From Cymbomonas tetramitiformis (taxonomy: Eukaryota; Chlorophyta; Pyramimonadophyceae; Pyramimonadales; Pyramimonadaceae), in contig LGRX02027263.1 in assembly GCA_001247695.2 (NCBI GenBank), positions 1-64,000 on the forward strand: a stretch of 64,000 nt of DNA, written 5' to 3'. Both the position numbers and the translations under genes were made by a program. Below the pieces are notes generated by a model. That model searched no databases and was not told the DNA's origin. It saw only the letters and a program-made list of their open reading frames with translations. The stretch's first letter is position 1, and the number at the start of each line of letters is the position of its first letter. Shown here one piece after another: positions 1 to 64,000 of this stretch.

Positions 1-348
1 ACAATTAATTATTAATTTCATATATAATATTATTATATTGGCAATTTCAATTTTCAAGTTTCTGGCGCGGACTACTTAACAACAACTTATTTTTCGAACT
101 GCACAATTCTTAACAAACAAATATAGAACTCCAAGAAGGTTGCAACTACGAGATGACAATATAATTTGCTTGATAGCAGGTAAATACTTGACAAATTATT
201 GTTTTGTCGATAACATGTCATCGATGACACTACGCCCTCTCCCTCTTTCTCAGCTCTGACTGAATCTTTACATGTTACCTTTTTCGTCATCGATGACATT
301 CGAGTGCGTGTGAAATATTACAGCTATTTGAACTATTCTTTTTGCACA

Positions 349-3300
349 ATGGGCAACTTTGTGGATTTCTTCTTCGAAACCCCTCAAGGTGTTCTTCTTT
401 GTCGGCCTATTCCATGGCGTGCACGTGGGAAGCGATGCCAAGTTTTGCACAAGGACATTTGTGACGCCTTCGGACTTAACCCCGACGATGGATTGGCTGT
501 TGCAAAACTGGCTAGTAGGAAATATGTCTGTGACAAGGAGGTGTACCGCGTGGACCCGGAATGGGGCTACTCAGTTATAGGTTGTTTGATTGATACCGAA
601 GACGAGCCCGAAGATGCTTCACCGAAAACTCCTGCCGCAACCTCCGCGGCTTCAGAGTCTGAGGACGAACCTGAGATCACTGGCGAAGCTGCTTCCACTT
701 TTGTCAACTTATGCGACTCGGAACCTGCAGATACCTTTGAACCTGAGCTTGATACTCCTGTTGCGAATTTGTCAAAGCAGGACTTTCAGTTTGCAAACGC
801 GTTCCCCAAAGATGCAATCTTCACCACCCAAGTGCCTTCTAACGTCGACGGGAATATGACCTTCGGTTTCCACGTCAAACAACCGCCATCCAAGGACAGA
901 CGTGGGGTTTCTTTGGTTAAACTCCCATTCTTTCAAACACCGCGTACTTGGTCACATGCGAATAAATCGACCGACAAGGCAATAACTGATAACTGGAAGC
1001 AGCTGGGTGCCAAGGTCAACATTCGAAGTGTGAAATGCCTTGGAGAGGCGGTATGCAAGAATAAGACTTGTCCGTTCCTTCAAATACATGGCAAAAACTT
1101 CATTGAAAAGGTATGAAACCGTTTTTTTACTTTATATAATTATAGTACTTTCTAATATCGTCATCGATGACAGTTGTTTCGCAAGTTTATTTTTTCAGAA
1201 AAGATGCTTTATAATGTTTTGACTGTTTTGGCATCGATGACGAATATTGTTACTTGCTTGCAAAACATTTTCATTGAATAAATATAGCCTGTAATTCAAT
1301 AGGTGGCGCAAGTCGGGAAACAAGTACAAGTGGCACCGATATGTGCAAAGTGCAAACAAACTACATCCATGGAACCTTGTGCCGCTACCGCCACGCTTTA
1401 CCGTGGTGAACTTAAGCCCGGATCAGGCTATTTGTTGATGTTTAAACACTACGGGAAGCACTCTTGCACAAACCTTGTCAAAAAAACCAAGCCAGCAGAC
1501 CTTGGGGAAACCGAAACTGAGGCAGTCTTGAAGGCAATCCCCGAGATGGGCGCAGCTCGATTGGAAAACCTGAAGATGGCGGCAACCGCCAATGTGATGA
1601 ACAAACTGCTGAGTGGACACGAGTCAACCACCCTAGAAGACGTACTGACCGTGTCAGAGGCGGTGCAAGATGTTCGGGCTTTGGAGTACGTTATTCGAGG
1701 AAGCAAGAGCTCGACGTATGTCCCCTCAAAGGACCCCGATGTCGAGATACGACAGTTGCGTCAGCGCTTGCAAGAACTTGGACTCCGCGCGTTGTTGTTC
1801 GAAAGGTACGCATTCAAAACATAGCAATATCAATATTGATGTTGTTCCATGTTTGTTATTCGAAACTAACAAATGTAATTATCACAGGCCGCCTTTGCAG
1901 TACTTCATCTGTCCCTTGGACATTCCGTGGTCGCCTGCCAAGGTGATGCTATTAATGGACAGAGTCCTCGGAAAGCCACCTTTCAAAGGTCAGCTGGCTT
2001 ATTCCGATGGCATGCACAAAACAATGAGGGACAAGGTTGTGGAGAAGATATGTTGCGTGATTCCAACACTCGGCTTGATAAAACTAGTAGTCAACCCCTT
2101 GCCCGCCGGGGAACGTGGCATGGACGAGAGGGCGATGTGGGCTGCGGTCGATTACGCCGTCGCTATCTACGCTCAGGAACCCCCAGAAGAGTTTGCGGCA
2201 TACCTGGATGCAAAGAACTGGCCAGAGTCCAAAGGTCAAATACATTTTCGACCAGGGGGTTTTGTTCGTGACGCTGCAGGTAATTATAACAAAGTACTCA
2301 GTATATTTTTGTATTGTCATTTTATTGTCATCGATGACGATATCAAAAATATTTTCTATTTTACATCAACAGTTAATTAAAGCTAGGCTGCACATCGTCA
2401 TCGATGACAAAGAAAAGTTTAAGTTTCAGATGTTAATGTTAGTGTAATGCACTTGCAGGAGGCGCCTGGAATGGTTTACGCATGAACTACAACTTTTTGA
2501 TTGACGACATTGAAAGCCGCAAAGGTTTTCGTGTTCGTGACGCACAGGGGAACTCCTTGCAGTTAGACTGCGACCTTCACGTTGGAAAAGACGTCAGTCT
2601 CCATTGCAAGAAGATTGACAACGAGTTCGACGCAAAAACCTTCGACAAGCTCTGGCACGATTGGTGGAAGGAGTTGGCACCGGGACAGCTTTTAGATGCT
2701 CGAGCTCGTTTGATGGACTTCATTGAAGATCAGCCCCGTAAGGACGTGCAGAGCAGTCTGCGTGGATTGTTCAAGTTTTACTCCCGTGAGGGAGAAAGAC
2801 TCCTGCACATCTTTCGTGACCCAACCGCAAACCTTGCGGAAGCTCTGGGAAACCAGGATAATAGGAACCTCGGAAAACATCTCACTGTGTCTGAGTCCGT
2901 GCGCATGGAGCTTTGCAGCTTTGTCGACCAGAGCAGCCACCTGAAACACATGGGGGAATGCGGGTACGTGCGACGTGAGTCCCGAGTCCAAGAACTTTAT
3001 CAAGAGCGCAGGGCAAACCTAGCAGCCGAGAAAAGGGCAAGGACGACGGCTGATGACATCATGGAAGAAGTCCGTGAGATATACGTTCGCTCCCCACCAG
3101 CGGTTCAAGAGGGAAGGAACCACCGTGCAGACAAAACCCGCGTTTTCCCTCGTCAACCAGCTGCCCAGCAAACGACGAACACACCGGTATGAACAACTTA
3201 CACTAATCCTAATTAGACACGTCTTTTGTCGACATTTTAATCGGATACATGTTGACATTACATCTGCACCTTGTAAACTTTTAATACTTCAACTTATTGT

Positions 3301-4402
3301 CATCGATGACAATATTTCGTTGTTTTAAAGATAAAAATGTCAAACTATTTTCTTCAGCATAATCGTCATCGATGACGAAAGCTTGACGTGTTACATGCAG
3401 GAACCCACGCCGAAGATTGTGAAGTGTAAAAGTACAATTAAGAATGGGACGGAAGTCTTTACCTTCAAGGTCGATCCTGACCCGAGTGATGACTCGCTGG
3501 ATGGTTATTGGAAAACCGCCACAAAAATTGATTCCGACCTCTTATTCGACTTTCTATCGGCTGTGCAAACACACTCGCCTGACAAAGACGGCTTGCGTTA
3601 CTCCGTGCTGACCCTGAACACGGTGAAATACATCTCGAAAGCCAGCAAGAAGCTTGTCGGCACACTCACCAAGTTATTCAAGGAGCCCGCAAAGCTTTCG
3701 GTTCTGAGTGTTCCCGCGCCCACTCCAGTTCTCGGGGTGAACGACGAAAACTTCGGAGTTCACGCACGCACCTTGAAGGTTGGGGGCTATAGGATGGCCG
3801 AGAGTGTTGTGACTTTTAGTCACTCAAGGGGCAAGCAAGTTTCTTGTAACTGTAAGTTTTTCCAAGACATTATGTCCACTCGTACACGGGAATATGGTGT
3901 TCATTGGTGCAATCACATCTGCTACGTTTTAATGAAGGCAGGCTTTCTCCCCGGACATGCGTACTACTACCAAAGTGGTTTTACCGACAACGAGGTGGAA
4001 CTGATTTTGACTGCATTAGAGGATGTGACGGTGGCAAAGCGTAAGGAAAAGCTCCAAGAAGGAGAGTACGCACTCCAGAACGGGAGTTCCCAGAACGCGA
4101 CATGTGCGGCTTCATACTCAAGGAGTGGCTGTGTGACAGCGAAAGACACAAACTCCCTTCAGCCGATACTTCCTCCTCGCCGTCCCCGTGTTGTTGTCAT
4201 GGGAAAAAAGAAACTTAACTACACTTCAACATGGGTAACGCAAAAGTTACAGTTTTGCCCTGTGAAGAAGTGTGTATATTGCCTTTTACCTCCTTGGTTC
4301 AAGGTTCAAAGGCCACCGAGCGATCGAAATATAGTAGCACAAGACAACGTGGACGTAACTCAAGAGATTCGCTTGAAGAGTGGAGGTTTGAGCTTTGTTT
4401 AA
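349..4402 (+). CDS. Five-exon SWIM zinc-finger protein, MULE-like transposase candidate
   Basis: Proposed exons are 349-1110, 1303-1805, 1888-2279, 2459-3186 and 3401-4402. All four introns are GT..AG (donors GTATGA, GTACGC, GTAATT, GTATGA) and the reading frame is kept at every join, giving about 1,128 aa. The C-terminal part has the SWIM pattern C944-x-C946-x18-C965-x-H967, known from Mutator-type transposases and some nuclear proteins. Exons 1-2 hold a Cys/His cluster that could be a WRKY/GCM- or FLYWCH-like zinc domain. Exons 3-4 carry a YSDG motif and an acidic, Trp-rich region that could be a divergent DDE core, but I cannot assign the catalytic triad. The start is the first ATG preceding a clean domain; an open non-ATG stretch begins at 304. 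No terminal inverted repeats were found in view. Base composition and introns contrast with everything after 6.48 kb, so this looks like host or transposon DNA. Exon structure is well supported; function is inferred. Confidence 0.6.
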
Positions 4403-4836
4403 AAAAAAACCTGGACTTAAATCTGTAATAATGTTGACTTCGGAGAATAATACGCGGGAGGATTTTACATAAATATATATACTTTCTGTTCAATACAGCC
4501 TGAGAATATCGTCATCGATGACGACATGTTGTTGACACATGGACATGCATGGTTTGTTGTCATCGATGACGGGGGAAGTCCTAGTATAATTTTAACTTGT
4601 GCAAGAAAATAATTTGCTCCTTGAATAATAGTTAGTGTGACAAAATAAATTTCAGCAACCTGGAACTTTTCCCGCCGCCAGTGCTCGTCGCCGATACTCG
4701 ACACCGCGCGCGCGCCGTTTGAATACTGTCAGCTTTTGTTCATAAATAGAATACTGTTAGCTTTTGCTCATAAATAGAAAAGGCGAACTCGGTTTGGGTC
4801 TTTGCGAAATAACCTTTGTGGCAATTACGCTGAGAA
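4403..4836. other. AT-rich intergenic stretch with short direct repeat
   Basis: No gene seen. It holds the palindrome pair at 4511 and 4559, a CG-alternating tract near 4707-4717, and a tandem duplication of about 26 bp at roughly 4729-4781, each copy containing ATAAATA. The second copy lies about 60 bp before the ATG at 4837 and could be its promoter. Confidence 0.5.
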
Positions 4837-5274
4837 ATGACTGACGAACAGCCAGAGGTAATTGAGGTGTACCCGGAGGTAATTAATGTGCTTTGGAGAC
4901 GTGCGCGTTTACAAGCGGAAGCGGACTATATTGAGTTTTACCAAACCAGAATACAGTTTAACACCTGGAACTGGTATCAAGTGTGGCCGCTGTACATCCA
5001 CGGCCGCACAACAACCGAAAGAACAGGTGTGAGGCACTTGGTATACTGGTACGAGATCGGCTGGTACGACGACGAAATGGAGGGATATCCACGGTGGCAG
5101 TTGCAACTGTGGAATGACACTCGCGGCTACGGTATTTTGACGTACGAAGCGTTAATGGAGCTGAGCAGTGACTTGCTGCGGGAGGATGACGGAAGGTGTC
5201 CGTTTTGTTGGCGCAGCTTCAGAATATGCAGCTTAGTTAGAATGTTTGATTTGGACGCTTGTACCATTGACTAG
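4837..5274 (+). CDS. Hypothetical protein, Trp/Tyr-rich with C-terminal CPFC
   Basis: A 145-aa open frame beginning MTDEQPEV. It is acidic and unusually rich in Trp and Tyr, and ends in a small Cys cluster (CPFCW, then another Cys eight residues later) that could bind zinc. ATAAATA boxes lie about 60-85 bp upstream. It sits between the SWIM gene and the satellite array, in the same AT-rich DNA, and has no intron. I recognise no family. It could be a second gene of the mobile element or a host gene. Codon use looks protein-like, and the protein has a plausible ATG and stop. Confidence 0.5.
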   Translation: MTDEQPEVIEVYPEVINVLWRRARLQAEADYIEFYQTRIQFNTWNWYQVWPLYIHGRTTTERTGVRHLVYWYEIGWYDDEMEGYPRWQLQLWNDTRGYGILTYEALMELSSDLLREDDGRCPFCWRSFRICSLVRMFDLDACTID

Positions 5275-5463
5275 ATTAGAACGCGTCTGGAAATAAGTTA
5301 CGCAGCAAGAGCTTCGTAACCCTAAATAGCAACACCTTTATATTATTTTGTGACAGTCGCAATATGTATTCCTGGTGTTTATCTGCGGTATTTGTTTGTT
5401 GACAGACCTATTTTACAAATAGTGAGAAAAACGTCACCGATGGTAATCTTGTTGTTGTAACTT

Positions 5464-5768
5464 GATGTTTTCATGCAACCTAAAAATATCGTCATCGAAG
5501 ACAATAATTTTATGTTTCAAAAATATTCAGCACGGACTTCTTATAATCAGTTCAATATCGCGTTCTCATTAGCTGTCATGATGTTTTCATGCAACCTAAA
5601 AATATCGTCATCGATGACAAACTTATTCTACTGTATAAATAAAGTATAAAATATTTTTTGTGTTTAGCACCTAAAAATATCGTCATCGATGACAATAATT
5701 TCATGTTTCAAAAATATTCAGCACGGACTACATATTATCAGTTCAATATCACTTTCTCATTAGCTGTC
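5464..5768 (+). repeat. Duplicated ~100-bp block with palindrome site
   Basis: A block running from ATGTTTTCATGCAACC through the palindrome to CATTAGCTGTCA is seen at about 5464-5578. A short partial copy lies at about 5579-5620 and a near-complete copy at about 5666-5768. Copies differ at a few bases only. No coding potential. Confidence 0.7.
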
Positions 5769-5837
5769 AATGGTGACAAGGGTTGTCATTGTTAGATTTT
5801 CTGTGAGACATAATTATTCTGGGAAAAGAAACTTCCT

Positions 5838-6418
5838 TTTATTTTCACTTGGTATTTTTCACCTGATTTGCATTTTGACTTTTTGGGGAGGTGTCGGTGC
5901 ATTTTTTCACAAAAGGAGACCAAAGTGTGTTTTCAGTATTTCCGGGGCCCGTTGTGGAATTTCACTTGTCAGGGAGGGGGGTGCGGTGATATTCCGGACG
6001 AAGGACGCGTCCTTGTATTTTCACTTGTTGTTTTTCACCTGAATTGCATTTTCACTTTATCGGGGAGGTGACGGTGCATTTTTTAACAAAAGGAGACCAA
6101 AGTGTATTTTCAGTATTTCCGGGGCCCGTTGTGGAATTTCACTTGTCGGGGAGGGGGGCGCGGTGATATTCCGGACGAAGGACGCGTCCTTGTATTTTCA
6201 CTTGTTGTTTTTCACCTGAATTGCATTTTCACTTTATCGGGGAGGTGACGGTGCATTTTTTTACAAAAGGAGACCAAAGTGTATTTTCAGTATTTGCGGG
6301 GCCCGTTGTGGAATTTCACTTGTCGGGGAGGGGGGTGCGGGGATATTCCGGAAGAGGGACGCGTCGTTGTATTTTCACTTGAAAATATTTCGAGGACCGT
6401 TTTGTATTTTCACTTGGT
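5838..6418 (+). repeat. Tandem repeat, 177-bp unit, about 3.2 copies
   Basis: The GGTGCATTTTTT landmark recurs at about 5896, 6073 and 6250, so the unit is 177 bp. Each unit contains CGGGGCCCGTTGTGG, a G-run (GGGAGGGGGG) and GGACGCGTCC. Copies differ by few substitutions, the last degenerates, and short open frames across them are a by-product. This is satellite-like DNA next to the composition boundary; it could also be a viral terminal repeat. Confidence 0.85.
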
Positions 6419-6424
6419 GAATTA

Positions 6425-6463
6425 CCCATTTCCCCATTTCCCCATTCACCCATTCACCCATTA
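6425..6463. repeat. Telomere-like short tandem repeat at composition boundary
   Basis: Five imperfect 8-9 bp units of the form CCCATTT, CCCCATTT, CCCCATTCA, CCCATTCA. The other strand is G-rich (AATGGGTG-like). It lies between the 177-bp array and the first viral gene, whose stop is at 6483. It could be a degenerate telomeric or integration-junction sequence. This is not a standard algal telomere unit. Confidence 0.5.
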
Positions 6464-6482
6464 AATGCGATATGCTCACATT

Positions 6483-8048
6483 TCACAGTAGACGAAAGCG
6501 TTTTGTCGTCGCTAAAGTCGTCCGCAGTCGATCCATACAACCGAGGATCTCTTTGGGGTCGTGCAGGTGCTGCACATTTCCGCACAGAAAGTGCAGCACG
6601 GCGCCCCAATGGTGGTTAGTGTAGGAGTAGCCCGCCGACGACAAGGTTTGCATCACGCACAAGGTATCCAGGTAACGATCGACGGCGTAGTCGAATCCCT
6701 CCTTTCCCGCATGCAACTGCTGCAGACGAAGCAGCGCGGCGACGTGATTTCTGGGCGCTCCGAGAATAGGCGACACGTGCCCCGCCGCGTCTTCCTCATC
6801 GCGCCTCATCAGCGCGGTGTGCAGATCGTGTATTCGACAGACGCGCGTTCCTCGGAAGGCTTCTACGAAGTCGTCGCAGCCGTCCTCCGCTAGCTCCACC
6901 TCGTCGGTGAAGCCTCCGCGCAACGTTTGGCGTTCGTTGATGGCCACCATCAGTCCGCAGGTCGCGCGCAGCCGAGCCGAGTTGCACGCCGAGCGTCGCT
7001 CGTCGCTCAGCTTGATCCACACGCGCTTACGCTTGCGAAGTTTCCAAACTCGAGAGATTTGCTTCTCGAGGACGTCCATGATCACCCGAGTCTCGCTCGC
7101 TCCGGGCTCCTCTTCGTCCGCGTCGGGCGGAAACAACGCGACGTGACGCACGTAGTGCGCTAGGAGCGTGCCAACCTGGCTCTTGAGTTGTACCGAACGC
7201 AACGCAACAAAGTATCGCCGCATGTACACCGAAATGTCTTCCCTCAGATCGTGTCGTCGCATGAATTCGGGACTCATCCGCGACAAAGAAGACACCGAGT
7301 CGAGGAGTTCTACAGTGTAGCCGTTGCCGCCGATCACGTTGAGCATGTGATTGACGCCCTGTCGCGCGTTGTCGGTCGCCAAGTTCGATCCGCTGGTATC
7401 GGCGGCGTACCGAAAAAGCTCCGAGTGAATGGGCCATCGTCCGTCCTCGACCGATCGTAACCACAGCGATCTCAGCGCGATGACGATGACGTGCAGCCTC
7501 TCCGGATCGATCAGATCGCTCACTAGCGCAGAGTTCGTGTAACAGTTCACGTCGCCCAGAAGCGCTTCGTGCGCATCTCCCGTGATCGGGATGGTCCACA
7601 CGCAGAGACTGTACATTCGGACCCGAAACACGTTTAGGGCGAGCGTCGATGTGTCGCCTGCGTCGTCCACCGGCATCCCGCGAAGGAGTTCGCAGAGCGC
7701 GTCGAAACGAATTTGGCGACCCTCTCGATCATTCACGGCCAGCGTCCATCCAGCTTCGTACAGAACGCGTCTCAGTTCGACCTGCCACACTTGATGGCGC
7801 GTGCCGTCGACAAGCGTGGGAAAACGACCGATCGCTTGCGAGTGATACGCTCGCAAGTGCTCCTGGTCGATGGTGCGCATCTGCGCCTTCGCATCTTCCG
7901 TGTCGTACATACAGTCATGCGCGTGTCGTAACTGATAGTAGTTTGAGGAATCGTGCGAGGCTATCGTCGCGTAAAAGACGTCCAAAGAGCACGCATCCTC
8001 CGTGACGATTCGGTCGAGTTCGAAAGCGGTCTTCGATGCTTGGTCCAT
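6483..8048 (-). CDS. Hypothetical protein, mostly helical, 521 aa
   Basis: An uninterrupted 521-codon frame starting MDQASKTAFELD. A TATA-like TATAAAG lies on the minus strand about 50 bp upstream (8097-8104), which supports this start. The protein looks predominantly alpha-helical and soluble, with a basic patch (KLRKRKRVWIKL) in its middle and no signal peptide or membrane segment. It is the first gene of the GC-rich viral segment, transcribed toward the boundary and divergent from the small membrane gene at 8461. I recognise no family. The 449-aa gene at 8943 has a similar helical style, but I see no clear sequence match between them. Confidence 0.75.
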   Translation of the reverse strand: MDQASKTAFELDRIVTEDACSLDVFYATIASHDSSNYYQLRHAHDCMYDTEDAKAQMRTIDQEHLRAYHSQAIGRFPTLVDGTRHQVWQVELRRVLYEAGWTLAVNDREGRQIRFDALCELLRGMPVDDAGDTSTLALNVFRVRMYSLCVWTIPITGDAHEALLGDVNCYTNSALVSDLIDPERLHVIVIALRSLWLRSVEDGRWPIHSELFRYAADTSGSNLATDNARQGVNHMLNVIGGNGYTVELLDSVSSLSRMSPEFMRRHDLREDISVYMRRYFVALRSVQLKSQVGTLLAHYVRHVALFPPDADEEEPGASETRVIMDVLEKQISRVWKLRKRKRVWIKLSDERRSACNSARLRATCGLMVAINERQTLRGGFTDEVELAEDGCDDFVEAFRGTRVCRIHDLHTALMRRDEEDAAGHVSPILGAPRNHVAALLRLQQLHAGKEGFDYAVDRYLDTLCVMQTLSSAGYSYTNHHWGAVLHFLCGNVQHLHDPKEILGCMDRLRTTLATTKRFRLL

Positions 8049-8118
8049 CCGCCCCCCTTTGGAAAGAAATGAGGAAGTGCCGGCGGGAGCACCCTCTTTA
8101 TACTTTTTTCACGATCGA

Positions 8119-8154
8119 CGGCGGCCGCCGCCGATATTCGAACGGCGGCCGCCG
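8119..8154. repeat. Two 12-bp GC palindromes spaced 24 bp
   Basis: CGGCGGCCGCCG, its own reverse complement, occurs at 8119-8130 and 8143-8154, separated by CCGATATTCGAA. It lies in the divergent intergenic region 8049-8460 between TATA-like boxes for both flanking genes. It could be an operator, a replication-origin element or a hairpin-forming site. Confidence 0.6.
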
Positions 8155-8402
8155 ACCGCGCGATATATACATCGATGCTCCGAGGCGTCTTCGGCGGCCT
8201 GCGCGAAGGCGATCATAGAAGCAGGCTAATCGCGGTGTGCTGGTATACGAATTCGCACGCTAGAGTGGTTCCGATCGCAAGGCGGCTGCATACGATCGCG
8301 GAACCCGTCGCTTCGGATTGCATCGAACGAATAATACGCGATAACCTCTTGCCCGTTTTCTGCGAGACGTCGATACCGACGGCGAGATCGGAGCTCGCCC
8401 AA

Positions 8403-8412
8403 TATATATATA
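8403..8412. promoter_or_regulatory. TATA run upstream of 8461 gene
   Basis: TATATATATA followed by CACACG, ending 49 bp before the ATG at 8461. It matches the TATA-plus-CA/TG pattern of other genes here. Confidence 0.6.
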
Positions 8413-8460
8413 CACACGCCCCCTTTCCGCGTAGGACACTTGAGGTTCTATCGTCGTGTC

Positions 8461-8766
8461 ATGGGAAACGTGTGGACGAGTGGTGAATACGCCTATCCGG
8501 TGAAATACTTTGCGTTGCTCAGGTATTGCCAATGTCACCATCGTCATATTTTGTACGGGTATTGCAGCAAGAGCTTGGATGAAAACGAGTACACATACTT
8601 CGGATGGCTGACGTTGGTATGCTGTCTCTGTCTACCAAGTTTGTGCATATTTTTTGTTATGTGTCCGTGCGATATGCACGTTGTCGAACCACGAGCTCAT
8701 ATGCGGCACGCGGTAAATCGAACCTCGCTGACGCCACCGGAGAATGTGAAGATTTTGCGTCTTTAG
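8461..8766 (+). CDS. Small single-pass membrane protein, Cys-rich
   Basis: A 101-aa frame starting MGNVWTSGEYAY. It has a Cys/His-rich N-terminal part (RYCQCHHRH), one strong hydrophobic segment at about residues 46-68 containing CCLCLPSLC, and a polar tail. The TATA run ends 49 bp upstream and this is the first ATG after it. No homologue is recognised. Its partner in style is the 63-aa membrane protein at 18134. The Cys cluster beside the membrane could be palmitoylated, which is inference. Its 3' half overlaps, in another frame, the possible upstream extension of the next gene. Confidence 0.55.
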   Translation: MGNVWTSGEYAYPVKYFALLRYCQCHHRHILYGYCSKSLDENEYTYFGWLTLVCCLCLPSLCIFFVMCPCDMHVVEPRAHMRHAVNRTSLTPPENVKILRL

Positions 8767-8942
8767 ATCGCCACAGTACGAGCAGCTCTCGTCATGTACG
8801 CGAGAACGCGGCGCATCGTGCAGTGCGTGCGTGGGCTAAGCTCCGATGCGAAGTGTTGTTTTTTTATCGAAAAAGCCCGAAACTCGAAGATGACGAAAAC
8901 TCCGCACAAGCAGGAAGAACGCCAAGCCGTTCGACTGAAAAT

Positions 8943-10292
8943 ATGCTGAGTCCGGAACGATTCGTGGCCGCCTTGGAGGGAAGCTCCGAAACTGGCGCGC
9001 ACGAGCTCGTTGCGGAGTTGAACATTCTTGCGAGACGGGCAGCGAGCGGTGAAAAAGTGTTGCACGATCGTTCGCGGATTTCGGAGCTTTCCAGGTTTGA
9101 TGCGGCTCTGCGCACGTGCGATGCGCGCTTGATGAGCCTGCCCTTCAATCGACGCGGAGCGACCACCTTCGGTGTTGCTGAAGCTTACGAGTCCCGCGGG
9201 TTTACGGACGAGATGATCAAAGTCGTGCTCATGCAGTTGACGCTGCGTTACGTCTTGATGCATTCGGCAGCCAGCTTTTCCACGAATGACGCCTTGGAAA
9301 AGCAAACCTTCGCCTCGCTGTCGGAAACTCGCGACGCGGCCTCGTACTCCTCGTACCGAGAAGCGGCCGATCGCGTGTGCTCGGAGCTGTGTAATCGAAT
9401 GAACGACCAGACGAGCGGTCGATTCTTCGCCGCGGCCACCATTATTTTGTGTCGTTACCCACTATCCGAGCCGACCGACGCGTATCACAGACTGCTTCGA
9501 ACCATGATCGTGGAGCGCTTGCATCATCTTTATCGAGATAAGCTTCGGCTTTACGTTTCTGTCCCCGCGACGGATGCCGCATCGAACGACCTCGCGGCTC
9601 ATGCGCGGTGGCGAAAAGGCCTCGTGGAATGGACGGTGCGCCAAAGCAAAGCGCCCATGCCGGACAAGCTCTATCATCTGTGCACGGAGCTCACTCTTTT
9701 GTCCCGATTCGTTCCCACGAGCTGGGGCGCTTCACTCGCCGAGAACACGGTGGAGCGCGAGAGTGTGGCGTTTCGACGAAATCCTGCCACCAACATTCTG
9801 GCACACTGCGCGCCCGATCGCGCCGCGGACGTTCGCACGCAAGTGCAGACGATCATGACGAAAATGGGCGAGACCCATCGTCGTCGAAGAAACGGAAATG
9901 ACGATACCGAATTTGACTTTGAGTTACACTGGGAGTTCGCCATCGCCTGCTTGCAGTACGCATGTTTACAGGAATGCGAGCTCGACTGGATGAACAAGTT
10001 CTACATCGACGACGCCATGAACGCGGAAATGGCTTTCGCGCGAGTGCGAGAACATCGCTCAAGAAGCGGGGTGCCCTACGCTCCCGCCTTGGTGCGCACC
10101 GCCGACGCGTGGTGTTTTAAACGTGCGGATCGGGACGAGATGCACCGTCTGAGGGAGAACGCCGCAACCGACGGGTGGTCGGCGGTGAGCTCGTGGTGTA
10201 GAATCGTTCTGACCGAGATGAACGGACTCCCTTGTCGAGCGAAAAACATTCGCGACGTGCTTCTCGACATCGAAGAATGCGGAAAAGTGTGA
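8943..10292 (+). CDS. Hypothetical protein, mostly helical, 449-562 aa
   Basis: A long frame; I chose the ATG giving MLSPERFVAALEG (449 aa). The same frame is open back to an ATG at 8604 (562 aa), but that stretch overlaps the small membrane gene and reads as low-quality coding. No TATA run was found just before 8943, so the start is uncertain. The protein is helix-rich and soluble, with several Cys-containing helices near the C-terminus and a basic RRRRNGNDD insert about two thirds along. No family recognised. Confidence 0.7.
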   Translation: MLSPERFVAALEGSSETGAHELVAELNILARRAASGEKVLHDRSRISELSRFDAALRTCDARLMSLPFNRRGATTFGVAEAYESRGFTDEMIKVVLMQLTLRYVLMHSAASFSTNDALEKQTFASLSETRDAASYSSYREAADRVCSELCNRMNDQTSGRFFAAATIILCRYPLSEPTDAYHRLLRTMIVERLHHLYRDKLRLYVSVPATDAASNDLAAHARWRKGLVEWTVRQSKAPMPDKLYHLCTELTLLSRFVPTSWGASLAENTVERESVAFRRNPATNILAHCAPDRAADVRTQVQTIMTKMGETHRRRRNGNDDTEFDFELHWEFAIACLQYACLQECELDWMNKFYIDDAMNAEMAFARVREHRSRSGVPYAPALVRTADAWCFKRADRDEMHRLRENAATDGWSAVSSWCRIVLTEMNGLPCRAKNIRDVLLDIEECGKV

Positions 10293-10354
10293 GCGCCGCG
10301 ATCGAACGTGCGTAGAAATCTCGTGGAACTGGGACGCGATTGGCAAGTCTCAAG

Positions 10355-10362
10355 TATAAATA
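10355..10362 (+). promoter_or_regulatory. TATA box for 10431 gene
   Basis: TATAAATA, ending 69 bp before the ATG at 10431. Confidence 0.5.
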
Positions 10363-10430
10363 ATACTCTGTTTGTTTGATCGAGTAATCGGCTCAAACAC
10401 ACCACCGATCATATACACATCTCGAAAAAG

Positions 10431-10820
10431 ATGCAACCGGATTGTATCGAAGAGGCTTTCACGGAGCGTCGGTTATTTCTCTTCGACGAGGAGTTGGCGA
10501 CAGCGGAGGAAGCAGACCGGAAGTGGAAGTTTCGACAGAGCGGACGCGAAGTGGTCAAGATTTGGATGGGTATGCGACAGGCTCCACAAACTGACGCGCC
10601 GTTGGCGATTACGAGGGTGTACGAGCAAAACAGGAGATACCGAAAAGAATCGACGCAAGACCCGATCGCCCACCCGGAACATTCGTATTGCAAACTCGGA
10701 TTTTGCAATCGGCATCGACGTGAATGTAAAGAGTCGAACTCGGCGAGCGAGACGCGTCGTGTGACCGACACGGGCGAATCGAGCGAATGCTCGATCCCGT
10801 TACGAAAAATGCACTTTTAA
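10431..10820 (+). CDS. Hypothetical 129-aa protein with Cys/His cluster
   Basis: The frame begins MQPDCIEEAFTERRLFLFDEE, preceded by TATAAATA at 10355. It is charged throughout, acidic at the start and basic in the middle. A CKLGFCNRHRREC motif at about residues 87-99 could bind a metal. The tail is Ser/Glu-rich. No membrane segment or known domain. It is followed closely by a CT tract and the next TATA run. Confidence 0.55.
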   Translation: MQPDCIEEAFTERRLFLFDEELATAEEADRKWKFRQSGREVVKIWMGMRQAPQTDAPLAITRVYEQNRRYRKESTQDPIAHPEHSYCKLGFCNRHRRECKESNSASETRRVTDTGESSECSIPLRKMHF

Positions 10821-10855
10821 ACAACAGTTTACTCGATTGTATCAAAGCGCTTCGT

Positions 10856-10874
10856 GCTCTCTCTCTCTCTCTCT
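10856..10874 (+). repeat. (CT)n tract
   Basis: A nine-unit CT microsatellite in the short gap between two plus-strand genes, about 20 bp before the TATA run at 10896. Five similar tracts occur elsewhere in the viral segment. Confidence 0.8.
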
Positions 10875-10895
10875 CAATTCATTCCGGTGCGGATC

Positions 10896-10903
10896 GTATA
10901 TAT
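10896..10903 (+). promoter_or_regulatory. TATA run after CT tract
   Basis: TATATATA followed by CGTGTA; the first downstream ATG is at 10949. Confidence 0.55.
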
Positions 10904-11067
10904 ACGTGTATCACGAATTTTGACAGCCTCGATCAAACGAGAACATCGATGGCACACCGCGTTTATGGGACGAACGTTCGTGTATGTCAAGCCCACCGTT
11001 TCATTTTTAAGTCGCGCATCGGATCGAGGACGAGCCTCCGCCGTACGAAGCATCCTTGCACGTGCCG

Positions 11068-11589
11068 ATGACAAACCCACCATCCATTCACGTCTCGCTC
11101 GGAGCGAGACGAAAGAGAGGTGCGAGAAAAAGGCGTCGCGATCGTAGAGTATGCGAGAGACCGGTCGCCGTTGTTTCGACCCAGCTCGTCGAGTCGGAAG
11201 ATCTCGAATCGACCCAAAGCGTGCAAGGGACATTTACCGTGGTAGAGATAGAGCTGTCGGAAGGCATGGTGTCGCTCACGCAAAACTGGGAAAGCGTCGA
11301 TCGCGACACCGGGACATCTTTCGAAGCGTTGCGCGTCCGGTCGGGATATCGCGAGGATCAGACAGCGTCTTGGTGCGAGCTCGTGCACCGCAAGCTGAGG
11401 TTCGTGGTGATGCGAAGTAAGATAGAGCTTGGCAGCCGCTTTCTCGTAGCCAAAATAAACGGCCTACAAGCGGCGTCGCAAGCCGTGTATTCGGATGTAC
11501 GACGGAGCGCGACCTCCGACGCGATTGACGCTTTGTCCGAAAGTCTGAGAGTAGCGGAAAATATACGTAAGCTCAAACGCTTAATCTGA
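11068..11589 (+). CDS. Hypothetical basic-headed protein; PPPY motif just upstream in frame
   Basis: A 173-aa frame from the ATG at 11068 (MTNPPSIHVSLGARR), with a strongly basic stretch (RRKRGARKRRRDRR) and then a regular soluble domain rich in Val, Glu and Leu. The frame is open back to 11011 without an ATG, and that extension contains EDEPPPYEAS, a PPxY late-domain-like motif. A candidate 32-nt intron (10980-11011, GT..AAG) would join the extension in frame to the first ATG after the TATA run (10949), giving a protein beginning MAHRVYGTNV. Start and splicing are unproven. Function unknown; a matrix- or tegument-like role is only a guess from PPPY plus the basic region. Confidence 0.55.
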   Translation: MTNPPSIHVSLGARRKRGARKRRRDRRVCERPVAVVSTQLVESEDLESTQSVQGTFTVVEIELSEGMVSLTQNWESVDRDTGTSFEALRVRSGYREDQTASWCELVHRKLRFVVMRSKIELGSRFLVAKINGLQAASQAVYSDVRRSATSDAIDALSESLRVAENIRKLKRLI

Positions 11590-11892
11590 AAAGGGCGCCC
11601 TTGCCTACACGTCGTGCGATGGCTGATCGATTAAAATCAAGCTTTGCGATTTCACCAAAAGAACCCTGTCCGCACTCGATGGCGCACGTCGAACCACGGA
11701 CAACTGCGCGTGAGCGTGTTTGTCGAAGTAACAAAGGCGCACCGATCGGTCGCGATGTTGGGTAACCGCTTCTTAGCTGTACACGCTTGGTAAGAATTGT
11801 AACATATCCGATGCGCGTTTCGGAGGTACCGTCGCACGCTTTTTTTGAGGAAAACAAACCATACGCGGCACGTCGGAAGGAGAGAGAGGGAA

Positions 11893-11956
11893 AAGGAAAA
11901 CTCACGCCTCATCGAGCGTACGATCAAACCGATTTCTCCGGCTCTGCTCCGAGCCG
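11893..11956 (-). ncRNA. Hairpin/U-tract RNA element, copy 4
   Basis: Read on the minus strand: CGGCTC, loop GGAGCA, GAGCCG (11956-11939), then a spacer, an imperfect ACGC..GCGT hairpin and a T-rich tail. The first stem has changed on both sides relative to copy 1 (CGGCCC/GGGCCG), consistent with covariation. The loop-to-downstream pairing seen in other copies is weak here. Confidence 0.55.
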
Positions 11957-12184
11957 AGCGGCACGTCGGAACACTGCAGAGAAATCGATCGCGACACGTG
12001 CGCAAAGCACATTCGGCGTGCTCCGTGGTCGGCGCGATCGCGTAAAATTAAAAGGAGCGTCGCCCAACTCGGAACGCGCCGATTTGCGAGCTTAAGGGGC
12101 TTCTTGACGATGGACGTCGCTAAGACGTACGCAGCGCGTCCCGCGACCCGATTGCGGCTTACGATAACCTCACGGCACCGCGAA

Positions 12185-12192
12185 TATAAATA
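12185..12192 (+). promoter_or_regulatory. TATA box for 12307 glycoprotein
   Basis: TATAAATA, 115 bp before the ATG at 12307. Confidence 0.45.
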
Positions 12193-12306
12193 CTTTGCCC
12201 TGTATGCATTCTGCTCGTGCGAAGCGTATCACGTAGAGCGCACCGCTTCAAACGAAGTAGCCCTCGTCGACCGAGCCTCGAAACCGCGCGCAGCCCGAAA
12301 CCTTCG

Positions 12307-13302
12307 ATGACACGCGTGCGTTTTTTCGTCGCCGTATGCTTCGGGACCTTCCACGGGGTATCCGACGCGCGCTTCTCAGTGCGCGAGGAGTCGATCGTCG
12401 CATCCAAAACAGCGCCTCGCGAAGAGGACGCAGCGCTCTCGAGTATGTTGTACCCGCATCTGTGGTACAAGCCATCGACGAATTATGAGGAGACGTATGC
12501 CGAGAGTGTCGGGAATCTCGATTCGTACGCGGAGTTCGACACGACGCTCGCTACAGTAACCGTCTACTCGCGCGGGAGCGATTCGTACGGTCCGCGACAC
12601 GTCGAACAACACATATCTCCCTTCGTGTTAACATTCACACTCGTTCGAAACGAAACGTGCGACGACCACTACGTCGCCCTGTCGAAAAAGGAGACCGGCG
12701 TTTATAACACGTTCTCCGCTCCAAGCAGCATACGCGTGAGCTGGAACTGTCGGTTTGTGATGCTGTTCGTCGACGAGGAGTACGTATTCGACGCCGCGGG
12801 TAACAATTGCTCCGCAATTCCCGCCTTGCACACGATGACCGTAAGCGTCTCCAGTATGCACGTCTCACTGATTCATGAGAACTGCGATCTGCGCCTAACC
12901 CTTTCGCACGGGTATGGATACGGCCCGTTCTACCTCTTCGTGGGAGCGGACGACGACCACGCCAAAGGCGCTCAATTCACTCTCATAAACGTCACGGAGG
13001 CGGACGGTTTAAGCCCTCCACCCCCATCGCCGTCCCCTCCATCGCCACCCGAACCGTTCCCTCCACCTTTTCCAGCCCCCCCCCCACCTCCTTACCCGGA
13101 GGCTCCTCCACCTCCAGGCGATTCCACTTCGTGGTTCGAAGACAGGTTTTCGGAAGGGCGAATCGTGGATACCATGCTCTACAGCGTGGCGACGCTCATC
13201 CTTCTGACCCTATGTTTCGACGGGGTGGTCATCGGCGCCAGGTTTATATTCAAGAAACGTTCGAGCTCGGCGGAGCAGCGGGGCGAAACACAATCCGACT
13301 GA
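12307..13302 (+). CDS. Type I membrane glycoprotein with polyproline stalk
   Basis: A 331-aa protein. The N-terminus (MTRVRFFVAVCFGTFHGVSDA) looks like a signal peptide. An ectodomain follows to about residue 236, with Cys pairs and N-glycosylation sequons (NET, NCS, NVT). A Pro/Ser stalk spans about 237-275, one transmembrane helix about 288-313, and the short cytoplasmic tail is basic then acidic. The start at 12307 was chosen over upstream in-frame codons because it exposes the signal peptide. The stalk has the same style as the polyproline linkers of the two giant proteins, suggesting a shared virion-surface or cell-wall-facing setting. The stop is followed within 22 bp by RNA element copy 1. 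Family unknown. Confidence 0.8.
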   Translation: MTRVRFFVAVCFGTFHGVSDARFSVREESIVASKTAPREEDAALSSMLYPHLWYKPSTNYEETYAESVGNLDSYAEFDTTLATVTVYSRGSDSYGPRHVEQHISPFVLTFTLVRNETCDDHYVALSKKETGVYNTFSAPSSIRVSWNCRFVMLFVDEEYVFDAAGNNCSAIPALHTMTVSVSSMHVSLIHENCDLRLTLSHGYGYGPFYLFVGADDDHAKGAQFTLINVTEADGLSPPPPSPSPPSPPEPFPPPFPAPPPPPYPEAPPPPGDSTSWFEDRFSEGRIVDTMLYSVATLILLTLCFDGVVIGARFIFKKRSSSAEQRGETQSD

Positions 13303-13323
13303 TGTTAACGCCGTCAAGCGATC

Positions 13324-13383
13324 CGGCCCGGAGTAGGGCCGGGGATATTAAGTTACTCATACGCCCGACGGGCGTGGTTTTTT
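13324..13383 (+). ncRNA. Hairpin/pseudoknot/U-tract RNA element, copy 1
   Basis: Stem CGGCCC (13324-13329) pairs with GGGCCG (13336-13341). Its loop GGAGTA can pair with TACTC at 13354-13358 to form a pseudoknot. A second perfect hairpin ACGCCC-GAC-GGGCGT (13361-13375) is followed by GGTTTTTT. It lies just after a plus-strand stop codon and before a convergent gene end, so a 3'-end or termination role is plausible. Confidence 0.7.
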
Positions 13384-13522
13384 CTGTTACTTTTTGTTTC
13401 TTTTCCGTCAAGCGAGCTCGAGCCAATTTCGACAACTTTCAAAACAATGAACGAAGGCGCTAGGTGAGCACGACTCGCCTTACATCCGTAAGCGCGCACG
13501 CGTACGATCCCGGACGTCCTAC

Positions 13523-14146
13523 CTACTGGTTACGACCGGCCTCGGTCACATCACCAAAAGACATTGTGCCGTTATCGATGACGTCCAACTTTTCGGGCCA
13601 GCGACGGACGATTTCCAGGATGCCTTCCGGGGGATGCAAATCGAACTTCAAGGCTCTTCTGTACCGTTCGGACACGCTCATGCCAGCTCGCGGTCCAAAC
13701 TTTCTCGCGAGTTGGAAGGCGTTCACACGCTCGACATCCTGAACGGTGATTCCGCGAGCGGCGCTCGAAGAGCGTATGCGCGACGCGTGCTCCTTGGCGC
13801 GCCTCCTACGTAGCGTGTCTTTGATCAGACCGCACCGCGATTTTAGACGTTCCACGTTCTGCGCGACAAACGTACGAATGCTATCTTGACGGGATTTGCC
13901 CGCATAGAGTTCGCTATCGCGACTCACTTCTTTCAAGCACTTTTCCATTTTGATAAGACGAATCCGCAACGCCCTTTCGCCTTCCTCGTGCAGATAAGGA
14001 TTCCCATCATCCGCGCTCTCGAGTAGCTGCATGATGACGGTGCTTCGGCTAACCGTGTTCGCTTTTGGCGCCTTAAATCCGTCGCGCACGAGTTTCCCCG
14101 ATTCCGCTCGAACGTTGACCACGCTCGCACCACTAGACTTCGCCAT
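13523..14146 (-). CDS. Hypothetical basic protein, 207 aa
   Basis: The start giving MAKSSGASVVNVRAESG (ATG at 14146) is preferred over an upstream in-frame ATG at 14185 because the latter adds only a basic leader. The protein is rich in Arg/Lys with helical central segments (KMEKCLKEVSRDSELY, then RLKSRCGLIKDTLRRRR), no membrane segment and no zinc pattern. It is convergent with the glycoprotein gene and divergent from the 14523 gene, with which it may share the TATA run at 14429. A DNA- or RNA-binding role is possible from charge alone. No family recognised. Confidence 0.65.
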   Translation of the reverse strand: MAKSSGASVVNVRAESGKLVRDGFKAPKANTVSRSTVIMQLLESADDGNPYLHEEGERALRIRLIKMEKCLKEVSRDSELYAGKSRQDSIRTFVAQNVERLKSRCGLIKDTLRRRRAKEHASRIRSSSAARGITVQDVERVNAFQLARKFGPRAGMSVSERYRRALKFDLHPPEGILEIVRRWPEKLDVIDNGTMSFGDVTEAGRNQ

Positions 14147-14428
14147 CCGACCGCGCCGATTGAAATGGCGTCGAGTACCACACAATGGACGCTAAGGCGG
14201 GCACGTTCGATCGTGCAGAACGTCGAAGGTCATCGAAAAGTCGAATCGCACAAACACGGTGTCGAACCACACACGCCCGACGTCGTACATGAAATAAATT
14301 GAATGAACAGCCGACGCCGAACAGGACTCGTATCGCGCAATTTCAAAAGAGGGAGGCTTTCCGAATACACACGAAACGATCGGCGCTATCGGGTACCGGC
14401 GATCTCGAAAACGGAAACCGATCACGCA

Positions 14429-14438
14429 TATATATATA
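14429..14438. promoter_or_regulatory. Palindromic TATA run between divergent genes
   Basis: TATATATATA followed by a CA/CG-repeat (CACACACGCACGCACG). It ends 85 bp before the ATG at 14523; the minus-strand ATG at 14146 is about 280 bp away. Confidence 0.55.
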
Positions 14439-14522
14439 CACACACGCACGCACGCACACGCATGTTAATGCGCAGTGCATTCATCGTCGACCGACGATAC
14501 GACCGATTCACGTCCAAGCGCG

Positions 14523-15242
14523 ATGTACAATCCCGTGACGCCACAGGCGCTCGCCATAGTGAACGGTGAATTCGACCTGACGGGTATACTGGATCGAAAA
14601 GCGTATCATAACGCTAAAGGCCAAAAGACACTGTACCAAGCCGAATCGGGTGACAGCAACGAACTTTTCAGCTTGACCAAGCATGACATGTGTTTCCGCG
14701 AGACGCGCAACCTGTTAGAACGAAAACGGAACCTGTGCATGAACGATAGCCTGCTCAAGGTGTTTTCGTCGTTCATTTCTCTTCCGGTCTGGCGGGAGGG
14801 TGGCGACTATTACGAGGAGGACAAAGTGGTTTTCGTCGGTATCTCTCAAACACAGATGCTTATGGATCGAGCAAAGAGCCAAAGCGCCGCGGTTGCGATC
14901 GCCACCGCCGGAAAGATGTCTATACAAAACACTGGCGCGTACGTTATAGAAATCGGAGACACCGTGTGCTGGGACTATCCCGATGATAGCAATTTGAATA
15001 AAATGAAGAGCGCGAGAAAGCGATCGAGATACAGCGACGGTAACCGGGTCACCGCCGCCGTGGTGCCGCTTCAGAAATTGGTGGAAATGTTGTCGAAGCA
15101 TTATACAAAAATGGATTCTCGTGAGCTCGAACGTCGCGGCGGCCAACTCTGCAGAACGTATCCCGAGATTTACGCACGCAAGCGCGCCACGGAGCGCATA
15201 ATGGGCAAATCGACCACGAGAGCTTTTCCCGACGAACCGTAA
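14523..15242 (+). CDS. Hypothetical protein, possible structural protein, 239 aa
   Basis: Begins MYNPVTPQALAIVNGEFDLTG. It is a well-formed soluble protein with mixed strand and helix, a central beta-looking stretch (TGAYVIEIGDTVCWDYPDD) and a basic KSARKRSR segment. The first ATG after the TATA run is used; an in-frame ATG 48 bp further up is less likely because it falls at the TATA-proximal leader. It is followed 59 bp after the stop by RNA element copy 2. The fold-like middle and late-type promoter would suit a capsid-associated protein, but this is conjecture and no family is recognised. Confidence 0.7.
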   Translation: MYNPVTPQALAIVNGEFDLTGILDRKAYHNAKGQKTLYQAESGDSNELFSLTKHDMCFRETRNLLERKRNLCMNDSLLKVFSSFISLPVWREGGDYYEEDKVVFVGISQTQMLMDRAKSQSAAVAIATAGKMSIQNTGAYVIEIGDTVCWDYPDDSNLNKMKSARKRSRYSDGNRVTAAVVPLQKLVEMLSKHYTKMDSRELERRGGQLCRTYPEIYARKRATERIMGKSTTRAFPDEP

Positions 15243-15300
15243 GTGGCCTCCTCTTTCGGAATCGTGACATCTTTTTCGAGCTGGTTGCTGTGAATAGTTT

Positions 15301-15355
15301 GGTCCGGAGTAAAGCCCGCGTACTCACACGCCTAACAGGGCGTGCGTTGTTTTTT
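15301..15355 (+). ncRNA. Hairpin/pseudoknot/U-tract RNA element, copy 2
   Basis: A shorter version: GGTCC, then GGAGTA (15306-15311), then TACTC (15321-15325), able to pair with GAGTA. A hairpin ACGCC-TAACAG-GGCGT (15328-15343) and a T6 tract follow. The first stem is weak. The spacer is 9 nt shorter than in copy 1. Confidence 0.6.
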
Positions 15356-15502
15356 CTTATGTGAACGAGTCGACCGAGGTGTCGCACGGGATCGCAGGTT
15401 CGACATCCAACTACACTACGCGCACGGCTGATTCGTCGAGTTTTGTTTTTTTTAATCGATTCGTCGTCGATACGTGCCAAAGGCGAACGAAACGGTGACT
15501 GC

Positions 15503-15694
15503 ATGGAACTCCAAGGTGCCTGCTTATCGGAGACCGAAAAAAATGTCGAAAAGGGACTGCGACGTGTCGTACGCATCGAGCGCGCGCTCATACTTCTGGA
15601 GCAGTATCTGAAAACTGCGGACTCGGAGGCTTTAAACTACGCCACGAATCCAAACATTTCGAACGCGAAGCCTGCGGACACTGACACAGACTGA
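15503..15694 (+). CDS. Small hypothetical protein, 63 aa
   Basis: Starts MELQGACLSETEKNVEKG. It has an amphipathic helix (RRVVRIERALILLEQYL) and an Asn/Asp-rich tail ending DTDTD. It sits 150 bp before the ERCC4 nuclease gene on the same strand. Short, so real status is uncertain; composition and the helix favour a genuine small protein. No family recognised. Confidence 0.4.
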   Translation: MELQGACLSETEKNVEKGLRRVVRIERALILLEQYLKTADSEALNYATNPNISNAKPADTDTD

Positions 15695-15844
15695 ACCGTC
15701 GGGCGTGGAACATGTCTGTGTGTATTTTAACGATTTATGATTTTTCTCGCTTGTTCGTGCGCACGGTAACATCGCGAAGCGTTCACGAGGGGGGGAGGCG
15801 GCATATACGCGCGATCGAAGAAGTGCCCAGTTTTTCATTGAGAA

Positions 15845-16696
15845 ATGCGTGATATTAAATTGTTGGTCGATTCTCGCGAGCCTAAAAGCGTGCGCGAAGC
15901 GCTAAAGGACAATGGCGTGGAGCATACGGTAGTCACGTTGGACGTAGGAGATTTTCAAATCCTGCATGATGGGCAGCTTATACTCAGCGTCGAACGAAAA
16001 ACCTGGTCGGATTTGGAAAGCGCTCGAATCACCGGCCGTTTCGAAGATCAGCTGAAGCGCGCTCTGGCCAACGCTTGTGAACACACCGCCATGCACGTTC
16101 TGCTCGTCGAGGATCCGAAGGTTAAGTCGGACGAAGAGTTGCGGCAGAATCCCAAGCAGAACAAGGGTATCATGGCGGCTTCGACCTTGAACAGATGCGT
16201 GCTGCAGCGAGGCGTGGGAGTGCTCCGAAGTTGTGACTCGAAAGATACGGCTTGTCTGCTTGCCTGGATCAAACGAAAATGCGAAAGCGAAAAGTTGCTG
16301 CACGAGATCGACGCCGAGGAGACGTACGGGAAAAGAACGATCGACCTGTGTCATCGACCGTACCACGGTGGTGTGATCCACGCGAAAAAACGCAAAAACG
16401 AGGACAACCCCGAGGCGTACTGGGTGAACATGCTCACGGTGATCCGAGGCTCTTCCGAAAAGATCGCGCGCTCCATCACTGCGAACTACTGCGACGCCGC
16501 AGCACTGATCGCGCACGCCGAGAGAGAAGCGAAACGTTCCGGAAAGCCGGACGTGGTGGCGCAGGCGGATGCTCTTTTGGAGCGTATCACGATATTCGAG
16601 TCGAATCGGCGAGTCGGGCCCGCGTTAGCGCGCCGCATAACCGCGTGTCTTATGGGCTCCAGAAAAAAATCAGTCGAGACCCCTGCCGCTCCTTAA
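15845..16696 (+). CDS. ERCC4/XPF-type nuclease
   Basis: A 283-aa protein with the ERCC4 nuclease signature in order: D9-S-R11-E12, G35-D36-F37, E50-R51-K52-T53, D56, G64-R65 and Q69. This is the metal-binding GDX(n)ERKx3D core of XPF/MUS81 enzymes. The C-terminal half (about 200-275) has a helix-hairpin-helix-like stretch (MLTVIRGSSEKIARSI...) as in XPF tandem HhH domains. Family members cut branched or flap DNA, and several large DNA viruses encode versions for repair or resolution of replication intermediates. There is no helicase domain, so it resembles the compact MUS81/archaeal short form. It starts at the first ATG; CATATACG lies about 40 bp upstream as a weak TATA. Confidence 0.88.
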   Translation: MRDIKLLVDSREPKSVREALKDNGVEHTVVTLDVGDFQILHDGQLILSVERKTWSDLESARITGRFEDQLKRALANACEHTAMHVLLVEDPKVKSDEELRQNPKQNKGIMAASTLNRCVLQRGVGVLRSCDSKDTACLLAWIKRKCESEKLLHEIDAEETYGKRTIDLCHRPYHGGVIHAKKRKNEDNPEAYWVNMLTVIRGSSEKIARSITANYCDAAALIAHAEREAKRSGKPDVVAQADALLERITIFESNRRVGPALARRITACLMGSRKKSVETPAAP

Positions 16697-16739
16697 CCGC
16701 ACGGGGCGCGTCGACCAATCGAACGACGACGAGCCTGCT

Positions 16740-16746
16740 TATATAT
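16740..16746. promoter_or_regulatory. TATA run in convergent gap, target unclear
   Basis: TATATAT lies between the stop of the nuclease gene (16696) and the end of the minus-strand gene (16868). No coding frame follows in either direction. It may drive an unannotated short RNA or be fortuitous. Confidence 0.25.
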
Positions 16747-16867
16747 GTTTTGCGCACTCAGCGATCCGCAAGAGTCGGTCGTTACGCGTCACCGATTTAA
16801 CGTGTTCCTCTTTCGCCTCGGTTATGTGCGAAGAGCCGGATGCGCTCGTCGCTAGCCACCGACGATC

Positions 16868-17938
16868 TTAGCATAGCGCGCATAGCCAACTCGCGATTTG
16901 GGGGTTTTTGGTTCTCGCCTTCAGGCGTTGCACTATCGAGGCGTTACCGCGCAGAAAGAAGGGTACTTGCGCGTCTAGCTCTAACACAAACTCGAAGTGC
17001 CCCTCGTTAACCGCGGTATCGTAAGCCTCTGTCAGGACGAGCTCGTCGTCGATGTCGTACTCGGTGTCGACCAGAATCCAATGTAACACGTGAATGTGAT
17101 TTCCCATCGCCGCCATCTGCAAAATTCGAATCGATGGGTTTTGTGTGAAGTAGTGCTCCAGGCCCCTATTCAACACTTCGTGATAAAGACGTTCCAACTC
17201 TTCTACGTTTCCCATGCGCCCGTAACAGTTCGCCGAACACGAGAATCGACCGACGCCGTCGTCGTGTAGAATATGTTCGCAAACCCATCGAAGCATGGCC
17301 ACGTTGGGCACGATGGCGTGACAAACGTCTTTTACGGAGTGATGCCATCGTTGCGCGTGTAGATGGTGCACCAAGCTCACATCCCCGGATTCCACGGCGC
17401 TCGTCATGAAGGTCACGTCCTTGTTGTGGTTTCGAAATACCGCGTGCAAATCGCAAAGCGCTCGCGCCGTTGCACCTTTTTTCTCGCGCATCGCGTACTT
17501 GACCACTCCGGCCGTCACCGGAATCGCGAACTTCCAAAGAGGCGCCGACACATCCGTGTCGACGAAATGTTTAGCGAGCGTTTGCGGATCGCAATACAAA
17601 AACAAGGCTCGTTCGATATCCTTTCTTATTTCCGCTTCCTCGCGATAACTCTGGACCAAGGCGCGCAAGTCGGAAAGAGTCGGCGCCTTTGCCTGTCCCT
17701 TCTGCAACACGCGCCTCATCTCGTGCGAGACCAGCGCCAGGCAGCGCACGTCTATGGACGACACGATACGCTCACCGTCTACTCGGTAATCGTGAAGCAC
17801 CGACACGGCTTTCGCGAACAGGCTTGCACGGATTCTCGCAGCGACGACTGCACAAGCTTTCTTGCTTCCCTCGGCGGAAATAAAGGCAGATACCGACAGA
17901 TCCGGAAGGCAGCCTTCGCGAGAACGTTTCGTTCGCAT
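16868..17938 (-). CDS. Ankyrin-repeat-like protein with possible N-terminal histone-fold
   Basis: The start giving MRTKRSREGCLPDLSVSAF (356 aa) was chosen because longer frames to 18205 run through the TATA region. Residues from about 150 onward contain degenerate ankyrin-like units (NHIHVLHWIL, EGHFEFVLEL), the type common in giant viruses. They mediate protein binding, often to ubiquitin ligases. The first ~75 residues have a basic head and three helices (KKACAVVAARIRASLFAKAV, then GERIVSSIDVRCLALV) whose spacing recalls a histone fold; this is only a resemblance by eye. It shares the palindromic TATA at 18062 with the divergent 18134 gene. Confidence 0.65.
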   Translation of the reverse strand: MRTKRSREGCLPDLSVSAFISAEGSKKACAVVAARIRASLFAKAVSVLHDYRVDGERIVSSIDVRCLALVSHEMRRVLQKGQAKAPTLSDLRALVQSYREEAEIRKDIERALFLYCDPQTLAKHFVDTDVSAPLWKFAIPVTAGVVKYAMREKKGATARALCDLHAVFRNHNKDVTFMTSAVESGDVSLVHHLHAQRWHHSVKDVCHAIVPNVAMLRWVCEHILHDDGVGRFSCSANCYGRMGNVEELERLYHEVLNRGLEHYFTQNPSIRILQMAAMGNHIHVLHWILVDTEYDIDDELVLTEAYDTAVNEGHFEFVLELDAQVPFFLRGNASIVQRLKARTKNPQIASWLCALC

Positions 17939-18061
17939 GGTCGCGTGCGGTCGTGTCGTAGGCACACGTGAGCGAAGCGTCGAGAAACATATTTCGATCG
18001 CGCCACGTACGCGCACGAACTTACGCGTGTCGTGGACCAATTGGCGCCTGTCACGGTCGCG

Positions 18062-18072
18062 TATATATATAT
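18062..18072. promoter_or_regulatory. Palindromic TATA run, bidirectional promoter candidate
   Basis: TATATATATAT lies 62 bp before the plus-strand ATG at 18134 and 124 bp before the minus-strand ATG at 17938. TG-repeats follow. Confidence 0.6.
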
Positions 18073-18133
18073 GTACGTGTGTGTGAATGCGTGCGCATGT
18101 TTTTAACCAAGATCGAGATGCAAGAGGGGCCGT

Positions 18134-18325
18134 ATGAATTTGGATTACATCATTTTCGTCTCGATTCCGATATGCACACTCGTGCTGCCGGTTCTGTGTG
18201 TACACTACTGCATCCGCTTTGCAAGTTCGAGAGATCGGCTCTCACGGCCTAAGCAGGATGTGCAATCGACGCATCCAATCACGGAGAGCCCCCAAACGCG
18301 GATCGATGTAACGAACGGCGTGTGA
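18134..18325 (+). CDS. Small single-pass membrane protein, 63 aa
   Basis: MNLDYIIFVS opens a hydrophobic helix at about residues 5-28 containing two Cys. A basic stop-transfer-like segment (RFASSRDRLSRPK) and a polar tail follow, so it is probably N-out/C-in. The ATG lies 62 bp after a TATA run, which supports reality despite its size. It ends about 65 bp before the convergent end of the giant gene. No family recognised; it may be a virion membrane or fusion-accessory protein, by analogy only. Confidence 0.55.
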   Translation: MNLDYIIFVSIPICTLVLPVLCVHYCIRFASSRDRLSRPKQDVQSTHPITESPQTRIDVTNGV

Positions 18326-18390
18326 GCGCGCTCGCTCCGACAGCGCCGTTTTGCCTCGATATAACGCGACCTGAAAGATGTACTGACCGG

Positions 18391-21300
18391 CTACTCGTTC
18401 TTACTCGCCGACTGCCGAGAAACCAGCATGCTCAGTATGTAAATTTTGATGTGCACGTACATCACCACGTATTGGACAAACGTTCGAAGGTTGACCACCA
18501 CGATGAAAACCGCCACACCGGTTCCCAGCAGCAGAACGCTCGCGGTGGCCGCCGCTGTGATCGCCAGCAGAATCACCGTGCTCGCGGGCACGAAATTGAG
18601 GATAGTTCTCATCTGACACGCGTCGAAGACCTTTACGACGTCGGCCGCGTCGCCGAACCCGTACTGCGTGGCCGTGGCGAGGGAGTCGTAATCGAGATAG
18701 TAGCCGAAGTACTCCCCGAACACCTCGCACAGCCACGCCGTGCGTCGGTCGTCGCATATACGATCCATCGAGTCGGGATGATGCCGTCGCCAAAGATAAA
18801 ACACGTTTCGTATTCCGTCTCGAAAACCGTACGGGTCCGCGGAGCAGTCGACCGTGTCGTACAGTCGATTATTCTCGTGGTTACGTTTCGCCCAAGTGTC
18901 CGGCCAGCCCAGATGTCGAGGAAGCAGATAGGTTTCGACGTCGTGCGCTAAGTCGTCGGCCAAGCAGGTGGGCAAACTCGGATAGTATCCGAGTTCCCAA
19001 CCGTAGGAAGTCTGTAACGCGAGGTGCACAGCGACGAGCGTCGCGACGCCCGCCACCATAGACGTCTCGACGCTTTGCATGCCGAAAACCACTTTGGCGC
19101 ATATCACGCCCACGATCGCGAGAAGCACGTTCGCGATGAACGTGTTCAAGAACGGAAATTGATCGTCCCTGTCTCCGCACGCCAGTATCTCGTTGAATCG
19201 AGCGGAACGACCGGTGGTGGAGGTGATGTGACTTGTCAACACAAACTCGTGACCGCGAGAAGACATGTTGGCGACGGTGGCGAGGATCGGCGACGGTATG
19301 GGCGCGCAGGGACGTTCGTCGGCGCCACTCGTCGCGCGACAGTCCCACCACCCACCGTTGTCGTACACAAACTCCGGAAGTTCGACGTAACCCCTCTGAG
19401 CGAAGAACGACCGTTTGGGCGCGTAGCACGCCTCATTCTCCAAGCACGAGTCCACGTCCGTCTCGTTGTACGCGGAGCACACGCATCTGTAAGCGGCACG
19501 CTTCGTGCTTGCGTTATCGAAAAAGTTATCGCCGTGCACGTCGAGTCGCAGGATCACGCTCTGATTGACGAGTTGCTCCGCCTCGGCCAGATTAGCACCT
19601 CGACGATCGATGGACGAGTCCACGGTGATACGGTGCAACGGGTCCGGATAGTCGACAACGGAGCGCAGCAGGCCGTAGGCGCGCTGCTTGGCCAGATCGA
19701 AACGAAAGGACGTTGGCGAGAAAGGCACCTTGTGCCAGTGCCGTTCCACCTCTTCGCCCTGGCCGTACCCCAGATCCCTCCAGGCGACCACGCGGGACGG
19801 TCCGAAGACCAGAGAGCGCGTCGTGTTGTCCGCGCACCATCTCAGAACGTTCGTTCGAACGCTCTCCCAAGAGGACTTGCGGATCTCGCACATTCCCATC
19901 AGCATATGAGCCGGGACCGTACCGTTGTTCCAGTAGAAATCGCGTAGCCACCACGAGGCGTTGTACTCCGCTTTTTTGTACGGATAAAAGTCGACAGAAA
20001 TCAGTCCCGAGTAGCCTCGAAGAAGAAGCTCCGAGTGATCCGGATCCTGTACGAAATCAACGCTCGCCCACGCGTCGTACCACGCGCGCAGATAGTCGCC
20101 GTCTCGGCCACGCCACGTGTCCTCGCTGTGAGATGGCCAGTTTCCGATCGGATGACGAAACCGCGTCGTGCCAAAAAGCACGCTCCCTCGCGGCATCAGC
20201 TCCGAGTTCAGACGCCCGTCGTCGTCCGGATACCTCAAACCGAGGAAGTCGCTCGAGTAGAAGGATCGATTTTCGATGGTCTCGACTCGAACGCCGTTCT
20301 TCCACGACGCGTCCTGCCACATCTCGTTGACCACGAGATCGGTGACGTCGGTGTTGAAATCGAAGTCTACGGACAACCAACCGAAAAAAGTGTCGGCGAC
20401 GCACACAAAAAACGTTGTCGGTGTTAGATCGTCACAGAAATTCGAACTCGTAGCACGCTCCGACACCGCCGTACGCGTGATGTCCTCATGCTTGGCCGCT
20501 TCGGATCGTCGGAAGGACCCCGAGAATGTTAGGATGTGGCGCAGATCGAGCAGGTACTCGTCGTACAGAATCGTGAGCGCGTCTCTGCCCAAATCACGCC
20601 GTCGGTTCGCGTAAGAGTCGGTTATGCAGAACTGCACCGCGTCGTCCGTGCTGAACCGCGAGCTGATCATACGCACCGCTTCTAGGAAGGTGCACACGCT
20701 TCGTTGAAAGGTGTGGCTCTTGTTTTCGCCGTCTCCGATGGAGGCGAAGCGGTAATAGGAGGAGGCGAACGTGGTCACGTTGCGAACAAGCTCGACAATC
20801 TCCTCGTACACGTCGCAGGACTCCGAACGGGACTGTGAGATCTGAGCGCTTTCGTAAGAGGACGTCGACAGAAGACGGCGAGTCACGCTCGCGAGCGAAC
20901 CGGCGCCCTCCCCGCGACGAGGCGTTCGTGCGGCGGAGATTCGAGAAACCGCGGATCGTTTCGCGCTCTCGCCAGCCTCGCTCGCGTGCATCGGCTCCGC
21001 TTTCGGGGGTTCCGCAGGAGGCGCACTCGAAGGGTCCGAAAAGCTCTTGTCGACGTGCCAGCTGCGGTCGAACTGCAACTTGTAGTATCCCTCCATCTTG
21101 CGCTGCAGACGGGGGCCCTCCACGGAGTCCGTCGCTCTGAGATAGATTCGACGCACCGCGTTGGAAAGCTTCGCCGTTTCCCACGCCACGGGACCGAGAT
21201 GCTCGGCCGTTCGGACGAGGTGATCTCCGAGCTTCAAATTGGCCACGTGCCGCAGCACCTTACCGCCGTCCCGGACCGCTCGCGCGTATCGTTCGCGCAG

Positions 21301-24300
21301 GTCGGCCGCGAAAGAGTTTGCTTCGTCGTTGCGCGCGACACCGCGCACCGCGGCGTTGCGGTCGAAGGCGCCGAAGAGCTCCGTCGTGGCGTTACGGACG
21401 AGCGTTCGCACGGACCGCAGAAAGGGGCCGAAGGACTTCGAAACCCGATCGCGAATTTCCAGGTAGAACATGGGGTCCACTCCGCTCCGTTCCAGAGCGG
21501 CCAGAACGCGCGTCGCGTTCTGAGCGTCGTCCTCGCTCATCGCGAGCTCTCGGACGATGACGCCGATGGCGATCTCGCGCACGATGTCCAGCGCTCGAAG
21601 CCGGTTGTACGCGACGTCCACCGGCAGAGTCGTCAGATTCAGCGCCTCGCGCGCTCTCATCCCGAGCACGCGCAGATCCACGCACCGCTCCACGTTCACC
21701 CGATCGCTCAGAGACGCCTCCGTCATGGCGAGGTTGGGGTCGCTTCGCACGAGCTCGCGAAAGAGGCGATCGCAGAAGCTGTCGCCGGTCCACATGTCCA
21801 GATCGCCGAAGAAAGCGAGCGTCACGTTGCGCCATTTCTCCACTGCAAGACCTCCTCCGGCGTCTCGCAGGTTGTCCGTCTTCGGCCGACCGCACGCGCA
21901 CCGCCCGGAACGACCGTCACATCGACGCTCCGGAAGTCCCGACGCGAAGGGTCTTCGCGGACAACTAGCGCACAGCACGGGGGAACGGTCACCGTACACG
22001 TGCTGCGAGCAAACCGAGCGCGGAAGCAGGCACTCGGCGTGAACTCGACACGGCGAGCCCATCTCCGAATCGGTCTCCCTAGCCATGGCGAAAACGCTGC
22101 GCATCGTTTCCATCGAGACCGACGACGCGTTATCGACGACGCGCGCGGTCTCGTTCCGTACGCGGGACCCCTCGCCGAGCGTCGCGTCGGAGTCCCTCGC
22201 CGTCGCCTCCTCCGCGAGGTCCGCCTCGGCGTCGCCGCTGGTATCGAGCGAGATCGTTTCCGTGAGAAGGTCGGACCCGAGCAGGCGCCTTCGGAGCGAG
22301 AGCCTCCGACGCGTCTCGCTGGTCGCACCGCTCGAGGAGTTCAGCAGGGAGGCGGTGTGCAGCTCCGAGTTGACAGAGATGTCCAACGTGTTCACGGACT
22401 CCCCTCGCGCGACGCCGTCCATGTACACGGCTCGGAGATTGAGATCGCAGGTGCAGAAACTCGTGCTGGGTATGGCGCTACGGTCCATCGCCAAGGAGCC
22501 GTAAAGGTTCAGGTTGGAGTGCGCGCTGTAATTGAGAGCGACTCGGTTGAAAAGCAGGTTGTTGTCGTTCAGCACGGACGAGTCGCAGTAATTGCGACAG
22601 AGCACCGGGCCGAACACCTCGAGCTCGCTGAGGCATTCGGAGAGCGCCTCGGGATCCACGGATTCGATGCCGGAGTTCGCGAGACGGTTCTCGTACATAC
22701 AGAACTCGGCTTGACGCACGTAGCACACGCTCTCGTGATGCGATCCGCTCGGACTCAAAGATTTGGCGCCCTCGCCGGGGCACGATCCGCACGCCGCGGC
22801 GGAGTCTCCGTCGGTACGAGCGTAGAAGGTTAGGTTTCCCGTGCGCGTGAGGGTCATCGAGGACTGACACTCCAATCCGAGCGTAAGATACGGTAGGACG
22901 CCGCACTGACAAAAGCCGCTGGCTCCGCAGAACACGCCCCCTCGGCAGTTCTCGCACACGCACGGCTGGCCGTAGTACTCGTTCTTCACGGTGCGCCTTC
23001 CCAAACACTTTCCGGGGGACGCTCGCAGGTTCGGATCCTCCGAGTCGCCGTAAAAGTACGGGTCCCACACACACACCGAAAGGTCCAGCGCCGTTTCCAC
23101 CTCGGCGGTGCATGCCGCCTCGGTGGTGTGTCGGTCACAGTATGTCATAGTGTCGGAGGTCATGGAGGACCGGGATCCGTACATGTCGAAGACGCGGCCG
23201 CGAGCCCCGTTAGAATCCTCGCCACCCGTGCGCGATTCCATGCAGAACGCCTCGGACGTCGCCCAACACATGCTGCACTTGGTCTCCCACTCATCGTTTC
23301 CTACCGTCGGCAGCACACTCGTGGTGTGCAAGTCCCGCAGATCGTCCAACCCCGAGGTCTGACACTGAGACGCCTCCATGGGACGGAAGGTGGTATCCCC
23401 TCCGAAGGTGGGCATCTTACAGCTCGTTTCCGCGAGACAGCCGTCGTACTTGCTCGCGGTGTATCTCTCGGGATTGCGCGTGATTTCGTCCGTGCTCGGG
23501 CAGTGACAGTCGAAGGCGCGGTCGATGATGTCTCCGACCCCGCTCCCGAAAAAGTTCTTCACCTTGATCTGCGTGTTCCGGATCGTGAAGAACTCCAGCT
23601 TCACCCCCGCCACGCGGTACGTCTTCTCCGCGAACTTGTACCACCCGAACTGCGAATCGAAGAAATCGCACAGACCGTCCCTGATGCCCGCGACCGCCCC
23701 GATGAGGTCGTTACCGACCCGACAGATGGTCTCCACCAGATTCAGGAGCTGCTCACCGAAGGGCGACTCGGCCATGAAGCGATACACCATCTGGTAGATC
23801 GCCTGACCGAACTCGATGATGATGCTCAACGCGATCTCCGCGAACTCCATGACGTCCTGCTGCAACTGCGAAGCCATCGAACTGTCTCCCGAAAACTGCA
23901 GTAGCTGAATGCAGATCTTCACCGCCTGCAGACCGAGTCGAACGAGGTCGTCGATCAGGCGCATCATGTAGGTCCCCGCCATGTCCGCCATGTCCTGCAG
24001 GATCATCATGAAGTCCAACATGTCGCGCTGAAAATCCAGGAAGGTGGCGTCGCTGTCCTCGTTCACCACCACCGCGATCGCGCGGACGAACTCCAGGAGC
24101 GACATCACCACGTCGCGAAAGTAAAGGAGTATCTGCGTCTGCGAGTACATGTAAGGCACGAGGTAGTACGTCGCACTCGAGTCCGAAACAAACTCCGCGA
24201 ACGCGAAATTCGTATCCGTGGACGACATGTCGCCATCCGCGATTTGAAAGAAGCGGTCGTAGAAATAGGCCGCCGTGAGGTTGGTTGCGATAAGTCCGCG

Positions 24301-27300
24301 CTGAGCGCCGCTCATGAAGGCGACCATCATCGTGCTCGTGGCCGCCTCCAGAGGGTACTGCTGAACGTGGTGCGAGTTGGAGGAGCACCCGTGCCGTTTG
24401 GAGTACGTGCAGCCGACGCGCACGAAAGGGGGCGCCGCGCCGTGAACGGCGACCGGGGTGTACGTTTCGAACTTTCGACTGCACCCCTCGCTGTCCGGCG
24501 TGAGCTCGCACGCGGACGCGCAGGCGCCGGGTGCGAACAGCCAAAAGGGAAAGGGGCCGTCGTAAGCCAGGTACGCGTCGACCGCCTCCAGATCCGAGAC
24601 GTACCCGTACTTCGTCACGTTGACGCCCCGCGCGCTCTGGCGGTAGTACCGGATGGTGTCGTTGGAAAACCCTGCGAAACCCGCGCTCTCGGCGGACTCC
24701 GGTGTCGCCCTCTCCTTGATACCGGTGAGGTACGACCGATGGTACAGGTGCTGCTCCGAACCCTCGCCGCGAAAGTTTTCGAAGCTGTCGGAAGACATCA
24801 CCCACGCGCAGTGACACCACTCGCGGTCGCAGCCGTGCACCACCGTGGACTCTCCCTGACCGCTCGTCCAACGGAAGGCGTGACGCCCGGGAGAGGTGAA
24901 GGCGCCGAGCCCCTGCGCCACGCACCGGTCGTGCGAAAGCCCGGGACACATCGTCGGCGGCAGCATCGCCGCGAAGGAGGCGTCCTTGGGCCAGTTGCTC
25001 ACCACCGAGTACAGCGAGGGATCGTAGTCGGCCGCCACGTACACGAACGACCAGATGAAGGACGTGAAACTGGCAGCGAGGTTCGCCACGTGCACCTGCG
25101 TCTCGAAGGACACCGTGATCAGCGTGTTCACAACGAACGTGGGATAAGCCAGGTGACCGAGCATAGCGGCGCAGTCCTGCGTGTCGGAGTCGCTCCCTGA
25201 GACGCCCACCGCCTCCAAGACGCAGTTGAGGGTGTCGACCGTCAGCATCAGCAGGTAGCGAAAAAGCACACGGAGGTACCGCATGAGGGACACCGAGGAG
25301 TACTCGAATCGAAGCTTGTCCAGTCCGACGTACTCCGCCGCGTCGTTCGGGAGTATCGTGCCGCCTCCGGCTCCTCTGAGATTGAAGATGGCCGAGAGCT
25401 CGCTCATCGAGTTGGTGCCGATGTGCGGATTCTCCATGACGGCCGATATGGCGCACATCGGATTCAGATTCAGGCTAGTGTCCAACGCGTAGAAGCCGTT
25501 GCTGCAGTTCGCCACCAGGGGGTTGCATCCCACGGACTCCCCCGTCGATCCGAAGGGAAAGGTCGCCGCCGTCGCGACCGTGGAGCTGATCTTCAGGGAG
25601 CCGCTCAGGATGTGGTTCGGCACGTCCGACGCCTTGCAGAGCACTCGCGCGGAGCGCTGCTCGTACGACTGCACCGGATTCATGAAAAAGTGCACGAAAT
25701 CGAAAAAACTGGAGGAGAGCGCCATGTTTTCCTGGAACACCGGATCGATAAGCTCCCAGAGAGCGCTCTCGTCCACCCGCTCACCGTGGGAGAGCGTGTA
25801 CCCGAGGTAAACGGCGCCGCCCAACACGCCCCTCGCCGTTTCCGCGAAGACCCGAGCGCCGTGTTTCAGGATGCCCGCCACCGCAGGGAAGCGCGCGTTG
25901 GCCCAGGACGCCAGATCGTTGGCGAGGTCGTAGCGAGTCACGTGGTACACGCCGAGGTAAAACTCCTCGAGCGTGTCGTACGTGTTGTTCCAAAAGTCCT
26001 TGTAGGAGGAGTCGATGCGGTCCACCACCTCCGTCTCGCTTCCCTCCTCGGTCTCGGACGATCCGTCGCGGCTCGTCGTCGAAACCGTGTCGGCGTCCTC
26101 CTCCTGCCCCCCCCCCTCCCCCTCCGTCGCGGCGTTCGCGTTGAAGTCGGTGAAGGACTCCATGGTCGTCGTCGACGAGGCTTCGCGCTCGGAGGTGTTG
26201 GTCGTCGCGTTCGCCGCCTCGTGCTCGCTCACGTGAATCAACAGTCGGCCTCCCATGTCCTCGTGGTGGCCGTCCGTGTAGTAAAATTCGAAGGGCATGG
26301 TCGAAGCGGCGTATCGCGCATCCTCGCAGAGCATGCGCCTGTCGAGCGCGTGCGCCTCGGAGGCGCACACCCGCTCCGTCGCCTCGTCGGACGCGCACAT
26401 GTGCTCCTCCGCCGATCTCGGCGGAGGATGAGGCTCGGGCGGCGCCGGAGGCGGCGGAGTCGCGGGAGCGGGCGGCGCGGGCGGCGGAGGGTACGGCGGG
26501 TTCTCCCTGTGCGGCGAAGGAGGCGACGGAGGCAACGGCGGCTTCGGCGGGGGCGGAGGCAGAGGCGGAGGAGAGGGCGGCGCGGGTGGGTAGGGAGCGG
26601 GCGGAGGAGAATCCGGCGCGGGAGGAGGACGCGGCGAGGGCGGCAACGGCGGGTAGCCCGGGTAGAACAACGCGTAAAAGGCCGAGGGCGGCGGTGGCGG
26701 ACAGCCCCCTCGGCGGGACATGCACAAGAGGGACCTACCCCGCCGTCTCACCGTCGTCGGGGGGGGCGACGGAGGCATCGGAGGAAGCTCGGGATACGGC
26801 GGTGGTCTTGTCGGTGATCCGTCGCAGGCTTCTTCGCAGCTGAACAGGGTGCGCGCGTGTGTGTTGTACAACTGACAACCCTCCGGAAGCCCGTAATAGA
26901 CGAAATCGTCCTTCAAACGGTCGTCGAGATGTCCGAGCGCCGTCGCGGATAGCGGATCCACGCAGTCCGTGTCGAAGTCGATCTCGCGCTCCGAGAAAGC
27001 TTCGCGCACCGTCGCCTCGCAACAGGAAGCGCCGACATCGGACTCCGTGGAATTCGATACTGCGCACTTCGACGAGTTGGCCCTGTTGCTTCCCACTTGG
27101 AAGAGCTTGCGCGGCGTGCTGTACGCCTCGGAGATGTTGTACAGAAGCGCCCGCAGATTGACCCGGAACTCCTTGTGATCGCTGTTGTCCTGCCCGTAGT
27201 AAAAGGAGTCCGCACCGCGCATCTCGTGCGGGAAGGCCGCTCCGCTGTAATCCACGAGCGGGCTCGACGCCTCGACGCTGCCGTAAGCGCCCTCCGCGTA

Positions 27301-29565
27301 GAAGCCGGTACGGTCCCTGACGGCGATCAGGTTGTACCCGACGGTGGATTCGTCGAGCGAGTGCATCGGATTCGAAGACGTCGACCGGTGCATGCGGAAG
27401 ACGTACTCCTCCTGAAGCCGCAGGTTCAGAGCGGCGTGCGCGACGTCGTTGATCACGTACGCCCGGTGCGATCGCGCGCCGAAGACCGCGTAGGTCGTTT
27501 CCTCGGAGTACTCCTCGGAACAGCTCACGTACTTCGCGCTCACGTTTAGGCTCTCGCCCGATGAGGGCGAAAGGCTGGCACCGCAGGAGACGACGATCGG
27601 ATCGTTGACGTACATGCCCGGATCCGCGTACGCGCTCTCCAGAATCCGTCGACCGGTGGTGGTCGAGGATGCTCCGTCGAGGCTCTCCTCCGGGAAGAAG
27701 ACGTTGCGAATCGTTCGCTCCGTTCGAGGAGTGGCCTCGCACCTTGCACCGTCTTGCTCGTCCACCGGTGAGCAGTCCGTCACCGAATCTTTGATCGCGC
27801 GGCACCCGCCCACGGAGTGGAAGCAGCCCGACGTGCCTTCGCACACCTCTTTACCGGACGCGGCCGCGCACGCCGACTCGTCGCCCATGCACATGCCGGC
27901 GCTGCGGTTATGCGACAAGGCGTCGCACGCTAGGTACCGCTGATGGCACTTCTCCTCGAACCAGGTGCACATGGGTCGCCTCTGCGGACTTTTTTCGCAT
28001 TCCGACGGGGTGGTGCGATTCGAACACAAGCCGAACACCGGAAAGCAATCCACGCGCCATGCTTCGTGACGGTGATACTCGCAGAGAGGGCCGTCTCCGT
28101 ATTCGGACGGGACGATGTACGTCGTGCACACCTTCTCGCGGTCCTCCTGGGCGATCTGCGGAGAGATGTAGCACCTCGAATACAGGTTGTCCAGGATCTC
28201 CGGCACCGCGGTGGCCCTGACGTTCGTGCCCTCGCTCGAGGCGGACGATCTGGCGTTGGGGTTTCCGCAGACTCTCCGCTCCGTGGAGGCGTGCACGTGA
28301 GGCTCCTGCGTGCCCGACATCGGCTTGCATATGCAGCTCGAGTCGGCGTCGACATCGGGAACGACGTACGCGTTTTTTTGATCGTACTCCGACGCTTGGG
28401 TGTAGAGTTGGTTGCCGTACTCGCGGTACAAGCTCCAGTACTCCCAGCCCACGCGATCGTAAACTCGAGAGGAGCGCTGCATCTGGAAGGCCTTGCCCTC
28501 CAAGACCGCCTCCTGCTGACTGCTCGCTTCGCCCAGCATGTTCTCGAAGGGATGGTCGTCGTGCGTGCCCACGGTGGTGAACACGTTCCAATCCGTCGGC
28601 GTGTGCCACTCCGAGGCGACCGTGCGGCGATCCGCGAAAGCGACGTCGCTCAGCACGCACATCAAGCGCTTCTGGCTTTCGCGAGGCGCCGACAGGTTCA
28701 GAGGACGGTAGACTCCCAGCCACGGCATGTCGGACGCCGTGTACAGGTCTCTTTCGTGCAAAGGTCGATTCATGATGTCCTCCACGATCGACACGCTCAG
28801 GCAATTGAAGGCCAACGAGGTGTACACGTCGCGGAACGGCCGATAGCTTTTGCCATTGACCTGACGAAACAGATCATCGACGGTCGCCTCGTTGATGTCC
28901 GTGTTTAAAATTTTGTAGTCGCTGCCGTCCTCCTCTTGCGCGTCGTACCGTTCGGAATCCATGCAAGCGTCGAAGCACATCTGAACGAACTCCTCGTCCG
29001 ACTGCCAAGGCGTGGTCACCCGTTTGTACCGCTTGGCTATGTTGTACATATCGCTCACGGGCTCTCCGCGCCCGTCCGCGAAAGCCTGCGCGTAGGCGGG
29101 GTACGTACAGTCCTCCACGTCGGAACCGCAAGACTTTCCTTGATAGAGCGCCAACTTCCAGTTCCGCAAGGGGTGGAGGACATTGACGGACGGACGAGTG
29201 CTCGTCGCTTCCTCCTGCTCATCGCCGACCGTCACCAGGCGCCAATCCCGAATACCGGATTCGTCATCCACGGCGTGGCTCTCGTTCACGGCGTCGAAAC
29301 ACTCGTGCGAAACGTACCACCCATCGCCAAAATCGTCAAGCTTTGTTATGTTCATCAATTCGTCACCGGCGGCCAACTCCGAAACCCCTTCGGCTTCGCC
29401 GAAAAAAGTGTCGTACACAAGCTCCAAAGCGTCACCCTGCGTGCGGTCATTCGTCAAGTCGAGTACGGGGTACAAGCTGCCAAAACCATCACGGAAAAAA
29501 TGAACGGACGAGAGAGAGAGAGAGAGAGAGAGACGACACTTTGGGTCATGCATGCCTGTAGTCAT
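18391..29565 (-). CDS. Giant Cys-rich multi-membrane surface protein, 3,724-codon ORF
   Basis: Uninterrupted over 11 kb. From the N-terminus there is a Cys-rich region (to about 900), Pro-rich linkers (about 917-938 and 961-1053), an acidic Ser/Thr/Glu stretch, and hydrophobic and amphipathic helices around 1380-2000. An EGF-like Cys cluster follows (about 2193-2225, CVCENCRGGVFCG...CQC), then a helical middle, and membrane helices at about 3467-3516 and 3659-3703 near the end. N-glycosylation sequons are many. RRIL (about 638), RSLL (about 940), RRLL (about 2430) and RRLL (about 2897) resemble site-1-protease cleavage sites. It has no signal peptide and no TATA. The first 25 codons include a translated CT tract, so the true 5' end may be a splice acceptor at 29436 joined to the upstream giant ORF. 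Likely a virion or cell-surface protein; function unknown. Confidence 0.85.
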   Translation of the reverse strand: MTTGMHDPKCRLSLSLSLSSVHFFRDGFGSLYPVLDLTNDRTQGDALELVYDTFFGEAEGVSELAAGDELMNITKLDDFGDGWYVSHECFDAVNESHAVDDESGIRDWRLVTVGDEQEEATSTRPSVNVLHPLRNWKLALYQGKSCGSDVEDCTYPAYAQAFADGRGEPVSDMYNIAKRYKRVTTPWQSDEEFVQMCFDACMDSERYDAQEEDGSDYKILNTDINEATVDDLFRQVNGKSYRPFRDVYTSLAFNCLSVSIVEDIMNRPLHERDLYTASDMPWLGVYRPLNLSAPRESQKRLMCVLSDVAFADRRTVASEWHTPTDWNVFTTVGTHDDHPFENMLGEASSQQEAVLEGKAFQMQRSSRVYDRVGWEYWSLYREYGNQLYTQASEYDQKNAYVVPDVDADSSCICKPMSGTQEPHVHASTERRVCGNPNARSSASSEGTNVRATAVPEILDNLYSRCYISPQIAQEDREKVCTTYIVPSEYGDGPLCEYHRHEAWRVDCFPVFGLCSNRTTPSECEKSPQRRPMCTWFEEKCHQRYLACDALSHNRSAGMCMGDESACAAASGKEVCEGTSGCFHSVGGCRAIKDSVTDCSPVDEQDGARCEATPRTERTIRNVFFPEESLDGASSTTTGRRILESAYADPGMYVNDPIVVSCGASLSPSSGESLNVSAKYVSCSEEYSEETTYAVFGARSHRAYVINDVAHAALNLRLQEEYVFRMHRSTSSNPMHSLDESTVGYNLIAVRDRTGFYAEGAYGSVEASSPLVDYSGAAFPHEMRGADSFYYGQDNSDHKEFRVNLRALLYNISEAYSTPRKLFQVGSNRANSSKCAVSNSTESDVGASCCEATVREAFSEREIDFDTDCVDPLSATALGHLDDRLKDDFVYYGLPEGCQLYNTHARTLFSCEEACDGSPTRPPPYPELPPMPPSPPPTTVRRRGRSLLCMSRRGGCPPPPPSAFYALFYPGYPPLPPSPRPPPAPDSPPPAPYPPAPPSPPPLPPPPPKPPLPPSPPSPHRENPPYPPPPAPPAPATPPPPAPPEPHPPPRSAEEHMCASDEATERVCASEAHALDRRMLCEDARYAASTMPFEFYYTDGHHEDMGGRLLIHVSEHEAANATTNTSEREASSTTTMESFTDFNANAATEGEGGGQEEDADTVSTTSRDGSSETEEGSETEVVDRIDSSYKDFWNNTYDTLEEFYLGVYHVTRYDLANDLASWANARFPAVAGILKHGARVFAETARGVLGGAVYLGYTLSHGERVDESALWELIDPVFQENMALSSSFFDFVHFFMNPVQSYEQRSARVLCKASDVPNHILSGSLKISSTVATAATFPFGSTGESVGCNPLVANCSNGFYALDTSLNLNPMCAISAVMENPHIGTNSMSELSAIFNLRGAGGGTILPNDAAEYVGLDKLRFEYSSVSLMRYLRVLFRYLLMLTVDTLNCVLEAVGVSGSDSDTQDCAAMLGHLAYPTFVVNTLITVSFETQVHVANLAASFTSFIWSFVYVAADYDPSLYSVVSNWPKDASFAAMLPPTMCPGLSHDRCVAQGLGAFTSPGRHAFRWTSGQGESTVVHGCDREWCHCAWVMSSDSFENFRGEGSEQHLYHRSYLTGIKERATPESAESAGFAGFSNDTIRYYRQSARGVNVTKYGYVSDLEAVDAYLAYDGPFPFWLFAPGACASACELTPDSEGCSRKFETYTPVAVHGAAPPFVRVGCTYSKRHGCSSNSHHVQQYPLEAATSTMMVAFMSGAQRGLIATNLTAAYFYDRFFQIADGDMSSTDTNFAFAEFVSDSSATYYLVPYMYSQTQILLYFRDVVMSLLEFVRAIAVVVNEDSDATFLDFQRDMLDFMMILQDMADMAGTYMMRLIDDLVRLGLQAVKICIQLLQFSGDSSMASQLQQDVMEFAEIALSIIIEFGQAIYQMVYRFMAESPFGEQLLNLVETICRVGNDLIGAVAGIRDGLCDFFDSQFGWYKFAEKTYRVAGVKLEFFTIRNTQIKVKNFFGSGVGDIIDRAFDCHCPSTDEITRNPERYTASKYDGCLAETSCKMPTFGGDTTFRPMEASQCQTSGLDDLRDLHTTSVLPTVGNDEWETKCSMCWATSEAFCMESRTGGEDSNGARGRVFDMYGSRSSMTSDTMTYCDRHTTEAACTAEVETALDLSVCVWDPYFYGDSEDPNLRASPGKCLGRRTVKNEYYGQPCVCENCRGGVFCGASGFCQCGVLPYLTLGLECQSSMTLTRTGNLTFYARTDGDSAAACGSCPGEGAKSLSPSGSHHESVCYVRQAEFCMYENRLANSGIESVDPEALSECLSELEVFGPVLCRNYCDSSVLNDNNLLFNRVALNYSAHSNLNLYGSLAMDRSAIPSTSFCTCDLNLRAVYMDGVARGESVNTLDISVNSELHTASLLNSSSGATSETRRRLSLRRRLLGSDLLTETISLDTSGDAEADLAEEATARDSDATLGEGSRVRNETARVVDNASSVSMETMRSVFAMARETDSEMGSPCRVHAECLLPRSVCSQHVYGDRSPVLCASCPRRPFASGLPERRCDGRSGRCACGRPKTDNLRDAGGGLAVEKWRNVTLAFFGDLDMWTGDSFCDRLFRELVRSDPNLAMTEASLSDRVNVERCVDLRVLGMRAREALNLTTLPVDVAYNRLRALDIVREIAIGVIVRELAMSEDDAQNATRVLAALERSGVDPMFYLEIRDRVSKSFGPFLRSVRTLVRNATTELFGAFDRNAAVRGVARNDEANSFAADLRERYARAVRDGGKVLRHVANLKLGDHLVRTAEHLGPVAWETAKLSNAVRRIYLRATDSVEGPRLQRKMEGYYKLQFDRSWHVDKSFSDPSSAPPAEPPKAEPMHASEAGESAKRSAVSRISAARTPRRGEGAGSLASVTRRLLSTSSYESAQISQSRSESCDVYEEIVELVRNVTTFASSYYRFASIGDGENKSHTFQRSVCTFLEAVRMISSRFSTDDAVQFCITDSYANRRRDLGRDALTILYDEYLLDLRHILTFSGSFRRSEAAKHEDITRTAVSERATSSNFCDDLTPTTFFVCVADTFFGWLSVDFDFNTDVTDLVVNEMWQDASWKNGVRVETIENRSFYSSDFLGLRYPDDDGRLNSELMPRGSVLFGTTRFRHPIGNWPSHSEDTWRGRDGDYLRAWYDAWASVDFVQDPDHSELLLRGYSGLISVDFYPYKKAEYNASWWLRDFYWNNGTVPAHMLMGMCEIRKSSWESVRTNVLRWCADNTTRSLVFGPSRVVAWRDLGYGQGEEVERHWHKVPFSPTSFRFDLAKQRAYGLLRSVVDYPDPLHRITVDSSIDRRGANLAEAEQLVNQSVILRLDVHGDNFFDNASTKRAAYRCVCSAYNETDVDSCLENEACYAPKRSFFAQRGYVELPEFVYDNGGWWDCRATSGADERPCAPIPSPILATVANMSSRGHEFVLTSHITSTTGRSARFNEILACGDRDDQFPFLNTFIANVLLAIVGVICAKVVFGMQSVETSMVAGVATLVAVHLALQTSYGWELGYYPSLPTCLADDLAHDVETYLLPRHLGWPDTWAKRNHENNRLYDTVDCSADPYGFRDGIRNVFYLWRRHHPDSMDRICDDRRTAWLCEVFGEYFGYYLDYDSLATATQYGFGDAADVVKVFDACQMRTILNFVPASTVILLAITAAATASVLLLGTGVAVFIVVVNLRTFVQYVVMYVHIKIYILSMLVSRQSASKNE
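29511..29533 (-). repeat. (GA)n tract, CT on coding strand
   Basis: About 11 units. It faces a shorter CT tract at 29657-29672, making an inverted pair that brackets the 24-bp gap between the two giant ORFs. Confidence 0.75.
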
Positions 29566-29588
29566 TCTGCTCGAAACGACGCCCCAGA

Positions 29589-32500
29589 TTAACCACCGAC
29601 AGACAAATAATGGGCGGAGCGTCCATGTCGCGTCGACTTCCGAAAGTCGAAATTGATCTCTCTCTCTCTCTCATCCGGATCGTGACACACGAAGCCTACC
29701 TCGGGCGGATTCTCGCGATCCACGAGATTTTGTACATGATTGTCCAAAGCCGCGTCGCCGTCGACCATGAGCTCTCTCACCAGACGCCTGCCCTCGTAAT
29801 CCTCGACGGAACGGAAACTGCAAGAATCCAAAGAGCCGCCCGATTCGAAAGGAACGTCGTCCAAAAATCCCGTGACGGCTTGCTTCCATCGGTCGTGAGC
29901 GTTGAACAGAGTTTCCGTGTATTTTTCGTTCCAATAATTGATGAACGCCAGAAAGGGCAAGGTGGTGCCCGTTTCCTGGAAGGTGTGGTTATCGTAGTTT
30001 ACGGAACGGTTGGTGTACAATTCGTTGGCCTCGAACACGGACTTTCCTAGTTTGGTCGACACCGTTCGATTTGTAAGAAAGGAAAACATGCGTTCCAATC
30101 TCGTATCGATCGCTTGGTACGAACGAGACGGGCTCGTATCGGAGTGAGTGGATAGCACGTCGCACGGACCGTACCGGTACCGCTCGGTCTGAGACCTCGA
30201 GTACGACCGCGACGATGCGAGGTTTGGATCGTCCTCGAAGCGTAAACCGTCGTTGCGCATGAAAAGTCGCAGAACATCGGGGTTGTCATCGGTGGTGTTG
30301 TAACACTCGCTCATCGGAAAATCTGCGCTCTGACTCGTGTTGCCAAAAGGAAAAGGCGCGTCGTAAAAGGAAGCGCGCTCCGCGGCGACGTCGCCCGACA
30401 AGCTTCGGGGCTCGATGGCGTGAAAAGTTCCGACGGTCCCCACTCTGCGGTACACGCGAAGCTCGGTGTTCTCACTCTCGCACACCTGTTCGTCGCGCTC
30501 TTTGGGAAAGACGAGCACCGCGTGCGCGTGATCACCGGTCACTCGGTAAGCCGTCAGTCGCGTCAGACCATCCGTCGTTCGAACGTGGTCGAAGTAAGCG
30601 TTCCGGAAGGGCCCGTAGGTTTTCACGTCGTCGCTCTGAACGTCGACCGGATTGGAACAGCCCGAGGCCCTGTGATGACAAGTGAATCGGTAGTAAACCT
30701 CCCAGTTGAAGGTTTCGAATTCCGGATCGTGGGTGCCGGTCTCCGAATCGGTTCGGTCTCCGTCGTCCCGTACCGTTCCTCGGTCTCGCAGACCGAACGT
30801 TTCGCACATGTCCTGTTGCACCTTGTCGTCGTCGTAATTGTCCAAATACTCGTTCAAGGCCTCTCCGTCGCCGTTGAATATGCGTGCTTGATACCCCCGA
30901 AATTCGAAACTGTACGAGTCCGGGGGAGTGGGCGGTGAGTACGCGGTCGTCACCGGCGACCGTCGCGTGTATTCGAAACTGTTGCTGCTCAGCTGTGCCG
31001 CGGCGGCGTCGTAGAGTTCGACGAACGTGTACCGCAGGTCGTTCCACGCATCCTTCTGAGCGTCGCTCGACCGCGTGAAGGGCGATTCGCTGCCGTACGC
31101 GGTGTCCAAGAAGGAACGATACACCGTTCGATCCCAGGCGGCGTCCGGCTTTGTCAATCCGTGCATGATCGCGGAGGAGTTCGCCCCCAAGCTGGTGATG
31201 GTGGTGCCGTAAATGTACTGCGAGTGCGCGGAATCGGTGTGGAACATGTTGTACGAGTTGAACTCGTAATGATGCACGTCGTAGATCTCGTATAGGAACA
31301 CCGGGAGTATCGCGCGCTTCGTGTACCAGTACGAAGGCGTCGTCGTAGCGTGCTCGGCGTCTTTGTACTGCAAGTAGCCGCGCGCGCGGAAGCCGCTGGA
31401 AAGCATCTGCCAGTCGTAATTGTCGTGATCGTACGCTTTGGGAAAGTAGCCGTCGAAAACCAAACTCAGAGTGTCCGCCAACGTGTCGGCGTTCAGGGTA
31501 CCGTAGACGCGGCTGGTGTTGGCGTCGTTTTTTGCGAGCAGGGTTCTCTCTTCGGCGTGGTCGTCGCTGCTATCCAGGAGGTGATTGCCGTCGGTAAAAT
31601 GCGCGGAAAGCGAATACTGGTCCGCGTGGTTCGTGGCGTGATCGACCACGTCACCCTTTCGCAACGTCACGGATGGACCCCACAAGAAACCGTGGTCGCT
31701 GGCGAAGAGCTTGGAGTCCACCGGAGCCGCAAGAACGACGCAGGTGCCCATCATAGGCATGTCGTCCCAGCGTTCGACGATTCGGTTGTTCACGCAGTAT
31801 TCTGAAGAGCATTCCAGGTGCCCGTCCTCGCCGACTTCCAGAGTGCCGTTCGTTCGATACTTGGAGACCGTGTTCAAGTCGGAGAAATACAAGGTGCGTG
31901 TGACCCGATTATGGTGTGTCGAGCATAGGTTCACCGAATAGGTGCTCATATCAAACTCCGCATCGGACACATCGTACACAGGCTTCTCGCCACCTCCACG
32001 ACGAGTCGTCGTCGACTGTACCGACACATCCTCCACGCTCATTTCGCTCTCACACGTTCCGAATTGTCTATTGCTGCATTCTTCGTCGTGCGAGCATACC
32101 CACTCCGCCGTCTGCTTGACCCCTCTCCATCGTTCGTCGCTGCAGTTCGTGAACATAAAGTACGAATTGTTTGTCCGATCAGCGTCTAAAAGGCTCACGT
32201 GAAGGGAGGGAAAAGAGGCGGAACTAGATGTTGATGTACTTATCATATCAAGCCCGAACGTCAGAGACACCTCTCTGGTCCGTGGAAGCCTGGATCCGCT
32301 CGCGTATCGATCGGAATCCACACCTTGTACGAGGGAGGAGGCCCCAACACCCTTACATGTCACCCATCCGGGAACCATATAAGTCAGCTCCTCTTCGCAC
32401 GCTGGGGTGTCGCACTCCACGATATCCGACGGGTAAGGTGGGTCTTCTTTCAGATTTCCCAACGTGTTTTCGTTGATGGCTCGACACACACGTCGACCGA

Positions 32501-35500
32501 TGGAAAGCAGTTCCGCCCACAGCGAGTCGCCGTTTTCGACCCCCTCGCGCGCTTTGTCCGTCAAAAACACGATGCGAGGTCCGACGATACCGACATCCGT
32601 ATCCGACGATCGCGTGTTGCACCGGTTCGTCCGACGCGCGGTGGTGTTTGCGTTATCCTCTCCACACACCCACGCACCGAACGCGTCGAACTCGCGATAG
32701 AGGGATGCCAAAACGCCATCCCCCAGTTGATTGAGCGCGATCGACAACCCGTATTTCACCCACCGTCTGAAGTAAGCTTCGTTCGAGTGATGCTGCAGCT
32801 GCTCATCGGTCGCGCCGGTCAGATTCATCAGCGCGGGCGTCACCATGGCACTCGAATGAAACATGGCGCGCGAGAGGGTGTATGACGTATCTTCTGTCGC
32901 GTTCCACTCGCAACTTTTTGGGTAGCAGCGATGTTTTGGCGAGAAGGCCCACGAAAAAGAAGACGCTTGCCAAAATGCGTTGCCGTCCAAGTACCCACCG
33001 TCGTTCTCGGGATGAACGAGGTTCGTCAGATTTTGGTAGGTGTCGGCCTTAGGACGAAACGCGTTATCCTGCAGGTAGGAGTCCGCCGCGAGAGCGTAGG
33101 GCCAGCTCGAGCGATAAAGACGTCGATGGCGCTCCAACCAGTTCGACGAAGCCGGTGCTCTCATGTCGGTCCGGAGTATTCCTTGTACGCATTTTTTCTG
33201 GTCTCCTGTTTCACAGGTAGCGCCGTAACTGGCAAAATTCTCATCGTCAATGTAAAAATAAGCTCCATCCGAACCGTCGACCGCGTTCTGCCCGGTGCTC
33301 ACACCACACCGAACGTAGTGAACGCATCCCATAGCGAAACAAATGTCTTGGGCCTCCTCGGTCGAAATGGTTGCATCGCCCTGGGCCGGATCTACGGGTC
33401 GATGATCGTAATCGGGTCGCATAAAGTCGTGACCGTGTGTGTTGTACTTGCACGCATTTTTGTTTACCCACCGACTCTCGCTATTTGCCATACGCGAACT
33501 TTCCACCTGAAGACTCTTGTGGGCAGCGAAAAAAGAGGAGATCGACGTGTTCACGGCGCGTACTCCGGGTCCGTGTCCTCCGAAGACTGCCTGTGATTGT
33601 GCGGTCACATCAGCGTTTTCCTCGTCGTACTGCACGAGTTGCACCAAACCATTCAATTGAGAGGTCACGCCGATCTGTGCGCAAACCTCGTTCCGGTGGG
33701 TTCCTCTCGTCGCTTGGCCAAAAGCGATGTACTCCCACCCGATGGCACGTCGAAACAAGTAGCACGTCAAGCAGTAATCACTGCCGTCCCTCGCAAAGAG
33801 CAGATGATAGAATTCGCAATCCTTGGTGGATTCGCATCGCGAAAAACAAGAGTCCTCCGAAAAAACCTGCGCGTCGTTCGTATCCACGCTCGCTCCTTGA
33901 TAGTAGGTGCAGTTGACGCCGTCCGTCTTCAAGTGATCTTCCGGACTGATCGAGTCCGCGGAGTATGTGTGATATACCGTTTTTGATATCAAGAAATACA
34001 ACGGGTCGGATTGCTCGTTGTAGACGCAATCCTCGTACTCGCCGCCGTAATCGCACGCCATACTGAGCACATCCTCGTCGTGCGTCGCGCTCAAGTAGTG
34101 ATCCGGATCGCTTCCCGTAATCCTCGTCAAAAACTGCGCGTCGTCGTACACGTCGAAGTTGTGGTACTTACCGACGCCCACGTACACCGGGGGCGGTACA
34201 GGAGGCACGGGCGGGTATTGAGGAGGAGAGGGTGGGTTAGGAGATGAACGCGTTCCCGATCGCAGCTGCGTCAAGTACCAGTTTTTTTTACTCTTTTCGC
34301 GACTCACTATACAACTGTTCTCGTCAGTTTGGTCGTCCCAATAATCGCAGGACATTCTTCCTTCTGCAATTTGGTACGTATAGCCGACACTCATGGTTAC
34401 GCAACGGTAGTAATGATCATCTCCGTTTCTCGTGAGACGTTGGGCGTTAAACGTGCTGCACCAAATATATGGTGCCCCGTGCACGATATCCTCCTCCGAA
34501 CACTTGGCTTCGCACGCATCGAGTGAATCCAACCACTTATCATCATCGGAATTGAAATAGTCGGATCTACTTTCACTCGCAGTGCCAAAACAGATTGTAT
34601 CTCCTATATAGCCAGAATCCTTTCCGTCGCCGTTTGAGGTAATTTCGTACGGCATGTAGTCGTAATACGGCTTATCGGGAGGCGGACTCGGGTTGCCCGG
34701 TCGCGGCGGTGCGGGCGGAGGCGCGATGTATTCCGGCCCGATGGCGCCCTCGTCGCGGCCGTACGCCGGTCGCAACCTCTCGCAGTCCTCCTTCGTCTGT
34801 TCGGCTCGCTCGAAGATGAAATCGCCTTGGGTGTTGTCTCGATAGCACGTCGGCATCCTGTTCCGCAGGTAGCGATTCCAGAGAAGGCCAAACTCGGGAG
34901 GAGCGGCCGGGCGAATCGAGCCTTCGGTGTGGTCGAAGTATTCGCCCGGTCCGTCCGCGCACACTCCGTCCGCGCAGGAAGCGTCCGCGGGCGCTTTCGT
35001 GTACTTGTGCGGTGAGTGCTTCAGCCGCCACGCGCCGTTGACGTCCGCGTAATCCGCCGTGGGCGCGTCGAACGCACCGAAGAGCTCTCGGGAAGGCACG
35101 CGCGCTCTCTCCGCTTCGGCGACGCGGGTCCACATAGTCACCTCGGGCGGCGGCCACAGGACTTCGATGGGAAGGCTGCGGTCCCCTCGAGCGTTCGCGC
35201 GCTCACGCGTGGCCGCGTCGATCATCCCCTTCGAGAGCAGGACGTCCAGCGTGTCGTTCGACATGCGCCGGTAGGTGAACGCGGGGTAGTAGTACCGCTC
35301 CCGCATGTCCACGGCGGTGTGCGCCGTGTACAAGTGTCCGGAGTGCCGGCTGTGCACGAACTCCTTGGAGTCGCCGTCCGCGCGAGAGCCCGCCGAGGCG
35401 CCTCCCGGCAAGAAGGCTTCGTACGACGCACCGACATCCGGCCGATCGCCCTTCCGAGAAGCGCCGGCCCTACCGCTGCGCGACGAGCCAGCGTCGCGCT

Positions 35501-38500
35501 GCGGCGAGTTCCTGGTCCACGGTGGCGCGTGAGACACGTGCAGCGTCTCCAGCGACTGCTTTCGGCGGACGCCGAACTCTTTGGTCGAGTAGCGAGCTTT
35601 GCCGTAGAGCGTAAACAGGAACGCGCGGATCGCGCCTCGACCGGCCAGGTCCGTTGGAAAGGCGTTCTCAAATTCGTCCGCGTCGTACATCCCGTCCTGG
35701 GAGGTGCGGTGGTCCGACTGAAAGACGTAGTCGCTGTATACGCCGGCGGGGTTGTCGCCGCGCGTTTTGTCGAGCGCGTACAGGAGTCCGTCACGCGAAG
35801 CGCTCCAACCGCTGGCGTTGTCGCCGCGATGATGGCGCCAGGTTTGATAGTTCGGATAATAATGCGAAGTCATCATCTGATACCTGTGTTCGGAACAGGC
35901 GTCGTCCTCCAGACACTTTTCCGAAAGCATGTCGTCCAAGTCGTAAGGAGCTCCGTCGTACACGTACATATCCTGAGCGGAAAATCCCATGCAAGGCTGG
36001 CCGAACTCCTGACCTTTCGTGTCGTTGCTTCGTCGATAGGCGTGGGTGATGTCGTCGCACAGATCCGCCACCAGGTCCGACACGCGCTTGAAGGTCTCCT
36101 TGTTCGAAAAGTCGCTCATGCGCTCGCGAGACATTCCGAAATGCCGACGGTCGGAACGACTGTAAGCCCTCGCGTTGGCGCACATGACGGTGCTGCTCGA
36201 GTTGCACCCGTCGGCGGGATCGTGGTCCAGGTCGTCTCCGTGCTCGTTGTTGTACGGAAAGGTGACGAGGATGCGGCCCGGTCCGACGTTTCCTTCGTCC
36301 TGCTCCCAGCCGGCTCCTTCGTTGCGAAACAGGAAACGCGTGTCGTACTTCGAGCCCCCGTGCGCCCCCGCGTCGTTCCACATGTCCACCACCGGCATCA
36401 CGTTGTTGTAGTCGACCTGATCCGGATTCTCGATCGACTTCCACTGTTCCAAAAAGCTCTCCATGAACGTCACTTCCGGGCGCTTCTTCGCCTCCTCCGT
36501 GAGAGGCGTGTACTCGTCGGAGGTGGGATTGGACGTCACCGGTCGGCAATGAGTGTCCGGCGCGGTTTGAGCGCAAGTGCACAGCCGCTTTCCGTCACGA
36601 TTCGTCTCGTCCGCGGCGTCTCGCAAACGAAGCTTCCCTCCGCCCTCGATGTAACGTGTGGGAGCTTCCCACACCGTGTGACCGCAAGATGCCGGGCAGT
36701 AGTGGTGAACGGCGTTGACGACCTGCTTGCATTGTCTTCTGTTTATTCTAGTACGAGTGCTCGAGTCATCCGGGCTTAGGTTATCGCAATGAGCGTGCCC
36801 GTCAGGAATGTCGCACGCCTCTTCCTGTGACATCGTCATCACAGTACTTCCATATTCGAGGCTCACGGTATCAAAATCGCAGTATCGCGAGGCGTGAGTT
36901 TCGTCCATGTGCATGCGGCGATAATCCATCGACGCCTCGTCTAATGACGGATCGCTTTGCAATCCTTCTTCATCGTCGATCGCGACGCGCGAAGGGTGAC
37001 CACACTCTGATTCGGCGAGCTCCTCCAGGTAAAGACTCGCCTCCTCGATGCATTCCGCGTGCGGCCAGGTGACATAGTTATTGTACGGGTCAGTGCTTCC
37101 GTACGAAGACGCTCTTGATTCGTACGCGTACACGACGTCGTTCGGTCCGCACAAGCCAGTCTGATTCTTGGAGTAGCCTTTGATCCACATGGGTACGCCG
37201 TCCCTCTCGGGGTTTTCCACGGGCTCTTGCCAGCCGGAGGTGTACTCGTTGGGCATACGCAAACGAGGCCCGCCGACGTAGTGCAGATCGAGGTCCGGAC
37301 GCTGATCGCTCGCGTCGCTGGCCCCGTTCACGATTCGCATGTTCTGCCGCGCGCGAGTGTCCGTCATGGACCCGTCCTGATAGACGTCGCGCAGGTACAT
37401 GTCGCACCGAGTCTCCTCCGTTTCGCGACACGCGCTCACGGTCTCCTCCGACCGTTCCGACGCCCCGTATTCGACGGTGGCTGTCAGCGCTTCCACGCCG
37501 GTGAAGCTGTAGGTGTTGTACGCCGAATGCGGTCGGTAAGGCTGTCGGTCGTCCGAATTTCGCTGAAAGTTTAATCGCGAGTGCTCCGCGTTCGAGGTCA
37601 CGTACGCTTCGGCGATACCTCGCCGCTGAAGGACCTCGTTGGCACTGCTCACTTGCGTGAGAACACCGCCCGCGCTAACTTGAAACCGAGCTTGGTTCGT
37701 GTTTTGCTTTTCGGTAAGAACGGGCGCCGGAGGCGTGGCGGGCGCGGGCGGATTCTCCAAGCTCGATGCCGGTTCAAATTTCAGGGTGTGCCCCGCGCAG
37801 GTGTAGAGCCATCCTTGCGACGCGAGGATGTCGTTCTCGTCGCTCTGCGTGTGAGTTTGCAACTCGTCGCGGATCTCTTGCGCGGCTGGGTACCACAAGC
37901 TGCGTCGGTTGCTGCGAGAAGCGAGAACGCTAAGATGTCGCGTGTCGGAGGAGTCCGGAAAGAAGTCGGGGATCTCCTCGTCGTCGGTGGCGTTCCAGGC
38001 GGTGTCCAACCGAAGCAAACGCACGCTCTCGAAAGTGTCGGGTCGCGCGTGAGTGCCTTCCACGAACCCGAGACTGCGCCCCGTCAGGATCGCGAGCATT
38101 GTGCAGTGCGAGTCGGAACGGCTCGTCACGGCCCCGCAGTTGGAGGGGGCGACCACCTCCGATATCGCGGGCGCCGCGATTCCCTCCTCCACGACTCGAT
38201 CGCACCGATCGTAAACGAAGCTCGCGTCGGTCACGCGAGAGCTCCGACACGGAAAGGTGGTCTCGTTCAGCGCGTGCAAAAAGGTTTGAAAATGCATCAC
38301 CCCTCGCCCTCCGGAGAAGTTGGCGGCGTCCGCGGACGCGTGGATCCCACCGAAAGCGCGCGATCTTAATCGATCCCCGGGCTCCAGCGCCGAGTCGACC
38401 GCCCCGCGCGTACCGTAGCTGACGTTGATGCCGAAGGCCCCCTCCGTCCCGGTCGATCGCAACGTCGAGTCGCGCTCGTACCTCTCGGAGGAGGACAGGG

Positions 38501-41500
38501 TGGCGTTCGCGTCGGCGGTCCATCCGAAGAGCTCCTCACCGTTCGCGGTCTGCTCGAAGACGCGCGCGCGAAAGCGAGAGGACGTGCGCCGGCTGTGCAT
38601 GAGCGGGCGCTGCAGCGAGAGGTCGGGGAAGAGGTTCTGCAACACCTCGCCGGAGCTTTCGCCATCCACCGGCAGCAGCGCGAGATTCGTTCGAATGCCG
38701 ACTCGCACGGTCAGCTGGACCGTTCCGCAAAGCCGCTCGACGTTGCACGTGACCAGCGATACGTTGTGCAGCGCGGCGCCGTCGTCCGGGTCGGAACGGA
38801 GGCACCGACCCGCGCGCGCGTTGCCCACGCTCAGGCCGAACCGGTGGCCGCTCTCCAAGAGCTTGAGGGTGCTGGCCCGACTCGTCCACACGGACGGTCG
38901 CAGAGGATGCTCGGAGTCCTCCTCCTCGAAGAGGGTGGTGTACCCGTCCAGGAGCTCGCGAGCGTCGGTGATGGAGTCGGGCTGCATGCGAGTTCGGTTG
39001 CGGTTGACGGCGTGCAGAAAGGCTTCCGCGTTCGTCAGCGCGTTGGCGCTTCCGGTGGCGTCCTCGTCGAAAGGGTGCGTCGCCTGCTGCATCGCCAAAA
39101 CGGTCGATCGTCCTTTCGGATCGCGACCGAGCACCGAAAACTCCCCCGGCACGTGGGAGTCTTCGTCGTCCTTGCAGGGAACGATCTCGAAGAGCGTGTC
39201 GTTGGCGACCGACGGGTCGCAGACGCCCATGCGTTGATCGGAGAAGCCCTCATGATCGACCCGTCGGCGATACCCGATCCACACGTCGCCGTACTGCAGG
39301 TTCCACGCGCTTCCTCCCGCAGCCTCGTCCGCGAGCGAGATGGTGTCGCCGTTCGCGTAGAAGGACCCCCTCGCGTGCGAACCGTCCGTCACGTCGGGAC
39401 AGGCGCTCGACTCGCCCGCGCGGCCCACCTCGTTGCGCACCAGCTCGCCGGTGCCGTCGAGCACGAGGTAAGCCGAAGTGGTGTCGCAAGATGCAAAGCC
39501 GCTGAGAGGAGCGGCTCTGGCCTGGACGCCTCCGACGGCCGTCAAGTTTGAGAGCGCGCTTAACGTGTGCGTCTCGGCCACGGCGGACGTGGCCGCCGTG
39601 TCGCAAATTTTCGGAACCGCCGAACCTCCGTAATCGTTCAAGAGCTCGTTGTTGCACAAGCTCTGGCGAACGAGGATGGCGAGGTTCAGGTTATCGACCG
39701 CGTCCTTCTGTGGCGGGATCAGGTCGTTGCCCTCGCCGAACTGCTCGCGGCAATACTCGCGTGCCCGGTCGAACGTCAGCGGCGAGAGCACGACCTTGTA
39801 GTCGCCGGTATCGCGCGCGCACACGAAGGGCTTCTCTTGGGTGCAGGGCAGCGTCACCCATTCCGCGAATTCGACGTCCCTTCCCAACCGGCACCCCTCA
39901 CCTCCTTCGCCGTGCACCGCGCAGTGGGATCCGGTGAGCGAGTTGAGCGCGACGCAGTCGAAGGTGCCCGCCGCGTACACGGCCTCGAGCGGTTGCTTGC
40001 CGACGGTCGAACCGTGCATGGGATAGCCCACCGCCCAGTTGTTGTACGTTCGTCTGTCGAGTGCGGAACAGTCGGCGCGTTCCAGTTTGGAGTCCTGTGG
40101 GTGGGGGTCCGTCTCGGAGACGGTTCGATTATCGCGATCGGCGTTTCGCCGGGTGCAAAAGGCGTCCGAGGCGACGGATCCGTCCAGCCGCGTGAAGAGC
40201 TGCCGATTGTAGGACCTGGGTCGGGTGCGAGACCGAACCGAGAGGGCGCCGCTCCGTCGAACTTCGGGCAGGTGATGGCGATCACGAGTCGCCTCGCCGT
40301 ACAGTCCCACGTTACCCGCGGCGTCGAAATCGCCGACCACCTCCTCCTCACCGTCGGTCGACTCGCGCGTGTCCGCCGCGACTCCGTAAGAGAGATGGAC
40401 GTCGTTCTCGAACAGGTACCCCCGAAGGTCGTACAGCCGTCTCGCGCCGACGAGGGCGGACGTCAGGTAGAGATCGTCGTGTCGCTCCACCAGGTAAACC
40501 GTGCTGGATCGGAGAACCGCGGCGTCCATGCCCTCGTACCGGTCTCCCGCAACGGCGGCCTCCTCCCGTGTGAGCGCCTCGAAAGAGCCGTTCGTGTGAT
40601 ACCGTTCGTGAGAGAGACCGGGATCCGCTTGGTAGTGTCGAGTTCGAGAGAGGAACGGCATCTGCGTCGCGTTTGAGCGTTTGGACGGCATGTTCGGATG
40701 CGGAAACGTCCCCTTCGTCTTGAGGAACCGGTTGTCCGCGAGGGAGCGAACTCGAAACAGAGGATCCGCCGCGAGGTCGTCGTCCGCGCAACGCTCGACC
40801 ACGAAGACGCGTTGCGCGATCGGCGTCTTGGTCGACGTCCCGAAAAGCAGCCTCTCCGACCGGAGCGGCGAGAAGGCCACCTCCGACTCGTACACGAAGG
40901 GATCGGACCTGTTTCCTCCCAGCGCCGCACCCGCGCGCCCTCGGAGCGAGCGCGTGACCGAGGAGAACCGCTTCGCCCCGACCCGACCCACCACGTCGAG
41001 ACGATCGGTCACCGGACCCACCGCGCTCAGGTCCGCGTACCCTCGACCTCCGCCCGCGAGGTCGATCACCGTTCCGATGGTGACCCTCGTGACGTTCGGG
41101 GCGCGACCTCGTTGAGTCCAAGGGTAAGGCCACGGTGCGGCTCCCGGGCGGTCGACCAGGTCCGAGGGGAGCAATCGCTCCAGGGCGTTCTTCCTCGCGT
41201 TCGCGTACAGGGAGCGGTAACGATCCATCGCCTCGACGTTCAAGTAAGGAAACGTGCGCAGAGCGTTCAGAGCGCACTTGGCCGCCTCGTGACGCGCCTC
41301 CGCGGCCGCTTCTCGAGCGAGCCGCAGAGGCTCACCGGTCAGGACGGGCCGCCCATCGCTTCGCGTCGTCACATCGCCGCTCGTGGAGGATAACACCTCG
41401 CGTTGCACGTCGGACGCGCGTCGTGAGCAAACGGCGATCAATCGTTTACCGGCAGCGCTCATGTAGGCGAGGTTTTCCATGTTCAACACGTTCGGAGGGT

Positions 41501-44500
41501 CCACGAGAAGCCGCCGCGCCGAGACGTCTTCGATTTCTCCGGTAGCTTCGCTGGGAGGGTTCATCGGAAAGAACACGATCTGCGCCTCGTTCGTGACGCT
41601 TCTCTGCGTCACGAAACCGTGAGGGATCGACCGGCAGGAGCTTCTGGAACGCGAAGGCGCGACGCTCTCCACGACGGTGGAGAAGCCGCAGCGCGTGGCT
41701 GCTTGCGACATCTCTTCGGCGGTGAGAAGGTTGGCGTCGTGACACAGCGTCTGTAACGCGGAAGAGTTGCTCGCGGAGCACGTGGAGTAATCGCCGTCCA
41801 TCTTTTGTCGCCGATAAAGCGCCTTGGAAAAGGCGTACCGTCCTTTCGGGTGCCTCGCGGAAGAAAAGCCGGTGTACAGATAGGTTTCGTCGGTGTACAT
41901 GTCGCATATCCGGGAATCGGAGTCGAGCAGATCGTTAAAAACGGACTCCCCCTCGAAGACGAAAGGCAGCTCGCATCCGCTTTCCGAACTGACCGCGCCG
42001 GACTGATTTCGAAGCGCGACCCGCCCTTCGGCGTCTATGCTGTGCATGAAACCGTACGTCGCCGCGCTCGACGACGCGGCCCCAGAGGCCGACGCGAAGG
42101 TGATCTCGCGAGCGCGCGAGTCCGTCCACTCGAAACGCAGGTTGTGCGCATCCGCGGCCGTGTACGCGAAGGGATCGCTCCCTCGCGCCGTGCAGACCAT
42201 GCGGTACGCGGAACCCTGCAGCGTGAGCAGCACCTCTTCGTCCGCGGCGCAAGTCCCGTTCACGAAGAAATCCGTCAGTCTGTAAACTCCGTCGCCGGCG
42301 TCGCTGAGAGCTCGTACCGTCGCCGAGGAGGCCATGTTCTGCAGTCTGCCATCTCCGACGGCGCACGTCGAAGGGGTCGTATCGGAGGAGGCGACCGAGG
42401 AGGCCGCTCGCAAACTGTGAGAAAGCGCGTCGTCGACGTAGCTCGAGTCGTCCGCGGTGAAATTTCCAACGCCCCCCAAGTCTCTAGGAGCGAGCAGACG
42501 CCACGTCTGTCGCGCCAGACCGAGCACCTCACGACGGGTATCGTTGGAGGTCTCGCCGGTGTAAAACCTGCGAGCGTGAGACGGTAAGGCGATCCGGTAA
42601 CGGTCGGCGCACATGCAGTGAGCATCCATGAAAGCCGCCCCGGTGGCGGCCATGGTCCAGTCGTTCACGCGCGAATCGACGACCGCTTGCAGGCGATCCG
42701 CGAAGGCCTGGTTGGACGCGGAGTCATCATCGTTCAGGTTGTGCAGGCGCCACCCCTCGCCCATGTGATTCGCGCAAAAGTTCGCTTCGCCCAGCTCCGC
42801 GAGCGTGGGAAAGCGGCGCTCCTCCTCCTCGAAGTCGAAGCTGTACGCGAACTCGAGGTGCTCGCCGTCCACTGCCGGATCGTGCTCCGCGGGAACGGCG
42901 TCGGGCGACGCCACGTCCACCGAAAGGGCGTTCAGCACTCGAACCGTTTCCTCCAAGGCGGTTTCCGATGTCTGGGCCGATTCGTGATGAGGCACCTCGC
43001 GTCCGCCGTTGGCGATTCGTTCGAAGTCCGTGATGTCCCGCTCGCGGCAGACGCACGTGGGGCCATCCGCGGTCGCGCCGTCGTCGCACTCCTCAGGGCA
43101 GTACACCGTGTCGTCGGTGTTGCCGCTGTAGCTCGACACCGGGGAGAGCTGCGAGAACTCGCACACGCAGCCCTCCGGGAAGACGTCCCGAGAGTGGTAA
43201 CGCATGTAGAAGCCGCGCATGACCTGCCCCGCGGAGTTGCGGCAGACGGTGTCGTTCGTGACGGGCGGGTACAGCGGATACGGCGGCGGGGGAGACTTCG
43301 GTGAGGCGGGCGGCGCGGGCGGCGGCGGAACGTTCTCGAAGACCCGCGGCGCGCAGTGCCGCACCCGCCGTACCGGAGTCGGAGGGACGTACTCGAACGG
43401 ATCGCAGGAGCATAACGGTTGATGCATCCCCGCTCCGGTACCGCCGACGCTGAGGAAAGCGTTCCACGCGGGGTCCACCGAAGCGCTCCACGTCGCGTTG
43501 AAGGACTGCTCCGGCACTCGACCGGTCCAAGACGGTCCTTGGGCGAGCAGGTCCACCGTCGGGGAGAGCATGGACTCCTCCACCGTGGAATTGAGCCTTC
43601 GTCGCACCACTCGAACCGGCAAGCGCATCACGCGCGCTTCGTCGGAAACGATGAACGTGGCCGACTGACGCACGACGTCGTCCGCGATGTCCGTGACGGC
43701 GACGAGGCTGCACTCCACCTGCAGCCCGTAGCCTTCCGACACCAACCCGTCGGTGTATTGGTCCGCGCTGAGGCTGCACCGTCCGCGCATGCCGAAGTCG
43801 TAACTGACGTTGGCGCCCTCGCGGTCGAGCAGCGTCACCTGCAACCCTCGGCACACCGGATACCGCACCTCCGACTCGCCCTCGCGGGTGTAGTACCCGA
43901 GGGATTCGTCCCAACGGGAGCCGCTCGCGCGCGCGGAGACGAGGTAGGAGAGCACGGTGTCCCCGCTCTCGTCCAAACGCATTCGTCTCGGAGCGTACCA
44001 TTGGGAGGTCGGGCAGGTGTGCAACGTGCGCTCGTTTACCGGCAGGGACCGATCGTCGTCGCACGCGCACCGGTCCTGATTCTCTTCCGAGAAGGTGAAA
44101 ACGTTGGGCGACGTCCTAAGATTCGTGGTGTCGACGTTTTCCGTGTCCGCGAGGGAGGGATACCCCGAAAGCGTGCACATCTCCGCGTCCGGGTCGTCCT
44201 CGCGACCCTCCGGCACGGGACACAGACCTCGAGTGAGATCGCTCCTTCGGTAAGCGTCGTACACGGAAATGAAGAAGCACTCCACGGTAAGGTTCGTGGG
44301 CGCTTCGTTGTGCATCCACTGCTTGTTCGTGTAAAGAAAGGTGAAGTTGCTATCATCGCCCACCGCTTGTCGGTATCGGACGTAATCGGTCACCGGATCG
44401 TGCGGATCGAGGTGGTGGTCGCACCCGTAGCTCTGCCACGTCTCCAGACCGATTCCGTTGTGCACCTCCGAGTCGTCCTCGGCGTTCGTCGCTCGCACCG

Positions 44501-46619
44501 CCGGCATGAAGCACTTGGGCGGCGGCGGTGGAAAGGGCGGCGGTGCGGGAGGCGCGGGATATGCGGGGGGGGCGGGGGGCGTTTGAAAAGGCCCGAAGAG
44601 GGAGACCATGGCCAACCGGTAAAAGAAGCGCGCGTTCCCCGCGATGCCGCGCACCGCCGAGCGCACGACGTCCGCCTCCTTATCCAAATCCAAGGACTGC
44701 ACCGCGTCGGCCAGGCGCATCAAAAGGGCTTCGCCCGCGTCTATGACGTAGTTGCGCGCGCAATAGTGCTCCGAGTCGACGTCGCTCCCTTCCCCCGCTG
44801 TCGTGCTCGGATATTCCGCGTCCTGCTTGGGCACGCACCCGACGGTGTTCGGGGTCTCCAGCAGCTGATGAGAGAGGCCCTCCCGGCCGCCGCCGTCGTC
44901 TCCGCTGAGCTGCTTCCAGCTATCGCGCAGCTCGTACAGGATCGTGGAGACGTACGCCACACACCTACCCACGATGCGTACCGATCCGCCCAAGGCCTGA
45001 AGCGTGTGCCTCGGAATCGCGAAGACGGCGGGCGGGGTGGCTCGACACAACTCGGTGGTCGAGTTGTACGTCGCCTTGGGCACCGACCACAACTCGGAGC
45101 ACACCTCCGACATATTCTCGCCCACGGTGTCCACGACCAGAACGTACTGAAGGTAGTTAAACACGGACATGTACCACTCGTCGGCCGCGTCCATCGCGAA
45201 CCCGACGAAGTCCACGAAAGACGTGAAAAGACCGTCCATGTCGTACGTCCGGTAGGATTCCGCGTACGAAGGACACAGCAACCACGGCGCGTGGTGCAGC
45301 TGCGTGTCCACCGGCACCCCATCCGGGTTGGACCCTTGGTATCCGGAATAGGAGTTCCAACAGATGCTGTACTTCATCTCGGTCCCGTCGCCGGTGAAGA
45401 ATCGTTCGCGGAAATCCTCCGGTTGCGCGACCGCCGTGCCGTATGTTCGTAGGTGAAGCGCGAAGGCGAGCACGTCCTCGCGTTTTCGCCGCTTTCCGCG
45501 TAGACTCATCATGTCCGAAGCGAGGTCCGAAACGCTGTTGGCGATCGAACGGGAGCGAAGCAGATAGTGCACGGGCATCTGAAGCGTTTTGACGAAAAAG
45601 ACGAGGCCCGCGTTCATCGCGATGGGAAAGTTGTAAGCGTACGGAACGCAGTTCGTTCGGACGTCGGCATCGTAGTCGCACATGGCGCAATAGATGTGCT
45701 CCGGGTCGTACGTGTTCAACGCCTCCACGTAACGGTCGGTGCCGCGAAGAGCCCCCGTCAAGTTCTGCGTGTAGCACCACTTATTGAAAACCTCGTACTC
45801 CGAAAGCGCCTCCGGCGTGGGAAAGTAATATCCGTCCGGGCGCACCCGCAAGCTGTCCGGCGGATAGTAGGACGACACAGCCAGCACGCTCTCCCAAAAT
45901 CCGCGGAGCATGCCGCACGGCTCGATGAGGAGCTCTCGCGATACCCAGAAGGAGCGCTGCAGGGAGAGAAAGAGTCTCAAAAAGTTGGGATCGCCATCCA
46001 AGAAACCGTCCACCACCAGCCACTGATGTACCGCGCTCATAAAGTCGCCCATGACGTTGCCCACTGCGGACACGCCCTCCAGGACGAGACGGACGCCCAA
46101 CTTCAGAAGCAGCTTCGTCGCGATGGACGACACGCCACGGGTCGCGATAGTTATCGTATCGTACACTCCCACCGCCATCGAAAATATCAGCGAGAGACAG
46201 TGCGCCAATATCTTGAATCCGTACACCACGGTGTCGTGCAAGTCTTCGTACATCATATCAACCTTTTGCAGGATAACGTGCCCTTGGTAGCTGACAACGA
46301 ACGCCGCGAAGGAAAGGAGTATGATGCCGAGCAAAACGTATCGATACTGCAGCATGTACGTGTACAGCCTCTGAAGCGCCTGATACCACAGGTTGATCAC
46401 CCACATCGCGGAGTTGGTTAGAGTCTGCACGAAGTCTCGACTTTGATTCTCCACGATGTGATCGATGTACCCTCGATAGTCGTGATAGGACACCTTGTGA
46501 GCGGAATGCTTGTAAATCTCGATGTAGACGTAGTACACCATCAGGTACGACAGTAAGGTGTAGATGGACGCGCACACCATCGCGGTCGGAAACAAGATAA
46601 AGACAGCGGTGTCCGCCAT
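29589..46619 (-). CDS. Giant membrane-anchored surface protein with C-type-lectin-like domain, 5,676 aa
   Basis: A single 17-kb open frame starting MADTAVFILFPTAMV. The N-terminus has membrane helices at about 6-33, 94-113 and 132-157. A huge Cys-rich, N-glycosylated region follows, cut by proline linkers near 677-703, 1097-1117, 2957-2968, 3965-3985 and 4127-4147. About 2190-2270 reads as a C-type-lectin-like domain (W-x-V-G-Y-P, spaced Cys, WVTLPC, KPFVCARD). Two Cys-patterned stretches near 4030-4077 and 4256-4290 resemble PAN/apple modules. R1702-R-L-L is a site-1-protease-like motif. The TATA at 46819 and a CT tract precede the start. A donor-like GAG|GTAGGC near the 3' end (29699) could splice to the 3,724-codon ORF. 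The domain content suggests adhesion or host-glycan binding. Intron-free coding of this size argues for a viral gene. Confidence 0.88.
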   Translation of the reverse strand: MADTAVFILFPTAMVCASIYTLLSYLMVYYVYIEIYKHSAHKVSYHDYRGYIDHIVENQSRDFVQTLTNSAMWVINLWYQALQRLYTYMLQYRYVLLGIILLSFAAFVVSYQGHVILQKVDMMYEDLHDTVVYGFKILAHCLSLIFSMAVGVYDTITIATRGVSSIATKLLLKLGVRLVLEGVSAVGNVMGDFMSAVHQWLVVDGFLDGDPNFLRLFLSLQRSFWVSRELLIEPCGMLRGFWESVLAVSSYYPPDSLRVRPDGYYFPTPEALSEYEVFNKWCYTQNLTGALRGTDRYVEALNTYDPEHIYCAMCDYDADVRTNCVPYAYNFPIAMNAGLVFFVKTLQMPVHYLLRSRSIANSVSDLASDMMSLRGKRRKREDVLAFALHLRTYGTAVAQPEDFRERFFTGDGTEMKYSICWNSYSGYQGSNPDGVPVDTQLHHAPWLLCPSYAESYRTYDMDGLFTSFVDFVGFAMDAADEWYMSVFNYLQYVLVVDTVGENMSEVCSELWSVPKATYNSTTELCRATPPAVFAIPRHTLQALGGSVRIVGRCVAYVSTILYELRDSWKQLSGDDGGGREGLSHQLLETPNTVGCVPKQDAEYPSTTAGEGSDVDSEHYCARNYVIDAGEALLMRLADAVQSLDLDKEADVVRSAVRGIAGNARFFYRLAMVSLFGPFQTPPAPPAYPAPPAPPPFPPPPPKCFMPAVRATNAEDDSEVHNGIGLETWQSYGCDHHLDPHDPVTDYVRYRQAVGDDSNFTFLYTNKQWMHNEAPTNLTVECFFISVYDAYRRSDLTRGLCPVPEGREDDPDAEMCTLSGYPSLADTENVDTTNLRTSPNVFTFSEENQDRCACDDDRSLPVNERTLHTCPTSQWYAPRRMRLDESGDTVLSYLVSARASGSRWDESLGYYTREGESEVRYPVCRGLQVTLLDREGANVSYDFGMRGRCSLSADQYTDGLVSEGYGLQVECSLVAVTDIADDVVRQSATFIVSDEARVMRLPVRVVRRRLNSTVEESMLSPTVDLLAQGPSWTGRVPEQSFNATWSASVDPAWNAFLSVGGTGAGMHQPLCSCDPFEYVPPTPVRRVRHCAPRVFENVPPPPAPPASPKSPPPPYPLYPPVTNDTVCRNSAGQVMRGFYMRYHSRDVFPEGCVCEFSQLSPVSSYSGNTDDTVYCPEECDDGATADGPTCVCRERDITDFERIANGGREVPHHESAQTSETALEETVRVLNALSVDVASPDAVPAEHDPAVDGEHLEFAYSFDFEEEERRFPTLAELGEANFCANHMGEGWRLHNLNDDDSASNQAFADRLQAVVDSRVNDWTMAATGAAFMDAHCMCADRYRIALPSHARRFYTGETSNDTRREVLGLARQTWRLLAPRDLGGVGNFTADDSSYVDDALSHSLRAASSVASSDTTPSTCAVGDGRLQNMASSATVRALSDAGDGVYRLTDFFVNGTCAADEEVLLTLQGSAYRMVCTARGSDPFAYTAADAHNLRFEWTDSRAREITFASASGAASSSAATYGFMHSIDAEGRVALRNQSGAVSSESGCELPFVFEGESVFNDLLDSDSRICDMYTDETYLYTGFSSARHPKGRYAFSKALYRRQKMDGDYSTCSASNSSALQTLCHDANLLTAEEMSQAATRCGFSTVVESVAPSRSRSSCRSIPHGFVTQRSVTNEAQIVFFPMNPPSEATGEIEDVSARRLLVDPPNVLNMENLAYMSAAGKRLIAVCSRRASDVQREVLSSTSGDVTTRSDGRPVLTGEPLRLAREAAAEARHEAAKCALNALRTFPYLNVEAMDRYRSLYANARKNALERLLPSDLVDRPGAAPWPYPWTQRGRAPNVTRVTIGTVIDLAGGGRGYADLSAVGPVTDRLDVVGRVGAKRFSSVTRSLRGRAGAALGGNRSDPFVYESEVAFSPLRSERLLFGTSTKTPIAQRVFVVERCADDDLAADPLFRVRSLADNRFLKTKGTFPHPNMPSKRSNATQMPFLSRTRHYQADPGLSHERYHTNGSFEALTREEAAVAGDRYEGMDAAVLRSSTVYLVERHDDLYLTSALVGARRLYDLRGYLFENDVHLSYGVAADTRESTDGEEEVVGDFDAAGNVGLYGEATRDRHHLPEVRRSGALSVRSRTRPRSYNRQLFTRLDGSVASDAFCTRRNADRDNRTVSETDPHPQDSKLERADCSALDRRTYNNWAVGYPMHGSTVGKQPLEAVYAAGTFDCVALNSLTGSHCAVHGEGGEGCRLGRDVEFAEWVTLPCTQEKPFVCARDTGDYKVVLSPLTFDRAREYCREQFGEGNDLIPPQKDAVDNLNLAILVRQSLCNNELLNDYGGSAVPKICDTAATSAVAETHTLSALSNLTAVGGVQARAAPLSGFASCDTTSAYLVLDGTGELVRNEVGRAGESSACPDVTDGSHARGSFYANGDTISLADEAAGGSAWNLQYGDVWIGYRRRVDHEGFSDQRMGVCDPSVANDTLFEIVPCKDDEDSHVPGEFSVLGRDPKGRSTVLAMQQATHPFDEDATGSANALTNAEAFLHAVNRNRTRMQPDSITDARELLDGYTTLFEEEDSEHPLRPSVWTSRASTLKLLESGHRFGLSVGNARAGRCLRSDPDDGAALHNVSLVTCNVERLCGTVQLTVRVGIRTNLALLPVDGESSGEVLQNLFPDLSLQRPLMHSRRTSSRFRARVFEQTANGEELFGWTADANATLSSSERYERDSTLRSTGTEGAFGINVSYGTRGAVDSALEPGDRLRSRAFGGIHASADAANFSGGRGVMHFQTFLHALNETTFPCRSSRVTDASFVYDRCDRVVEEGIAAPAISEVVAPSNCGAVTSRSDSHCTMLAILTGRSLGFVEGTHARPDTFESVRLLRLDTAWNATDDEEIPDFFPDSSDTRHLSVLASRSNRRSLWYPAAQEIRDELQTHTQSDENDILASQGWLYTCAGHTLKFEPASSLENPPAPATPPAPVLTEKQNTNQARFQVSAGGVLTQVSSANEVLQRRGIAEAYVTSNAEHSRLNFQRNSDDRQPYRPHSAYNTYSFTGVEALTATVEYGASERSEETVSACRETEETRCDMYLRDVYQDGSMTDTRARQNMRIVNGASDASDQRPDLDLHYVGGPRLRMPNEYTSGWQEPVENPERDGVPMWIKGYSKNQTGLCGPNDVVYAYESRASSYGSTDPYNNYVTWPHAECIEEASLYLEELAESECGHPSRVAIDDEEGLQSDPSLDEASMDYRRMHMDETHASRYCDFDTVSLEYGSTVMTMSQEEACDIPDGHAHCDNLSPDDSSTRTRINRRQCKQVVNAVHHYCPASCGHTVWEAPTRYIEGGGKLRLRDAADETNRDGKRLCTCAQTAPDTHCRPVTSNPTSDEYTPLTEEAKKRPEVTFMESFLEQWKSIENPDQVDYNNVMPVVDMWNDAGAHGGSKYDTRFLFRNEGAGWEQDEGNVGPGRILVTFPYNNEHGDDLDHDPADGCNSSSTVMCANARAYSRSDRRHFGMSRERMSDFSNKETFKRVSDLVADLCDDITHAYRRSNDTKGQEFGQPCMGFSAQDMYVYDGAPYDLDDMLSEKCLEDDACSEHRYQMMTSHYYPNYQTWRHHRGDNASGWSASRDGLLYALDKTRGDNPAGVYSDYVFQSDHRTSQDGMYDADEFENAFPTDLAGRGAIRAFLFTLYGKARYSTKEFGVRRKQSLETLHVSHAPPWTRNSPQRDAGSSRSGRAGASRKGDRPDVGASYEAFLPGGASAGSRADGDSKEFVHSRHSGHLYTAHTAVDMRERYYYPAFTYRRMSNDTLDVLLSKGMIDAATRERANARGDRSLPIEVLWPPPEVTMWTRVAEAERARVPSRELFGAFDAPTADYADVNGAWRLKHSPHKYTKAPADASCADGVCADGPGEYFDHTEGSIRPAAPPEFGLLWNRYLRNRMPTCYRDNTQGDFIFERAEQTKEDCERLRPAYGRDEGAIGPEYIAPPPAPPRPGNPSPPPDKPYYDYMPYEITSNGDGKDSGYIGDTICFGTASESRSDYFNSDDDKWLDSLDACEAKCSEEDIVHGAPYIWCSTFNAQRLTRNGDDHYYRCVTMSVGYTYQIAEGRMSCDYWDDQTDENSCIVSREKSKKNWYLTQLRSGTRSSPNPPSPPQYPPVPPVPPPVYVGVGKYHNFDVYDDAQFLTRITGSDPDHYLSATHDEDVLSMACDYGGEYEDCVYNEQSDPLYFLISKTVYHTYSADSISPEDHLKTDGVNCTYYQGASVDTNDAQVFSEDSCFSRCESTKDCEFYHLLFARDGSDYCLTCYLFRRAIGWEYIAFGQATRGTHRNEVCAQIGVTSQLNGLVQLVQYDEENADVTAQSQAVFGGHGPGVRAVNTSISSFFAAHKSLQVESSRMANSESRWVNKNACKYNTHGHDFMRPDYDHRPVDPAQGDATISTEEAQDICFAMGCVHYVRCGVSTGQNAVDGSDGAYFYIDDENFASYGATCETGDQKKCVQGILRTDMRAPASSNWLERHRRLYRSSWPYALAADSYLQDNAFRPKADTYQNLTNLVHPENDGGYLDGNAFWQASSFSWAFSPKHRCYPKSCEWNATEDTSYTLSRAMFHSSAMVTPALMNLTGATDEQLQHHSNEAYFRRWVKYGLSIALNQLGDGVLASLYREFDAFGAWVCGEDNANTTARRTNRCNTRSSDTDVGIVGPRIVFLTDKAREGVENGDSLWAELLSIGRRVCRAINENTLGNLKEDPPYPSDIVECDTPACEEELTYMVPGWVTCKGVGASSLVQGVDSDRYASGSRLPRTREVSLTFGLDMISTSTSSSASFPSLHVSLLDADRTNNSYFMFTNCSDERWRGVKQTAEWVCSHDEECSNRQFGTCESEMSVEDVSVQSTTTRRGGGEKPVYDVSDAEFDMSTYSVNLCSTHHNRVTRTLYFSDLNTVSKYRTNGTLEVGEDGHLECSSEYCVNNRIVERWDDMPMMGTCVVLAAPVDSKLFASDHGFLWGPSVTLRKGDVVDHATNHADQYSLSAHFTDGNHLLDSSDDHAEERTLLAKNDANTSRVYGTLNADTLADTLSLVFDGYFPKAYDHDNYDWQMLSSGFRARGYLQYKDAEHATTTPSYWYTKRAILPVFLYEIYDVHHYEFNSYNMFHTDSAHSQYIYGTTITSLGANSSAIMHGLTKPDAAWDRTVYRSFLDTAYGSESPFTRSSDAQKDAWNDLRYTFVELYDAAAAQLSSNSFEYTRRSPVTTAYSPPTPPDSYSFEFRGYQARIFNGDGEALNEYLDNYDDDKVQQDMCETFGLRDRGTVRDDGDRTDSETGTHDPEFETFNWEVYYRFTCHHRASGCSNPVDVQSDDVKTYGPFRNAYFDHVRTTDGLTRLTAYRVTGDHAHAVLVFPKERDEQVCESENTELRVYRRVGTVGTFHAIEPRSLSGDVAAERASFYDAPFPFGNTSQSADFPMSECYNTTDDNPDVLRLFMRNDGLRFEDDPNLASSRSYSRSQTERYRYGPCDVLSTHSDTSPSRSYQAIDTRLERMFSFLTNRTVSTKLGKSVFEANELYTNRSVNYDNHTFQETGTTLPFLAFINYWNEKYTETLFNAHDRWKQAVTGFLDDVPFESGGSLDSCSFRSVEDYEGRRLVRELMVDGDAALDNHVQNLVDRENPPEVGFVCHDPDEREREINFDFRKSTRHGRSAHYLSVGG
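29657..29672 (+). repeat. (CT)n tract near end of giant ORF
   Basis: Inverted relative to the GA tract at 29511. It is translated as DEREREI in the giant protein's last 30 codons, downstream of the donor candidate at 29699. Confidence 0.7.
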
Positions 46620-46730
46620 TAAGCTGGATCGGAACGCGCGCGATGGCTACCGAACAAACGGCATATTTATCGATGGTTACTCGTTTTTTTTCTTTAAGCA
46701 CGATCGCACCACGCGCTCGTGGGTGACAAA

Positions 46731-46754
46731 AGAGAGAGAGAGAGAGAGAGAGAG
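46731..46754 (-). repeat. (GA)n tract in 5' leader of giant gene
   Basis: About 12 units. It reads as CT on the coding strand of the giant gene, between its TATA run and its ATG. Confidence 0.8.
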
Positions 46755-46818
46755 GAGCACGCGTGCGCAATCGCCTGCAGGTCGATCCGTGTGTACAACA
46801 AAACCGGTCACGTGCGCA

Positions 46819-46831
46819 TATATATATATAT
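46819..46831. promoter_or_regulatory. Palindromic TATA run, bidirectional promoter candidate
   Basis: A 13-bp TA run flanked by TGTGTGTGCGTGCGTG and by GCGCA. It is 200 bp upstream of the giant gene start at 46619 and 121 bp upstream of the plus-strand ATG at 46952. Confidence 0.6.
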
Positions 46832-46951
46832 GTGTGTGTGCGTGCGTGTATACACACGCACGACCGTTGCGACATACGCGCTCGTTTTTTTATACGAATA
46901 TCGCAGCTGTATGAACTAGTCCGAAAAGTGCAACGATGCGATTTTGTCGAG

Positions 46952-47368
46952 ATGACGTTTATGTCCGAGCTCGCGAACGCCGATACTGCCATCAAGCAGG
47001 CATCCCGAATTCTCTCGTTGCGAGATAACGCGCCAAATTCGATATGCCCAAATCTGTTGGGAATGCAACAATGTAACGAAGCTCGCATCTCGCGCCCGAG
47101 ATCGTTCGACACGGTTTGTACATGTTGGAAAACCGATTCAGACAGTTCGCTTTCGTCGGAGGATCTGGCGTATCTACCGATGAACCGTATCAAAATATGT
47201 CATACCAATTCAAACATGAGCGTGATCCAACTGTTCGACGACGACGACCGGCCCGGAGTGGTGCCGAGGGAATTAATTTGCTCACACGCCCGACGGGCGT
47301 GGTTTTTCCCCGTTTGTTCCTGTTCGACGTGCACCTTCGAAATGCACGCGAGTTCTTCGGAAACGTGA
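46952..47368 (+). CDS. Hypothetical 138-aa protein overlapping an RNA element
   Basis: The frame begins MTFMSELANADTAIKQASRI and is Cys/Ser-rich, with an acidic LFDDDD near residue 98. From about residue 100 the frame runs through RNA element copy 3, and that part has poor protein character. The genuine gene may therefore end differently, for instance by splicing, or not exist. No family recognised. It is convergent with the 47393 gene and shares the TATA at 46819 with the giant gene. Confidence 0.35.
   Translation: MTFMSELANADTAIKQASRILSLRDNAPNSICPNLLGMQQCNEARISRPRSFDTVCTCWKTDSDSSLSSEDLAYLPMNRIKICHTNSNMSVIQLFDDDDRPGVVPRELICSHARRAWFFPVCSCSTCTFEMHASSSET
47249..47307 (+). ncRNA. Hairpin/pseudoknot/U-tract RNA element, copy 3
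   Basis: CGGCCC, loop GGAGTG, GTGCCG (47249-47266) forms a stem with one mismatch. The loop can pair with TGCTC (47279-47283) using G-U pairs. A perfect ACGCCC-GAC-GGGCGT hairpin (47286-47300) and GGTTTTT follow. The second hairpin is identical to copy 1. Confidence 0.65.
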
Positions 47369-47392
47369 AAGCGAGCGTGTCGGCGCCTCTTA

Positions 47393-47800
47393 TCAAAGGC
47401 GTGGCAAATATCGCCTCCACCCTTCGTTCGGCAGGAGTTCGGTATGAACTAACAAGGCTTCGACGTTAAAAAAAGTGTCCAGCAACAAAAACAAGCAGAC
47501 TGATACGGCCATCGCAAAAGCGCGTGGGCGTGTTTTTTGATGCGTGCAAATGGTTGGGTCTTCGACGTCGGTCGTCCGCTTCGGGACGTAAACTTGCAAC
47601 TTCAGGCGTTCATCGCATCTGAGACACACCGTGCGAGACACGGACACCTTCGACCGAGGAGGAAACGCTTGCTGCCACGCGTCAAGACTGCGAGATTCGG
47701 AGCCGTCGCATTCCAAGTGGTAGAGCACGTGGGTCGCGCGATCATGTCGATGAATCATGCGTAAGCCCGGCGGAGGTGAGAAGCTTTCATCGCGCGACAT
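47393..47800 (-). CDS. Small membrane protein with CxxC motif, 135 aa
   Basis: MSRDESFSPPPG opens a polar N-terminal domain with Cys31, Cys59 and Cys62 (TVCLRCDE) and Cys85/His87, possibly a zinc site. One hydrophobic helix follows at about 94-117 and then a short tail. There is no signal peptide, so it is probably N-cytoplasmic with a C-terminal anchor. The start lies 60 bp from the palindromic TATA at 47860, shared with the divergent spliced gene. No family recognised. A membrane RING-like ligase was considered, but the cysteines are too few. Confidence 0.6.
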   Translation of the reverse strand: MSRDESFSPPPGLRMIHRHDRATHVLYHLECDGSESRSLDAWQQAFPPRSKVSVSRTVCLRCDERLKLQVYVPKRTTDVEDPTICTHQKTRPRAFAMAVSVCLFLLLDTFFNVEALLVHTELLPNEGWRRYLPRL

Positions 47801-47859
47801 CCACTCGTACGAAAGACGACGCGACGCGGTTTACCGAGCGTAGCAACAGAGGTTGCGCC

Positions 47860-47869
47860 TATATATATA
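47860..47869. promoter_or_regulatory. Palindromic TATA run, bidirectional promoter candidate
   Basis: TATATATATA, 60 bp from the minus-strand ATG (47800) and 66 bp from the plus-strand ATG (47935). Confidence 0.7.
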
Positions 47870-47934
47870 CACATGCCGAACAGTAAGCATTCGGTGAGGG
47901 AAAACTTCGTACCACGTCGCTTCGCTTCTCAGCT

Positions 47935-49081
47935 ATGTCGGCTCAACCGGAGGTGAAGGTCGCTCACTTTAGAGGCGCCGAAGGCGTCGAAGAAGAAGCA
48001 AGTATGGACAAAGTGTGCATAACATCTGAGGACCCTAAAGTGCCGATCGCATGTTTGGAGGGTCTGAATACGAGCATCGTTGTACATTTCCGTATGGACG
48101 GTGTGAGCGAGATCGATCTTTCGAGCGATGGAATCGACAAGTTGCTCAAAGACCGTCTGTTACACAGCGAGCACGCCAAGAAATATTACGGTGTAGCAGA
48201 CGTACCCATGGCGTACGATAAATGCATAGTGAACAATATCACGATTTGCGACGTGTACGATTTCAAACCTAAGCATGAGAATGCGACTTCCATTTACGAG
48301 ACGCGGATGAAAATACTATCCAATCCACCTCTGATAGACAATCGTGGATTCTTTTATAAATCAATCGATCAAGCGCAATCGACGGTCGAAACTTGCGATC
48401 CTTACTTTCCTATGTTCACTATGAATGGACGCAAAGATGTCTCGATATATCAAAACATCGACAACGTCGAGGAGAAGCATCGATTTATCGCCGATGCGAA
48501 TTTGATGTACCTGAGCGACACGCAAGAGACGGAAAGGGATAAAATTGGAAAGTTTCGCAACAAACGTGCGTCGTATATCTATCTCGTCGCCTTTTCGTAG
48601 ATCTTCCTGCTTTTGTACGCATCGTGCTTTAGTTTTGTGTCTGACCATTCGTCGTGTTGTCGCAGCGTATGTTTTCTACTCGCAGCTTCCGGACATGTCT
48701 CATCGCGCAATAATTTCGAAGACGGCCACCGAGACCATCGAGTTGCTTGATTACGCATGCAAGTCCCCCCTCTTCGAATTCGGCGAGGTCGGAAAAATCG
48801 AATATCTTTCTTGGAAAGATAACGACTTGTACACTGATAAGGACGGTTACAAGTACATGCCGTGGGAACTTTTTCAGAAGATTAAGCAAACTTATAGGAA
48901 TTTGAGAGGAAACTACAACTACACGCATGACCTCACCAGCGTCAAGATACTTTTCGACGACTATGAAGTTGGGCGTGGGGAGGACAAATCCTGGAACGGA
49001 AAGATAAACGCCGGCATGTCGATGAAATTGTCATTCTTCGTGCCTATCAACCATGCACCCGGGGTTCCCCTTACGGGTTAA
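47935..49081 (+). CDS. Spliced gene, possible structural protein, 348 aa
   Basis: Exons 47935-48565 and 48666-49081. The 100-nt intron starts GTGCGT and ends TTGTCGCAG, and joining restores one frame across ...FRNK|PYVFYSQLPD. Without splicing, the first frame stops at 48600 and the second lacks a sensible start. The protein is soluble, with many beta-type stretches, a strongly acidic N-terminus, and a C-terminal domain ending in SFFVPINHAPG. Composition is less GC-rich than most neighbours and similar to the gene at 61830, which is also spliced. This pattern would fit capsid or triplex-type proteins, but I recognise no family and this remains a guess. The TATA run is 66 bp before the ATG. 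Confidence 0.75.
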
Positions 49082-49186
49082 GAATGTACTCGGCGATTAG
49101 ACCTGCTACACGAATCGGTACATGTAAATATACGATAAAGATTTTCGTTACGGCGTTACAAATGCCAACCGTTACCTTGACAGGAT

Positions 49187-50044
49187 CTACATGTCGAGCT
49201 CATACAAAAATTCATCGTTGTTTGGAATGCTCTTCGTATCGCGCTGATGTTCGTGTGATTGTATGCGCTGACTCTGAAGCCACGCGCGAGTCGCGATTAC
49301 CGCCATACGGTGCATCGCGTGTTCGTAGGTCTCCACCTTCATCATCGCCTTGTCGGCCAGTCCCAAAGTGTGGTTGACGTATTCAGAGTTTCCCATAGTG
49401 GCGATCATCGCATTCACAGAATCCATGTCTATCTGCGACATTGTGTCCTGCACGAAATTGGCCGTCACGTCCATGAGATCGCTCACGTGAGGCCCGGATG
49501 CGAAGAGCGCCATGCGCTCGGCGGCCGCCACGGTATCGTTCAAGCGCTCGAGACGCGCTTCCAGACCCTTTCGACGCGCTTCCGTCACCGGGTCTAGCGG
49601 CGAGTCGGGGTCTTCGAAGACGGTCGTCTCGTTGCTCAGGATCTGCGACGCGACGTGCGCGACGGACAGCATGTCCTCCAACTTGACACTGGCGCGGTTC
49701 AGTCGAGGCGCGGAGAAAGGCGCGTCGGGCTTGTCCGGAGAGGTGAGATTCTGCACGTACACGTTCACGACCTGCTCGTATTTGGCGATCGCCACGCCGG
49801 CGATCAGAAGGGTCGTCAGGTTGCACAGCACGAAAAAACAGACGAGCGCGACGATGGCGCACAACTTTCGGTCCATGGACCGCATGGCATCTCGAATGAC
49901 GAAGGCCGTGTCGTCCTCGGCGTGTTGTCGTCTCGAAGTCGATTGTCGTGAATGAAGCAATTCCGGATCGTCCACATCCACGTATCGTTCGGTCGCGCTT
50001 TGCATCCGCCCGTTCGTGGGCCCCGATCCCGTGATCGTGTACAT
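49187..50044 (-). CDS. Type II membrane glycoprotein with helical ectodomain, 285 aa
   Basis: The start giving MYTITGSGPTNGRM (ATG at 50044) is preferred because the longer frame to 50206 crosses the TATA at 50119. The N-terminal 60 residues are charged and cytoplasmic. A strong membrane helix spans 61-86 (CAIVALVCFFVLCNLTTLLI...). The rest is a helical, probably coiled-coil ectodomain with sequons NLT, NET, NDT and NHT. This layout resembles viral envelope stalk or fusion-type proteins, but no fusion peptide or family signature is evident. Confidence 0.75.
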   Translation of the reverse strand: MYTITGSGPTNGRMQSATERYVDVDDPELLHSRQSTSRRQHAEDDTAFVIRDAMRSMDRKLCAIVALVCFFVLCNLTTLLIAGVAIAKYEQVVNVYVQNLTSPDKPDAPFSAPRLNRASVKLEDMLSVAHVASQILSNETTVFEDPDSPLDPVTEARRKGLEARLERLNDTVAAAERMALFASGPHVSDLMDVTANFVQDTMSQIDMDSVNAMIATMGNSEYVNHTLGLADKAMMKVETYEHAMHRMAVIATRAWLQSQRIQSHEHQRDTKSIPNNDEFLYELDM

Positions 50045-50118
50045 GGGAAGGCTTCGCGTGAAACGATGGCGACGCCGACGAGAAGAGCGGGTGATCGAGT
50101 TCGATGATGCGAAAAGCA

Positions 50119-50124
50119 TATATA
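50119..50124. promoter_or_regulatory. Palindromic TATA box, bidirectional promoter candidate
   Basis: CATATATACG, 75 bp from the minus-strand ATG (50044) and 31 or 106 bp from plus-strand ATGs at 50155 or 50230. Confidence 0.6.
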
Positions 50125-50154
50125 CGAGAATCGGCTCACACCACGTTAGCGCGA

Positions 50155-51438
50155 ATGCGTCGCTTTCGTCGATCGAAATTCCACGACAACGGACACACGC
50201 GTACACGGAGTCGCTCGTCGCGTTCGGTCATGGGAAGGCTGTATCTGTCGGTACCCATACGCGCGGCGGCGACGACGCACGAATGTGTATGCTGCGTCGT
50301 GGATCTGAACATGGACACTTGCAAAACCCGCCTACAGGTGTGGGCTGAATGGGAGAACAACACGAGCGATTCGGTGCTTCGGATTAGAGCGGACTGGACA
50401 CGGGACGTTCGGTTGGTTGTCAACGTCCGTTTGCGAGGTTTGTGCGACACGCACCCGTGGAAGCAGATGTACTCGACGAGGGCGGGCGTGTCGCACCGAA
50501 CCTACGGCGTGGACGACTTTGTCGGTGTCGGATCGTGCCTTGCGCGGTTCGAAATGCGGGAAGGGTCGGCGTACGCGCAGTTCACACGAGCGTGCGTCGA
50601 AACCAAACGCATCCTGGGCATGCTGGAGACCCCGACTCTTGTCGATCGCGAAACTGCTTTCGAGGAGCCGCGTATCGTTTCCGCGGTGCTGGACGTTCGT
50701 CACGTACGGGACGACTCGTACTTGGTGACAAACTCCGCCGCGTTTCGAGGTTTGCTGTCCTCGAGAATAAGAACTTTCCAATCACCCGACGGTTGCGATT
50801 CCGTGTACGTCGTGAATTCGGAGAGGGACGCTCGCGACGACCACAAAATCGTGGTCGGCAGCTTTGGAAGGAGCTTGACGAACGTGCACATCTTTGCGGA
50901 CATCGTGAAGGACTCGCACGCCTTATACATTCGCGGCAAGGAAGACTTGCGCATCACCGACAGCGAAGGCGAAAGCGTGAACGACGAGTTTTTATGTCGT
51001 GTCATGAGCTTGTACAATCGTATGCAGGACGTCGAATTCGAGGAAGAGGTGATCAACATTTGCTACGCGACGAGCGTCGCGTTCGACGAAGCGTTTCACA
51101 GGATGTGCCAGTTGTATCGTATATGTCTTTACAACGACATGGAATGGCTCCGTTTGATGGTGACGCTGTACCTTTTAAACAAGTATCGACATTCCCCGTT
51201 ACTGTGCGAGCTGTATCAATTCTACCACGATCTGAAGGAAGTGGGTGTGAACGTATCGTTCGAGGAGAGGGTGCTGAACGCAAGCATACAAAAGATGATG
51301 AAATCCGTCAGGGATATCGACCAGACTTTGACAGAGACGTTTGTCGATAAGTGCACACGAGGAATGCAGCCTTGGCAGACGCAGCTCTGGAAAACGTTCA
51401 TATGCGATAGCAAGAAGCGACCGAGAGACGGCGCGTAG
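50155..51438 (+). CDS. Hypothetical protein with basic C-terminal tail, 427 aa
   Basis: Begins MRRFRRSKFHDNG; an alternative ATG at 50230 (MGRLYLSVPIRAA) would remove the basic leader and fits the usual TATA spacing better. The N-terminal third has beta-type alternation and several Cys. The central part (YVVNSERDARDDHKIVV...) is mixed. The C-terminal third is helical (MEWLRLMVTLYLLNKY...) and ends in KKRPRDGA, a possible nuclear-localisation signal. The layout loosely recalls MATH plus BTB proteins, but I cannot confirm it. Confidence 0.7.
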   Translation: MRRFRRSKFHDNGHTRTRSRSSRSVMGRLYLSVPIRAAATTHECVCCVVDLNMDTCKTRLQVWAEWENNTSDSVLRIRADWTRDVRLVVNVRLRGLCDTHPWKQMYSTRAGVSHRTYGVDDFVGVGSCLARFEMREGSAYAQFTRACVETKRILGMLETPTLVDRETAFEEPRIVSAVLDVRHVRDDSYLVTNSAAFRGLLSSRIRTFQSPDGCDSVYVVNSERDARDDHKIVVGSFGRSLTNVHIFADIVKDSHALYIRGKEDLRITDSEGESVNDEFLCRVMSLYNRMQDVEFEEEVINICYATSVAFDEAFHRMCQLYRICLYNDMEWLRLMVTLYLLNKYRHSPLLCELYQFYHDLKEVGVNVSFEERVLNASIQKMMKSVRDIDQTLTETFVDKCTRGMQPWQTQLWKTFICDSKKRPRDGA

Positions 51439-51941
51439 TCGGAACCGTAGGCGACCTCCTCGCGCACTGTTCGTGTGCGAATTGCCCTCGATTGACCCCA
51501 AAAACGCACACACCGCTGACATCACATCACACGCGCGTTAAGATCCGTTTGATAGCATTAACTCGATTTTGTAAACACCTTTCGATCTCTCTCTCTCTCT
51601 CTCTCGTTTCCATCCGACGCGCTTTCAAGGAGTGTCAGATCTCGGGTGGAGTTCACGCGTTCGACGAAAATCTAGAATCTTCGGTGACCGTGTTGCGAGC
51701 GATTGTAAAACGCGAGGATATATGCGCGATGCTCGATCTCGTGTAGTTGAAATCTACGAGCAGCTCAACCCACGAGAACAGTCCATGCGCGACACACCGG
51801 ATAGACAAGTTCGACACCGCAACTGCGCGCCACGCGGTGTGACAACGCAACGCCGATTCTTTTTATTCATCAATTCAGATTTTACATTAACCCGTTTTGC
51901 AAACTACTGGTCGACCGGTCGTCGACATTACCGTGACGGTT
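51439..51941. other. Convergent intergenic region with CT tract
   Basis: Contains a (CT)n tract at 51587-51605. An ATG-less open stretch ending at 51746 reads like a protein C-terminus (ENLESSVTVLRAIVKRED). It begins after a pyrimidine tract and TTTCAAG, so it could be an exon, but no donor partner was found. Confidence 0.35.
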
Positions 51942-53225
51942 TCACGCTCCGCGGAGCGGAATGACGTTGGCCATGGTCGCGTGCGTAAGATGCGTATGCG
52001 CGAAGTCCAGTATTTTCGCATTATCCTCTTCGTTGTCACACTCTTCCGTCGCCTGTATGGAGCATATCGAATCGCAACTGTCGTTCCCGGTCATGCGGAG
52101 CATCACCTTACGACACATGTTACAATGGATGACGAAACCTTTTTGCATCGCCTTGATACACTCTCCGGAGATCCGAAGGCGTTTCAACAGTTCCGTACAG
52201 GAGGCGCGCGCGTTTACCAAGCGATTCTCCTGTTCTTTGAGCTCGAATCGTAGACCGTCGACCGTCAGTGCGAGGTCCTTGTTTTGCTCGGTCGTCATAT
52301 GATGATCATCCTCCAATTCGTACAGATTACTTTCTTTTTCTTGCAAATTCGTCGTCATCTCTCGGAGATGCACACCTCTCCATCTCGCGAGCGCGACCGA
52401 CATTCGTTGCGTTCGCTGTTTCCCGCGTAAATAGATGGCGAACCAATCCCTGAAGAGTTTCGCCACAGCGCGACTCTTTCGAACAGTCGACGCGCCCACA
52501 ATTTTTCGTACACGGTCGTCGTCGAGCATCGAAAACGTGTGGCACGAAAGCATCGCCTTCCAGCCGTACACAACTTTACGTTCCACACTACGTTCATCCG
52601 TAACGACGACCACAGCATCGCATTGAACGGATACATCGCTCGACACCTTGGGCGGAGGCGCGCACTGCGTGCCGGCATCCGAGCGGGTGGGTGCGTGCAC
52701 CGTAGAGGTTTGAGTGCACGCGCAGACGGAGTTGTCGACGGCGATGTCGGACTGCGACGCGACGGTTTTGCAGGGTAAGCCCTCCGGGGCGCATTGGATC
52801 TCGACGTCCCGTTGCGGGGTCTTAAAGGTGAAAACATGCGCTCCGTACGAATCCGACGAGGATCCGTTCGTATGCGTATGGTCGACAGAGTTTGCCGACG
52901 GCGCCCATTCGCTTCGACGAAGTGCATCGAAAGCGGTGTCGGTCTGCCAACCTTCGCGTGCGAACACCCCACCGGCACAACCCGATGTGCTCGGTGTCGG
53001 CTGTGCGAACCCGTGAAGCGCCGGATCGAAGTGTGCATGACTCGGTACCGGATACGTAACGCTTACCACGGGTAAGCCCGCAAGTTCCCGAAGGATAAGA
53101 ATCTGGCCTTGCAAGGAGCAGATGTGTTGCTCGTGTTGAAGTGAGCGCGCTTTACACTCGAACGCATCGCACACACTCGTTTTCGTTAGTTTGGAAGGAT
53201 CGAACACGGTAGCTTCAGGATTCAT
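51942..53225 (-). CDS. Coiled-coil protein with repeated TQC/VQC motifs, 427 aa
   Basis: Starts MNPEATVFDPSKLTK (ATG at 53225); the longer frame to 53639 crosses the shared TATA. The first 200 residues are loop-rich and carry repeated short motifs, VEIQCA, TQTS, GTQCA and VSVQCD. The C-terminal half is a long helical, probably coiled-coil region (NLQEKESNLYELEDD..., LRFELKEQENRL) ending with CNMCRK, which may bind metal. No membrane segment. The TQC/TQT motifs resemble short linear motifs that dock dynein light chain in cellular proteins; that is a suggestion only. It could be a scaffold or tegument protein. Confidence 0.7.
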   Translation of the reverse strand: MNPEATVFDPSKLTKTSVCDAFECKARSLQHEQHICSLQGQILILRELAGLPVVSVTYPVPSHAHFDPALHGFAQPTPSTSGCAGGVFAREGWQTDTAFDALRRSEWAPSANSVDHTHTNGSSSDSYGAHVFTFKTPQRDVEIQCAPEGLPCKTVASQSDIAVDNSVCACTQTSTVHAPTRSDAGTQCAPPPKVSSDVSVQCDAVVVVTDERSVERKVVYGWKAMLSCHTFSMLDDDRVRKIVGASTVRKSRAVAKLFRDWFAIYLRGKQRTQRMSVALARWRGVHLREMTTNLQEKESNLYELEDDHHMTTEQNKDLALTVDGLRFELKEQENRLVNARASCTELLKRLRISGECIKAMQKGFVIHCNMCRKVMLRMTGNDSCDSICSIQATEECDNEEDNAKILDFAHTHLTHATMANVIPLRGA

Positions 53226-53387
53226 ACTGGCACGTTTATCAAAAGATGCAGATGACGCGTTCTCTCTTCGGAATCTATTCGTGCGGTTCGATCGATCATC
53301 CGCATTGAACGAACAATCGCATCGGATGCTTGTGAGTACACGTCGTCGTGCAGTCCTCCGTAAAATTGCTCGTAGTTCAAAACGTAG

Positions 53388-53396
53388 TATATATAT
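53388..53396. promoter_or_regulatory. Palindromic TATA run, bidirectional promoter candidate
   Basis: TATATATAT, 65 bp before the plus-strand ATG at 53461 and 163 bp before the minus-strand ATG at 53225. Confidence 0.6.
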
Positions 53397-53460
53397 CGCG
53401 CACAACCCACCACTTTCGCCGTACACGGAAATAACATTCATACACCAAATATTCGTATCG

Positions 53461-54044
53461 ATGGCGTCGTTAGCCGACTTAATCTCCAAAATATACAAGG
53501 ATCTACCGGACTGTACGACCACCGAGGATAAAAACGCACTCCGCCGAGCACGAAACGCATACGTACGTGCCGCAAACGCGATGCTCAACGAATATAAAAC
53601 TTTACAAGAAGACGCCACCACCGACCTGTTGTGGTGCACGGCGCACTTGATCGAAAATATCGACTCGGATAAGGCGCGCGTTCCGCTTCGACTGAGATCC
53701 TTCCCACGTAGGAAAAGCTACAGATTTCCCAGAAGGCTGAAATCGGACGGCGCTGCAACCCGGATATACGACGACCTGCAAAAGTCGACAGGCAAATATG
53801 CAAGATCGGACAGTTCGCCAAATAATACGGTACGTGTTTTTATCACAAGTTCAAAGCGGACCATCTTCTTTTATTTTATACATCGAACGTCGATAGTGAA
53901 AATGAAAAACTCGACGTACTTTGGATAAGCCACCTTTTAACGAATTTCTACGAAAAAGGAACGATCGGTACGACGTACCCACGCAAACTCGAACAAACGG
54001 CGAATAATTCTCTGGGCGACTTACTACTAGAGAAACGCGAATAG
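53461..54044 (+). CDS. Hypothetical protein with possible 20-nt mini-intron
   Basis: Exon 1 (53461-53829) encodes MASLADLISKIYKDLPD... and is helical and basic toward its end. The frame then degenerates to a stop at 53928. Removing 53830-53849 (GTACGT...ATCACAAG, 20 nt) switches to a frame that stays open to TAG at 54042 and reads as good protein (FKADHLLLFYTSNVDSEN...), for 187 aa in total. Whether this is a true mini-intron, a frameshift mutation or a sequencing error cannot be decided here. The TATA run is 65 bp upstream. Family not recognised. Confidence 0.55.
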
Positions 54045-54596
54045 GCCTCGCACGATGTAAGCGGCACCGGCCACAATCCGCTCAATAACGAGGCACAACA
54101 AAAAGACACGCCGTCGCTCGTGTATGCAAAATCGCGAATACAACATATCGGGCTTTTTATTACACATTTCTCGACATTTTTTACATACACGCGAAACGGA
54201 CCGTATTGGTCGAGATGCCGGCCGGAGATCTCGTATCATTCAAAGTTTGTCGAAACGGAGATGAAAGAGATTCGGAAACACCGAGCGTCGATGTTCGGAG
54301 ATGTTGGGAGAGATCAAATTTTGAAAACGGTACCGTTTTTTGTATTTTTCATTTTTAATACATGTAACATTCACACACCGCTCTGTTTTTTTTTATGACA
54401 ACTATCCAAATTTGCGTGAGAATATTTGTCAAACTCTCCACTTCCAACACACACACACACTCACACACTCTCTCTCTCTCTCTCTACAAACGAAGGTTGG
54501 GGTGAAGTACGAATCGCGCTGTAGGAAGGTGACTGGTCGGTAGATTTCGAGACCCGTGATCGCGGCCGCGTGACGGATGTTCGTTGCAAAGGCCGA
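54045..54596. other. Intergenic region with CA and CT microsatellites
   Basis: A 47-codon frame at 54215-54358 (MPAGDLVSFKVCRNG...) could be a tiny gene but has no promoter. CA repeats and a (CT)n tract lie at 54447-54485. It is otherwise AT-rich for this segment, with no further gene seen. Confidence 0.35.
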
Positions 54597-56573
54597 TCAA
54601 ACAAATTCGTCGTGCGATTCCTTCACATATCGCGCGATTTGCAAAACGGCGTTTCGAGCTATCAGTCCCAAAGCCAGTCCGCGTTTCTCACAGATTCCTC
54701 TGCCGAAACATTTCCAACAAGCATGAGACAAAACGTTGTCCGCGTCTTTTCCAGGTCGAGTGTCTATTCGAAAGAGGAACCACATCTTTCCGCCGGAAGA
54801 ATGCGGCTTTACCGCGCTTCGGTTAGGCGGTAGTCGTCGCGGCAAGCATACGTCGTCGCCTCCCCGGCGTAGGGTTATGCACGCGGAGAGATTCGCGTTT
54901 TGATCGCGTATGGGGCAAAACGCGCAGTCCGAACTTTGCACCGCCATGATGGTGGCTTTACACGCTGCTCCGTATACACGCGGACTGAGCGTGACGCTCA
55001 GACGCGCCGCGTCTAGCTCGATCCGAACGGCGTCTTCCCAGGATGTACCGACGCTCTGAAGCACGGATGTTATCACCGTTTTCAAAAGAGGCATCATTCT
55101 CGTTGCGATCGCGGATATCGGCTTAGTCATTCTCGTCGATAGCTGCGTCGGTCTCATTTTCGTATTGGAAGCACGCGCGTCGGAGGGAGTTCTCAGTCTC
55201 GCCTCCGCGAGCGTGTCGCGCAACAGTTGCGCCAAATTCTCGACACAACACAAGCCGCCGCCAGTCCCTCGTCGTACCGTGGGTACCGTCACGTCGGTGA
55301 ACAGTCCGAGCATACGTCCGGTCATGAAGGCCCTGTTGGAGGTGTAACGGCGGAGAGCGAGGGAATCGCTCAAAGGCATAGCCGTGTCTGCGTGCGAGTA
55401 TCGAGGATTGTCGAAAGAAGCCGCTCTGGATTCCCACTTCGCCATCCCCACCGCTCTCACCGTCGGACCGCACACCGCGTCCAAAAAACATTCCACTCGA
55501 ATTCCTCGACGTGCAAACCAGGCGTCCTCGCGTAAAGCGGGATGTAAGAAATCACGAAAGAACGATGCATACACGGACTTGTCCTGGAAAACGGGCCCTT
55601 GAAACGGCCAGACGCCGTCGTCGCCGACGTCTCCCGACGCGAGTTCTGTGAAACGCTGGAAGAGATAACCGTGGACTGACGGTTTGCTAAGAGCTTCGTC
55701 GAAAGGCGGTTCGATGTGCTCGTCCGACGGGTCGGTGCGGCGCCGGGTTTCCAATAGCAAGACATGCGCGGTGCATCCCGGAAACCATCGCGACCAGCGA
55801 GACTCGATCAGGCGCGTCGCCCGCGCTACCGGTCCGTCCGCGCTTCTCGCGGCGCGCCACGCCGCTCGAAGGTGTATTCGACGAGCGGCCTCGTCCGACT
55901 CCGTCGTTTCGGAGGCGAGCGTTTCGAGAGTTCGTCGCTCCTCCTCCGTGAGATGCTCGATGTGATACTGCGCCTCCGGTAGGTCCGGAAAGTCGAAGTC
56001 GAGCACCAGGCATTGAATCGGACAACTTTCAAACCGCGTGCAGTGGTAGAAGCGAGTAGGAGTCGCGTCTACGGTCAGCGCGTGATTGGCACACGGAGAC
56101 GGGACGTGAGAGCAATCTCGCCGTTGGGTAAACATGGCGGACTCTTGGCGCATGGAGAAAGGCGTCAAGACGTAGCACAGTAACCTGACCCAAGAAAGCA
56201 CGCAATACATTTTGGCCTGCCCGGCGTCGACGCCGACTAAATCATGCCCCACCAGAACCGGAAAGAGGGCATAAAATTCTGACACGTCCTTGACCCGAGC
56301 AAGGAGCCCTTCCGAGTTCGCGCTTTCGAGGTGGACGATGGCAGCGGCGCGAGGACCGTTCTTGCGCCACCATCTACCGGAGTCTCCCAGAAGACCGTCC
56401 GACTCTCGGAGCGACCGCTGAAAGGTCTCCAGCACGCGTCGCTCGTCGAGGAAGGCGTCGCGCACATGTCGCCCACGCACAAAGCACAGCGTGCGCGCGA
56501 TCTCCGCAGCGAACAGATTGTCGCTCGGCCGGGCGCACATGAAACAATCCAGACTCAGTCGGAACGGTCGCAT
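54597..56573 (-). CDS. Archaeo-eukaryotic primase, herpes UL52-like
   Basis: A 658-aa protein from MRPFRLSLDC (an upstream in-frame ATG at 56651 is possible). It has the primase catalytic order: motif I, D192-F-D194 in CLVLDFDFPD; motif II, S-V-H301 before YLFQRF; motif III, D365 in ECFLDAVCG, followed by R373 and K379. A C-terminal Cys-rich region follows (C550-x2-C553, C565, C576, then ACWKC), matching the zinc-binding end of UL52-type primases. Such enzymes make RNA primers for viral DNA replication, usually with a helicase. No helicase gene is in the window. It lies next to the JAMM gene on the same strand. The assignment rests on motif order, not overall similarity. Confidence 0.72.
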   Translation of the reverse strand: MRPFRLSLDCFMCARPSDNLFAAEIARTLCFVRGRHVRDAFLDERRVLETFQRSLRESDGLLGDSGRWWRKNGPRAAAIVHLESANSEGLLARVKDVSEFYALFPVLVGHDLVGVDAGQAKMYCVLSWVRLLCYVLTPFSMRQESAMFTQRRDCSHVPSPCANHALTVDATPTRFYHCTRFESCPIQCLVLDFDFPDLPEAQYHIEHLTEEERRTLETLASETTESDEAARRIHLRAAWRAARSADGPVARATRLIESRWSRWFPGCTAHVLLLETRRRTDPSDEHIEPPFDEALSKPSVHGYLFQRFTELASGDVGDDGVWPFQGPVFQDKSVYASFFRDFLHPALREDAWFARRGIRVECFLDAVCGPTVRAVGMAKWESRAASFDNPRYSHADTAMPLSDSLALRRYTSNRAFMTGRMLGLFTDVTVPTVRRGTGGGLCCVENLAQLLRDTLAEARLRTPSDARASNTKMRPTQLSTRMTKPISAIATRMMPLLKTVITSVLQSVGTSWEDAVRIELDAARLSVTLSPRVYGAACKATIMAVQSSDCAFCPIRDQNANLSACITLRRGGDDVCLPRRLPPNRSAVKPHSSGGKMWFLFRIDTRPGKDADNVLSHACWKCFGRGICEKRGLALGLIARNAVLQIARYVKESHDEFV

Positions 56574-56780
56574 CTTTCGAAGGGGGACGATTCGGTACGT
56601 GGCGACAGAATGTGCGCACACGCGATTCGATCGAGGTCGGTCACGACTCACCCTGCCACCCGATTATTGTTCGAATACTCAAAGACGTCGGAAAAACTGT
56701 GTACATCGAAACGAAGAACGTGACGCCGTGTTATCGGCGCCACGTTACGGAGTGCATCACGAGATGCGAGCGTCCGCTTT

Positions 56781-57764
56781 TCAATTTTGAAAAATGTACG
56801 GGTAATATTCCACGGCCAGACGCATACGAAACATGTGCATGTACGCTAACAGATACTCCTGAATGTCTTCCAGTGTGTCGAAACTCATCTGTCGAATAAA
56901 CCGCAACTCCCGCGTCGTGACCGATGCGCCCGAGCCCGAGTGCAGCGCCAATATTTCGGTCGTACGGTTATCAACAAAGTTGTCGGACACAACGGCGGCA
57001 CCGTAAACGTCCGTGAGAAACTTGTGTATCGTCGGTCTACTTAACCGGTCCGTCCAATCGTCCCCTCTTAACTTTTCTATCACGTATATTCCGCTATACC
57101 CGAAGATCATGTGATAGTTCGAAGCCCGCAACATCGAAAGAAAGCAAGCGCCGTCCTCGTAACTGGGAGGGGCGTGCCTCCCCAGCACCTCCTTGATGAC
57201 CAGTGGATGCGAATGGAACGGAACTATTTGAGACTTCTCCGATCGAGACGCCTGACTATAAAAACGCCGGTTGAGAGTGAGATCCACCGGCACCACTCCC
57301 AAGCGATCGGTCTCCTCGAAAGTGGGACCCTTGTTGATAACACACAGCTCGTCCATAAGCCCCGTGGTGATATTTCCTAAGACGTAGCCGGCGCATTCGC
57401 ATTTCATAAGCATCACCGTATTCATCGAGCTGCAGAGAGTCTTCGTGTCCACTCCCTTCAAACCTATTTTGCTAGCTAGCGGTTTCTTACTGAAGAGGCC
57501 GTCGCGTATACCGAGTATGATGGGTTTCGGCGCAAGCTTGGCCAACGTTTGGTCGTGCTCCCGAAGGTCGGTGGTCCGGGCACGTCTCGCCTCGGTACGC
57601 AGCTTTACCCACAACCATTCGATGCTATTAAAGAAGTACAACGGGTACGTCGCTGTGACGACGTGACGTGAAGACTTCGGCGGATGCAATCGCGCACGAG
57701 CGCACGACAGATAATAGTCATCCCGTCCGAGATGTTCGCTATCGGACACGACGTGTATCGCCAT
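56781..57764 (-). CDS. JAMM/MPN metalloprotease, candidate deubiquitinase
   Basis: A 327-aa protein with H184-S-H186-P, a longer than usual 14-residue spacer, and S201-x2-D204 in PPSYEDG. This is the JAMM zinc motif HxH...SxxD. The partner glutamate is probably E123 in CECAGYVLGN, which resembles the E-x2-G-x-L-G strand of MPN domains. Active JAMM proteins such as AMSH and Rpn11 remove ubiquitin; others act on phage tail or sulfur-carrier proteins. The spacer insertion and extra N- and C-terminal regions are unusual. The palindromic TATA lies 36 bp before the ATG. With an ESCRT-III gene 3.2 kb away, an AMSH-like role at viral membranes is attractive but inferred. Confidence 0.68.
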   Translation of the reverse strand: MAIHVVSDSEHLGRDDYYLSCARARLHPPKSSRHVVTATYPLYFFNSIEWLWVKLRTEARRARTTDLREHDQTLAKLAPKPIILGIRDGLFSKKPLASKIGLKGVDTKTLCSSMNTVMLMKCECAGYVLGNITTGLMDELCVINKGPTFEETDRLGVVPVDLTLNRRFYSQASRSEKSQIVPFHSHPLVIKEVLGRHAPPSYEDGACFLSMLRASNYHMIFGYSGIYVIEKLRGDDWTDRLSRPTIHKFLTDVYGAAVVSDNFVDNRTTEILALHSGSGASVTTRELRFIRQMSFDTLEDIQEYLLAYMHMFRMRLAVEYYPYIFQN

Positions 57765-57799
57765 GACGAATTCTCCTTCTTTGAGAATGGCCGCGCGTG

Positions 57800-57807
57800 T
57801 ATATATA
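57800..57807. promoter_or_regulatory. Palindromic TATA run, bidirectional promoter candidate
   Basis: TATATATA, 36 bp from the minus-strand JAMM start (57764) and 87 bp from the plus-strand ATG at 57894. Confidence 0.7.
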
Positions 57808-57893
57808 ATACAGATCCGTAAGACATGCTCTTATCGATCGAAGTGCGCGAACCCGACCAACGTCCGAGAGACCGAAGGACGACCGTTGTAAAG

Positions 57894-60848
57894 ATGACCG
57901 ACGAGGTGACCATCGCATCCGCGGAGCGCCCGGACTCGTCACAGCTGCGATGCGCGCTCGATTTATCTCGCACGCTTACCGACGCCTCGTTCGGTGAGCT
58001 CGTGTACCGCACGGCGCAAGTCATCGCGTTCGCAAGAGGTGGTGAACGGTGCGTGAATCGCCGACAACCGAGCGAGGTGCTCTCCGTGTTCTCCAAACAC
58101 GACAGCGCGCACAGCTCGGCGATCGCCTTTTTGCAACGGCCTTTTGCTCGAGACGCCGTTCTCACGCCGAACGATACCGACCATTTGGAGAAGGCGATCG
58201 ATATCGCGGACGCGTACATCTCAGCGCAGGCGGATCTGATGGAGACGCAGTTCGAGTCGGGACATCGACTCCGAGGCGTTCATTTTTTACCGCTCCGTAT
58301 TTCTCGCCAGCTCGGAAGGAATCCGCAGCGCTGGTTCGAGTTTCTTTCCGGCGCCTACGCCGATGCGCTATTCCACCGACAGTACGACATCTGTTCGGCG
58401 ACCGCCGTGCACATCGTACCCCTCGTCGCCGAAGCATCGGTCGATTCGTCTCGTCGGTTCCCCTGGGTGAACGCCTTTCTGCACATCAGAACCTGGGTCG
58501 AAGACACGCAAGGGAAGATTCGCAGACACGCACGAGCGGTGGCCCACTTATTGCGCGGGCAGCCCTCCCAATACGATCTCTCGGAACAACCGGACACGCT
58601 TGTCGATATCGACCGCGTCGTCGACGAACTGAAGCACGCCTTCGAACGTGCCGACTACGAAACGGGTAAACGTTTTCTCACGACTGAACGTATCGACGCA
58701 CGCTTCTATCGCAGCACGCGCGACGATGACGTCTGGCGCGACGACGACGCTTTCTGCCTGTACGTGTCCGTCGGCGACGCGTATTTCCAAGATGAGCGTA
58801 ACTGGTTGAGCGACGCGGTCACCGCTCGCTCGAAGGCGGACATCTTGCGGAATATAAAACATTTCGCGACACGACGATCCACCTTGACCGCGTTCGGATG
58901 TGTCGACGAGTTGGAAAACGAACAACCTGGCGGAGACTCGACAGATCTCTTGACGCTCTTGCGCTCTCGCGCGGTCACCGACCGGATCGCGGCGAGGGTT
59001 CAGCGTCAGCGGACGCGTCTCATCGGAAGCAAAAAAAGTAAGAGCACGCGGGAGGACGCGCAGCCCGATCAAAAACGCGCACGCTTTGTGTCCGTTATGA
59101 ACGAAGCTCAGCGAGACTGCTGGGGATGGTGCTCGGCTCAGCTTGTCAGTCATCACACGAGCGCGCACATCGACGAACGCTTCGTCTCCCTGGTCGCCTC
59201 GTCGCAACAGCTTTCTATCCGGAAAACGCTCGAACGACCGATCATCACGGACTTGCCCGACGACAGAACCACGGTCGGCTTTCGGTATCTGCCTTTCGTG
59301 TGCTCGGTGAAGCTGAACGAGTCGCACCGTCGAAACGAGTTGACGGCACGCCTGTACGGAGTGGTTTGCGTTCCCGGAGATGTGTCGAACAAGGATCTGA
59401 ACGGAGGGTGCGTGTTTCCCGGAAAGGTGGTGTGTGGCGTCATCGGCACGGCCCATCAACTGCGCAACGAAGACACGGAGCTGAGCGGAACGGCGCACGA
59501 ATGGTGCGAACGGCCCGAGAGCACACCGTCCACGCTTTTCCCGTTTTACCTGGATTGCAGCTCTCGACCCTCGGTGCATATCGACGGTCGCCGAACGAAG
59601 TGCACCTGGATACCACACACCGGCTTTTGGAAACTGCTCGCGGTGAAGCCCGTCTATCGCGAAAATTGTGACCTGTCGGCGATTCGTCGCTCGACGGATA
59701 TCGAACTGCACGAGACGGATGAGACGGAAGCGAACGAAGCGGCGCCCATCGGATACGTGTTCGGCGGGACCACGGAAGATACCCTTCACGCTTTGCCGCA
59801 AAGAGTGAGATGCGCGGTGTCAAACTCGCTTAGCGAGCTGCACTCGCGGAAGAAGACGGACGCGCTCGACCGTGCCGGGGACCGTTTCCCGGATATGTGG
59901 TACGGTTACGCGGCCACCGTCTGCGCGGTCGAGCTTCTCGAGACACTCGACTTCACGCTGTGCTCGCATATGGTTCAACAGCTGCTCGGAGTCCGCTTAA
60001 ACATCGTGCGAGGGGACGGATCGCGCTTCGAAAACGATCGGTTGAACGTCGCGCTCGGTTCGACCTTCACGGTCAAGCGAGATGCGTGGGTCGACGATCT
60101 CACTCTGATCCGGCGATGCGACAGGTATCACGACCAAGACGACCACCCCTTGCACGAGTCACTCTTTCACGCCGCTCGTCTCGCGATACCGTCATCGAGT
60201 GAATCGCGTCTGGGATTCGAGAGCGCCGCCGATGAGAAGCGTCGCGAAACGGAGTATTACGCACTGCGACAGTCCGAGAAAAAAGGGGCGCCGTTGGAAA
60301 CGAACTGGCACGTTATGGTAGAACGTCACGACGCCGCTCGCGTCTCGCGCAGTCGTTCGGGCTTACTTTCGCGCAACCCTCGCTCCGTCGCCGACTCCGC
60401 CTGGATATTCGCGCGATGCTACGTCAACCCGTGCAGCGCGTTAATGTTTCCGAACGCGGAGAGTCTTTCCGAGTTCGAGGCCATTAAACGCTCCCAAGGA
60501 AGGGAAGGGTGCGTGCGCTTCGCTTCCACGGGCATGACTCTACGCTGGAGATGCGATCGGCGGTCGGACGGGACTGCCCGTGTGGAAACGTGCGTGCACT
60601 CCACAGAAGCACGACTGGACCGCACCCGACTCGAGATCGACGGGGAGGACGTGCAATATCCGCCCAACTCTTGCTTGGACCTTTACGAAGGCGAGGAGCG
60701 CGGAAAGTATTTTGAACGAGTTCACTCGTCGGAAAGAACGTGCGATACGGTCACCGAGCGTTGCTGGAGGTTACTGAGGATCGATGTGGGCTCTACGATA
60801 CGCATCGCCACAAGCTGCTTGTGCGTCCAACTCATTCTGGTACCCTGA
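57894..60848 (+). CDS. Large hypothetical protein, 984 aa
   Basis: Begins MTDEVTIASAERPDSS. An ATG at 57825 is in frame but only 18 bp past the TATA, so 57894 is preferred. It is a soluble, multi-domain protein with a helical N-terminal half (ADAYISAQADLMETQ..., HIRTWVEDTQGKIRR) and a beta-rich Cys-containing C-terminal half (LYGVVCVPGDV..., KVVCGVIGTAH). I see no Walker, polymerase, protease or zinc-ribbon pattern. The frame's last 20 codons are atypical; a GTGGGC...CACAAG mini-intron at 60786-60814 would extend it to 60997. It is divergent from the JAMM gene and convergent with the ESCRT-III gene. No family recognised. Confidence 0.75.
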   Translation: MTDEVTIASAERPDSSQLRCALDLSRTLTDASFGELVYRTAQVIAFARGGERCVNRRQPSEVLSVFSKHDSAHSSAIAFLQRPFARDAVLTPNDTDHLEKAIDIADAYISAQADLMETQFESGHRLRGVHFLPLRISRQLGRNPQRWFEFLSGAYADALFHRQYDICSATAVHIVPLVAEASVDSSRRFPWVNAFLHIRTWVEDTQGKIRRHARAVAHLLRGQPSQYDLSEQPDTLVDIDRVVDELKHAFERADYETGKRFLTTERIDARFYRSTRDDDVWRDDDAFCLYVSVGDAYFQDERNWLSDAVTARSKADILRNIKHFATRRSTLTAFGCVDELENEQPGGDSTDLLTLLRSRAVTDRIAARVQRQRTRLIGSKKSKSTREDAQPDQKRARFVSVMNEAQRDCWGWCSAQLVSHHTSAHIDERFVSLVASSQQLSIRKTLERPIITDLPDDRTTVGFRYLPFVCSVKLNESHRRNELTARLYGVVCVPGDVSNKDLNGGCVFPGKVVCGVIGTAHQLRNEDTELSGTAHEWCERPESTPSTLFPFYLDCSSRPSVHIDGRRTKCTWIPHTGFWKLLAVKPVYRENCDLSAIRRSTDIELHETDETEANEAAPIGYVFGGTTEDTLHALPQRVRCAVSNSLSELHSRKKTDALDRAGDRFPDMWYGYAATVCAVELLETLDFTLCSHMVQQLLGVRLNIVRGDGSRFENDRLNVALGSTFTVKRDAWVDDLTLIRRCDRYHDQDDHPLHESLFHAARLAIPSSSESRLGFESAADEKRRETEYYALRQSEKKGAPLETNWHVMVERHDAARVSRSRSGLLSRNPRSVADSAWIFARCYVNPCSALMFPNAESLSEFEAIKRSQGREGCVRFASTGMTLRWRCDRRSDGTARVETCVHSTEARLDRTRLEIDGEDVQYPPNSCLDLYEGEERGKYFERVHSSERTCDTVTERCWRLLRIDVGSTIRIATSCLCVQLILVP

Positions 60849-60982
60849 AGATGCGGTCAAGCGAAACGCGCGGACGTGCAACTTTCACGAACGCCGACGA
60901 TCGTCGAACGCAGTTCCACCCGATCGATGCTTTCCGTGTGCGATGGTTGCCGCCTTGTTTACGGCACCGTAATTACCGGTTC

Positions 60983-61714
60983 TTAATTACGAGTTGACAG
61001 GTTTCGTGTTTCGACCTTGTCGGAGACAAACAGAGCGGATGGTACTGTCGGGAACGCGATGTCGTCGGCGGTATCGGACTCCTCGCGCGCACGCTTCGAT
61101 ACGGCGACGTTAGAAACAGACGACGGTATGCTCTGTGTAGAAGGAGCCTCGATCCGAGGCTCCGCCGAGTCGTCACTTTTAAACAATCGCTCCAGCTCGT
61201 TTTCCAACTCTTCGTGATCGACGTTGGTTTCGAAGCTGGCGCCGATAGCGTCGTGCATCTCGCGAGACGTTTGCTGCAAGTCGTTAAACGTGTCGGAAAC
61301 GTCGTCGACCGTATTCAAATTGGATGTGGTGGTGACGAGCGCATCCTTGACAAAAACGTTGGCCGCATCGAGAGCGTCCATCGTGACGCACATATCGTCG
61401 CTCTGTCGAATACTGTCGAGAGTGGTGCGACACACGTCACACAAAGCGCGCGTTCGTGAAAGTTTACGTTCCACCCCCTTGCGTTTCATCAGTTTTACGT
61501 AAGCCCCCGCTCGATTATTGGAGCTTACGTTTTTCGCGATTGTCGCGTCGAGTGAGCGGATTTGCGCCTCCATGGACCGAATTTCCGCATCGTGTATCGC
61601 CACCTGCTTTTCTAGCGTTTCTTTCGTTTGCACTTTGCTGTACGCCGGTGCCACGCGTGCGATGCATCTCTTCCAAAAACGATATATCAACGACTGGCAA
61701 CCGCTACGCGCCAT
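60983..61714 (-). CDS. ESCRT-III protein, Snf7/CHMP4-like
   Basis: A 243-aa protein with Snf7-family layout. A basic start is followed by a long charged helix (KETLEKQVAIHDAEIRSMEA), the helix-2 hallmark A-Y-V-K-L-M-K-R-K-G-V-E-R-K-L (71-85; compare ALKRKKxxExQL in CHMP4), and further helices with the D-V-S-D-T-F-N-D-L pattern (138-146). An acidic HEELENELERL helix follows, and a C-terminal FPTVPSALF (221-229) resembles the MIM2 motif that binds the AAA ATPase VPS4. ESCRT-III filaments cut membrane necks from inside during budding. It is intron-free and under the shared TATA at 61748. It could be captured from a host; the divergent N-terminus (Cys and Trp instead of a myristoyl site) suggests long residence. 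Confidence 0.85.
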   Translation of the reverse strand: MARSGCQSLIYRFWKRCIARVAPAYSKVQTKETLEKQVAIHDAEIRSMEAQIRSLDATIAKNVSSNNRAGAYVKLMKRKGVERKLSRTRALCDVCRTTLDSIRQSDDMCVTMDALDAANVFVKDALVTTTSNLNTVDDVSDTFNDLQQTSREMHDAIGASFETNVDHEELENELERLFKSDDSAEPRIEAPSTQSIPSSVSNVAVSKRAREESDTADDIAFPTVPSALFVSDKVETRNLSTRN

Positions 61715-61747
61715 GGAACTCGTCCACCAAGATCACACACGAGTCCG

Positions 61748-61755
61748 TATATATA
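61748..61755. promoter_or_regulatory. Palindromic TATA run, bidirectional promoter candidate
   Basis: TATATATA, 34 bp from the minus-strand ESCRT-III start (61714) and 75 bp from the plus-strand ATG at 61830. Confidence 0.7.
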
Positions 61756-61829
61756 CGAAGCGTTCTTTTGAGATTGCGCGATCGGTGACGCCTTTGTCGC
61801 TAACGGCGATCGAGTTTGACACTTCCGAT

Positions 61830-64000
61830 ATGTCGCATATCGCTACTTCGAATGTCCGGGCGTCCTTTCGAAGTATAGGAGAGCATGTTGATAAGATTTT
61901 AGGCACAAAACACTACGAAATCGATGTCGACCTAAAAAAGGTCTACCGTACTGCCGATTATAACAAGTCGAAAGCCGAGCAAGAGCTGATAAGTAACCTT
62001 TACCCATTTTTCTATTGGGACATCGACGTTCACCTTCTTTCGCTGCACCCTCCCGAAGACGGTAGTGAAAATGCGATGAATCTCTCCACCACAAAATGCT
62101 GCAAGAATACTTTCAAACTAAACCGACGCGAACTTTTTTACACATTTGGGCTATATTCGAATCAACCACTCACTTACGAGATCACCGAGTTTTTATTGGT
62201 CGACCCGACGACAAAAGAAGTGGTGCAGTGTATAGTCAAACTTCGCGAATCAAAACCCAAGATGCAGCTTCTGATACCGGACACCGTGTTTCGACAAACA
62301 CGGGGATGTTGCATAGACTTGGCGCACTTCGCGCCGAGCGTCACAAATAGTGAAACGCTCCGCCACATCATGCGATGGATGCTCGCACAAGCTAACGAAG
62401 TACCCTATTTCGCAGACTCTTACACGATCTTCAACGACCTGCTCAATAAAGGGGATATAACGGGGAACGCGACGTCCGATTACATCGTGTACATCCGGTG
62501 CTTACCGAACCGCGCTCAATTCACGAATCTGCTTTCGCGAGGTACAGGCGCGCTGCACGATCTTCACGCTCGCGTTCGATTCACCGTGTCCCACCTTTTG
62601 CTAAGCTATTCTATGCGTTTTTTTTCGCAGGTTTCTTCCCGGCACACACGCACCACGACGAATTAAAAGAAATCATCATGTTTCAAAAATTGAACGACTT
62701 TGTTCGCAACGACCGGCAGCTCAAAGAGTTGTCCATTTTCGCCGAGGCCCGTTACAAAGCCCCGAAAAAAGAAAAAACCATGCCCGTCGGGAGTATGAGT
62801 AAATCAAGTTACTCGGCCAGACGCTGGGTCGAAGACGAAGCCCCGAACATTAGGTTTGTAAACCTCACATCTAACTCAACCCACCTCACAAATCCGATCG
62901 AGGATTGCGATGTCCGTGCCACCTCGAGCACACCGTATCACTTTAAACGATGGCGATTTTTGGGAAACCGTGCCGGACCCGTGAGATTCACGAGATCGAG
63001 GAAATCCGATCCAGAACCGGTACCCGGTTTTATGTCTGGTGATTATCAATTACGCGAATACTTCGAAAAGTCCGAAGAGACGCGTGTCGTCAATGAATTT
63101 GTCGGACAGATTCAGAATTTGCGAATGGCACGATTACCTCGTGCGTTTTACTTGGAATTCGAGCGCGAAAACTACGCGCACACGTCGTCACCGGATTCTT
63201 TTCCCATCGAGTATGAAATCAAGTGGACCGGCCACAAATATCTACCGAAAGTTGATCGATTGTATCATCGACCGCCGGACCTACACATTAAGCTCACAGA
63301 CTTTAAGCTTGTCAAATCTCATTTTCTTCTAAGACATAGCGGTCACGCGCTCAAAGAGTTTGGATTGTTCGTGCATAAAGATTTTATAGATAACTTATGG
63401 ACTTCAAAAATCCCCCCTGCAGCCGACTTGGGGTTTCAGGTAAACCGCGACGAGGAAGGAAATTGGGTCGAGATTTCTTACGCCAAGTCCGACAGTGCCT
63501 TTCCGTCCAGAACGAACTTGCACACGGAAAGCGCCCTCGAGTACGAAGCTGCCGATTACGAAGTTGCCCGTCTAGCACGAGCGGTGCTTTATAACTGGAC
63601 CAGCTTGGAATCACTCAAGAAGAACACCGTGGAGGAACACATTTTCCAAAAAGCGTTCCTTTTTACGATGTTCATAAATACGCTTTACGTAAAAAAACAA
63701 ACAAAGACGTCGTCACCGAGAGACGAGTCGGACTTTGAGAGCAAGAGACGGGCGATACTAGAGCATTACGCAACTGGTATTCTTGTCTACAAGCCGGGGC
63801 AGAAGTCGTGCCTTCAGGAAGATTACAACACCGTGATCGAAAACAATACCAGGCATATCAAGATACGACTACATACTAAACATTTAAATTATGACCACGA
63901 CCATTACGCCGAGTTGTTCCGAGAGTATCCCGTGTACGCGAACGAGGAATGCATGCGCAAACACGACACTCGATCTCAACTCAACCGATTGTTGTATCGG
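61830..64000 (+). CDS. Large spliced gene, partial at window edge, possible major structural protein
   Basis: Exon 1 is 61830-62541 (MSHIATSNVRASFRSIGEH...). An 89-nt intron 62542-62630 starts GTACAG, has TGCTAAG and a T-rich tract, and ends TTCGCAG. Exon 2 is open from 62631 to the last base. The splice keeps frame (SRG|FFPAHTHH) and explains why the first frame stops at 62666. At least 693 aa, with no stop seen. The protein is soluble, beta-rich and Asn/Tyr-rich, and less GC-biased than neighbours, like the 47935 gene. Size, intron and late-type promoter would fit a capsid protein of a herpes- or mirus-like virus, but I cannot identify the fold. It carries RNA-element copy 5 antisense within exon 2. 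Confidence 0.78.
62772..62815 (-). other. RNA element-like sequence antisense in coding exon, copy 5
   Basis: On the minus strand it matches copy 1 at 32 of 34 positions across TTACTCATAC, CCCGACGGGC and TGGTTTTTTCT. GAGTAA and TTACTC are complementary as in copy 1. The second hairpin carries two mismatches, and the plus strand is coding here. Confidence 0.5.

Follow-up and report, generated by a model that had tools for sequence, protein, structure and literature searches.

The locus and its gene neighbourhood

The window analysed here is a stretch of 64,000 nucleotides from contig C18211 (103,520 bases) of the Cymbomonas tetramitiformis assembly, which comprises 25,745 contigs and 851.7 Mb (~852 Mb). 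Towards its right-hand end, a single open frame with an ATG start (60983..61714, minus strand) encodes a 243-residue protein with matches to the Pfam Snf7 family and, at the profile level, to Snf7/CHMP4-class ESCRT-III structures in the PDB. The gene recurs at at least 32 places on 32 contigs, each match being a single open frame; 29 of the 32 matches contain no stop, and the other three have one only at the protein end. Twenty-five of the 32 copies were extracted for the analysis of conservation; they represent 20 different proteins and about ten lineages, with identities down to 24%. The same protein, residue for residue, is encoded by a second copy on a 160-kb contig, where 3707 of 3729 surrounding bases are equal, and reverse transcriptase and integrase domains mark a retroelement ORF at ~68–74 kb of the window’s own contig. 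There the open frame (L023, 4042–9999) also matches RNase H, a PHD finger and a C-5 cytosine methylase. Given at least 32 copies in an ~852 Mb assembly, the near-identical second copy and the retroelement on contig C18211, the DNA of the window belongs to a family of endogenous viral elements and is not that of a free virus.

The Snf7 gene is flanked on one side by a convergent ORF of 1007 residues (57825..60848, +) and on the other by a divergent gene, probably of two exons, which runs past the end of the window (61830..64000, +) and for which an intron scan gave a candidate intron of 89 nt at 62542–62630. By tblastn, the 1007-residue ORF adjoins Snf7 in six of the 24 other copies (L002, L003, L004, L005, L006 and L027), these copies being 37–100% identical, while the remaining 18 have no match to it at E≤1e-3 within the ~1.5-kb flanks searched. 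One or both pieces of the divergent split gene are matched in L002, L003, L005 and L006. Between the two divergent genes, just upstream of the Snf7 ATG, lies the palindrome TATATATA (61748..61755, unstranded), which is matched 16 times across the window, with an expectation of 0.07. These occur at ten separate places, seven intergenic and three inside listed ORFs, where the non-ORF share of the window is only 12%, and the palindrome is found again in the last 9.5 kb of the contig. By raw count, a TATA-like hexamer lies no more than 120 nt upstream of 21 of 25 Snf7 copies. We suggest TATATATA is a promoter-like element of the viral gene cluster, and its overrepresentation and position lend support to the viral promoter mentioned in an earlier note on this DNA. 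That note’s broader description of a viral gene cluster stands as far as the recurrent gene block and TATATATA are concerned, and has to be amended in that the cluster sits in one of at least 32 endogenous copies, on a contig with a retroelement.

Further features lie elsewhere in the window. At its opposite end, the palindrome GTCATCGATGAC has 11 exact copies, all in the first 5.7 kb (200–5700), ten of which form five pairs, 48–75 nt apart, flanking ORFs of ~0.5–1 kb. The GC content of this segment is 42–47%, compared with 50–66% in most of the rest of the window, and it has the appearance of a separate element that carries a repeated spacer of its own. A 177-nt unit follows at 5880–6410 in three tandem copies, the second 96% and the third 82% alike to the first. 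The ORF at 13523–14185 (−) has a DNA polymerase delta subunit 4 domain (Pfam PF04081, E=8e-9; PDB POLD4, E=0.03); we speculate that, if the virus has no polymerase of its own, such a POLD4-like protein could serve to bring in the replicase of the host. An ORF at 15845–16696 (+) encodes an ERCC4/XPF-MUS81 family nuclease (Pfam E=4e-16), with PDB matches to an archaeal helicase-nuclease, MUS81 and XPF. Two copies of a 60-nt repeat, at 13323–13382 and 47248–47307, are 87% alike. The repeat ends in the hairpin CGCCCGACGGGCG followed by a run of T, resembling a signal for transcript ends; the hairpin core alone has two matches against 0.73 expected, compatible with chance. On the contig that carries these viral genes, a 799-residue ORF (L025, 5691–8087, −) has a trypsin domain (E=1e-35).

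Family, class and predicted fold of the protein

The earlier note, which had described a Snf7/CHMP4-like ESCRT-III protein, proposed a search against the Snf7 family as a check. This gave a match to Pfam PF03357 over residues 31–192 of the 243-residue ORF (E=1.4e-11, 44.8 bits), above the curated cut-off of 27.3 bits. Searched against the PDB as a single sequence, the ORF gave weak matches to both CHMP4b (E 0.056) and Asgard ESCRT-IIIB (E 0.23). A profile of five relatives matched yeast SNF7 at E=1.3e-5, with the remainder of its eight matches at E≥0.04, and a profile of ten lineages produced 17 matches at E≤10, four of them below E=0.01. The best nine of the 17 are SNF7 (four), Shrub, CHMP4b, Vps60 and CHMP5 (two), at E-values of 1.4e-5 to 0.094, and CHMP1, CHMP2, CHMP3 and IST1 chains are absent from all 17. 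It is because the best profile matches all fall within the first group, with none in the second, that we assign the predicted product to the Snf7/CHMP4 class of ESCRT-III (class B: Snf7/CHMP4/CHMP5), and the Pfam score and PDB profile matches together bear out the identity first proposed. The finer features described with it are also found: the KRK signature (residues 77–79) lies inside helix 2 (residues 68–108), aligned to the KKKK of yeast Snf7, and the distal part is acidic, with a net charge of −16 over residues 111–243 as against +11 over residues 1–110.

Structure prediction, the second check proposed, gave an AlphaFold (AF2) model from five sequences with a mean pLDDT of 68.8 and a pTM of 0.36. 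Helices are modelled at residues 4–26, 31–64, 68–108, 112–162 and 167–179, followed by a tail without predicted structure. The hairpin of helices 1 and 2, which carries the KRK signature, spans residues 31–108 (61391..61624, −), and pLDDT by block is 89–98 over residues 31–100, 70 over residues 101–110 and 70–86 over residues 101–160. Foldseek searches of the PDB with this model, an α1-α2 hairpin with further helices, returned ESCRT-III proteins for all of the top 14 matches, Snf7 included, at weak E-values: rank 1 is Asgard ESCRT-IIIB at E=5.2e-3, no PDB match reaches E≤0.001, and the list holds both ESCRT-III classes (class B and CHMP1/2/3/IST1). CHMP4 proper has a C-terminal helix that binds Bro1/Alix; the tail of the viral Snf7 is modelled with no helix beyond residue 179, but in a region where pLDDT is mostly <50.

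Preceding the hairpin, residues 1–27 (61634..61714, −) form a basic amphipathic helix with cysteines at positions 6 and 17. The hydrophobic moment of residues 10–27 is 0.63, the joint highest of the protein with residues 88–105, and 418 of 20,000 shuffled N-termini have one at least as high. A cysteine within residues 2–6 is found in 25/25 copies and 10/10 lineages, against 1.2 expected by shuffling. This N-terminal cysteine may be a lipid anchor, through S-acylation.

At the other end of the protein, residues 219–230 (61025..61060, −) contain the motif IAFPTVPSALFV. The pattern [LIVMF]Px[VIL]PSx[LIVMFP], which describes its FPTVPSAL core, arises in 108 of 200,000 shuffles of the tail. All 25 copies examined (32 were found) carry an [FLM]PxxP tail motif, and in each of them [FLMIV]Px[VAGIL]P[SR] starts 12–23 residues before the end, for which the chance is ~1% per 45-residue tail; since this pattern and that of the N-terminal cysteine were drawn up after the sequences had been seen, and the copies are related, neither set of counts represents independent events. 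P222 and P225 are invariant across the ten lineages, while the surrounding tail has diverged and only 15–17 residues are invariant in the whole protein. The published form of MIM2 is phi-LP-VPS-xLP with acidic places (PMC11218997); in FPTVPSAL, F replaces L and an acidic residue stands at neither of the two acidic places. The tail resembles a MIM2, as had been said of FPTVPSALF, and the rarity of the motif in shuffles, its presence in every copy examined and its two invariant prolines speak for a putative VPS4-recruiting element.

Viral ownership and the mirusvirus question

An ESCRT-III gene of the host, whether taken up by the element or adjacent to it, and now performing a host task, would also account for a Snf7 frame in algal DNA. 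The window does lie within an ~852 Mb assembly, and the eukaryotic Snf7 family is represented there by further matches that run exon by exon (C11484, C7662 and C4755), which we call host on account of that exon-wise matching. Against this origin, the 32 viral-type matches are single open frames on as many contigs, and the 1007-residue neighbour is shared with six other copies. Among the matches listed, the best to four host exon pieces are 30% over 47 residues for the window protein and 38% over 53 residues for the L032 type, and a profile search of 5849 word-sharing candidates found no protein outside the family at E≤10. We regard a host gene as very improbable.

The last 9.5 kb of the contig hold histone and TBP genes, both at 94–98 kb (E=1e-15 and 6e-38, respectively), as well as one for a ClpP-like protease (E=2e-17). 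We take the histone and TBP genes to be viral, although all three genes could in principle belong to the host. Four lines of evidence, namely the recurring neighbours, TATATATA, the TBP, histone and ClpP-like protease on the contig, and the low likeness to host exons, thus argue that the Snf7 gene belongs to the viral element. Calculated with our own script for NG86, dN/dS is 0.17 for the L001–L003 pair of lineages and 0.08 for L007–L008, the latter at saturated dS, with two further pairs lacking a usable dS; in five pairs of recent copies it is 0.25–0.59, from very few changes. This pattern would fit selection during virus replication with some relaxation after integration.

As to which virus, the core functions of mirusviruses outside the virion module include TBP, heliorhodopsin, RING, histone, Snf2 and Snf7, and, according to the passage in Medvedeva et al. 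2025, Snf7 is not identified in nucleocytoviruses (PMC12768974). Cymbomonas has been described as harbouring heliorhodopsin-bearing elements with mirusvirus-like capsid genes (PMC10675990). From Snf7, TBP and histone on one contig, together with candidate introns at 48566–48665 and 62542–62630, the element is very probably mirusvirus-like. The label is held at that strength because Pfam models, which are not specific to mirusviruses, recognised no HK97-fold capsid, terminase, portal or triplex protein in the window ORFs scanned and 18 of the 35 ORFs of the rest of the contig.

Proposed role and comparison with known systems

The usual course for enveloped viruses is to enlist the ESCRT-III of the host by way of adaptor motifs. 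We think it rather probable that the locus encodes a CHMP4/Snf7-type ESCRT-III protein of a mirusvirus-like large DNA virus, repeatedly endogenised in a Cymbomonas-type green alga, which is membrane-bound and recruits host VPS4 for envelopment or egress. Family, class, helix order, charge split, cysteine, MIM2-like tail, recurring gene block and promoter-like element were computed, and it is membrane binding, polymerisation and VPS4 recruitment that we infer. The viral Snf7 would bind membrane through its amphipathic, possibly S-acylated N-terminus, and would open and polymerise through its core at the neck of a forming bud. The MIM2-like tail would then call host VPS4, with constriction and scission following where the virus needs them, be it virion envelopment, nuclear egress or exit. 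Deletion of the MIM2 of HCMV pUL71 leaves growth normal, with no defect (PMC11218997), so scission that depends on VPS4 does not necessarily follow from a MIM2. Hints of an enveloped particle come from two giant minus-strand ORFs, 18391–29565 (3724 residues) and 29589–46619 (5676 residues), which have membrane-protein features in the form of TM-like segments and, by raw count, 35 and 51 NxS/T sites, respectively. Both ORFs also contain proline-rich linkers, and similar linkers occur in green algal wall proteins.

The Walker A pattern [AG]xxxxGK[ST] is absent from the 50 non-overlapping ORFs of the window, so no VPS4-type ATPase is seen there and the motor would be that of the host. The self-supplied membrane scission that had been proposed for this gene consequently goes too far; the arrangement resembles a filament supplied by the virus and a motor supplied by the host. 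The same absence of Walker A would suit a decoy or regulator that enters the ESCRT-III polymers of the host or sequesters VPS4, thereby stalling host traffic, abscission or membrane repair, and such an inhibitor would likewise need the core helices and the VPS4-binding-like tail. A pure decoy would, however, need less than the N-terminal cysteine, core and tail motif that are kept through ten lineages to 24% identity, and we consider this function unlikely. The site of action could also be confined to the nuclear envelope, with the protein serving egress from the nucleus, or its resealing, in a nuclear-replicating virus and having no part in cytoplasmic envelopment. For mirusviruses rich in introns, reproduction in the nucleus has been predicted (PMC12768974), and the window has two candidate introns, both of which, however, are products of an intron scan; we judge a purely nuclear role to be rather doubtful.

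If the preferred reading of a membrane-bound, VPS4-recruiting viral Snf7 is correct, the mirusvirus-like group may carry part of its own tool for wrapping or releasing particles, which would bear on how mirusviruses exit the nucleus or gain membrane. Having its own filament subunit, with a conserved N-terminal cysteine and a tail like those that recruit VPS4, such a virus group would also provide a clean test of which tasks of the filament are essential and which can be left to the host.

Compared with eukaryotic CHMP4/Snf7, the viral protein has the same core fold, basic helix-2 patch, acidic second half and MIM2-like tail, and differs in its ~20% identity in the Foldseek alignments and its conserved N-terminal cysteine. 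It is not the first ESCRT-III protein found to be encoded by a virus: Snf7 is already published as a core mirusvirus function (PMC12768974), and the herpesvirus proteins pUL51/pUL71 are ESCRT-III-like (PMC7289601, PMC11218997). The Mirusviricota Snf7 (PMC12768974) and that described here are alike in being encoded by large DNA viruses that also have genes for TBP and histone, whereas here the elements are endogenous, reside in a green alga and gave no recognised capsid gene in the ORFs scanned. The two mentions of Snf7 in the main text of that paper, both in one passage, are silent about class, N-terminal cysteine, MIM2 and gene neighbours. The published mirusvirus-like repeat elements of Cymbomonas come from the same alga, have sporadic TBP genes and, in the representative one, are flanked by retroelement genes; the words Snf7 and ESCRT are absent from the main text of that account. 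Among the open-access journal papers listed in our searches, we found no treatment of the class, tail, N-terminus or pUL51 relation of mirusvirus Snf7; the one that mentions both mirusviruses and ESCRT concerns Borgs. New here are the N-terminal cysteine and MIM2-like tail in all 25 copies examined (of 32), and the dN/dS of 0.17 in one lineage pair.

The closest comparison outside the mirusviruses is with the herpesviruses, which share their placement in Duplodnaviria (PMC12911909). Their pUL51, recognised as ESCRT-III-like by structure, and pUL71 have a helical hairpin, a palmitoylated N-terminal cysteine and a disordered tail (PMC7289601, PMC11218997, PMC11381400), and HCMV pUL71 has a MIM2 that binds VPS4A (PMC7289601, PMC11218997). 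No pUL51 chain is among the 17 PDB matches at E≤10 to the viral Snf7 profile, which detects no sequence homology between them. A single ESCRT-III gene of a common virus ancestor, encoding a lipid-anchored, VPS4-recruiting CHMP4 that is still recognisable in the algal elements and has eroded in herpesviruses beyond what sequence comparison can recognise, could have given rise to both mirusvirus Snf7 and pUL51/pUL71. We put this forward as a long shot; if true, the branch of Duplodnaviria that infects eukaryotes would ancestrally have encoded a scission subunit of its own. With some ten lineages of the viral Snf7 gene, this one alga offers a ready data set for asking whether pUL51/pUL71 represent mimicry or inheritance. 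What the two systems appear to have in common is the combination of a hairpin, an N-terminal cysteine and a MIM2-like tail, the cysteine and the motif being carried by every one of the viral Snf7 copies compared.
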